This document shows positions 1 to 35,758 of a stretch of 35,758 nt of DNA, in pieces. Below the pieces are notes generated by a model, which saw only the letters and a program-made list of their open reading frames with translations, was not told where the DNA came from and made no database searches. The DNA is from an uncultured Lentisphaeria bacterium (GTDB taxonomy: Bacteria > Verrucomicrobiota > Lentisphaeria > Victivallales > UBA1829), in NCBI GenBank assembly GCA_949287225.1, contig CASEFP010000207.1, positions 1 through 35,758 on the forward strand, written 5' to 3'. The translations under genes and the position numbers were made by a program. The first letter of the stretch is position 1, and every line of letters begins with the position of its first letter.

Positions 1-22
1 TAATTCTAAACCGATTTGCCAT
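1..22 (-). CDS. Start of a gene running off the left edge (partial)
   Basis: On the minus strand an AGGAG ribosome binding site (about 28-32) sits five bases before an ATG at 22-20. The ATG opens a frame reading MANRFRI before the window ends. The site and spacing are good, so this is probably the true start of a protein-coding gene. The small membrane protein at 129-443 lies upstream in the same direction, about 100 bases away. Seven residues are too few to assign any function. Confidence 0.45.
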
Positions 23-128
23 CGCTTCTCCTATCGGGTTGAATCCATTCGTAATACCGCATCATTATGTAATATACTGCAAACCAAGAGATTTTGCCTC
101 TTTTTTATCTGTAATTTTACCTGTTATT

Positions 129-443
129 TCACGGATTCAGGAGATAGAAAATCGGCACACTCAGAAACATGCAGACAGCGATCCACCGGATCAGGGAATC
201 CCCCATCAATGCCGACATGTTCAATTTTGCAAACTCCTTATTCCATCCGGGCAGGAGTTCCTGAGCGCCTCTCATATCGCACAGCAGAAGGAGGAGAAGC
301 GGAAGCGCGCACAAGACGGCGATTCCAAGTCCGATGAAAAAACGTTTCACAAAAAGAGTCCGGTCGGGAACGGCTCCTGCAAAAAAGCCGCTGCACAACG
401 CGCCGATCATCAGAACTGCATACAAAACCGCATACCAGAACAT
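129..443 (-). CDS. Small three-helix membrane protein, unknown function
   Basis: This encodes a 104-residue protein. Three hydrophobic stretches, roughly residues 4-24, 34-55 and 84-102, should each span the inner membrane. The middle one is a run of leucines and is preceded by a basic segment (RTLFVKRFF). A strong AGGAGGGG ribosome binding site lies just before the ATG, which supports the start and argues that the gene is real. It is divergent from the alpha-galactosidase gene and precedes the partial gene at the left edge. I recognise no family and see no catalytic motif. Confidence 0.6.
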   Translation of the reverse strand: MFWYAVLYAVLMIGALCSGFFAGAVPDRTLFVKRFFIGLGIAVLCALPLLLLLLCDMRGAQELLPGWNKEFAKLNMSALMGDSLIRWIAVCMFLSVPIFYLLNP

Positions 444-717
444 CTTTCCCCTCCTTGTTCAAAAATTGTCTGCGATGGAAAATAACATGAATCCGGAAGG
501 AAATCAAGTGGGCCGGATAAGGGGTGCGCACAAAATTACCCTATTTCAGCACAGATATTTTATTCCTGAATCTGTTTTTCCCTTTTTTTTTCGAAAAAAC
601 GCCATAGATTATAAATCATTACGGAAAAACGCGAGAGCATTTTTCCCGGAATGCAAGGGCACCGGTCCTTGGCATTGCAGCACATGCATAAAATTATGTT
701 TAATCCAGGTAGAGAGT

Positions 718-2643
718 ATGAAACAAGCGGAACTGCGCGGTAAAAACACATCGCTCGTCTTTCAGGCGGGAGCCGGAACTTACACAATCCACATCTCCTT
801 CTTCGATCTGAAGGAGTGCACCCCGGTTCTCCGCCTGAACGGAAAAGACGTCCCGTTCGGGCGCTGGAACATAACAAGGCAGACCTCCCGATCCCTCCGC
901 GCGTCGGCGAAAAACAAAGCGGGGACATGGATTCTGAATTTCCAGCTTGCCCCCGACGACAGCATCACGATTCAGCTCGGCGGACGCCTCAGCCGATCCT
1001 GCGATGATATCGAACTCTTCTATTTTGACCATCTCTCCGTAAAAGCCGAACACCTGCTTTCCCAGGGGATCAAGATGGGCGGATGCGCCGCAATTCCGCT
1101 GAAAAAAGGCGTGAACAAAGAGTTCTACGGCGCCATGCAGTTCCTTCTGACCCGCAACGGCGAACAGCTCCAACTCTCCTATCCGCTCCAGTGTGCGTTC
1201 ATGCCGTTCTTTTCAGGCACGGCGCGCGCGGGAGGAATCCGCAACTTCAAGACCGGCGGAATCATCAAACACTATTCGTCCGGGAAAATCGAACTGGAGC
1301 CACTGACCCTGCGCGCCGGTGACGGCTTTGCCCTGATGCGTGAATATGCTTCAGAAAATGCCGCTGGCGCGGAGAAGAAGGACTTCAGCGAACTTGCCGC
1401 GCCGGGCTGGAACTCCTGGGACTACTACCGCTGGACGATCACCGAGGACGAGGTTCTGGAAAACGCCGAATTCATCGCCGCCGATCCCGTGCTCTCGAAA
1501 CATGTCCGGAAAATCATCGTCGATGACGGCTGGCAGTATGCCTACGGCGAATGGGAGGCGAACAGTCTCTTCCCGCACGGCATGAAATATCTGGCGGACC
1601 GGATCACGAAGCTGGGATTTGAACCTGGACTCTGGGTGGCTCCGCTGATTATCGAACCGCAGGCGCGAATCGCTCAGCGTGATCCGGACATGCTTGCCAA
1701 GGCGGAAAACGGTCTTCCGACCCTCTGCTGGACGTGCATGCGGAGAAACGGATTCATCCTTGATCCCACAGTGGAACGGTCCCGGCAGTTTATTCGCGAG
1801 ACCTTTGAACGACTCGTTTCCTGGGGATACCGTTATTTCAAACTGGACTTTCTCGGCAGCGTGCTGAACGCCCGGCAGTTCACCGACAGAAGTGTCCCGC
1901 GCGGACGTCTGATGGAACTTTCGATCGGAACAGCACGCAAAGCCATTGCGGGACGCGCACGCCTTCTCGGCTGCAATTATCTGTTCTGCGGCGGCCCCGG
2001 CCCCGTCGATTCCGTCCGTGTAGGCGCGGACATCCACGCGAGATGGGACTCCATTCAAATCAACACGCCGTCCATCGCAGCACGTTTCTGGTCCAATAAA
2101 ACGCTGTGGCTGAATGATCCGGATTTCGCGCTGTGCCGCGGTTTCGACACCTCGGACGATCCCGATCTGACGCGCCTTCTGCCCTCTCTGGTCTATATCG
2201 CGCCGGAAAACACACAGAAAGACGATCCCGGCATGTTCAGGCTCGTGGACATGTGCCGCCCGCAGGCGGAAGTTCTTCTCAGCATCGTCATTGCGGCGGG
2301 CGGCGCGGTCAATCTCTCCGACAAGATGACGCGCCTGAATGAGTCCGGACTGGATCTCGCGCGCCGCACCGTTTCCGCAGAATCCGGGGAGGCCGCAATC
2401 CCGCTGGATCTCTTTTCCGCGGAACTGCCGAAATACTGGGTGCAGAAGGTCGGAAACGCACACCGGGTTCTTCTCATCAACTGGGAGGATACTCCGGCGG
2501 AACTCGTCCTGGATCTGGACCAGGCAGGCGTCTCCGGACGCAAGGCATACAATTTCTGGAATGACCGCCCTGTCAAGATCACAAACGGGAAAATCCGCGC
2601 ACAACTTGCGGGGCGTTCCTGCCTGTTCGCGGTTGTCCGTTGA
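718..2643 (+). CDS. Alpha-galactosidase-like glycoside hydrolase (clan GH-D, GH36/melibiase type)
   Basis: The 641-residue protein should hydrolyse terminal alpha-galactosides or related alpha-glycosides. Residues 1-210 look like a beta-rich N-terminal domain. The TIM barrel begins at PGWNSWDYY (229-237), followed by VDDGWQ (268-273) and GLWVAP (304-309). The expected nucleophile is Asp377 in FKLDF, and the acid/base is Asp438 or Asp444 in RVGADIHARWD. WLNDPDF (464-470) is typical of GH27/GH36. No signal peptide is seen, so it is probably cytoplasmic and acts on imported oligosaccharides. The frame stays open upstream to 334, but the ATG at 718 has a purine-rich AGGTAGAGAG before it, and the upstream part does not resemble a protein. 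The exact substrate is not determined. Confidence 0.8.
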   Translation: MKQAELRGKNTSLVFQAGAGTYTIHISFFDLKECTPVLRLNGKDVPFGRWNITRQTSRSLRASAKNKAGTWILNFQLAPDDSITIQLGGRLSRSCDDIELFYFDHLSVKAEHLLSQGIKMGGCAAIPLKKGVNKEFYGAMQFLLTRNGEQLQLSYPLQCAFMPFFSGTARAGGIRNFKTGGIIKHYSSGKIELEPLTLRAGDGFALMREYASENAAGAEKKDFSELAAPGWNSWDYYRWTITEDEVLENAEFIAADPVLSKHVRKIIVDDGWQYAYGEWEANSLFPHGMKYLADRITKLGFEPGLWVAPLIIEPQARIAQRDPDMLAKAENGLPTLCWTCMRRNGFILDPTVERSRQFIRETFERLVSWGYRYFKLDFLGSVLNARQFTDRSVPRGRLMELSIGTARKAIAGRARLLGCNYLFCGGPGPVDSVRVGADIHARWDSIQINTPSIAARFWSNKTLWLNDPDFALCRGFDTSDDPDLTRLLPSLVYIAPENTQKDDPGMFRLVDMCRPQAEVLLSIVIAAGGAVNLSDKMTRLNESGLDLARRTVSAESGEAAIPLDLFSAELPKYWVQKVGNAHRVLLINWEDTPAELVLDLDQAGVSGRKAYNFWNDRPVKITNGKIRAQLAGRSCLFAVVR

Positions 2644-2653
2644 AAAAAATTGA

Positions 2654-3652
2654 TCAGCGGCCCTGCGGACCGTAGAAGGTCTCGGAGAGTCTGAAGGCGG
2701 GTTCGGGCGGCGTTTTTCCTGCGAGAAAATCGCGCGACAGCGCAAGCGCCTGCTCGAATTCCGTCTCACGGAACCAGTGGATCGCGATACCGTTGCGCTC
2801 CATGTTGCGGAACCAGGAGTCCTGCCGCTTGGCAAACTGGCGGATCCGGATCAGAAGCTGGTCTCGCATCTCCTGAAACGGGAGTTTCCCCTGAAGATGA
2901 AGCGCCATGTAACGGTATTCGAGCCCGAAGAATTCGAGCCGTTCCCAGCTGACGCCTTTTTCTTCATGGAGACGCCGCGCCTCGTCGAGCATGCCGGAAG
3001 CGAGACGGTCGTCCAGACGTTTTTCAATCCGGCGGTGGATTTCCGCACGGTCGCGCAGAACGCCCGTCACAAGGAAACTCCATTGACCAGACGGAGCATT
3101 CGCTCCGGCAAGAAGCGCTTCATCCGGCGGCAGCGTCAGCATCTCAATCCGGCGGATCAGGCGTGTCCGGTTCTCCGGCTCGCGGAGCAGAATTTCGGAA
3201 GAAGGCTCCAGCGCGCGGAGCTTTTCGCGCAGTTCCGCCGTGGAAAGAAGCCGGAGCGCGGCGCGCTGCGCGGGATCCGGCGCCCCGCCCTGAAGCGAAT
3301 AACTGCGCAATACGGAATCCAGATAGAGCGCAGTTCCGCCGACGAGCACAGGAACACGCTTCTCCGCGAAAATCGTCTCCACGGCATTGCGGCAGTCGCG
3401 CATGAATTCCGCCAGATTGTAAGGGTAATCGGGTTCAACAATGTCGATCAGGTGATGTTCGACCGTCTCTCCGGACGAGAGTGTGTATTCGGCAAGGTCC
3501 TTTCCGCTTCCGATGTCGAGTCCGCGGTAGAGCTGGCGGGAGTCAACGCTGACAATCGCTCCGTTGATCCGGGAGGCAAGGCGCACGCCGAACGCCGTTT
3601 TCCCGGACGCGGTCGGACCGAGAACCACGATCACTTTTCGTTCTTCTTTCAT
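2654..3652 (-). CDS. miaA: tRNA dimethylallyltransferase MiaA
   Basis: MiaA transfers a dimethylallyl group to N6 of A37 in tRNAs that read UNN codons, the first step toward ms2i6A. The 332-residue protein has the P-loop GPTASGKT near the N-terminus, then DSRQLYRGLDIGSGK, the family's second signature, and VGGTALYLDSVL. The length is normal for the family. The ATG at 3652 is preferred because the protein then begins MKEERK directly before the first beta strand. A TTG at 3685 would add eleven residues across a poly-T tract and is less likely. The gene converges on the alpha-galactosidase gene with ten bases between stops and is divergent from lpxC. Confidence 0.93.
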   Translation of the reverse strand: MKEERKVIVVLGPTASGKTAFGVRLASRINGAIVSVDSRQLYRGLDIGSGKDLAEYTLSSGETVEHHLIDIVEPDYPYNLAEFMRDCRNAVETIFAEKRVPVLVGGTALYLDSVLRSYSLQGGAPDPAQRAALRLLSTAELREKLRALEPSSEILLREPENRTRLIRRIEMLTLPPDEALLAGANAPSGQWSFLVTGVLRDRAEIHRRIEKRLDDRLASGMLDEARRLHEEKGVSWERLEFFGLEYRYMALHLQGKLPFQEMRDQLLIRIRQFAKRQDSWFRNMERNGIAIHWFRETEFEQALALSRDFLAGKTPPEPAFRLSETFYGPQGR

Positions 3653-3697
3653 AAAAAACCGTCTTTTTTCAAAAAAAAATTGCAAAAATCATTGTCC

Positions 3698-3705
3698 AAG
3701 GAGGT
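3698..3705 (+). promoter_or_regulatory. Orphan perfect Shine-Dalgarno sequence upstream of lpxC
   Basis: AAGGAGGT matches the 16S anti-Shine-Dalgarno sequence perfectly, yet it lies about 90 bases before the lpxC start. Eleven bases after it a TTG at 3717 opens a frame of 19 codons ending in TAA at 3774-3776, which could be a leader peptide. The match could also be chance within the miaA-lpxC divergent region. Confidence 0.3.
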
Positions 3706-3795
3706 AAATATAGCGCTTGTCTGCTGGTAATCATGCGGTTTTGGCGTTAAATTATAGAAATTTTTCAATTTTTTAAAACTGAGAGCAGAAACAGT

Positions 3796-4641
3796 ATGGA
3801 AATGCAAAATACAATCGGAAGCGAAGCCACAATCAGCGGGATCGCGCTCCATACGGGCCTCCGCGTTCACCTGCGCATGAAACCGGCTCCGGAAAACACG
3901 GGAATTGTGTTCCGGCGGACGGACATGCCCGGTTCGCCGGAGGTCAGAGCCTATGCCCCCAACGTCATCGACGTGCGGCGCGCGACAACTATCGCCGCCC
4001 CCTCCAAAGCGTATGTCGTCACGGTCGAGCATATCATGGCGGCGCTCCATGCCGCACGCGTGGACAATGTCTATGTGGAAATGGACAACGCCGAACCCCC
4101 GATCGCAGACGGCAGCGCGGGACCTTATTTCAAAATGATCCGCGAAGCCGGAATCCGGGAACAGAACGCGCCCGCGCAGATCTGGACGACAAAAGTGCCG
4201 CTTTATGTCGAAAACGGCGCGACGACAACGGTCATTCTTCCCTCGGACGTGTTCCGGATCTCCTGCACCGTGGCATTCGGGGAAACCGCAATGGATACAC
4301 AGTTTCATTCTCTGGAAATCACGCCGGAGAATTTCGAAAAGGAACTCGGGCCGTGCCGGACATTCGCGGCCTATCGCGACCTGGCTCAGTTAATTGCGGC
4401 GGGACTCGCCAAAGGCGGCAGTCTCGACAACGCGGTGATCCTCCATGACGGAGCCATCATCAGCAATGACGGACTGCGTTTCCCGAACGAACTGGTCAGG
4501 CATAAAATCATGGACATGGTCGGCGACCTCTTCCTCACGGGGAAACGGGTCCGCGCCCATGTCATTGCAATCAAACCCGGTCATCCCACGAATGTGCAGC
4601 TTGCCAAAACCATGCTCGTTGCGGATACCGCCGGAAAATAA
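3796..4641 (+). CDS. lpxC: UDP-3-O-acyl-N-acetylglucosamine deacetylase LpxC
   Basis: This zinc hydrolase makes the first committed step of lipid A synthesis by removing the acetyl group from UDP-3-O-acyl-GlcNAc in the cytoplasm. The 281-residue protein keeps the catalytic set: Glu78-His79 in VEHIMAALH, His236 and Asp240 in RHKIMDMVGD, and His263 in GHPTN. These correspond to His79, His238, Asp242 and His265 of the E. coli enzyme. The GPCRTF motif at 185-190 is also present. It is slightly shorter than the E. coli protein. The start is preceded by GAGAGCAGAAAC. The next gene, a double FabZ, follows after 20 bases in the same direction. LpxC-FabZ linkage is known elsewhere, including fused proteins in Bacteroidetes. 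Confidence 0.95.
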   Translation: MEMQNTIGSEATISGIALHTGLRVHLRMKPAPENTGIVFRRTDMPGSPEVRAYAPNVIDVRRATTIAAPSKAYVVTVEHIMAALHAARVDNVYVEMDNAEPPIADGSAGPYFKMIREAGIREQNAPAQIWTTKVPLYVENGATTTVILPSDVFRISCTVAFGETAMDTQFHSLEITPENFEKELGPCRTFAAYRDLAQLIAAGLAKGGSLDNAVILHDGAIISNDGLRFPNELVRHKIMDMVGDLFLTGKRVRAHVIAIKPGHPTNVQLAKTMLVADTAGK

Positions 4642-4661
4642 AATAAAGAAAGGAAAAAGCC

Positions 4662-5582
4662 ATGTCTGGAGAAATGATCGGCGTTTCCGCCCTCCGGGAA
4701 ATTCTTCCCTGCCGTCCCTCCATGCTCCTGCTCGACCGCGTCTTCGTGGAGAGTGAAAACAAACTTGTGGGACTCAAATCCGTTACAATGAACGAACCCT
4801 GCTTCATGGGCCACTTCCCCGGCCATCCGATTCTGCCGGGCGTCCTTCAGGTCGAAGCGATCGCGCAGCTTGCCGAAGTCGGGCTCTGGAAGCGCCTGGA
4901 TCCGGAGCGCAAGGGCGACTTCTACATCAAGGAACTGCACAAGATCAAGTTCCGCCGCCCGAACAATCCCGGCGACCGGCTCGTGATCGAAGTGGAACTC
5001 TGCAACATCGGAACGGACAGCGCGGAATTCAAGGCGACCGTCCGGAACAACTCCGGCGTGGCATGCAACGCCAACGGCGTCGTCGCGATCCGCCCGAAGG
5101 TCACAGCAGTTGAACCGATTATGCCCTACAACGAATTCGACAAGGGCGAAAACAGCGTCATGACCGTCAATCAGATCATGGAACTGATCCCGCACCGCTA
5201 TCCCTTCCTGTTCGTCGATTACGTTTCCAAAATCGAGGGCAGCCATGTGACCGGCGTCAAGAACACCGCCGAAAGCGAACCGATCTTCCGGCAGTACAAG
5301 GACGGATACACGGTTCTCATGGGCGCGGTCCAGGCGGAAATCATTGCGCAGGTCGGCGCTATCTACATGCTCTCCAACGAGAACAACAGGGGAAAAATCG
5401 CCTACTTCATGGGCATCGACAAATCCGAGATGTTCGCGCCGGTCTTCCCGGGCGACCAGCTCCGCCTTGAAGTGGATATTCCCGACGGGAAATCGAAATT
5501 CGGCAAGGGCGAAGGCTACATGTATGTCGGTGAAAAGCTCGCCTCCCACACCTCCATGCTCTTTGCCATCGTCGATCCGTAA
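4662..5582 (+). CDS. Tandem FabZ-like hotdog protein: active first domain, degenerate second domain
   Basis: FabZ dehydrates (3R)-hydroxyacyl-ACP in fatty acid elongation and competes with lipid A synthesis for hydroxymyristoyl-ACP. Usual FabZ is about 150 residues; this 306-residue protein contains two copies. Domain 1 (about 1-150) has GHFPGHPILPG with catalytic His51 and Glu65. Domain 2 (about 165-306) starts VNQIMELIPHRYPFLFVD, a classic FabZ opening. At the place of the GHFPG motif it reads QYKDGYTVLMG, so the catalytic His is replaced by Tyr212, while Glu226 is kept. The second half may therefore be structural or specificity-determining, forming a pseudo-homodimer with the first. An AGAAAGGA ribosome binding site precedes the ATG. 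It is coupled to lpxC. Confidence 0.88.
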   Translation: MSGEMIGVSALREILPCRPSMLLLDRVFVESENKLVGLKSVTMNEPCFMGHFPGHPILPGVLQVEAIAQLAEVGLWKRLDPERKGDFYIKELHKIKFRRPNNPGDRLVIEVELCNIGTDSAEFKATVRNNSGVACNANGVVAIRPKVTAVEPIMPYNEFDKGENSVMTVNQIMELIPHRYPFLFVDYVSKIEGSHVTGVKNTAESEPIFRQYKDGYTVLMGAVQAEIIAQVGAIYMLSNENNRGKIAYFMGIDKSEMFAPVFPGDQLRLEVDIPDGKSKFGKGEGYMYVGEKLASHTSMLFAIVDP

Positions 5583-5593
5583 AATATCATTCC

Positions 5594-5629
5594 CCGGCGC
5601 GGTTTCCCCCGGATGGGCCGCCGCGCCGG
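5594..5629. terminator. Hairpin between convergent fabZ and cobS ends
   Basis: CCGGCGCGG (5594-5602) and CCGCGCCGG (5621-5629) are perfect complements forming a 9-base GC stem with an 18-base loop. It lies between the stop of the double FabZ gene and the stop of cobS, where transcription converges. There is no T tract, so it is at best a weak or factor-assisted terminator serving both strands. Confidence 0.35.
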
Positions 5630-5647
5630 AAGTCCCCTCCCCCCGCC

Positions 5648-6370
5648 TTATTTCAAAAGAAAAAACAGCGTCAGAAGTTCAGAGAGTTCCTCGTTCGCGC
5701 CGATTGTGTCGCCGGTCGCGCCGCCGATGACGCGGAAGGTTACACAGCTCCAGACCCAGGCGAACACCGCGACCATCGCACCGCAGAGAATCCCCTTGAC
5801 TCCGGCGAGAAACCAGCCGCAGACAAGCATCGCCAGATAAGCAGACAGCATGCCGAACCACGGTTTCGAATGAAAGAAGATGGCGCCGAGCCCCTCCTTG
5901 CGCGCATAGGAGCTCATGCCGATGTAAAGAACCATCGAACAGCGTCCGTTGAGCATCATCAGCGCGGCGGCGGGAACAAGCATAGTTTCCATCGACTGGA
6001 ACAAGGCGAACTTCATACCGAGCAGCGCGAAAATCGCGAAGACCCCCATTGTGCCGATCCGGCTGTCGCGCATGATCTCCAGTTTCCGTTCGCGCGGGCG
6101 GCTGCTCATGAATCCGTCGGCGGTGTCCGCCAGGCCGTCCAGATGGAATCCTTTCGTCAGAAACTCCGGCAGGAGAGTCAGGAGCATGGCCGATGCACTC
6201 AACGGAAGATACAAGGAAAAGAGCTTCGCAAGCCCGAAGAACAGCGCGCCGAAGACGATCCCGACCAGAGGGAAAAAATGGATCGAGCGCCGCATGTCCT
6301 GTTCCGTCGGCTGGAAGCCTCCCAGAGGAACACAGGAGAGAAGCGAAAGCGCGGCGAAAAAGGGCCTCAT
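5648..6370 (-). CDS. cobS: Adenosylcobinamide-GDP ribazoletransferase CobS
   Basis: CobS joins adenosylcobinamide-GDP to alpha-ribazole(-phosphate) at the inner membrane, the last assembly step of cobalamin. The 240-residue protein has five or six hydrophobic segments and the family signature HLDGLADTADGF, which holds the metal-binding acidic residues. An FFPLVGIVFG-type opening after the first segment is also typical. The start overlaps the cobT stop by four bases (ATGA), so translation is probably coupled. It is the last gene of the operon; the fabZ end lies 65 bases beyond its stop. Confidence 0.93.
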   Translation of the reverse strand: MRPFFAALSLLSCVPLGGFQPTEQDMRRSIHFFPLVGIVFGALFFGLAKLFSLYLPLSASAMLLTLLPEFLTKGFHLDGLADTADGFMSSRPRERKLEIMRDSRIGTMGVFAIFALLGMKFALFQSMETMLVPAAALMMLNGRCSMVLYIGMSSYARKEGLGAIFFHSKPWFGMLSAYLAMLVCGWFLAGVKGILCGAMVAVFAWVWSCVTFRVIGGATGDTIGANEELSELLTLFFLLK

Positions 6371-7434
6371 CTGATCCCCTCGGTCGTCACGTTTGCGGAT
6401 TCAAAAGTCGCCATGCGCGTCATGATCCGCGACGCCGCGTCGAGCAGGTGCATGGCAAGCGCCGCGCCGGAACCTTCCCCGAGACGCATGGAGAGGTCGA
6501 GCAGCGGCTTTTTGTCCAGCAGTTTCGCCATCACGACATGACCGGGTTCGGCGCTCCCGTGTGCCAGAATCATGTAGTCCCGGCTCGCCGGCGCGAGTGC
6601 CGCGGCAATCAGCGCGCCCGCGCTGGAGATGAAGCCGTCCACGACAACCGGGCGGTGCAGGGAAGCCGCGCCCAGAATCACCCCCGCGATTCCGCCGATC
6701 TCAAGTCCGCCGACTTTTGCCAGAACATCCAGCGGATCGTCGCGGTCGGGCCTGTTCACTTCAATGCCCCGGCGGATCACCGCCGCCTTGTGCGCGAGAC
6801 GCGATTCGGGAAGCCCGGCGCCGCGCCCGACCAGAGGCGTCACGTCCATTCCCGAGAGCACGGAGACGATCGCGGAACTCGGCGAGGTGTTCCCGATTCC
6901 CATTTCACCGGTGCCGAACACATCGGTTTCCGCCGCAAGCGAACGCACGACCTCGATCCCCGCCTCGATCGAGCGCACGGCCTCGTCGCGCGTCATCGCG
7001 GGCCCCTCGGAAAAGTCGGAGGTTCCGCGCCGGACCTTGCGGTCGAGCACCACGCCTGCGTTCACCAGAGACGAAAGATCCTCCGCCACGCCCATATCGA
7101 CGATCGTCACCTTCGCGCCGACATTATCCGCAAGAACGTTGATCCCCGCGCCGCCGTTGACGAAATTGTGGATCATCTGCACGGTGACGGACTGCGGATT
7201 CGGGCAGACCCCCTGCTTCACGATTCCGTGATCGCCCGCCATCAGGATAATATTTTTCCGTGCGACGGGAAGCGTCAGCGTGCGCGTCATGCCGGCGAGA
7301 TCGACGGCAAGATCAAGCAGGCGTCCCAGCGCCCACGGCGGCATTGTCAGATTGAGAATGTGCTCCTTGGCACGCTCCCGGTATCCGACAGACTGTTTTT
7401 CGATTTTCGCGACAGTTTTTTCCAGCAGAGACAT
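6367..7434 (-). CDS. cobT: Nicotinate-nucleotide-dimethylbenzimidazole phosphoribosyltransferase CobT
   Basis: CobT activates the lower-ligand base by moving phosphoribose from nicotinate mononucleotide to dimethylbenzimidazole or another base, giving alpha-ribazole phosphate. The 355-residue length is normal. Recognisable family segments are TGEMGIGNTSPSSAI in the middle, PVVVDGFISSAGALIA, and the C-terminal LGEGSGAALAMHLLDAA, which contains the expected catalytic glutamate. It sits four bases after cobU and overlaps cobS by four bases. The base actually attached cannot be read from the sequence. Confidence 0.95.
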   Translation of the reverse strand: MSLLEKTVAKIEKQSVGYRERAKEHILNLTMPPWALGRLLDLAVDLAGMTRTLTLPVARKNIILMAGDHGIVKQGVCPNPQSVTVQMIHNFVNGGAGINVLADNVGAKVTIVDMGVAEDLSSLVNAGVVLDRKVRRGTSDFSEGPAMTRDEAVRSIEAGIEVVRSLAAETDVFGTGEMGIGNTSPSSAIVSVLSGMDVTPLVGRGAGLPESRLAHKAAVIRRGIEVNRPDRDDPLDVLAKVGGLEIGGIAGVILGAASLHRPVVVDGFISSAGALIAAALAPASRDYMILAHGSAEPGHVVMAKLLDKKPLLDLSMRLGEGSGAALAMHLLDAASRIMTRMATFESANVTTEGIR

Positions 7435-7438
7435 GGTG

Positions 7439-7975
7439 TCACCCTTTGATTTTCAGCGGAATCCCGCACATACACATCCATACTTCGTCGGCGGCCGCGG
7501 CACACATCTGCGCACAGCGTCCGGAACAGTCGCGGAAGATGCGTCCCGCGGCGCTCTCGGGGACAATCCCCAGGCCGACCTCATTCAAAACCAGGACGAC
7601 AAGTCCCGGATACTCCTCCAGCACACTGAGCAGATCGGAGACGCGTTTCCGAAGCTCCTCCTCATTGAAATTCGGCAGATGATACATGAGATTGCTGATC
7701 CAGAGCGTCAGGCAGTCTATCAGGACGCCGTCGGCGTTTTCCGCGCGCGCCCGCTCCAGCGCCCCGGTCAGGTCGAGCTGCTCCTCAATGTCGATCCATT
7801 GATACCCTTTGCGGCGCTCGCGGTGCAGTCTCACACGTTCACGCATTTCGTCGTCCAGAACCGGACAGGTTGCGATATATGCGTAACGGGAACTGTTTTC
7901 CCGCACGAACCGCTCGGAAAACGCGCTTTTGCCGCTCCGGGCTCCGCCGGTCACCAGCACAATTTTATTCTCCAT
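7439..7975 (-). CDS. cobU: Adenosylcobinamide kinase / phosphate guanylyltransferase CobU
   Basis: CobU phosphorylates adenosylcobinamide and then transfers GMP to it, making the GDP-cobinamide used by CobS. The 178-residue protein has the P-loop GGARSGKS at residues 10-17. The RVRLHRERR segment contains the histidine that carries GMP in the family, and VLIDCLTLWISNL is the Walker B-like strand. NEVGLGIVP is also a CobU hallmark. Its start lies 11 bases inside the end of cobC, so the two are translationally coupled. RBS-like GGATGGAGG lies within the cobC coding end. Confidence 0.95.
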   Translation of the reverse strand: MENKIVLVTGGARSGKSAFSERFVRENSSRYAYIATCPVLDDEMRERVRLHRERRKGYQWIDIEEQLDLTGALERARAENADGVLIDCLTLWISNLMYHLPNFNEEELRKRVSDLLSVLEEYPGLVVLVLNEVGLGIVPESAAGRIFRDCSGRCAQMCAAAADEVWMCMCGIPLKIKG

Positions 7976-8561
7976 TCAAAAAACCTCCATCCTTTCTCCA
8001 TTGCAGGATTGTCATTGAAGCACGCTCCGGCAGCACCTCGAACTGGCGTTCCGGAGGCAATTGCCTTGCGCGTGAAATCAGGCGCATCAGCACGCCGCCA
8101 TGGGTAATGACCGCGATTGTTTTTTCCGGGATGGAAAAAAGCACCTCGTCCAGAAACGCGTCAACACCGGCGTAATGTTCCGCCACGGAATCGCCGTTCG
8201 GGAAACGCATCCGGTCGGGATGTCGGAACCAGCGGTCGAGCTCCTCCTGCGGCGTGCGGAGACGGATTTCCTCGAACGAAAGATTCTCCCAGTCCCCGAA
8301 GTCGATCTCCCGCAGACGGCCGTCAAAAATCAGATCGTCCCGGTCCGGACAGATCGCACAGGCGCTCTCGCGGGCGCGGCGCATCGGGCTCACGAAGATT
8401 TTTTCCGGGCGCAGTTCGGAAAAGCGCGCGGCAAGGTTCCGGCAGTCGCGCAGGCCCTGTTCACTCAGGGATACATCGCTCCGCCCGATGTAGCGCCCCC
8501 GGCAGGAGTCGGGAAGCTCTCCGTGCCGGATCAGAATCAGAGTTTTGTCAGCGTATTCCAC
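7965..8561 (-). CDS. cobC: Alpha-ribazole-5'-phosphate phosphatase CobC (histidine phosphatase family)
   Basis: The protein belongs to the phosphoglycerate mutase-like histidine phosphatases. LIRHGE near residue 13 contains the phosphorylated histidine, SPMRRARESA supplies the arginine pair, and ITHGG is the second histidine motif. Within a cobalamin operon the expected job is removing the phosphate from alpha-ribazole phosphate or adenosylcobalamin phosphate. The 198-residue length fits. The start at 8561 overlaps the end of cbiB by 25 bases, and the end overlaps cobU by 11. Assignment of the substrate comes from context, as the superfamily is broad. Confidence 0.88.
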   Translation of the reverse strand: MEYADKTLILIRHGELPDSCRGRYIGRSDVSLSEQGLRDCRNLAARFSELRPEKIFVSPMRRARESACAICPDRDDLIFDGRLREIDFGDWENLSFEEIRLRTPQEELDRWFRHPDRMRFPNGDSVAEHYAGVDAFLDEVLFSIPEKTIAVITHGGVLMRLISRARQLPPERQFEVLPERASMTILQWRKDGGFLNGE

Positions 8562-9523
8562 AGCAGCGCTCCTCCCAGCATCATCATTGCAAACACAAGC
8601 GAACCTGCCGCAGTCAGGCGTTCCGCGCGGAAGAGATCCTGCGCGACAAGTTCCGCACGCCCGTTTCCCCAGAAGGGATACTCTTCAACTTCGCCGTCAT
8701 ACACGGTCGGCCCGCCGAGACGGATTCCCAGCGCGCCGGCGAACGACGCCATGCCGTAACAGGAGTTCGGGCTCGGATGATCCTTTCTGTGACGGATTGC
8801 CGTCCGCAGCGTCTCCCATACTTTACCACCGCAAAACAGAGTTGCAAACGCGATTGCGAACATCGTAAGGCGCGCGGGAATCCAGTGGAGCAGATCGTCC
8901 ATGCGCGCCGCGGCCTTTCCGAATTTTTCATAGCGCTCATTGTGATAGCCCCAGCAGGCGTCAAGCGTATTGGCCGTGCGCAGGAACACCGCTCCGGCGG
9001 CGAGTCCGGGCACTCCGAAGGCGAAATAGCCGGGAACGGCCCAGAACAGCGCGCTGTTCACACCGTCGATCCCGTTTTCCCCGAGCGACTCGATCGCGCC
9101 CCTTACGATTGAGGAAGGATCCAGCTCCGCCGTGTCGCGGCTGACGATCATCGAAAGCGCCCGGCGTGCCTCCGGGAGATCCCCGTGCGCCAAGGGACGG
9201 CGGATCGCCTCCGCGTGGTCGATCAGACTCCGCAACGCAATGCAGAAATAGAGCCATACGCCCGCGACCGGCACGCCGAACCAGAGATTGACGCGGCACG
9301 CCGCCCAGGTGACAATCCAGGCGGAAAAGGTGCAGATGCCGACCAGAATCAGCCAGCCCGCCGCTCCCGCGCAGATGCCGTCTGACACCTTGCGGCAAAG
9401 TGTTTCAACGACGGAGGCGAAGCGGCCCGCCAGCGCCACGGGATGCCATTTCGTATGCGGATCGCCGAGGAGAAAATCCAGCAGGAAGGCGAGAAGAAAA
9501 ACAGTCAGAAGCGGAAGAATCAT
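8537..9523 (-). CDS. cbiB: Adenosylcobinamide-phosphate synthase CbiB (CobD of the aerobic nomenclature)
   Basis: CbiB amidates adenosylcobyric acid with aminopropanol or its phosphate, building the nucleotide-loop linker at the membrane. The 328-residue protein begins with a hydrophobic segment followed by DFLLGDPHTKWHPV, the family signature. RDTAELDPSSIVRGAIES, ENGIDGVNSALFWA and DDLLHWIPARLT are further conserved blocks. The ATG at 9523 is chosen because GGGGAGGCAC precedes it and it overlaps the cbiA stop as ATGA. The frame continues upstream for 79 more codons within cbiA, but that part looks unnatural. It works with the CobD half of the 16691-19258 fusion, which makes aminopropanol phosphate. 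Confidence 0.94.
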   Translation of the reverse strand: MILPLLTVFLLAFLLDFLLGDPHTKWHPVALAGRFASVVETLCRKVSDGICAGAAGWLILVGICTFSAWIVTWAACRVNLWFGVPVAGVWLYFCIALRSLIDHAEAIRRPLAHGDLPEARRALSMIVSRDTAELDPSSIVRGAIESLGENGIDGVNSALFWAVPGYFAFGVPGLAAGAVFLRTANTLDACWGYHNERYEKFGKAAARMDDLLHWIPARLTMFAIAFATLFCGGKVWETLRTAIRHRKDHPSPNSCYGMASFAGALGIRLGGPTVYDGEVEEYPFWGNGRAELVAQDLFRAERLTAAGSLVFAMMMLGGALLWNTLTKL

Positions 9524-10878
9524 TTTTTCAGTGCCTCCCCCCATTGCCGCGCGGCCTCCGGATTCGAGGCGAAATGAAGATGCGCGTAACTCCCGCAGAC
9601 CGTGCCGCGCAAAGCTCCCGCGCTGGAAAAGACCGCGAGATTCCGGACATTCCGCGCCTCGAAGAGTTCCGTGCAATCCTCTTCCGAACGAGCACTCGAA
9701 TAATGGAATTCGTGCCCGCGCAGACGGCATCCTTTCCGGAAAACGGAATCGGCGACGCAATGCAGCTCCCGATAGCCGAGAGAATTCAAATGATCATTCA
9801 TCCGAGCCTCTCCGGGGAGAAGTCCCAGCATGGGATGACGTACCCCGTGAAAATCCGTCAGCGATTCCAGAAGATAGAGGTAGCCGCCGCATTCGCCGTA
9901 AATCCATTTGCCCTGTGCGGCAAATGCACGGATTGAATCGAGCATGGAATGGTTTTCCGCTAGCTGCGCGCCGTAAAGTTCGAGGAAGCCGCCGCCGAGA
10001 TAAACGCCGTCGATGTTTTCCGGAAGCGCATCGTCATGAAGCGGGGAGAAATCGACAAGCTCCGCGCCGGCCTCCCGCAGAAGGCGGAAATTGTCCTCGT
10101 AATAGAAGCAGAATGCCTCGTCACGGGCGACCGCAAGCCGGACCGATGCGGGAGGCGGCGCGGAGGCGTCTTCCTCCTCGTCGTCGGGACGTTCCGCAAC
10201 ATCGGAGACGGCGGCGAGAAGCGCGTCCAGATCCATTTCCTCCTCGACGGCATCCGCCAGAGCGTCGAGCCACGCGTCCGAAACGCTGTTCCAGGACAAT
10301 CCGAGATGACGTTCGGGAAGTTTCCACTTCGGGTTGCGCCGAAGCGTGCCGAGCAGGGGCGGAAGGTCCGCGGCCTTGAGGGCGTCGCGAAGGAGCAGAG
10401 CGTGTTCCGGGGAACCGGTGAAAGTTGCGGCGACTCCGGCAATCCGGACAGTCGAACGCCATTGGGCAAATCCCTTCACAAGCGGCGCGATGGAGCCGGA
10501 GAGTCCGCGCGCATTGACGGCAAGAAGGACGGGAAGATCAAGAAGCGAGGCGATTTCTCCGCTGCTTCCGGCGGTCGAGTCCGGGCGTATGCCGTCATAG
10601 AGGCCCATCACCCCTTCGACGACGGCAACATCCGCATCGGCAAGATTGGCGGCAAACGATTCGCGCACGCCCTCATGCCCCATCAGATAAGTATCCAGAT
10701 TGATGGAGGGACGCCCTGCCGCCTGACGGTGAAAGAAGGGATCGATGTAGTCCGGACCGCATTTGAACGGCGCAACATGAAGACCGCGACGGGTGAAGGC
10801 ACGCATCAGTGCGAGAGCGAGCGTTGTTTTTCCGCTGCCGGAATTCACGCCGCCGATCAGAAACGCCGGTATTTTCAT
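9520..10878 (-). CDS. cbiA: Cobyrinate a,c-diamide synthase CbiA
   Basis: CbiA uses ATP and glutamine to amidate the a and c side chains of cob(II)yrinate. The 452-residue protein has a dethiobiotin synthetase-like ATPase half with the P-loop GGVNSGSGKTT (9-19), followed by CGPDYIDP (40-47). The C-terminal class I glutamine amidotransferase domain has the nucleophile Cys330 in YGECGGYLYL and a late His in YAHLHFASNP. An acidic linker around 230-240 (DDEEED) is unusual in composition. AGGGAGATGAT precedes the ATG. Upstream there is a 0.5 kb repeat block instead of the tight overlap seen elsewhere in the operon, so this gene may depend on read-through or its own promoter. Confidence 0.95.
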   Translation of the reverse strand: MKIPAFLIGGVNSGSGKTTLALALMRAFTRRGLHVAPFKCGPDYIDPFFHRQAAGRPSINLDTYLMGHEGVRESFAANLADADVAVVEGVMGLYDGIRPDSTAGSSGEIASLLDLPVLLAVNARGLSGSIAPLVKGFAQWRSTVRIAGVAATFTGSPEHALLLRDALKAADLPPLLGTLRRNPKWKLPERHLGLSWNSVSDAWLDALADAVEEEMDLDALLAAVSDVAERPDDEEEDASAPPPASVRLAVARDEAFCFYYEDNFRLLREAGAELVDFSPLHDDALPENIDGVYLGGGFLELYGAQLAENHSMLDSIRAFAAQGKWIYGECGGYLYLLESLTDFHGVRHPMLGLLPGEARMNDHLNSLGYRELHCVADSVFRKGCRLRGHEFHYSSARSEEDCTELFEARNVRNLAVFSSAGALRGTVCGSYAHLHFASNPEAARQWGEALKK

Positions 10879-10902
10879 ATCATCTCCCTAAAAAATTTAA
10901 AT

Positions 10903-11404
10903 ATGCGCGCGAAGCTGCGCAATTAAAAATATGCACGCGAAGCTGCGCAATTAAAAAAATAATTTGCAAAGCAAATTATGATTCGTGCAGGACTCTCAGT
11001 CCTGCCGCGGTCCAGCTGCGTAAGCTGGTCGTGCGGAGCACGAAACAAAAATTGCTGCGACAAAACCTGCGGTCATTCTCTCAGAGAAAATCCTTTTTTT
11101 TATTTTTTTATTTTCATTGCTGCGCAAGAAAAATATTTCGCGTTCCGCACGAAACAAAAATTGCTGCGCAAAAAACTGCGGTCATTGTCTCAGAGAAAAT
11201 CCTTTTTTTTATTTTTTTATTTTCATTGCTGCGCAAGAAACTGCGGTCATTGTCTCAGAGAAAATCCTTTTTTTTATTTTTTTATTTTCATTGCTGCGCA
11301 AGAAAATATTTCGCAGCTCCGCGCGACCAGCGTCTCGCCGCTGGACCGCGACAAGGGCCAGCGGCCCTTGACCCCGAGAAAAATGCTCTGCATTTTTCCG
11401 TTTC
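10903..11404. repeat. Mosaic block of hairpin repeats interrupting the cobalamin operon
   Basis: No gene is supported here. The block starts with two tandem 28-base units containing GCGAAGCTGCGCAATTAAAAA (split across 10903-10957). It then holds stem-loops: 10959-10979 (9-bp stem, loop AAA), 10987-11005 (GCAGGACT/AGTCCTGC, loop CTC), 11012-11028 (CCAGCT/AGCTGG), 11029-11043 (TCGTGC/GCACGA, loop GGA), 11327-11344 (CCAGCG/CGCTGG), 11352-11370 (CAAGGGCC/GGCCCTTG, loop AGC) and 11379-11397 (AAAAATGC/GCATTTTT, loop TCT). Most loops are three bases. The right part (11327-11404) is an inverted relative of 35497-35570, and the left part (10951-11046) is a direct relative of 35640-35732. On the operon strand the 11379-11397 hairpin ends in five Ts and might attenuate transcription. 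Confidence 0.85.
11067..11305. repeat. Three 65-base direct repeats, two of them exactly tandem
   Basis: Copies lie at 11067-11131, 11176-11240 and 11241-11305. Each begins CTGCGGTCATT, passes through CTCAGAGAAAATCC and a long T/A tract, and ends in TTGCTGCGCAAGAAA. The second and third are adjacent and identical; the first differs by one base (C for G at 11078). Because 65 is not a multiple of three, the open frames that cross them (such as the one starting at 10978) change phase between copies. That argues against coding and for recent duplication by slippage or recombination. Confidence 0.9.
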
Positions 11405-13210
11405 CTACGGGGTTGTTTTTTTCGTCTGTCGCGCGACAGCGACCGTCACCGGACCGCAGACCGTCTTTCCCGTCACCAGGCTTGCCCCCTCCCCCGCCGC
11501 AAGCAGAGACGCCGCCTCCGAAACCGAATGGATTCCCAGGTGTTTCATCGCATACTCGGAAGGATGTTCCACCTTCTGCGCATTCAATTCTTTTTCTGAG
11601 AAAAAACGCAGTTCCTTTCCCGTCTCGCGCGCAAATTCCAGCAAGCCCTTCTCCTTTTTCTTGAGATCCGCGCTCGCAAAACCGTCCACGCAGTCCATCA
11701 GAATCCCGGAGCGCTCCAGCACCTCCGCGACCGCCGCTTTCAAGGATGCAGAACGCGTCCCCTTCCGGCATCCGATCCCGACAAAACAGTGCGGCGCCTC
11801 CATCCGGAGCACCGTTTCCGTTTCCGGAATCGAAACGGAAATATCCCGGCTCTCCCCGGCAAACACAATCCGCGCGTCATCCGCGTAGAAACACTCATAC
11901 AGCACGCGCGGCATCCTCACTTCCACACGCCCGTTTTCCAGCAGATGCGAACTCACCTTCAGGATCGCGCCCGGATTGCTCACGCGATAATGGAAGCGGG
12001 AGGCGAGTTCATCGAACGCCGTCATACCGCGCACATCGCTGGCGGTCGTCACGACCGCCTTTCCGCCTGTGATCCGCGCGACTTCCGAGGCCAGACGGTT
12101 TGCGCCGCCGAGGTGTCCGCTCAGCAGACTGACCGCATAGTCCCCGCGCTCATCGCAGACAACCACCGCCGGATCCGACGTCTTGCTTCCGCACAACGGC
12201 GCAATATGCCTGACCACAATGCCCGCCGCCATCACCATGACAAATCCGCGGTAACTCTTCCACGCCTGCGCAATCGCCTGTTTCGACCTCCCGTCCGGAT
12301 AAATGACGCGGCGGTGCACCGGAACAAGCGTAGCATATTTTTCCGGCACGAACACATCGGCTTCCGCAAGCCCGGAAGCGATCTCCAGCGCCTTGGCGAT
12401 CCCTTCGCGCGTCATGGCGAACACCGCGCATTGCCCGCGAAATGATTCCGATCCGGCACCGCGGTAGCCGTGCGCGAAATTGCGGTCGTACAGACACGAG
12501 AGTCCGCCCTGTTCGCGGTTCAGGACCTTCCCGACCACAATCATCGCCTGACGCTTGATCCCGGCTTCCTCGACGCGACCGGCAATATCCGCCAACGTGC
12601 CGCGCACAATTTTCTCATTCTCCCAGCTTGCGCGGTAGACGACGGCAACCGGCGTATCCTCCGGACGGCCTGCTGCGCGCAGTTTGTCGATCAGCGCACG
12701 CATGTTCCCCGCGCTCAGGAAGATGCACATCGTGCAGTCATGCGCGGCAAGAGAGGAAAGCGCCTCCTTTTCCGGCACCGGCGTGCGGCCCGCGTCGCGG
12801 GTCATGATGACGCTCATGCTCAAGCCGGGCATCGTGTATTCCGTCTTCAGCGCGGCAGCCGCGGCGAATGCGCTGCTCACACCGGGCACGACATCATAGG
12901 GTATGCACTGTCTGTCCAGTTCGCGGTACTGCTCGGACACCGCCCCGTACATCGCGGGATCGCCGGTATGCAGACGCACCACACTCTTCCCCGCGCGATA
13001 CCCGTTGCACAGAAGTGCAAGCACTTCATCCAGAGAGAGTTTCGCACTGTTGACCAGTTCCGCGTTCCGCGCGTAATCCAGAAGTTTCTCATTCACCAGC
13101 GAACCGGCGTAGACCACCAGATCCGCGTGTTTCAGCGCCTCCGCCCCGCGGATTGTAATCAGATCGGGCGCTCCGGGGCCCGCGCCGACAAACGTAATTT
13201 TCCCGTTCAT
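11405..13210 (-). CDS. CbiF-CbiG fusion: precorrin-4 C11-methyltransferase plus cobalt-precorrin-5A hydrolase
   Basis: The 601-residue protein joins two consecutive steps of the anaerobic corrin pathway. Residues 1-250 are a SAM-dependent CbiF/CobM methyltransferase: VGAGPGAPDLITIRG at 8-22, HTGDPAMYGA at 81-90 and VVPGVSSAFAA at 107-117. Residues about 260-601 are CbiG: VFVPEKYA, VMVMAAGIVVRHIAPL at 324-339, SLLSGHLGGANRLA at 361-374, and a C-terminal domain with VGIGCRKGT. CbiG opens the delta-lactone of cobalt-precorrin-5A and releases acetaldehyde. The ATG at 13210 has AAAGGGGA before it and overlaps the cbiET stop as ATGA; the frame continues upstream inside cbiET but is not protein-like there. 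Confidence 0.94.
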   Translation of the reverse strand: MNGKITFVGAGPGAPDLITIRGAEALKHADLVVYAGSLVNEKLLDYARNAELVNSAKLSLDEVLALLCNGYRAGKSVVRLHTGDPAMYGAVSEQYRELDRQCIPYDVVPGVSSAFAAAAALKTEYTMPGLSMSVIMTRDAGRTPVPEKEALSSLAAHDCTMCIFLSAGNMRALIDKLRAAGRPEDTPVAVVYRASWENEKIVRGTLADIAGRVEEAGIKRQAMIVVGKVLNREQGGLSCLYDRNFAHGYRGAGSESFRGQCAVFAMTREGIAKALEIASGLAEADVFVPEKYATLVPVHRRVIYPDGRSKQAIAQAWKSYRGFVMVMAAGIVVRHIAPLCGSKTSDPAVVVCDERGDYAVSLLSGHLGGANRLASEVARITGGKAVVTTASDVRGMTAFDELASRFHYRVSNPGAILKVSSHLLENGRVEVRMPRVLYECFYADDARIVFAGESRDISVSIPETETVLRMEAPHCFVGIGCRKGTRSASLKAAVAEVLERSGILMDCVDGFASADLKKKEKGLLEFARETGKELRFFSEKELNAQKVEHPSEYAMKHLGIHSVSEAASLLAAGEGASLVTGKTVCGPVTVAVARQTKKTTP

Positions 13211-14421
13211 AAATCCCCTTTCTTTGCAAAAACCGCAAGCGTGACCGGATTCTCCGCCTTGCAGCAGAAACTCCCCGCAAGCGGAAGAGCCCGGGCGATG
13301 TTCAGCGTCAGAAGTTCGCGCCGGTATTCCTTCAATACACTCGACAAAACGCTGACGCTCTCGACAAGAACCGCCGTCGCGGCAAGGACGCCTCCGGGAG
13401 CAAGACGCGCAAAAGATTGTTTCAGAATCTCTTCCAGCTCCGCCCCGCCGCCACCGACAAAGACAAAGTCCGGATCGGGCAGCTCTTTTTCCTTCTTGGA
13501 AAAGGCTCCTTCGCAGAGATGATAATTTTCGAGATTCTCCCGCTCGGCATTGCATCGGATATTCGCCGCACGGGAGCCGGAACGCTCGACGGCATACACC
13601 TGAAGTGTGGGGCACAATCCCGCCGCCTCCAGGCCGACTGAACCGCTGCCCGCGCCGACATCCCACATCACGCCGGAATGCAGACGCAGTTTGGAGAGAA
13701 CGACCGCGCGCACCTCCGGATGCGTAATCACATTGCCGTCATGCACATACGACGCATCGTCCAGTCCCAGAGGCAGTTCCGGCGCGCTGGAAGATGGAAA
13801 CAGAACGAGAATCGAAAGCGAACGGTCCGCGCGCGTGTCATTGGCAATCGCGCCGAGCGTGGACGATTCCATCCATTCGGATTCCGTTCCGAGATCGCAT
13901 CCGACGGCGGCGCGCCGCCCCGCGCCGGCGGGATACGCGGCGATCAATCCCGAAGCGACATGCTGCGCGGAACGTTTCGCATCGCAGTAAATGACGGCAA
14001 GCCCGGAAGAGAGCATCCGCCGCCATGGAAGAGATTCCTTCCCGTGCACGCTGAAATGCGACGCCTTCTCCCAGGGAATCCCCAGTTTTGCAGACAGGAC
14101 CTGAAACGCCGTCACCTGCGGATGAAAACGCAGACGCTCCGGGGGAAAACAGTTGAGGAGCGTTCCGCCGATCCCGTTGTAAAGCGGGTCGCCGGAAGCC
14201 AGCACAAGCGCCCGTCTCCCCGTCAGAGCCTGAACCAGCGCCGACGGGTCGCGCAGGATGGCGCCGTCCAGTTCGATTTTCCGCGCGGAGCATTCGCCAA
14301 GGAGCGCAAGAATGCGGCGCCCTCCGGCAATCACTTCCGCCTGCGCGGCGAGCGCCCGCACTTCCGGACTCAATCCAGAAGCGGACACTCCCGCCACATC
14401 AATCCATGCTTCCACCTTCAT
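13207..14421 (-). CDS. cbiET: CbiE-CbiT fusion: precorrin-6B C5,15-methyltransferase (decarboxylating)
   Basis: This 404-residue protein carries both methyltransferases that add methyl groups at C5 and C15 and remove the C12 acetate carboxyl. The CbiE half (about 1-205) has VLASGDPLYNGIGGTL, a tetrapyrrole methylase signature. The CbiT half (about 215-404) has the SAM-binding motif DVGAGSGSVGLEA at 254-266. The same fusion is called CobL in the aerobic pathway. It overlaps cbiD upstream and cbiFG downstream by four bases each. Confidence 0.95.
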   Translation of the reverse strand: MKVEAWIDVAGVSASGLSPEVRALAAQAEVIAGGRRILALLGECSARKIELDGAILRDPSALVQALTGRRALVLASGDPLYNGIGGTLLNCFPPERLRFHPQVTAFQVLSAKLGIPWEKASHFSVHGKESLPWRRMLSSGLAVIYCDAKRSAQHVASGLIAAYPAGAGRRAAVGCDLGTESEWMESSTLGAIANDTRADRSLSILVLFPSSSAPELPLGLDDASYVHDGNVITHPEVRAVVLSKLRLHSGVMWDVGAGSGSVGLEAAGLCPTLQVYAVERSGSRAANIRCNAERENLENYHLCEGAFSKKEKELPDPDFVFVGGGGAELEEILKQSFARLAPGGVLAATAVLVESVSVLSSVLKEYRRELLTLNIARALPLAGSFCCKAENPVTLAVFAKKGDL

Positions 14422-15497
14422 AAAAGTCTCTCTCCCGAGTCATGGTAAAGCGCAATTTCCGTTTTCATATCGCTTCCGCCCCACGCGGAAAAGTATTCCA
14501 TTGCCCTGTCGCGGCACCGGAGCAGAATCGTGCGGTAAAGTTCCGCGGACACGGCGGAAGCCAGTTCCCCCATCGTCGAAAAATGTTCCAGTTCCACATC
14601 GGAGGGAAGCTCCGGAACGATTTCACGGAGACGCGGAAGCATCATCGCCGCCTTGTGCGCATGGGTATTGCGCTCGCCGCAGGCATATTTGAAGAGCTTC
14701 CCCGCCATGCATCCGACAATCAGGTGTTTCAATCCCGCCTTCCTTGCCGCGTTTACGGCGGTGTAAATAAAGTCGCCGATCCGGACGATCTCCCGCCCGC
14801 CGAGGAACGGGAAATCCCCTGCCAGCGCCGCGGCCGTGCGTCCTCCCGTCGCCAGCGCCGCACAACTGCCCCCCTCCGCAGCGATACACCGGAGCTGAAG
14901 CGCAATCGAGGCGGCATAGGCGGCATTGGAATAGGGATACACGATCCCCGAATTGCCGAGAATGGAGATGCCGCCCGTGATCCCGAGCACGGGATTGAGC
15001 GTCTTTTCCGCGAGAGCCTCTCCTTCCGGAACCTCAATATGGACCACCAGACGCTCCGCTGTGCGCCCGAATCCGGCAAACGCGAGATTCTCCGCAATCA
15101 TGCGGCGCGGCCCCGGATTCACGGCATAATGCCCGGGCGGCACATTGAGCCCGCGCCGCGTCACGATTCCGACCCCCTGCCCGCCGCGCAGAAACAAAGT
15201 TCCCTTCCCGCACGGCACCTCGAATCCGCGCGGATCCGGTTTGTCCGGCGGAAGGAGCGAGACAACAATATGCGCCCCCGTCGTCACATCCGGATCATCC
15301 CCGCCGTCCTTCCGCACGACCGCGCGGGAGGGCGCAGCCTCCTGAACAGGCACTTCAAGAACAGAACCGTCCGGCAGACGGAGCGGAACGCTTTCGCATT
15401 TCGCCCCGGTCCTGCGGCAGAGATACGCTGCACAGGCGGCCGCGGCGGCGGCGCTTCCCGTCGTAAATCCGCATCGCAATAAGGCTTTTTCCGTCAT
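14418..15497 (-). CDS. cbiD: Cobalt-precorrin-5B C1-methyltransferase CbiD
   Basis: CbiD methylates C1 of the contracted ring and is a marker of the anaerobic (early cobalt insertion) pathway. The 359-residue protein starts MTEKALLRCGFTTGSAAAAA, matching the family opening (R.G.TTGTCAAAA-like). Later come DPDVTTGAHIV, GRTAEALPL-like and CMAGKLFKYACG blocks. The ATG at 15497 is preferred: GGAGA lies about ten bases upstream, while the ATG at 15506 would have it directly adjacent. The stop of cbiC is one base before this start. Confidence 0.94.
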   Translation of the reverse strand: MTEKALLRCGFTTGSAAAAAACAAYLCRRTGAKCESVPLRLPDGSVLEVPVQEAAPSRAVVRKDGGDDPDVTTGAHIVVSLLPPDKPDPRGFEVPCGKGTLFLRGGQGVGIVTRRGLNVPPGHYAVNPGPRRMIAENLAFAGFGRTAERLVVHIEVPEGEALAEKTLNPVLGITGGISILGNSGIVYPYSNAAYAASIALQLRCIAAEGGSCAALATGGRTAAALAGDFPFLGGREIVRIGDFIYTAVNAARKAGLKHLIVGCMAGKLFKYACGERNTHAHKAAMMLPRLREIVPELPSDVELEHFSTMGELASAVSAELYRTILLRCRDRAMEYFSAWGGSDMKTEIALYHDSGERLL

Positions 15498-15498
15498 T

Positions 15499-16164
15499 TC
15501 AGGCATTCTCCATGAGTCCGTGAAGCGAGGCGACCGCAAGCGGACTCCCCCCGCGGCGGCCTTCCAGAACAATATGCGGCACATCCGTCAGGCGCAGAAG
15601 CTCCTTTGATTCCGTCACGTTCACAAACCCGACCGGCATCCCGACAATCAGCGCAGGACGGACAGCACCATCGGCGATCAGCTCCATCAGACCGGCAAGC
15701 GCAAGCGGTGCATTGCCGCAGAGGAAAATCGCGCCGTCAAGCTCGCGCGCATAAAGACGCACCGACGCCAGCGCACGGGTGATCCCTTCGTGTGCGGCGA
15801 ACTCCGCCACGGCGGGCTCCGCAACCGGACAGAGGATCGACTCGCGCGAATACTCTGCGTGAAAGCGTTTCAGTTTCGGCACCGAGAGTCCCGCGCGGAT
15901 CATGTTCGAGTCCGAATAAATGCGCGCCCCGGAGCGGAGCGCCGCAAGTCCGGCTCCGACAGGATCGTTCCGGAACACAAGCGTGTCCAGAATCGAAAAA
16001 TCGGCGCTCGTATGCACAAGGCGCCGGGCGACATGCCACTCTTTTTCCGAAAAACGCCTCCGCACCTCCGGACGCACCTCCGCGTCGATTCTGCGGAAGC
16101 TTTCCCGCTCGATTCCGGCACCGTCGCTGTTCCATGCAATCGCGTCAAACAAAGAGTTCCTCAT
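15499..16164 (-). CDS. cbiC: Cobalt-precorrin-8 methylmutase CbiC
   Basis: CbiC moves the methyl group from C11 to C12, giving cobyrinate. The 221-residue protein contains RRLVHTSADFSI, whose histidine is the general acid of the family. Other conserved blocks are GARIYSDSNMIRAG, GNAPLALAGLMELI and GMPVGFVNVTESKE. It follows cobO after two bases and precedes cbiD by one base, so the three are one translational unit. The length is normal. Confidence 0.95.
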   Translation of the reverse strand: MRNSLFDAIAWNSDGAGIERESFRRIDAEVRPEVRRRFSEKEWHVARRLVHTSADFSILDTLVFRNDPVGAGLAALRSGARIYSDSNMIRAGLSVPKLKRFHAEYSRESILCPVAEPAVAEFAAHEGITRALASVRLYARELDGAIFLCGNAPLALAGLMELIADGAVRPALIVGMPVGFVNVTESKELLRLTDVPHIVLEGRRGGSPLAVASLHGLMENA

Positions 16165-16166
16165 TT

Positions 16167-16694
16167 TCAGAAATCCACTCCTTTCACTGCCAAGACACCG
16201 TTCCGGTACGGGTGGCGCACCTCCCCAATCTCCGAAACGAGATCGCAGAGATTCCGCACCTCCTCCGGCGCGTGCCGCCCGGTGAGGATGACATGCAGTC
16301 CGGACCGCTTCTCTTTCAGCGCATCGGAAACCTCCTGAACGGAAATCATTCCGCGCGACAGCGCAATATTGAGTTCGTCGAGAATCAGGAGCTCCCCGTC
16401 GAAACGGGATAAAAGCTCTTTTGCGCGCTCCCAGCCTTCCCGCGCGGCGGCGGTGTGGTCGCCGGGCTGAGTGGTGCGCCCGAGCCCGTGCTGTTCAAAA
16501 ATCATATCGGGGAAATATTTGCGGAAAAAGCGCATTTCCCCGGTCTCGCGCCCCCCCTTCACGAACTGCACGACGGCGACGCGCCAGTCCCATCCGAGCG
16601 CGCGCAATGCAATCCCGAACGCGGCGGAACTCTTTCCTTTGCCGTTTCCGGTGAAATTGAGAATCAGGCCTTTTTCCGTTTCCATTCTGTTCAC
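16167..16694 (-). CDS. cobO: Cob(I)yrinic acid a,c-diamide adenosyltransferase CobO (BtuR family)
   Basis: The enzyme attaches the 5'-deoxyadenosyl group to cobalt. The 175-residue protein has the inverted-orientation P-loop FTGNGKGKSSAAFG near residues 14-27, followed by GWDWRVAVVQFVKG and LLILDELNIALSRGM, all typical of the CobA/CobO/BtuR family rather than PduO or EutT. The GTG at 16694 overlaps the stop of the preceding gene as GTGA; an ATG three codons later (16685) is an alternative. The family also salvages imported corrinoids, which fits the adjacent transporter. Confidence 0.94.
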   Translation of the reverse strand: MNRMETEKGLILNFTGNGKGKSSAAFGIALRALGWDWRVAVVQFVKGGRETGEMRFFRKYFPDMIFEQHGLGRTTQPGDHTAAAREGWERAKELLSRFDGELLILDELNIALSRGMISVQEVSDALKEKRSGLHVILTGRHAPEEVRNLCDLVSEIGEVRHPYRNGVLAVKGVDF

Positions 16695-19258
16695 AGCCCC
16701 ATCATTCTGTAAATTGTTTTCATATCGACCCGCGAGCGGACATGATCGGCGAGACGGTTCAGCGACTCCTCGATCCCGTAGTGCGCCTGCACCGTTCCGA
16801 GCGGCGCAAGGGAGCGCGAAACACGCACGCGGTCCAGGAAGAAACGCCGGAACGCGTCATCATCGAACACGCCGTGCAGATAGCTCGTGAAGATCCGCCC
16901 GCGCGTGTAGCCGATCACCGTCCCGGTCTCGGAGCAATGCTCCTCGACCCCATCACCCACGGGGTGCGTCACGCCGTGATGAATCTCGTAACCGGAAACA
17001 ACCATGCCGAAACAAGTTCCGCGCGTCTGCCGCAGAATCTTTACCGGTTTCATCTCCGTCACCAGCGGAAGAAGCCCCAGACAGGGCGCATCGGGACACG
17101 CCGACTCCACGCCGAACGGGTCAAGCAGACTTTTTCCCGCCATCTGGAGCCCGCCGCAGATCCCGACATACCATGCGCCGTTCCCGACGGCCTCGCGGAT
17201 CTTGTGCGCCAGTCCCCGCCGCTCCAGATCCGCCATGTCGAAGGCCGTCCCCTTGCTTCCCGGGACAATGACAATGTCCGGAGTCCCGAACGCGTCGGCG
17301 GAATCAATCTTCCGGACAATCACGTCCGGCTCAAGCTCAAACGGGACGAAGTCCGTAAAGTTCGCGATGTGTCCGGTATGAACCAGAACGGCATCCAGGG
17401 TTTTCGCGAATTTAGGCACGCTCCGGACAAAGGAGAAATTCACGGAGTCCTCCTCGGGAAGTCCCAGATCGCGCTGAAAGTCGATCACGCCGAGAACAGG
17501 CCGCCCGGTATAGGCGGCGACCTCCCGGTGGGCGGAATCCAGCAGAGTCCGATCGCCGCGGAACTTGTTTACAAGGAAGCCTTTGAGAAGCTCCCGCTCC
17601 CATGGCTCAAACGTTGCGTAAGTCCCGATAAACGAAGCGTATACGCCTCCTCTGTCGATGTCCCCGACAAGCAGGACCGGACTCCCCGCATACTGCGCCA
17701 TGCGCATATTCACGATGTCATTTGCCTTGAGATTGATCTCCCCCGGACTCCCCGCCCCTTCCAGCACAATCGCCTGATATTCGTTCCTGAGCGAATCGTA
17801 ACTGGATTCCACAACTTCCCGGAATTCGGGCTTGCGTGCGTAAAACTCCTGGACGCGCAGATTGCCGACGGGTTTTCCCAGCACAATCACCTGACTTCCC
17901 GTATCGCTGTTCGGCTTGAGGAGAATCGGGTTCATGCGCACATCAGGATCCAGCCGGCACGCCTCCGCCTGCACCGCCTGCGCCCGGCCGATTTCGCCCC
18001 CGGAGAGCGTGACAAACGAATTCAGCGCCATGTTCTGCGCCTTGAACGGCGCGACGCGGATTCCGTCCTGAAGCAGGATCCGGCAGAACGCCGCAACCAG
18101 CACGCTCTTGCCCGCGTTCGAGCTCGTTCCCTGAAGCATCAATGCCGGCGTGGTCCGCTTCCAGGCGATGAATGCGGAGCGGTTCGCGCTCTTCCCCTCC
18201 CCTTCCCCGATCAGAGAGGAAAGCGCGGAAAGGAAGCGGAAATTATCTGCTTCGGAACGGACAGCGATCCGGATATGGCAGGCGGAAAGCCCCGGATAGT
18301 CCGCACATTTGCGCACAGCGATCCGGTGTTCGGCAAGCAGACGGTCCGCGAGTTCCGGAGAGGGAATGCGCAGAAGAAGATAGTTTGCGTGCGAGGGATA
18401 GACCTTTACGCCCGGAATCCCGCTGAGCTCCGAAGCGAACGCTTCCCGCAGACGCGCGGTCTCCTTCCGGCTTGTCTCCGCAAACGCGCCGTCCGGCGAA
18501 AAGACCGTCTCCATCAGCGCACAGGAGGCAGATCCGAGCGGCCAGCAGGGCTGAAGTTCCTTCAGTCGGGCGATTGTCGAAGGATCGCCAAGCACGTATC
18601 CCATCCGCACGCCGCCGAGCGAATAGAATTTCGTCAGCGAACGCGTCACAACCAGATTCGGCAGAATCGTGTTTCCAAGGGAATATTCCACGCAGAAATC
18701 CGCAAAGGCCTCGTCAATCACGAAAGAGACCTCTCTTCTGCGCGCAATCAGTTCCCGGAGCACGGAGGGCGCAACCGCGTTTCCGGCGGGATTGCCCGGA
18801 TTGCCGAGCATCAGCAGGTCGCCGGGACGGAGAAACGCGTCAAGCGCGGGAACGTCCAGAAGAAACCCCTCCTCCTTCTCCTCGCGCAGCGGGAAGGGAA
18901 CGACCGGAAGTCCCGCCGCACGGCATGCCGTCCCGTAATCCAGATACCCCGGCGTCACGATCACCGCGCGGGAGGCGTTCCAGACGCGCGGCAGAAGATT
19001 CAACAATTCCGAAGAACCGTTTCCCGGAAGCACACACGTTTCCGGGCAGCCGAGTTTCGCCGCGATGCACTGTGCCGCACGCTCTCCATGCGGGTCGGGA
19101 TAGGGCGAAATACCATCAAACGCGCGGAACCATGCCTTGAAAAGTCCCTCCGGCATCCCGCAGGGATTCAGATTCACGCTGAAATCACAGATCTCCTCCG
19201 GCGCGCAATGCGCAAGCGCGGCCAGTTTCCGGAGATTTCCGCCATGATCCGCACTCAT
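16691..19258 (-). CDS. CobD-CobQ fusion: threonine-phosphate decarboxylase plus cobyric acid synthase
   Basis: Two full enzymes are joined in 855 residues. Residues 1-355 are a class I PLP aminotransferase-fold CobD that makes aminopropanol phosphate from threonine phosphate: DFSVNLNPCG, NPGNPAG (153-159), Asp182, and the Schiff-base Lys210 in TRSLTKFYSLGG. Residues about 370-855 are CobQ/CbiP, which amidates four side chains of adenosylcobyrinate diamide. Its P-loop is GTSSNAGKS (377-385), the glutamine amidotransferase nucleophile is Cys701 in YVGICGGLQMAG, and the His is in SYLHGVFDD (around 795). The linker (GEGEGKSANRSA) is short and flexible. It overlaps the ABC ATPase stop upstream (ATGA) and cobO downstream (GTGA). 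Confidence 0.94.
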   Translation of the reverse strand: MSADHGGNLRKLAALAHCAPEEICDFSVNLNPCGMPEGLFKAWFRAFDGISPYPDPHGERAAQCIAAKLGCPETCVLPGNGSSELLNLLPRVWNASRAVIVTPGYLDYGTACRAAGLPVVPFPLREEKEEGFLLDVPALDAFLRPGDLLMLGNPGNPAGNAVAPSVLRELIARRREVSFVIDEAFADFCVEYSLGNTILPNLVVTRSLTKFYSLGGVRMGYVLGDPSTIARLKELQPCWPLGSASCALMETVFSPDGAFAETSRKETARLREAFASELSGIPGVKVYPSHANYLLLRIPSPELADRLLAEHRIAVRKCADYPGLSACHIRIAVRSEADNFRFLSALSSLIGEGEGKSANRSAFIAWKRTTPALMLQGTSSNAGKSVLVAAFCRILLQDGIRVAPFKAQNMALNSFVTLSGGEIGRAQAVQAEACRLDPDVRMNPILLKPNSDTGSQVIVLGKPVGNLRVQEFYARKPEFREVVESSYDSLRNEYQAIVLEGAGSPGEINLKANDIVNMRMAQYAGSPVLLVGDIDRGGVYASFIGTYATFEPWERELLKGFLVNKFRGDRTLLDSAHREVAAYTGRPVLGVIDFQRDLGLPEEDSVNFSFVRSVPKFAKTLDAVLVHTGHIANFTDFVPFELEPDVIVRKIDSADAFGTPDIVIVPGSKGTAFDMADLERRGLAHKIREAVGNGAWYVGICGGLQMAGKSLLDPFGVESACPDAPCLGLLPLVTEMKPVKILRQTRGTCFGMVVSGYEIHHGVTHPVGDGVEEHCSETGTVIGYTRGRIFTSYLHGVFDDDAFRRFFLDRVRVSRSLAPLGTVQAHYGIEESLNRLADHVRSRVDMKTIYRMMGL

Positions 19259-20046
19259 GAGCGCACCTCCCGGCAGGAGCCCGACGGCAGGAAAAAGGGC
19301 ACGCCGTCCTCATCAAGCATCACCCGCGCCTCAATATGGAACACCTCGCGCAGGAATGCGGGCGTAAGAATCTCACAGGGAGTGCCGACGCGGAAAATGC
19401 GCCTGTCCCGGATCGCGGCCAGACGGTCCGAACAACGCGCGGCCAGATTCAGATCATGCAGCACCATCACCACGGTGATTCCCAGCTCGCACTTCAGACG
19501 CCGGACCAGCTCGATCACCTCGAACTGGCAGCAGACATCCAGAAAAGTCGTCGGCTCGTCGAGCAGCAGCACCTCCGGCTCCTGCGCAAGCGTCATCGCG
19601 ATCCACGCCCGCTGGCGCTCGCCGCCGGAAAGGTTCGCGATTCTGCGCGAGGCCAGTTCCGTAAGACGCGTCATCGCAAGAATGCGTTCGACCACCTCGC
19701 GGTCATGCACAGAGGGCGCGCGCCAGCTCCCGTGGTGCGGGAATCGCCCGAATTCCACCAGATTCCGCACCGTCACATCTCCGGGCGCGGCGTGAATCTG
19801 CGGAAGCACGGCAAGGCGTTTCGCCAGAAGCGCGGTGTTCATCGTGTGCACATTTTTCCCGTCCAGAAGGACCGTCCCCCCCTGCGGTTTCAGGATGCGC
19901 GCAAGGGTCTTGAGCAGCGTGGATTTCCCGCAGCCGTTCGGACCGATGAACGTCAGAATCTCCCCGGAGGCGATGGAGAGACTCAGCTGATCAATCACGC
20001 GCTTCGATCCGTACCCCGCACACAGTTCCGCAATGTCAAGTTTCAT
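19255..20046 (-). CDS. Corrinoid ABC transporter ATPase (BtuD/FecE family)
   Basis: The 263-residue ATPase powers uptake through the permease encoded just upstream. It has Walker A GPNGCGKST (35-43), the signature LSGGERQR, Walker B VLLLDEPT and the switch histidine in VMVLHDLN. The subfamily is shared by B12, siderophore and haem importers. Its place inside a cobalamin operon behind a cobalamin riboswitch points to corrinoid. It overlaps the permease gene by 11 bases and the CobD-CobQ gene by four. Confidence 0.9.
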   Translation of the reverse strand: MKLDIAELCAGYGSKRVIDQLSLSIASGEILTFIGPNGCGKSTLLKTLARILKPQGGTVLLDGKNVHTMNTALLAKRLAVLPQIHAAPGDVTVRNLVEFGRFPHHGSWRAPSVHDREVVERILAMTRLTELASRRIANLSGGERQRAWIAMTLAQEPEVLLLDEPTTFLDVCCQFEVIELVRRLKCELGITVVMVLHDLNLAARCSDRLAAIRDRRIFRVGTPCEILTPAFLREVFHIEARVMLDEDGVPFFLPSGSCREVRS

Positions 20047-21046
20047 GATCCGCGCTCCGTCTCAGAAGATAAAGGAAAAAGGGCGGCCCCAGCAGAGCGA
20101 GAATGATCCCGGCGGGCAGCTCGACGGGATCCATCATGATCCGCCCGACCGTGTCGCAGCAGACCAGCATCCCCGCGCCGAAAAGCGCCGCGCCCGGCAG
20201 GAGAAAACGGCAGTCGGAACCGATCATCAGACGCACGACGTGCGGCGCGATCAGCCCGACAAAACCGAGTAGTCCGACGACACTCACGGACGCAGCCGCA
20301 AGAAGCGCGCTCAAAGCAAGCAGGATCACGCGCATGAGCTCCACACGGAGCCCGAGCCCGGTCGCCACTTCGTCCCCGAGCGCCAGAATGTTCAGCGACT
20401 GCGCAAGCAGAAAAGATGCCGCCGCGCCGCAGGCGATATACGGCCAGACCAGATGCACCTGCGTCCACGATTTCGCGGAAAGACTCCCGATCATGAAATC
20501 CAGAACCACCACGGCGCGCTCGGAGTTGAACAGCAGCAGCATGCTCACCAGCGCGCTCAGCATGCTTGCGACCGCCACGCCGGAAAGGATCAGCCGCACC
20601 GGCTGGATCCCCCCTTTCCACGCGAGCGCATACACAAGGACAGCGGTCGCCAGCGCCCCCAGAAATGCCGCAGGAACAAGGAGGAACGAGAACTGCGGCA
20701 GAAGAAGCAGAATTCCCACGGCCGTCAGCGCGCCGCCGGAGGATACCCCGATGATCCCCGGCGCGGCAAGCGGATTCCGCATGACACCCTGAAGAATCGC
20801 GCCGGAGAGGGCGAGCGCCGCGCCGACCAGTCCCCCCAGCACCACGCGCGGCAGACGAATGTGACAGAGGATCAGATAATCGGTCGAACCGTCCGCCGCC
20901 CAGAGGGTTTTCAGAATCTCCGCGCAGGAAAGATTCCGCGAACCGCAGCGCATCGAAAAGAGAAAGGCCAGAAAGCAGAAAACGCCCAGCAGGATCAGGA
21001 TTCCGATCCGGAATCCGGTATATTGCCTGAAGTCCGTGCCGTTCAT
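20036..21046 (-). CDS. Corrinoid ABC transporter permease (BtuC/FecCD family)
   Basis: The 336-residue integral membrane protein has about ten hydrophobic segments and the FecCD motifs RLPRVVLGGLVGAALALSG, GVMRNPLAAPGIIGVSSG and GLIAPHVVRLMIGSD, the last containing the coupling helix that contacts the ATPase. The ATG at 21046 is chosen because GAGGATCC lies before it and it overlaps the binding-protein stop as ATGA. A longer reading from 21196 would add fifty unlikely residues. Specificity for corrinoids is inferred from the operon. Confidence 0.9.
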   Translation of the reverse strand: MNGTDFRQYTGFRIGILILLGVFCFLAFLFSMRCGSRNLSCAEILKTLWAADGSTDYLILCHIRLPRVVLGGLVGAALALSGAILQGVMRNPLAAPGIIGVSSGGALTAVGILLLLPQFSFLLVPAAFLGALATAVLVYALAWKGGIQPVRLILSGVAVASMLSALVSMLLLFNSERAVVVLDFMIGSLSAKSWTQVHLVWPYIACGAAASFLLAQSLNILALGDEVATGLGLRVELMRVILLALSALLAAASVSVVGLLGFVGLIAPHVVRLMIGSDCRFLLPGAALFGAGMLVCCDTVGRIMMDPVELPAGIILALLGPPFFLYLLRRSADHET

Positions 21047-21981
21047 TTTTCCGGATCCTCCGTTTTCATTTTCCCGTAAAGACATTCCGCAAGTCTCCGG
21101 AATGCCTCGGGATAGCGCTCTCCGGGCAGATAGAGAAACGTCTCGGCTTCCAGTTCGTAAACGCGCTTGTTTTTCACCGCCTGCAAATTGCGCCATCCGG
21201 GGCGGTTTTCAAGATCGGCGAGCCGGGGAGCGAAGTTTTTTCCCTCCGGTCCGGTGCGGAGAAGAAAAATCACGTCCGGATCCGCGACCATCAGCTGTTC
21301 CATGCTGAATTTCACGCGGACCGGAGAAGCGTCCGGCACGACATTGCGCGCGCCGAGACGCGCCGCCATGTTCGCGGTGTTCCCGCGCGGCGTCTCGGAA
21401 AGGAATCCCTCCCCCGACGCGATCATGCAGATGAAAGAGGGATTCCCGTGAGAAACGGACACGCGGCAGAGCGCATCCACCTCATCCGAGATGCGTTTGC
21501 GCAAGGCGAGCGCCTCGGGGGGATTGCCGTTCAGACGGGCGAAAAAGTCAAGCAGGCTCAGGAAATCGTCATAGTTCGCGTAATCGACGCAGACGCTCTC
21601 CACTCCGGCGGCGCGGAGCAGTTTCTGAATCTCCCAGTGCTTTCCTCTTTTACTGTGAAGAAGCACCAGATCAGGATCGAACGAGAGCAGTTTCTCCATA
21701 TCCGGATTGTAGTAATTTCCGACCTCGGGCAGGCTCCGCGCCGCCTCGGGAAGCACGCGAAGACGCGGCGCATGCGGCCGGGCGACCGCCTTCCCTCCCG
21801 CCGCATACCACATTCCCGTCAGCGAGATGTGCAGCACGACGGCGCGCTTCGGGCGTTTATGAACCGTCACGGTTTCGCCGCTGCGCTGGCGGAACGAAAC
21901 CGTTTCCGCCGTCTCAGAGACAATCTCCGCGGAAAGCAGCAGGGGCAGAAGCCCCAGAAAAATGAGCGCTTTTCCTATCAT
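21043..21981 (-). CDS. Corrinoid ABC transporter substrate-binding protein (BtuF/FecB family)
   Basis: The 312-residue protein begins [19 protein letters not shown], a signal peptide, so it acts in the periplasm. The mature part has the periplasmic-binding-protein type III layout: [30 protein letters not shown], and a C-terminal lobe with [12 protein letters not shown] and VKNKRVYEL. There is no clear lipobox cysteine. The start at 21981 overlaps the prepilin-like gene's stop as ATGA; a GTG at 21996 is the alternative. It should hand corrinoid to the permease encoded downstream. Confidence 0.85.
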
Positions 21982-22925
21982 TCGACAATGCTCCACGGAT
22001 CGTAATACATATTGTTGTCCGGGCCAAAGGTCCCGATCCTGCGCAGGCGCAGAAAGGAGATGCTGCTCTCCTCTTTTTCATTGACGTGCGAGAGATTCTT
22101 TTCCACGGAGACATGACCGTCCGCCCAGACGACATTCGCCGCACCCGCATGGCGGAAATGGATGCCGCAGCCGTTGGTCGCAAGGTCCCCCTTCCCCGAA
22201 CCGAACGGTCCGAGCTGACGGGTGTCCGCCACACTGCTTCCGACGGAATACACCCCGTACATGTCCGGATAGGCGACCGCCTCGCCGAGCGCAAAGGAGA
22301 TCGGGGGACTCGCATAATCGCCGAACACAATCGTCTGCGACGGCTGTTCAATCTGGGAATCCTTCAAGCCGAATCCCCGGTACATGGAACGGGTCCCGCT
22401 CTGGTAATAGAGAGAGGAACCGATATTCACATTGTAGGCATACCCGCCGGAACCGGTCACGGTCAGCTCGTCATCGGTCGAGGTCTTCTGCTCCATAACC
22501 GGGCATTTCAGGGAACGGATTGCGGTAGGAGCAAGATAATCGGCCATATATCCCAGCCTCAGATCCCATTCATAGACGGAATTGCTGCCGTATTTTCCGC
22601 CGGCCTTGTCCCCCTTGCATCCCATCCAGGATTTCCGGGATTTCGTCACGCTCCCGGCTTCATAGACCGGCATATTGCAGTCCCAGTCGCCGGAATAGAA
22701 TTTCCATGCCGTTCCGACCTGCTTCAGGTTCGAGGCGCACTGAATCCCCCTCGCCTTCTCCCGGGCAATCGCGAGCGCGGGCAGAAGCATCCCAGCGAGA
22801 ATCGCGATCATCGCAATCACGACGAGGAGCTCCACAAGGGTGAAATTCCGTTTTTCCGTTTTCCGGAGGATTCGCCCGGCGGGAACATCCGCGGGCCGGA
22901 GGGGGGAGATCGAACGATGCGGCAT
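21978..22925 (-). CDS. Prepilin-type protein with H-X9-DG motif, first gene of the cobalamin operon
   Basis: The 315-residue protein has a type II secretion/type IV pilin N-terminus: a basic leader to about residue 27 (RKTEKRN), then [18 protein letters not shown], with the usual Glu at +5 of the mature form. The helix is followed by [22 protein letters not shown], typical of Lentisphaerota and Planctomycetota families. Near the C-terminus [12 protein letters not shown] is the H-X9-DG motif. AAAGGAAG precedes the ATG at 22925. The mature protein should be anchored in the inner membrane with its globular part outside, or assembled in a pseudopilus. It overlaps the corrinoid binding-protein gene by four bases and lies directly behind the riboswitch, so it is expressed with B12 uptake. 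Its actual role is unknown. Confidence 0.88.
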
Positions 22926-22958
22926 GATTTTCTTCCTTTGTGTTACGCGCACAATTCG

Positions 22959-22986
22959 GGCCGGTATCCGCTTTGCAATACCAGCC
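22959..22986 (-). promoter_or_regulatory. Hairpin between riboswitch core and first start codon
   Basis: On the minus strand GGCTGGTAT and ATACCGGCC pair in a 9-bp stem (one T-G pair) around a 10-base loop, TGCAAAGCGG. It lies eleven bases after the riboswitch core and about 20 bases before the ribosome binding site. Cobalamin riboswitches usually place their expression platform (P13/L13) here. I did not find an obvious loop complementary to L5. Confidence 0.55.
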
Positions 22987-22996
22987 ATAAAAAAAT

Positions 22997-23072
22997 TCGA
23001 CCGCACCAGGACCCGACTATAACGGTTGCGCGACAGCTTCGGACTTCCACCGAATTCACTGCATACGGTCAA
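22997..23072 (-). promoter_or_regulatory. Cobalamin riboswitch, divergent compact form
   Basis: On the minus strand the core reads, in order, AGTGAATTCGGTGGAAGTCC, GAAGCTGTCGCGCAACCGTT and ATAGTCGGGTCCTGGTGC. This follows the RF00174-type core GGGAA, GGTG-AAATCC, CCGCAACTGT and AGTCAGG with clear deviations. TTCGG/CCGAA closes the conserved internal hairpin. The ends TTGACCGTAT (23072-23063) and GTGCGGTCGA (23006-22997) pair over ten positions, closing the element. It lacks the large peripheral arm, recalling the compact cobalamin-II (env8) variants. Six Ts follow the closing stem. It lies directly before a cobalamin transport and synthesis operon, which strongly supports the call. Confidence 0.75.
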
Positions 23073-23140
23073 CACCGGGGATTAATATACATCCGGAAAC
23101 TGTTATTGCAAAGAGCAAAACAGGAAATCCGGAAGGAAAA

Positions 23141-23169
23141 GACGCCTCCTTCCCCGGAAGCGAGACGTC
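23141..23169 (-). terminator. Rho-independent terminator of the Ca2+ ATPase gene
   Basis: On the minus strand GACGTCTCGCTTCC pairs with GGAAGGAGGCGTC, about 13 pairs with one bulged G and almost no loop, and TTTTCC follows. It lies 19 bases after the ATPase stop and just before the riboswitch, separating the two transcription units. Ts also flank it on the other side. Confidence 0.8.
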
Positions 23170-23187
23170 TTTCCGCCATTCACAGAC

Positions 23188-25788
23188 TCAGCGTTTTTCC
23201 GCACGGCAGCCGCGGCACACAAGCTTCCTGACAATGTCGATGGGAATCACGAGGAACGCCAGGAACGCACAGGTCAGCCAGGAGGAGAGAGACAAAGGCT
23301 CCACCTCAAGCACCCGTCCGCCGAACGTGACAAAGAAATACTGCAGGACAATGATCGACAGCATCACAAAAATGAAGTTCCGGTTCCTCCCGATCCCCTC
23401 AAAGGGATTCAGATGCGAGGTTCTCGCATTGAATCCGTTGAATGTGATCGCCATCATGAAAGTGGCAAAAAGCGCCGACTTGAGATAGGTCGTATCCACA
23501 TCGCCGAACAGTTCGCGGACCGGGCGGAGGAACAGGATGGAAAGACAGATGAAGGTGATGTAAAAGGCACCGACCAGAATCTCGATGAACATCTCTCTGC
23601 TCACAATGCTTTCGGAACGCGGAATCGGCTTGTCATTCATATACTCCTTCAGCGCAGGTTCACTGCCGAATGCAATTGCCGCAAGCGTATCCATGGCAAG
23701 ATTGATCAGCAGGAGCTGAATGACGGTCATCACCACATTTTCCCCCAGCATGGGGCCGAGAAAACACGAGAGAACAGCCGCGACATTGACCGTCAGCTGA
23801 AAGATCAGGAATTTGCGGATGCTCTTGAACATCGTTCTCCCGTAAAGAATCGCCTTTTCGATGGAGGAGAAATTGTCGTCGAGAATCGTGATGTCTCCGG
23901 CCTCCTTCGCCACTTCCGTTCCGGAGCCCATGGCGAATCCGACGTCGGCCTTTTTCAGCGCTGGAGAGTCGTTCACGCCGTCGCCGGTCATGCCGACGAC
24001 CAGATTCAGCTCCTGTGCAACGCGCACCAGACGGCTTTTATCGGTCGGCAGAGCACGGGCGACAACACGCAGATCAGGCAGAATTCTTTTCAGCTCCTCA
24101 TCGGATTTCTCCGCCATTTCAGAGGACGTCAGCGCAACATCGGAAGGAACGGAAAGAAGGCCGGACTCCCGGGCAATCGCCACGGCGGTCTCCTTTCTGT
24201 CCCCGGTCACCATGACCACCTGGATTCCGGCATTGCGCACCTCGCGGATCGCATCCACCGCCTCCTTGCGGACATTGTCGCGAATGCTGATCAGACAGAT
24301 CAGCGTCAGTTCGCCCTCGGTGCTCTCCCCTTCGCATTTCGCGACCGCGAGCAGCCGCATGGAGCGGCCCGCCTGCGTATCCAGGTAGGAGATCAGGAAA
24401 TTCTTTTCCGTCAGCGCCTTCTCATGCCCCTCCTCGTCCAGATAGCGCGTGCAGGACTCAATGATCTTCTCCGGCGCCCCCTTGATGTAGGTCAGCGGCC
24501 GTCCGTCACGGACAATGGTCACGCTGGAATTCTTCTTATTCGAATCAAAAGCGTTGAATGCGCGAACCTCTTCCCTGCTTCCGGGATTTTCGATTTGCGA
24601 ATCGCTCAGAAACGCCATCAGAGCGCGATCCGTACTGTTTCCGCCGATGATGGCGCCATTGCTGACGGTAGCGCTGTTGTTGAGCCCGACCCCAGTAATC
24701 ACATCAAGTTTCAGGTTGGGCGGCATGGCGTGCAGCGAATCGAAGCACCGCACATTGCCGGTGGCAAGTTCCACCACGGAAAGACGTCCCTCCGTGATCG
24801 TGCCTGTTTTATCGCTGAAAAGGATGCTGAGACTGCCGGCGGTCTCCAGACCGTTGATCTTCCTCACCAGAACATTGTCCTTTGCCATCTTCAGGCTTTG
24901 AAGCGACAGGAGAATCGAAGTCAGCATGGGCAGCCCCTCGGGAACCGCGCAGACGATGATCGTGACGGCAACGGTGACCGCATTCATGATCAGACGGATC
25001 CACTCATAGATTCCCGTCGGCATATCGCCCGTCAGAAGGGTCTTGGCAAGAATCCCGACGACAATCGCACTCGCTCCGATGTATCCGAAGGTGGAAATCT
25101 GCCCGGCGAGTTTTCCGAGCTTCACCTGAAGCGGAGTCGCGCGCGTATCCTCCTGCACCTCCAGGGCAAGCTCGCCGAAAAGGGTTTTGTCTCCGACGAC
25201 CTTCACCTCCATATAAGCCTCGCCGCCGCAGACCACGGTTCCGCGGTAAGCGTAATGCAGATTCAGCAGATCCTTCGTGTCATAAGCGCTCCCCGGCACT
25301 TTCGAGGCCTCCTCCGTCTCGCCGTTCAGAGCGGCCTGATCGACCTTGACCTTGCCTTCAACGATTTCGCCGTCGGCGGGGATTTTGTCCCCCGCCTGCA
25401 GGAAAACAAGATCACCGACCACAACCTCGCTGACATGGATTTCGGCAAGATGTCCGCCGCGCATGACTTTTGCCGTCTCCTTGGCCTCCTCCTCGGCTTT
25501 CAAAGCGGACGCCTTGCGCTCCTGGCTGCTCTCACTGATCGAGGAAACACCGTTCGCGATCAGAATCGCGATCAGGATTCCGACAGGCTCGAACCACTCC
25601 GCCTGCTTCAGAAAGAAAAGAATCACCTGCACCGCCAGCGCGACGAGCAGGATCATGATCATCGGGTCCTTGAATCCCTCAAGAACCTTTTTCCACAGGG
25701 GATCGGGAGGAATCTGGGTAAGTGTGTTGGCGCCGTGCTTCTTCCGGCTTTCTTCGACTTCAAGGGCGGATAAACCTTGTCTGTTCAT
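23188..25788 (-). CDS. Calcium-transporting P-type ATPase, PMCA type
   Basis: The 866-residue P2-type pump should export Ca2+ from the cytoplasm. VKVDQAALNGETEE (around 147-160) is the actuator loop. PEGLP (283-287) in the fourth membrane segment is the ion site, Asp326 in FSDKTGT is phosphorylated, KGAPE is the nucleotide site and TGDGVNDSPALKKADVG is the hinge. LLINLAMDTLAAIAFGSEP in the sixth segment resembles plasma-membrane Ca2+ pumps (NLIMDT-like) more than SERCA. There are about ten membrane segments. AAGGAAC precedes the ATG. It lies 168 bases downstream of the TerD-AAA+ unit in the same direction; TerD proteins bind Ca2+, which may link them. Confidence 0.92.
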   Translation of the reverse strand: MNRQGLSALEVEESRKKHGANTLTQIPPDPLWKKVLEGFKDPMIMILLVALAVQVILFFLKQAEWFEPVGILIAILIANGVSSISESSQERKASALKAEEEAKETAKVMRGGHLAEIHVSEVVVGDLVFLQAGDKIPADGEIVEGKVKVDQAALNGETEEASKVPGSAYDTKDLLNLHYAYRGTVVCGGEAYMEVKVVGDKTLFGELALEVQEDTRATPLQVKLGKLAGQISTFGYIGASAIVVGILAKTLLTGDMPTGIYEWIRLIMNAVTVAVTIIVCAVPEGLPMLTSILLSLQSLKMAKDNVLVRKINGLETAGSLSILFSDKTGTITEGRLSVVELATGNVRCFDSLHAMPPNLKLDVITGVGLNNSATVSNGAIIGGNSTDRALMAFLSDSQIENPGSREEVRAFNAFDSNKKNSSVTIVRDGRPLTYIKGAPEKIIESCTRYLDEEGHEKALTEKNFLISYLDTQAGRSMRLLAVAKCEGESTEGELTLICLISIRDNVRKEAVDAIREVRNAGIQVVMVTGDRKETAVAIARESGLLSVPSDVALTSSEMAEKSDEELKRILPDLRVVARALPTDKSRLVRVAQELNLVVGMTGDGVNDSPALKKADVGFAMGSGTEVAKEAGDITILDDNFSSIEKAILYGRTMFKSIRKFLIFQLTVNVAAVLSCFLGPMLGENVVMTVIQLLLINLAMDTLAAIAFGSEPALKEYMNDKPIPRSESIVSREMFIEILVGAFYITFICLSILFLRPVRELFGDVDTTYLKSALFATFMMAITFNGFNARTSHLNPFEGIGRNRNFIFVMLSIIVLQYFFVTFGGRVLEVEPLSLSSWLTCAFLAFLVIPIDIVRKLVCRGCRAEKR

Positions 25789-25956
25789 ATTCTGTTCCTT
25801 ATGTTATATGAAAAAATAATTTACAGCGATACGGCCTTCCGGCTGTCATTCCATGCGGAAAAAAGCACAGGAGGCGGATCCGGAAACATTTCCGGAAAGC
25901 AGGAGATCAGAATCCTCATTCCTGCGGGAGGATGTCAAACTGAAATGGGGGGCACC

Positions 25957-26637
25957 TCATCCTTTCTCCTGGCTTGTCCGGGCCGGCACCACAAGACGCC
26001 GATCCAGCACGTCGGGAGGAAGTTTCGACCAGATCTCCAGAATGCTCTGCGCAACCGGATCCGTATTCGCCCTCATCTCCTCGACCAGACGTTTCGTCTG
26101 CTCATATTTTTTCCGCAGAAGCGGCATGTCTTCAGCAATCTGTTTATATTGTTCCTCAAGAGCGGCAAGTTCCGTTTCGCTCCGGCGGCAGAATTCGGTG
26201 TCCGTGCGGATTTTCTCTTTCCGCGCGGCGTTGTCCGAGAGAATCTTTTCCAGACGCGCCGCCTCGGCCTTCTCCTTTTCCGCTCCGCTTTCCTCGTTTG
26301 AAACCTGCGCGCGCAGCGAAGCGATTCTCGCGACGGCGGTGCGCCGGGCCTCCTGGAGCGCGGTCAGTTCGGATTCGAGCGTGCGCTGTTTTTCCTCCCG
26401 GTTTTTCACATCCGCGGCAAGCGCGGTCTCCTGAAGCTTCATCTGCGCAAGCTCCTCGGCGCGCTTCCGGAGAGACGTGATCCGTCCCGCGACGGCATCA
26501 TATTCCGTCTGCAGCTGTTTTTCCTCACTGGTCAGGCTGGAGATTCTGGCGCGTAGCGCGCCGATGCGCTGAATTCTTGTCTGCACCTCATTTTCCAGAT
26601 TCGCCACCTTGTCATCCTTCTGCGGAAATGCTTCCAT
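25957..26637 (-). CDS. Coiled-coil protein, last gene of the TerD-AAA+ unit
   Basis: The 226-residue protein is almost wholly a predicted coiled coil (about 8-185), with heptad-like runs rich in Glu, Lys, Arg, Ala and Leu. A short C-terminal part follows, with ILEIWSKLPPDVLDRRLVVP. There is no signal peptide or membrane segment, so it is cytoplasmic. GGAGGCAGGTGG before the ATG is a strong ribosome binding site, and it follows the triple AAA+ gene by 19 bases. I recognise no family. A role as an adaptor or scaffold for the AAA+ protein is only an inference. Confidence 0.75.
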   Translation of the reverse strand: MEAFPQKDDKVANLENEVQTRIQRIGALRARISSLTSEEKQLQTEYDAVAGRITSLRKRAEELAQMKLQETALAADVKNREEKQRTLESELTALQEARRTAVARIASLRAQVSNEESGAEKEKAEAARLEKILSDNAARKEKIRTDTEFCRRSETELAALEEQYKQIAEDMPLLRKKYEQTKRLVEEMRANTDPVAQSILEIWSKLPPDVLDRRLVVPARTSQEKG

Positions 26638-26656
26638 CCACCTGCCTCCTCACAAA

Positions 26657-29600
26657 TTAATCCTCCGGGATATCTTCGTCGGCAACGGTCAGCCAGTCCT
26701 CATCGGAAGCGGATTCCATCTGATCGACACGAAGACTCTGTTTTTCCATGATCCGTTCAAAAATGCCGCCGACAGTCCGGGCATTGCCGAAATTCGCACC
26801 GGCGGCGGCACGTTCCGCCGCGAAAAGCGCCCGCAGACGGCTGCGGAAATCCTCCGTGGAGGGAAAGCGCAGTGCCTGCGACTCAAATTTCCGGAAAAGA
26901 ATCCGGACACACTCCTCATCCGTATAGTCGGGAAATTCGATCTCCGTTCCGAAACGGCTCAGGAGTCCGGGATTCGCGGTCAGGAACACGTCCATCCGAT
27001 CCTTGTATCCCGCCAGCACGACGATCGTGGTGACGTTCCGCGGATCGGTGATGCAGCCGACAAGCGTGTCGATGGCCTCCCGTCCGAAGGAGTCCTGATT
27101 CCCCGCATGGGGATCGTAGAGGCTGTAAACCTCGTCAATAATCACAACGCAGCCGGCGCTTGTTTCAAAAATCCGGTTCACAACATCTTTTGTCTGCCCG
27201 ACATAGGAGCCTTTCAAATCCACGCCGCGATACTCCTTCACAACCGGATGTTCAATGATTCCAAGGGAACAGAACACGCGGGCCATATACCGGGCAATCG
27301 TTGTCTTTCCCGTCCCGGGATTGCCGACAAAACGCAAGTTGTATTTTCCGGGAAGCAGTCCGGACTCGGCCCGTCCGCTTGCCGCCGCACGGCGTTTTTC
27401 AGCGTAAATACTCTTGGCATAGAGGCGGATCTGGCGTTTCAGCTCCTCCATGCCGACAAACTTTTCCTCCAGCTCCTTCAGAATGTCGTCAATGCTCTCG
27501 TGCCGTGCGGCGTCCTGCCCGGTGAGATCGCAGAGCCTGAAAAGATTCGGATCGGCTCCCGGTTCGGCCAGCAGACGCTCCATCTGATTGCTTTTCACCT
27601 GATCGCGGTAGAAATTCCTGACTGCACCCGCATTGCCGAAATGCCTTGCGGCGGCCATGCGGGAGAGCCGGGCGAGAAGATGGACGTCGAACTGATTTCT
27701 GTCCGCCGGATCCACGCTCATTCCGTCCTTTTCCAGACACTGATAAAAAATCTCCCTGAGCTCCGCTGGTTTGAAATCATCAAACCAGACTTCATGGGGG
27801 AATCTGCGTTTCAGCCCGGGATTGACTTTATAAAGTTCCCGCATGTCTTCCGGATACCCGGCCATGACCACCACCAGGTTCGCATACATCGGATCGGTCA
27901 GGAGCTTGACAATCTGATCGACAATTTTCCGCCCCTGATCGTCCTTCGCAAGCTGATAGGCCTCGTCAATGAAAAGAACGCCGCCGACCGCCTGATCAAA
28001 CACATCCCGGACCTTCTGCGCAAATTCCCCCTGATACTGGGAAGAGAGATCCCCGATCGGGTCGATTTCCACAAGCTTGTTTTTCTCGCTGATGATCCCG
28101 AGCGCATAGAACAGGTTCCCCATTTTCCGCGCGACGCTGGTTTTTCCCGTTCCAGGATTGCCGAGAAAAATACAGTTGTTCATCCCGGAGACAGTTTCGC
28201 CGCGGAGCTCATACCCCCGCTGGCGGTTGAACATGGTATGAAAAAATTCCTTCACGCGCCGGAGGCCGATAAACTCCTGTTCCAGCTCGGAGAGGATCCG
28301 CTGCGCCTCCTCCGGACGGAAGGAAATCGGGTCCGGCAGATCCTCCGGACGGATCTCGGAATCCTCCGCATGGCGCAATGCGCGGAGTCCTTTCATTTTT
28401 TCAAAAAGATTGCGGACGCCCCGCCCGTTTCCAAGTCCGCCCCTCCGGGAATAGGACTCGATGTAGCGCTGCAGTTTTTCCGAGGCCTCAGGCGTCAGGC
28501 GCAGTTTGTTCTCCCGTTCCCCCATCGCCTCGAACATCCGGATCATTTCATTTGGCGAATAATCCGCAAAACGGAGAATCCTGCTGATCCGGGCTTTGAA
28601 TCCCGGATTCACTTTGTAAAGCTCGGGAAGACGCTCTTCGTAACCGGCGAGAATCACGGTGAGATTGTCGCGGTTGTCCTCCATCTCCTTCATCAGGGTT
28701 TCGAGCGCTTTCCTGCCCCACTCGTTCTCGGCGAAAAGGTAAAATTCATCGACAAACAGAACGCCGCCGACCGCCTCCTGGATTTTCCTGCGCATATTTT
28801 CGACGGTCTCGCCCTCATTGTAGGAGCTGATGATGTCGGAATAGGCGATTTCCACGACGTTCTGGGAGGTGCGCAGTTCCAGCGCCCAGAAAATCTGTCC
28901 GATCAGTCTGGCAACCATCGTCTTTCCGGTTCCGGGATTTCCGAGAAACAGCATATGGTAGTTGAGGGAGGCAACTTTCCGCCCCATCCGCCGCTGCTCC
29001 CTGTCATACCGGGCCTCGGCGACGATTTTATCCACCTCGCGCTTCAGCTCCTCAAGTCCGGTCAGACCGTGAATTTCCGCCAGCAGTTCGGCAAGCGTTT
29101 TCGCCTGCGAAGCATCGGCGAAGAGTCCGTCCAGAGAACGTTCCCGCGGGTTGTTCCTGACAAACTCCCGCACCTGTTCGGAAAAATTGTAGAGACTCAT
29201 CTGCCGGGCGTATGCCGTGGCAACGATTTTATCAATCTGCCCGTGAAAACCGTAGCGGCATGCAAAACGCATCAGCATGGCTTCGAGCTCACGCTTGCCG
29301 GGAAGACTCAGCAGAATGTTCCGGGTGAAATTCTCCCGGTCGAGCCGGTGATCCGCAAGCGTGTTGAACTCCTTCAGACGCCCGGGGTTGACCACAAGGA
29401 TCGAAGCGCTTTCCGGATGCCCGGAGGTAATCGTCGACCAGCGCAGAATGGTTTCCAGCTTGCGCAGGTCATTTTCCGAGGGCTGCCCGAGCCACATGTT
29501 TTCCGGATGGAAGAAGACCACAACACTCTTCGTGCCGGACTGGAACAAACGCGTCAGAAGGTCCAGAAAACTCTGTTCGGAATTGTTTCCGGCACTGGCG

Positions 29601-30034
29601 ACCTCCACGGCGGTCTGTGAAGCTCTGGCCTGATTTCCGTCCGCTCCTCCAGACGCAGCCGGGCGCGGGGGAGGATCCGGAGTCTGCGCGACGGCATTTT
29701 CCGGACGCCTGGAGCGCGGGACAAACGTCCGGGCATTTTTCGCCGCCTGTCCGGACGCCTGCGGATCGACGCTTTTTCCGCGCACTACAGCCTGAAAACG
29801 CTGCTCCATTTCCGGCGTCAGGAATTCCGGTTTGCTCAGGGAGCGGATGAAAAGAATGATTTCAAAACCGCGGCTCTTGAGATACTCCCGGAGGGCGGTG
29901 TCGAGCCGTCCCATTCCGAGCGCCATGTTCAGCATGAAATAGTCCTCGATCTCACCGGAAATGACAAACTGCCTTCTTCCGCTTGAAACCTTCAGATTGC
30001 TGAACAGGCGATCGTTCTGAAACTGATTATCCAT
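26657..30034 (-). CDS. Triple AAA+ ATPase (CbbX/SpoVK-like domains) with a unique N-terminal region
   Basis: The 1125-residue protein has three AAA+ modules of the CbbX/SpoVK type. The P-loops GNPGTGKT are at 365-372, 625-632 and 904-911, and the Walker B strands VLFVDE, VLFIDE and VVIIDE are near 425, 686 and 963. Each module also has an NPG(L/F) segment followed by an arginine (ARISR, RRF, SRF). Residues 1-300 are different: a possible dimerising domain, a Pro/Ala-rich linker (about 90-150), and an alpha/beta part with VVVFFHPENMWLG that resembles an AAA fold without a P-loop. Relatives remodel other proteins, as CbbX does with Rubisco. The ATG at 30034 overlaps the preceding gene by eight bases; upstream codons are part of that gene. 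Confidence 0.88.
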   Translation of the reverse strand: MDNQFQNDRLFSNLKVSSGRRQFVISGEIEDYFMLNMALGMGRLDTALREYLKSRGFEIILFIRSLSKPEFLTPEMEQRFQAVVRGKSVDPQASGQAAKNARTFVPRSRRPENAVAQTPDPPPRPAASGGADGNQARASQTAVEVASAGNNSEQSFLDLLTRLFQSGTKSVVVFFHPENMWLGQPSENDLRKLETILRWSTITSGHPESASILVVNPGRLKEFNTLADHRLDRENFTRNILLSLPGKRELEAMLMRFACRYGFHGQIDKIVATAYARQMSLYNFSEQVREFVRNNPRERSLDGLFADASQAKTLAELLAEIHGLTGLEELKREVDKIVAEARYDREQRRMGRKVASLNYHMLFLGNPGTGKTMVARLIGQIFWALELRTSQNVVEIAYSDIISSYNEGETVENMRRKIQEAVGGVLFVDEFYLFAENEWGRKALETLMKEMEDNRDNLTVILAGYEERLPELYKVNPGFKARISRILRFADYSPNEMIRMFEAMGERENKLRLTPEASEKLQRYIESYSRRGGLGNGRGVRNLFEKMKGLRALRHAEDSEIRPEDLPDPISFRPEEAQRILSELEQEFIGLRRVKEFFHTMFNRQRGYELRGETVSGMNNCIFLGNPGTGKTSVARKMGNLFYALGIISEKNKLVEIDPIGDLSSQYQGEFAQKVRDVFDQAVGGVLFIDEAYQLAKDDQGRKIVDQIVKLLTDPMYANLVVVMAGYPEDMRELYKVNPGLKRRFPHEVWFDDFKPAELREIFYQCLEKDGMSVDPADRNQFDVHLLARLSRMAAARHFGNAGAVRNFYRDQVKSNQMERLLAEPGADPNLFRLCDLTGQDAARHESIDDILKELEEKFVGMEELKRQIRLYAKSIYAEKRRAAASGRAESGLLPGKYNLRFVGNPGTGKTTIARYMARVFCSLGIIEHPVVKEYRGVDLKGSYVGQTKDVVNRIFETSAGCVVIIDEVYSLYDPHAGNQDSFGREAIDTLVGCITDPRNVTTIVVLAGYKDRMDVFLTANPGLLSRFGTEIEFPDYTDEECVRILFRKFESQALRFPSTEDFRSRLRALFAAERAAAGANFGNARTVGGIFERIMEKQSLRVDQMESASDEDWLTVADEDIPED

Positions 30035-31547
30035 TCTTCTGACGTTCCCGGGTTTTCTCCTGCGTCCGGACCTGTTCGCGGATTGCCACCTTCGCTTCGG
30101 AGTCGATCCCCGCGGCACGTCCCCAGTCCGTCATGACGAAGTCGATCTCATCGCCGACCCCCTTCTGCAGATCGGAGACAAGCTGATGGCAGGCGGCCTC
30201 CTCGCCTTCGGCGATTCCCTCGACCTCCAGGCGGACCTTGCCGTCAAGATCAATGTTCATGCGCATGTCCCCCCGCACGCCGGGGGCTTTAGCAAAGATC
30301 GTCAGATCGGAAAACTCGACGTCCGCGCCTGCTGCGTTCTGCTGCGCATAATAATAGGTCGGCGAATCATACCCCTGTTCATAAAGCGCGTTCATGATGA
30401 CCTCGGCCAGTTCCATGCGCTGGGCCGCCGCGTTCGACCGTTCTTCGGCGGCCGCGGCAAACTTCCGGATCGCCTCCAGACTGGGTCCAATCAGTGCCTC
30501 GGCTTCGCCGAACTGTTCGGCGGCGATCCGTTCCTCCGCACCGGAAATGGCGTCAAACGCATTGTTCACGGCCTGCTCCTCCGCGGTCCAGCGGATCAGT
30601 TCATTCCGGTCGAGAACGGAAATTTCCTCTCTTGCCGCCTTCAGTGCATTCTGCGCGGAAAGCATTGCTGCATCGAATTCGTTCTGGCGCTGCATGACCT
30701 TCTGCTCCAGAGTCCGGAGACGCGGCAGAAGTCCCGAGCTGATTTCCGCGGCCGCCGCATAATCCTTCCGGTCGAAGGCCCCGCGGAATTCCGCAACGGC
30801 AGGCTGGAGCGCGGCAAGTTCCCCCGGCGCGAATTTTTCGTGACGCAGCCCGTGAATGGAAGCCAGCAACGCGTCTGTTCCGGATTTGCCGGCCATGGCA
30901 TTGCGCTGATTTTCCTCGGCAATCCGTTCCGCTTTCTCCTGTTCAGCAGCCTGCGTCGAGACGCTGTTGAACTTTTCAAGATGCTGACGCCCGAGAACCC
31001 AGGCGGCGTCATAGGCGCTTTTCGCGTTTTTCTTATGATCGAGCGCACGCCGGATGCTTTCCGAAGCGGCCCGTTCCAGACGAAGCGCCTCCTTCGCCTG
31101 CTGCCGCGCCTGCGTTGCCTTCCGATCCTCGATTCTGAGATCCCATCCGAAGCTGGTAGCAAGTCCCCGGGCGGCGGTCTGCGCTGCCGAAACCGCGCCG
31201 CGCAGCAGCTGATCCGCCTGATTGTGAAGGCGGACTGCCTCGCGCCGCAGTTCCGCGGCTTTCTCCTGTTCCCTCCGTGCCAGCTCCATTTTTTCCCGGA
31301 AAACGGCGCGCTGGCGCTCAAGGGCCGAAACCTCCTCGGAGGCGTGTCTGCGTATCGTGTCCGTCAGCGGATTCGCCGCCACTTTCCGCTCGATCTCCTC
31401 CGTTGCACGGATGCCGGCATCCAGATCCACGGCTTCGATTTTACTGAGTCTTTCGGCATTGCGCCGCGCCTGATCCACCTGTTTGCCGATCTCCTCGACA
31501 GCTCGTCTCAGTTTCGGCTGAACGTCGGCAGCCTTGGGTCCGCTCAT
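30027..31547 (-). CDS. Coiled-coil protein with a small C-terminal alpha/beta domain, unknown function
   Basis: The 506-residue protein begins MSGPKAADVQPKLRRAVEEI and is mainly long helical, charged repeats up to about residue 375, so an extended coiled coil is likely. The last 130 residues are different: LTIFAKAPGVRGDMRMNIDLD, split as strands, then GKVRLEVEGIAEGEEAACHQ, recalling small DUF2997-like domains (G-x-V-x-x-E-V-x-G), though the match is weak. There is no signal peptide. GGGGGA precedes the ATG, which overlaps the radical SAM gene as ATGA. The end overlaps the triple AAA+ gene by eight bases, so it is probably made in step with that ATPase and may be its substrate or adaptor. Confidence 0.75.
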   Translation of the reverse strand: MSGPKAADVQPKLRRAVEEIGKQVDQARRNAERLSKIEAVDLDAGIRATEEIERKVAANPLTDTIRRHASEEVSALERQRAVFREKMELARREQEKAAELRREAVRLHNQADQLLRGAVSAAQTAARGLATSFGWDLRIEDRKATQARQQAKEALRLERAASESIRRALDHKKNAKSAYDAAWVLGRQHLEKFNSVSTQAAEQEKAERIAEENQRNAMAGKSGTDALLASIHGLRHEKFAPGELAALQPAVAEFRGAFDRKDYAAAAEISSGLLPRLRTLEQKVMQRQNEFDAAMLSAQNALKAAREEISVLDRNELIRWTAEEQAVNNAFDAISGAEERIAAEQFGEAEALIGPSLEAIRKFAAAAEERSNAAAQRMELAEVIMNALYEQGYDSPTYYYAQQNAAGADVEFSDLTIFAKAPGVRGDMRMNIDLDGKVRLEVEGIAEGEEAACHQLVSDLQKGVGDEIDFVMTDWGRAAGIDSEAKVAIREQVRTQEKTRERQKNG

Positions 31548-32215
31548 GATTTTCCCCCTGTTTCCAAAATATTGTGATTGCTGTTCTCCGCGAGAGCAAG
31601 CGAATAACCGTTTTCCTCCAGACGTTCCGTCAGTTTTTCCAGGAATCCCCTCGGCGGAATGCCGGTCAGCTCCAGACGCAGCGTGCTTGTCAGAGCGACT
31701 TCAATCTCGCGGGAGAAATCATTTTCGGCACTCTCAAACACCGCCCTGAAACCGGGATTGAGAACATGAATCCTCTGATTGGAGGAGCCGCGCCATTTCC
31801 GTCCGTCGTTCAACGCATGAACGTAAGGACCGTCGATCAGGATGTCGATGCACTCCAGAATCCGCCGGAAAAGCTCATTCGAGCGAAGCTTTTCTATGGT
31901 TCCGCCGGTATAGCAGAGCACCGACAGATTCCGGGGATCGCGCCGGACTTTTTCCAGAAAGGCCAGAAACGTTTCCGGAGGCTGCTCAAAAGGCTCTCCT
32001 CCGGAAATGGTGATTCCGTCAGTTTCCTTACACTCCGCAACCCATCCGTAAAGCTCGTCCGCGGAATAAAACGCCTCCGGGGGAGCAAGATTCATCTCCC
32101 TTGCAATACAGTGCGGACAATGCCGGGAACAGCCATGTGTCCAGATCACAGCCCGGCGGCCGGGGCCGAGAACCTTCGAACAGCGGTTCAGTCTGGCGAT
32201 TGAGAGAGGACGCAT
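31544..32215 (-). CDS. NrdG-like radical SAM 4Fe-4S protein without a neighbouring reductase
   Basis: The 223-residue protein has the radical SAM cluster motif C-x3-C-x2-C (Cys29, Cys33, Cys36 in GCSRHCPHC), then ITISGGEPFEQ (68-78) for SAM binding and DGPY...WRGSSNQRIH (128-150), the hallmark of activases such as NrdG and PflA. Such enzymes normally install a glycyl radical on a partner. No nrdD or pflB is in the window, so the target is probably different or encoded elsewhere. The ATG at 32215 lies one base after the terD stop. The frame extends upstream within terD but is not protein-like there. Confidence 0.85.
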   Translation of the reverse strand: MRPLSIARLNRCSKVLGPGRRAVIWTHGCSRHCPHCIAREMNLAPPEAFYSADELYGWVAECKETDGITISGGEPFEQPPETFLAFLEKVRRDPRNLSVLCYTGGTIEKLRSNELFRRILECIDILIDGPYVHALNDGRKWRGSSNQRIHVLNPGFRAVFESAENDFSREIEVALTSTLRLELTGIPPRGFLEKLTERLEENGYSLALAENSNHNILETGGKS

Positions 32216-32216
32216 G

Positions 32217-32771
32217 TCAGCAGTATTTGTTGACAATCCCCTGCAATCCTTCCTTGTGACCGATTCCGGTCGCCTCGAACTTCCACTCGCCCTTGTGCAG
32301 ATAAAGGCGGCCGAATTCGATGCCGGTTTCGATGGAGAAATCCTCGCAGAGTTCATATTTGCACAACTCTTCCCCGGTATCGGTATTGCAGATCCGGATG
32401 TAGGAGTTCTGCACCTGCCCGAAATTCTGGCGGCGGGCTTCCGCATAGTAAATCGAAGCGGTGAAGATAATCGAAGTAATCTGCGGGGACACCTTTGTCA
32501 AATCAACGAGGATCTGTTCGTCGTCACCATCCTCGGAATTTCCACCGGTGCGGTCGTCTCCGGTGGAAGTCAGAGCGCCGTCCGCAGAGGTAAGATTGTT
32601 GTAATAGACCATGAAATTGTCGGCGGGAATTTTTTTATCATCGTTGAGCATCAGCGCCGATGCGTCCAGATCGAACGCTTCCCCGTTCTCCGCCGGATCC
32701 CAGCCGAGACCGACGGTAAGATGTTTCAGACCTAAAGCAACCCGCTGTCCTTTCTGAAGATTAATCGCCAT
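32217..32771 (-). CDS. TerD-domain protein
   Basis: TerD proteins are calcium-binding stress proteins first known from tellurite resistance. The 184-residue protein opens MAINLQKGQRVAL, then GLGWDP, FDLDASALMLNDDKKI and the acidic stretch DDRTGGNSEDGDDEQILVDL, where Ca2+ ligands sit in the family. ASIYYAEARRQNFGQV and the C-terminal ATGIGHKEGLQGIVNKYC complete the fold. AAAGGAG lies before the ATG at 32771. It is the first gene of the unit ending at 25957. No TerB, TerC or TerZ gene is in the window, so this is not a standard ter operon. Confidence 0.92.
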   Translation of the reverse strand: MAINLQKGQRVALGLKHLTVGLGWDPAENGEAFDLDASALMLNDDKKIPADNFMVYYNNLTSADGALTSTGDDRTGGNSEDGDDEQILVDLTKVSPQITSIIFTASIYYAEARRQNFGQVQNSYIRICNTDTGEELCKYELCEDFSIETGIEFGRLYLHKGEWKFEATGIGHKEGLQGIVNKYC

Positions 32772-32934
32772 TTCTCCACTCCTTTGTTTCATCTATGTGT
32801 CAGCGTCACAGAACACCAGCCTCGAACATGCCGAAGGACCGGTCATCCCGCTGGACAACATGTGGATTGCCATGCCCTCATGCAGACAGAACGAAAGTTC
32901 GAGCGAGGGAGAGCCCACTCCCTCTGAAATGCTT

Positions 32935-32962
32935 AACATACACGATGCAACCAGGAAAACAA
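32935..32962 (-). promoter_or_regulatory. Candidate promoter of the TerD-AAA+ unit
   Basis: On the minus strand TTGTTT and TATGTT are 16 bases apart, a moderate sigma70-type pair, about 165 bases before the terD start. The leader between contains a 7-bp hairpin, GAGGGAG/CTCCCTC (32905-32924). I see no gene in 32772-33083; a 77-codon plus-strand frame there lacks support. Confidence 0.35.
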
Positions 32963-33089
32963 GCTGAAAAAATACTTCTTCCGGATTTTTTATCTGACAG
33001 AAAGCTCGATTCAGGGAAAAAACGATGAAAAACGTGTTTCCGAATCCGAACCCCTTATGGCAAATCTCCGGTCAGCAGTGCAGAAAAAA

Positions 33090-33115
33090 GCCGTTCAGTC
33101 GGGAAACTGAACGGC
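33090..33115 (-). terminator. Rho-independent terminator after nagB
   Basis: On the minus strand GCCGTTCAGT and ACTGAACGGC form a perfect 10-bp stem around TTCCCG, followed directly by TTTTTT (33089-33084). It lies 26 bases beyond the nagB stop and clearly ends the uxaC-nagB transcript. Confidence 0.93.
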
Positions 33116-33141
33116 TTCTGCAAAAGAATCTGAAAAAACAA

Positions 33142-33939
33142 TCAGATATTGCGATAGGCATCCCACTTCGGATCATTCGCAAACGCGGATCTGTAATAAT
33201 CCTTGAGCGTGAGTTTCGCGGCGGCTTCCTCGTCGACAATCACGGTGCAGTCCGGATGGAGCTGGATCGCGGAACCGGAAACCATCGAGGTCATCGGTCC
33301 TTCGATCGCCTTGGCGATGATGTCGGCTTTGCGCGTGCCGGTGACGAGCATCAGCAGGCTCTTCGCGTCAAGCACGGTTCCGACGCCCATCGTCAGCGCG
33401 CGGGTCGGCATTTTCTCGCCCTTGGCGGGATCGAAATAGGGACCGTTCTGCGCCATCGTGACCGGTGTCAGGTTGACCGCGCGGGTCCGGGAGGAGAAGC
33501 TGGAGGTCGGCTCATTGAATCCGATGTGGCCGGAAAGCCCGATGCCGAGAAGCTGGAGGTCGACGCCGCCTGCTTCTTCCATGAGGCGCTCATACTCGGC
33601 GCACTCGAATTCAAGATCCTCGGCCATGCCGTCCTCGAGATGCGTATTGCGCTTGTCGATGTTGATCCGGTCGAAGAGATGATAGTTCATATAGTAGCGG
33701 TAGGAGTTTCTGTCCTCGGCGGGAAGACCGACATACTCATCGAGATTGAAGGTCTTGCAGAGAGAGAAGTCCAGTTCGCCCTTCTTGTTCATTTCGGCGA
33801 GCTTGTGGTAGAGGTTCTCCATCGTGGCGCCGGTCGCGAGACCAAGTGTCAGGTTGGGTTTCTGACGCAGAGCGTCGGCGATGATCGCGGCGGCAAGCTG
33901 TTCGGCTTTTTCCGCCGTCGGCATGATGATGACTTCCAT
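33142..33939 (-). CDS. nagB: Glucosamine-6-phosphate deaminase NagB
   Basis: NagB converts glucosamine-6-phosphate to fructose-6-phosphate and ammonia. The 265-residue protein has LGLATGATM (32-40), Asp67 in FNLDEYVGL, and GLSGHIGFNEP (134-144) with His138 and Glu143, matching Asp72, His143 and Glu148 of the E. coli enzyme. The position of E. coli Asp141 is Ser136 here. GTRKADIIAKAIEGP and the C-terminal QLHPDCTVIVDEEAAA are family blocks. AGGAGA precedes the ATG. It follows uxaC by 24 bases in one transcript. Confidence 0.94.
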   Translation of the reverse strand: MEVIIMPTAEKAEQLAAAIIADALRQKPNLTLGLATGATMENLYHKLAEMNKKGELDFSLCKTFNLDEYVGLPAEDRNSYRYYMNYHLFDRINIDKRNTHLEDGMAEDLEFECAEYERLMEEAGGVDLQLLGIGLSGHIGFNEPTSSFSSRTRAVNLTPVTMAQNGPYFDPAKGEKMPTRALTMGVGTVLDAKSLLMLVTGTRKADIIAKAIEGPMTSMVSGSAIQLHPDCTVIVDEEAAAKLTLKDYYRSAFANDPKWDAYRNI

Positions 33940-33963
33940 TGAGTCTTTCTCCTGGTTGATTGT

Positions 33964-35331
33964 TTATAAATCGTAGAACGATTTGGGACCTTCATAAGAC
34001 ATCTGACGGACCAGTTTTTCCGCGAGATTCTGCGGCATCTGCCCGCGCTGCACAAACGTGCCGACAACATCGCAGAGGACGCGGCGGAACATCTCGAAGC
34101 GCGACGCGTAGGAGAGAATCTTGCGGGAATCGGAAACCATGCCCGCAAAGTTATAAAGCAGATCGACGGAGCCGATATATTCGAGCTGCCGGCGCATGCC
34201 GACGGGCGTGTCGTTGAACCACCAGCCGGAACCGAGGCGCACCATTCTGCCGAAGGCGCGGGAGACGGTCGCAAGCGACGCCTGGTGATGCGGGTCGAGG
34301 CAGTAGAGCACAACCTTGAGGCGGTTGTCGAATTTGTTGAGGAAGCGGCAGAGCGGACGGACAATGTCGATCATGTGGTCGGAAACGTCGCCGCCGACAT
34401 CGGGACCGAGGTTGCGGAACAGCACGTCGCGGACGTCGCGGACCGCGCCGATGTGCATCTGGAACACCCAGTTCGCCTTCGCATCCATCTCCGCGACCTG
34501 AACGGTCAGATAGGACATATAGGCGTCAATTTCCGCCTGCGAAAGTTTTCTGCCTTCCATCGCCATGCGGAATGCCCGGTCCGCCTCCTCTTTCGACGCG
34601 TCGCCGGAGAGCGGATACTGGATGCCGTGGTCGCTGGCGACGCAGCCGCGCGCCTCGAAATATTCATGCGACTGCCGCAGGGCATCCACCAGATCGTCAA
34701 TCGAAACAATCTTCATGCCGAAGCGCCCGGCGAGTTTTCCGACATATGCCGGGAAGGTGGGCTGATAGATGTTGACCGCCTTGTCCGGACGCCAGGTCGG
34801 GCGGATCACCTGACGGCCGAGCGCCTTGTTTGCCACCTCATGATGTTCCAGCGTATCAACAGGATCGTCCGTGGAGCACATCGCCTCAATATTCTGCGCC
34901 TTGACAAGGGTCTGCGGCAGACGGGAGGCAAGCGCGGCCACAGCCTTGTCCCAGATTTCCTCCGCAGTCTCTGCGGAGAGAAGGGCGTTTTCAATGCCGA
35001 GACTGCGGCGCAGATCAAGGTGAATCCATTCATAAACAGGGTTCCCGACGAATTCGGGAAAGACGGCAGCAAGCTTCATCCATTTTTCCTTGTTCGAGGC
35101 GGCCTTTCCTGTAATGAACTCCTCCGGAACGTTGCGTTTGCGGAGCATTTCCCACACATAGTGGTCGGTCGCCGCGCAGAGCTGCCAGGGATCGGTATAG
35201 GGTTTGTTCGCCGCGATTTCCGCAACATCCGCATGGTTGTGCGCGTCGATGACGGGAAGTCCCTTCACCGAGTCAAAAAGCTGTGCGCCGATTTCATTTC
35301 CGATCAGATATTTTTCGTCCAGAAAAGCCAT
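33964..35331 (-). CDS. uxaC: Glucuronate (uronate) isomerase UxaC
   Basis: UxaC interconverts glucuronate with fructuronate and galacturonate with tagaturonate, the entry step of uronate breakdown. The 455-residue protein has metal-site histidines in LPVIDAHNHADV, then CSTDDPVDTLEHHE, GCVASDHGIQYP, FQMHIGAVR and LDPHHQASLATVSRAFG, all family blocks. The ATG at 35331 is chosen because GGAAGG lies about ten bases before it; the frame continues upstream into the promoter region for fifty unlikely codons. The length is slightly under the usual 470. It is the first gene of the uxaC-nagB pair. Confidence 0.93.
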   Translation of the reverse strand: MAFLDEKYLIGNEIGAQLFDSVKGLPVIDAHNHADVAEIAANKPYTDPWQLCAATDHYVWEMLRKRNVPEEFITGKAASNKEKWMKLAAVFPEFVGNPVYEWIHLDLRRSLGIENALLSAETAEEIWDKAVAALASRLPQTLVKAQNIEAMCSTDDPVDTLEHHEVANKALGRQVIRPTWRPDKAVNIYQPTFPAYVGKLAGRFGMKIVSIDDLVDALRQSHEYFEARGCVASDHGIQYPLSGDASKEEADRAFRMAMEGRKLSQAEIDAYMSYLTVQVAEMDAKANWVFQMHIGAVRDVRDVLFRNLGPDVGGDVSDHMIDIVRPLCRFLNKFDNRLKVVLYCLDPHHQASLATVSRAFGRMVRLGSGWWFNDTPVGMRRQLEYIGSVDLLYNFAGMVSDSRKILSYASRFEMFRRVLCDVVGTFVQRGQMPQNLAEKLVRQMSYEGPKSFYDL

Positions 35332-35376
35332 GTTTGATGATCCTTCCATTATTCTTGTTTTCCGAAATCCGCGTTT

Positions 35377-35424
35377 AATATAGATTGAATACGGGAGAAA
35401 TCCAGAGCGTTTCCGGGAAATCGC
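35377..35424 (-). promoter_or_regulatory. Possible promoter and operator of uxaC-nagB
   Basis: On the minus strand TATATT at 35382-35377 is a fair -10, with only a weak -35 (CTGGAT, 35405-35400). Just upstream, 35407-35424 holds a near-palindrome, GCGTTTCCGGGAAATCGC, which could bind a LacI- or GntR-type regulator. Neither is proven. Confidence 0.28.
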
Positions 35425-35496
35425 GAGGAAAAATAGCCAAACGATGTGGAATCTTGATAAAAACATGTCGAAAATGAACATCCCCGATAAAAAGAA

Positions 35497-35758
35497 ACGG
35501 AAAAATGCGATGCATTTTTCTCGGGGTCAAGGGTCGCTGACCCTTGCGCGGTCCAGCTGCGCAAGCTGGTCGCCGCAGGCGAAACAAAAAAAGCGCGCGA
35601 AGCTGCGCAATTTTAAATTCTGCGCGCGAAGCTGCGCAACTAAAAAAATAATTTGCTTTGCAAATTATGATTCGAGCAGGACTCTCAGTCCTGCCGCGCT
35701 CCAGCTGCGTAAGCTGGTCGCCGCAGGCGAAACAAAAAAAGCGCGCGAAGCTGCGCAA
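35497..35758. repeat. Second mosaic block of hairpin repeats, running off the right edge
   Basis: No gene is supported. In order: 35501-35519 (AAAAATGC/GCATTTTT, loop GAT), 35528-35546 (CAAGGGTC/GACCCTTG, loop GCT), 35553-35569 (CCAGCT/AGCTGG), 35570-35582 (TCGCC/GGCGA, loop GCA), then GCGCGAAGCTGCGCAA units, 35648-35668 (9-bp stem, loop TTT), 35676-35694 (GCAGGACT/AGTCCTGC, loop CTC) and another CCAGCT/AGCTGG. A 58-base unit occurs twice, at 35553-35610 and 35701-35758, with one difference. The first part is inverted, the second direct, relative to the block at 10903-11404. Confidence 0.85.

Follow-up and report, generated by a model that had tools for sequence, protein, structure and literature searches.

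A strain-specific six-gene segment combining TerD and a Ca2+-ATPase with a radical SAM, coiled-coil and AAA+ core in an uncultured Lentisphaeria bacterium

Introduction

FtsH ternary conflict systems include a standalone radical SAM protein, for which a peptide substrate has been proposed (Kaur et al. 2020, PMC7159879, in the part of the text available). In cyanobacteria, the duf2997-ycf35 cluster is described as a DUF2997-DUF1257-AAA operon (available part of PMC4284462), and gut huge phages (Jug phages) carry terD and Ca2+ P-type ATPase genes (available part of PMC12363816). Here, we describe a locus of an uncultured Lentisphaeria bacterium that shares features with all three. It lies in a stretch of 35,758 nucleotides (contig CASEFP010000207.1), hereafter referred to as the window, in which an initial annotation had put forward five genes as a candidate new system.

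Results

A six-gene segment missing from same-genus genomes

The window was listed for open reading frames (ORFs) of at least 80 aa, and six genes, all on the minus strand, make up the segment 23075-33083 (Table 1). Both flanks of this segment are common to three same-genus genomes (G001, G002 and G003), in which the segment itself is missing. Specifically, homology to G001, G003 and G002 ends on the left at 23074, 23074 and 23073, and resumes on the right at 33084, 33084 and 33071, respectively. A DNA search with 23100-33060 gave only pieces of ∼110 bp, inside the ATPase gene, for G001 and G002, and no match in G003. When 22801-23250 was compared with 32851-33250 for mobile-element ends, there were no direct matches of at least 10 bases and one inverted match of 11 bases, and Pfam showed no integrase among the six proteins. 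The segment is best read as a laterally moved cassette, whose presence is rare, patchy and strain-specific. By eye, a hairpin followed by a T-run is visible 3' of nagB (33116-33084), which is not among the sites listed by the scan.

Table 1. Features of the segment (positions in the window).
Feature	Coordinates	Strand	Description
Strain-specific segment	23075..33083	.	six non-overlapping genes (long opposite-strand ORFs treated as shadows); ∼10 kb
terD	32217..32771	-	184 aa, ATG at 32771
rSAM	31544..32215	-	223 aa, CX3CX2C
cc1	30027..31547	-	506 aa coiled-coil protein, MSGPK start, DUF2997-like C-terminal domain
cc1 C-terminal alpha/beta domain, residues 373-475	30123..30431	-	Cys453; Thr-Asp-Trp-Gly 473-476
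AAA+ protein	26657..30034	-	1125 aa, N-domain and three CbbX/SpoVK-type ATPase modules
AAA+ N-terminal domain, residues 15-300	29135..29992	-	present also in other rSAM-linked AAA+ proteins
cc2	25957..26637	-	226 aa coiled-coil protein, C-terminal IWxxLPxD motif
PMCA-type Ca2+-translocating P-type ATPase	23188..25788	-	866 aa, sixth gene of segment

The initial annotation had described the genes from terD to cc2 as co-directional and near-contiguous, and every number it gave agrees with the ORF coordinates: terD and rSAM are separated by 1 base, rSAM and cc1 overlap by 4 bases, cc1 and the AAA+ gene overlap by 8 bases, and cc2 follows after 19 bases. The unit is real, but its gene count has to be raised to six, since the segment also holds the same-strand Ca2+-ATPase gene. 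The latter follows cc2 after a gap of 168 bp and may be transcribed separately. When the regions preceding terD and the ATPase gene were scanned for sigma-70-like promoters, no site was obtained, and a Shine-Dalgarno-like AAGGAG was seen by eye upstream of terD. Nothing computed supports the fixed stoichiometry that had been deduced from the gene overlaps; these suggest translational coupling at most.

The radical SAM enzyme belongs to a clade paired with AAA+ proteins

Pfam assigns the radical SAM enzyme (rSAM) to Fer4_12/radical SAM (6e-29). Its length exceeds the 154 positions of the NrdG model by ∼70 aa, and its score against the curated NrdG model (94.5 bits) is below the cut-off of 126.1. 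Moreover, the NrdD of this genome (C90:8677-10374) has its own Fer4_12 gene (C90:7628-7933) and is not adjoined by rSAM. We therefore rejected rSAM as a (displaced) NrdG, and the earlier designation as an NrdG-like activase holds only in a loose sense. Long NrdG-like enzymes are annotated as '4Fe-4S single cluster domain-containing protein'.

In a phylogenetic tree, rSAM branches with the enzymes of loci L167, L004, L006 and L005 (support 99/97). An AAA+ gene is found nearby in 37 of the 46 loci of this clade versus 3 of 41 lower-scoring loci, and the pairing extends over nine bacterial phyla. Related sets of genes do recur in other phyla. In Planctomycetaceae (L006), a single run contains rSAM, an MSG-type coiled-coil protein, AAA+, a cc2 relative (E 1e-8) and a TerD-coiled-coil protein, while a Lachnospiraceae locus (L019) contains a Ca2+-ATPase, three TerD, rSAM, coiled-coil proteins and a three-module AAA+. 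In L167, a vWA gene stands in place of TerD. The genes are not scattered singly in close relatives, where neither cc1 nor TerD was found and the segment DNA is missing apart from the short pieces inside the ATPase gene, and no description of the set appeared among the literature matches listed. What was proposed as a candidate new system is thus a genuine unit with relatives elsewhere, which may have a role in defence.

The AAA+ protein carries a common N-terminal domain

Pfam confirms three AAA modules with AAA_lid_6, as the initial annotation had it for the CbbX/SpoVK-like modules. Ahead of these lies an N-domain of ∼280 aa that had been overlooked. A strict HMM search with this domain converged on 36 ORFs in 36 of 87 loci, 35 of which have a downstream Walker A, the last being a contig-end fragment. 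Many of the rSAM-linked AAA+ partners thus have this domain in common even though their ATPase modules differ. The strand-helix order in the structure model had suggested a degenerate AAA domain, but its profile scores against the three AAA modules were 15-24, when shuffling the first module 20 times gave scores of up to 19, and PDB sequences gave only weak, unrelated matches (E at least 0.18). In a search for a model in E. coli, the 8 rows listed of 1466 records are clpB or another Clp ATPase gene, and no match covered 80% of the query.

Both cc1 and cc2 fall below every Pfam cut-off, in line with their earlier description as unassigned coiled-coil proteins. Besides the relative of cc2 in L006, a cc2-like C-terminal motif is present in L004 (9344-9952) and was seen by eye in L006 (4782-5288).

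cc1 ends in a DUF2997-like domain

The MSG-type start of cc1 is repeated near many enzymes of the rSAM clade, and a protein search in which 7998 candidates were scored gave 26 other proteins. No cc1 was found in plasmids or in one scan of viral contigs. The AlphaFold2 model of cc1 (pLDDT 88.4, pTM 0.55) is rod-shaped and helical, apart from a single small alpha/beta domain. Against Pfam DUF2997 (PF11211), the last 83 aa score 14.1 bits, below the cut-off of 24.1; with hhalign, the score is 26.2 versus at most 12.4 for controls (probability 61%). The C-terminal domain and DUF2997 match each other reciprocally in profile searches, and the conserved Gly/Cys pattern of DUF2997 is present in this domain (as judged by Cys counts). 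On these grounds, the C-terminal domain of cc1 is related to DUF2997 at the profile level. Elsewhere, DUF2997 occurs as a stand-alone protein near an rSAM of the same clade, as on a Paenibacillus plasmid (L219), where a DUF2997-DUF1257-AAA operon is adjoined by such an enzyme. The domain also exists independently of rSAM, since 20 DUF2997 matches in 17 of 387 genomes of the phylum have no rSAM of the clade within ∼1.5 kb.

Trp475 and Gly476 of cc1 are conserved in 32 of 32 sequences. In glycyl-radical enzymes the radical glycine sits near the C-terminus, and the position of the Thr-Asp-Trp-Gly glycine, ∼30 residues from the end of cc1, recalls this arrangement. Since the relatives of rSAM found among solved structures were all pyruvate formate-lyase activating enzymes (E 2e-10), rSAM could be an activase that places a radical on this residue of a new glycyl-radical protein. 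However, no RVxGY-type motif was seen by eye, MSGP proteins from ClpB-type loci show no Trp-Gly at the equivalent position, nor do the DUF2997 matches listed, and the modelled rod shape of cc1 also speaks against this explanation, which we consider very unlikely.

Radical SAM enzymes often mature peptides. Accordingly, the cassette could serve to modify a precursor destined for export, be it a toxin or a signal, and the peptide substrate proposed for the enzyme of the FtsH ternary systems (Kaur et al. 2020, PMC7159879, available part) would be in agreement with this. A short precursor could still be encoded here, because the ORF list covers ORFs of at least 80 aa. Yet the Pfam matches listed for the six proteins include no exporter or peptidase family, those of rSAM include no second Fe-S (SPASM) domain, and cc1 is a coiled-coil protein of 506 aa. 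This makes peptide maturation highly improbable.

TerD and the Ca2+-ATPase accompany the core repeatedly

TerD was correctly identified from the start (Pfam TerD 4.1e-66; solved TerD structures 2kxt/2kxv 6.7e-48), and it is the only TerD found in the genome. The ATPase scores 618 bits against TIGR01517 (cut-off 507), and its HAD-type matches represent its own P-domain. The ATPases that neighbour TerD-rSAM in L012 and L019 share 80% and 79% identity with it, respectively, versus 32% for a same-genus paralogue. A phage origin of the ATPase was rejected, as two scans of viral contigs found no relative; the best phage record was a 4.5-kb fecal fragment (71.6%).

TerD is found near rSAM in 6 of 46 loci versus 0 of 41 lower-scoring loci (Fisher 0.027), an enrichment that is modest by itself. 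For the ATPase, the L008 copy included in the count is truncated by the contig end and has only 35-39% identity to the other three, and a nearby P-type ATPase also occurs in 2 of the 41 lower-scoring loci. TerD and Ca2+-ATPase nevertheless recur together with the rSAM-cc1-AAA+ core: they accompany it in two distinct rSAM branches and with differing gene order. This recurrence, together with the single base between terD and rSAM, argues against the distinctly unlikely explanation that both are passengers with no part in the work of a self-sufficient rSAM-MSGP-AAA+ core. Consistent with passengers are the absence of both genes from most core loci, the gap ahead of the ATPase gene and the ATPase relatives of G007, G009 and G016 (74-78%). 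No relatives of TerD, rSAM or AAA+ were found in the 12-20 kb examined near these three, so the ATPase can exist outside the cassette.

Discussion

We tentatively favour, at somewhat less than even probability, the reading that the six gene products work together as a single calcium-linked machine for the response to stress or phages, with rSAM modifying cc1 and the AAA+ protein remodelling it. The initial annotation had imagined a machine acting on a radical-modified or Ca2+-responsive client, for which one candidate can now be named, namely cc1, which would be the substrate or docking partner of rSAM. The enzyme would likely modify cc1 at its DUF2997-like end, where Cys453 and the invariant Trp-Gly close to the C-terminus are candidate sites. 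CbbX is known to thread the C-terminus of RbcL; by analogy, the AAA+ N-domain would recognise cc1, and the CbbX-type ring would pull its conserved, poorly structured tail. The machine may be switched by a Ca2+ state that TerD and the Ca2+-ATPase establish or report, the trigger presumably being stress, possibly phage infection.

CbbX-type rings are also known protein-repair motors. The locus might therefore be a general Ter-type cassette directed at metal stress or Ca2+/envelope stress. In that case AAA+ and rSAM would repair or recycle some damaged protein of the cell, with no involvement of phages. TerD and the Ca2+-ATPase as added parts fit this view, as does the lack of a nuclease or toxin family in the Pfam matches listed for the six proteins (25 of 44 for AAA+). 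The rare, strain-specific distribution of the cassette does not, and neither do two sister loci: L220 has kinase-helicase-nuclease proteins near PADLOC candidates (PDC-S37 9e-139) and L221 adjoins an integrase and ArdA, and they therefore look more like conflict systems. The five proteins from TerD to cc2, searched against PADLOC-DB 2.0.0, gave generic AAA (best IetA 3e-21; TRIP13 4e-19) and weak coiled-coil matches only. We regard the stress cassette as possible, though rather unlikely.

A wider version of the favoured reading, which we put forward as doubtful, is that the cassette belongs, as a Ca2+-gated form, to a large unnamed class of bacterial conflict systems with a core of rSAM, MSGP adaptor and AAA+ motor. 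A radical-installed switch in the DUF2997-like end of the adaptor would be read by the common AAA+ N-domain, while both the engine (an ATPase of CbbX, ClpB or another type) and the sensor (TerD with Ca2+ pump, vWA, FHA, kinase/phosphatase or Hsp70) would be swapped freely between phyla. If true, an AAA+ remodeller would receive a signal or a licence through radical chemistry on a protein, and one machine would unite several orphan families, namely DUF2997, the MSGP coiled-coil proteins, the N-domain of the AAA+ protein and the long NrdG-like enzymes. TerD, whose cellular role is to our knowledge still unclear, would gain a defined partner set that includes a Ca2+ pump.

Comparison with known systems

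With NrdG and pyruvate formate-lyase activating enzymes, rSAM shares the single CX3CX2C radical SAM domain, from which its longer C-terminus and sub-cut-off NrdG score set it apart. The ATPase module type is that of CbbX/SpoVK proteins; unlike these, the AAA+ protein has three modules and an N-domain in one chain, and is partnered with rSAM and coiled-coil proteins. The likeness to Ter-dependent stress response systems (PMC7824862, available part) is the TerD domain, whereas their partners TerC, TerB, TerF, TelA and PRTase are not among the Pfam matches listed for the six proteins, as had been noted before for TerB and TerC. Compared with DUF2997-DUF1257-AAA operons (PMC4284462, available part), where DUF2997 is a free protein of 67-69 aa, the related domain forms the end of cc1, and DUF1257 is absent among the six genes. 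Jug phages have the same two gene kinds, terD and Ca2+-ATPase, while the term 'radical SAM' is absent from the available main text of PMC12363816.

FtsH ternary systems (PMC7159879, available part) share with the cassette an AAA+ motor, which in a subset has an extra N-terminal domain, a standalone radical SAM enzyme and helical partner proteins; the vWA gene of L167 is a further likeness. Their MoxR and vWA genes were not seen among the six cassette genes, and the AAA+ protein gave a sub-cut-off cross-match to bpMoxR (19.2 versus 27 bits, with 25 of 44 matches listed). The available text mentions neither DUF2997 nor 'coiled coil'. Finally, three CbbX-type modules stand in place of two FtsH modules, of which one is dead and the other active, and the cassette adds TerD and a Ca2+-ATPase.

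A strain-specific segment carries a six-gene unit

The initial annotation described five co-directional, almost contiguous genes, and ORF reading agreed with their positions and order. Its TerD protein was supported by Pfam and by the solved TerD structures 2kxt/2kxv (6.7e-48), and its three ATPase modules by three pairs of Pfam domains. While these five genes do belong together, the unit comprises six, with a PMCA-type Ca2+-ATPase gene added, as counted from ORFs of at least 80 aa with long opposite-strand ORFs taken as shadows.

Cassette genes and other features (window positions unless a locus is named)
Feature	Position	Strand	Evidence or context
terD	32771-32217	-	Pfam TerD, 4e-66
Radical SAM enzyme (rSAM)	32215-31544	-	ORF read
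Coiled-coil protein 1 (cc1)	31547-30027	-	ORF read; without Pfam match above cut-off
AAA+	30034-26657	-	three AAA + AAA_lid_6 modules (Pfam)
Coiled-coil protein 2 (cc2)	26637-25957	-	ORF read; without Pfam match above cut-off
PMCA-type Ca2+-ATPase	25788-23188	-	family model 618 bits, cut-off 507
Tiny DUF2997 gene	L046 12120-12323		near rSAM
Tiny DUF2997 gene	L051 9792-9998		near rSAM, DUF1257 also
Tiny DUF2997 gene	L076 9786-9992		near rSAM, DUF1257 also
Tiny DUF2997 gene	L219 7791-8000		near rSAM, DUF1257 also
Tiny DUF2997 gene	L035 9711-9896		near rSAM
2086-aa protein	L220 8662-14922		Ser/Thr kinase, DUF4011, helicase, REase MTES_1575 nuclease
TP_methylase-CbiG apparent fusion	11405-13666		cobalamin region
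Aminotransferase-CobB/CbiA-type apparent fusion	16691-19258		cobalamin region

In three same-genus genomes (G001, G002 and G003), the DNA of the uxaC-nagB flank matches at 84-90% identity as far as 33084 or 33071, while homology of the cobalamin/FecCD flank (14000-23000; 88% identity in G001 and G003, 72% in G002) ends at 23073-23074 in all three. A DNA search with 23100-33060 returned ~110-bp pieces within the ATPase gene in two of these relatives and zero matches in the third, and TerD and cc1 were absent from 3/3, within the bounds set by genomes that are 95-96% complete. Because flank homology stops there and the segment, TerD and cc1 are missing from the three relatives, 23075-33083 is a strain-specific segment with six genes. 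No repeats were found at its ends. The two flanks lie on separate contigs in each relative, not near contig ends; the site therefore marks a rearrangement as well, which leaves simple insertion unproved.

Elsewhere in the window, some of the cobalamin genes at 6367-19258 are apparently fused. A 60-160-bp stretch at 22708-22858, close to where a DUF1559/prepilin-like gene starts, occurs in the genus at least dozens of times among the matches listed, which suggests a very large family of paralogues.

The radical SAM enzyme is paired with AAA+ proteins

The rSAM had been likened to NrdG. However, the NrdG model gave 94.5 bits against a cut-off of 126.1, and the genome encodes NrdD with its own adjoining Fer4_12 activase on another contig (C90); on these sequence grounds the enzyme is not NrdG. 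In A1, a profile built on it, Cys29, Cys33 and Cys36 are conserved, as is a 'TGIP..GF' region towards the C-terminus. None of 900 matching phage records covers 80% of the enzyme, and among the 20 phage matches listed, several carry a ribonucleotide reductase activator annotation.

Scanning genomes with A1 yielded at least 80 loci. The 87 examined comprised 80 of these, the window, a same-family locus (L167) and five plasmid loci picked from 55 plasmid records, and were split at 140 bits, a value set post hoc with the scores known, into 46 above and 41 below. Partners were counted on the same strand within 9 kb of the rSAM gene. An AAA+ gene of any kind was present at 37/46 loci above the cut versus 3/41 below: SpoVK-type at 11/46 versus 0/41, ClpB-type AAA_2 at 19/46 versus 2/41 and FtsH-like at 7/46 versus 1/41. 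Two of the below-cut loci with AAA+ (L043, L045) have the same N-domain AAA+ as the window and the other (L035) has DUF2997 nearby, so that this control is slightly contaminated against the claim. Kinases (13/46 versus 2/41), P-type ATPases (4/46 versus 2/41) and TerD (5/46 versus 0/41) were counted likewise. With a sixth TerD, seen by Pfam only in the Planctomycetaceae locus L006, the TerD enrichment is modest (6/46 versus 0/41; Fisher 0.027, a value that assumes independence although L031 and L039 are near-identical and other loci are kin). Since loci stop at contig ends, partner absences are soft.

Ahead of its first ATPase module, the window AAA+ protein has a separate region of ~280 residues. 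An HMM of 12 close homologues was run against a database in which proteins with Walker A beyond residue 120 had been cut 70 aa before it; the search matched 13 ORFs in round 1 and converged on 36 ORFs in 36 loci, drawing in no others from 7362 ORFs. Walker A lies downstream in 35 of these, the remaining one being a 132-aa contig-end piece, and 34/36 belong to the 46 loci above 140 bits. The motors behind this N-domain are CbbX-type, ClpB-type (many of whose matches span just the first ~80 residues) or FtsH-like, and come from nine phyla according to record titles (Verrucomicrobiota/Lentisphaerota, Planctomycetota, Bacillota, Bacteroidota, Cyanobacteriota, Pseudomonadota, Actinomycetota, Campylobacterota, Acidobacteriota). 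These 36 do not include the AAA+ proteins that neighbour DUF2997 in L046, L076 and L219.

cc1 has a DUF2997-like end

A search for cc1 among 5.8 billion sequences, with 7998 candidates scored, found 27 proteins, the window's own among them, and cc1 occurs in 3/387 phylum genomes, again including the window's. Eight of 26 non-self matches share longest-contig size with an rSAM or AAA+ match, a circumstantial linkage. The protein begins MSGPK. Counting ORFs on the rSAM strand within 6 kb that have the motif in their first 90 residues, followed by 150 aa or more, we found MSGP at 14/46 loci above 140 bits versus 0/41 below, and MSG at 26/46 versus 1/41; when the opposite strand was counted instead, with no distance limit, 7/46 loci had MSG, the window among them, versus 0/41.

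The predicted cc1 model (mean pLDDT 88.4) is a helical rod with a C-terminal alpha/beta domain (373-475) and a tail mostly of pLDDT <50, where Arg500 and Arg502 are almost invariant in a 16-row alignment. A profile of the C-domain matched two free DUF2997 proteins (L046, E 0.0012; L076, E 0.014), and the DUF2997 profile matched the window cc1 (E 0.0073), its other matches all being free DUF2997-like ORFs. Their hhalign score was 26.2 (probability 61%), compared with 12.4 at most among 21 controls; by Pfam alone, DUF2997 on cc1 is below cut-off. Cys453 of cc1 is Cys in 31/32 rows and Trp475 and Gly476 are kept in 32/32, while the DUF2997 Cys is kept in 24/24. C-domains of 11 hand-picked MSGP proteins from ClpB-type loci scored 35.1 against cc1 as a set (probability 70%; at most 16.5 in 20 shuffles), and weakly as two separate subsets (16.6 and 23.3).

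Free DUF2997 genes lie near rSAM at four loci above the 140-bit cut and at L035 just under it, and may represent the system in minimal form. Hosts include Spirochaetales, Desulfobacterales, Anaerolineaceae and a Paenibacillus plasmid. The link is not obligatory, since the 17/387 phylum genomes with DUF2997 (20 matches) have no such rSAM within ~1.5 kb of it.

TerD and the Ca2+-ATPase

The rSAM tree places the window with L167, L004, L006 and L005 (support 99/97), and the TerD loci L008, L012, L016 and L019 in a separate branch that also includes L014 (100/99). As TerD loci fall in two branches, TerD would most simply have joined the rSAM core at least twice. L167 has a vWA gene in place of TerD, none of which was seen in its cassette; its stretch 2531-4249 encodes the vWA protein together with a coiled-coil protein that, on visual inspection, seems to have an FHA-like end.

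A Ca2+-type ATPase is nearby in 4/5 TerD loci versus 0/41 other clade loci (4/6 versus 0/40 with L006 as a TerD locus). Identity among the window ATPase and those of L012 (Bacteroidales) and L019 (Lachnospiraceae) is 79-88%, versus 32% for a same-genus paralogue; the L008 ATPase, a contig-end piece, is 35-39% identical to these three. ATPases of 74-78% identity also occur in three same-family genomes, where the surrounding stretches examined contain no relative of TerD, rSAM or AAA+. Gene order is rotated, being ATPase-TerD-rSAM-...-AAA+ in L019 and TerD-rSAM-cc1-AAA+-cc2-ATPase in the window. Because terD and Ca2+-ATPase genes are also found in huge phages of the gut, according to part of one report (PMC12363816), a phage-host contest over Ca2+ is conceivable; two viral-contig scans with the window ATPase gave no direct sequence link to phages.

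Sister loci and proposed mechanism

Neighbouring genes point to conflict functions for some sister loci. On a Rhizobium plasmid (L220), rSAM and a ClpB-type N-domain AAA+ lie beside the 2086-aa multidomain protein, which matches PADLOC PDC-S37 (9e-139); close by on a Moellerella plasmid (L221) are genes for a PIN-domain protein, ArdA and an integrase, and an Aristaeella plasmid (L217) has kinase, FHA and protein-phosphatase genes. The window cassette itself may have such a function. A double-GTPase gene (DO-GTPase1-like, 1.8e-8) follows the L006 cassette at 6286-7467.

The six-gene unit, the rSAM-AAA+ core pairing and the common domains can be read from sequence comparison. The AAA+ N-domain may recognise cc1, and the motor, by analogy with the pull of CbbX on RbcL, may draw on the cc1 tail. 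The rSAM would act on cc1, and TerD and the Ca2+-ATPase would couple the machine to Ca2+. Taken whole, a six-gene unit in which rSAM modifies cc1, AAA+ remodels it and TerD and the ATPase provide a link to Ca2+ is a tentative proposal, to which we give slightly less than even weight. No description of this gene set was seen among the papers listed from the literature searched, which did not extend to most subscription titles or to the main Ter review. The nearest published set, judged from part of its source, is that of the FtsH ternary conflict systems (PMC7159879).
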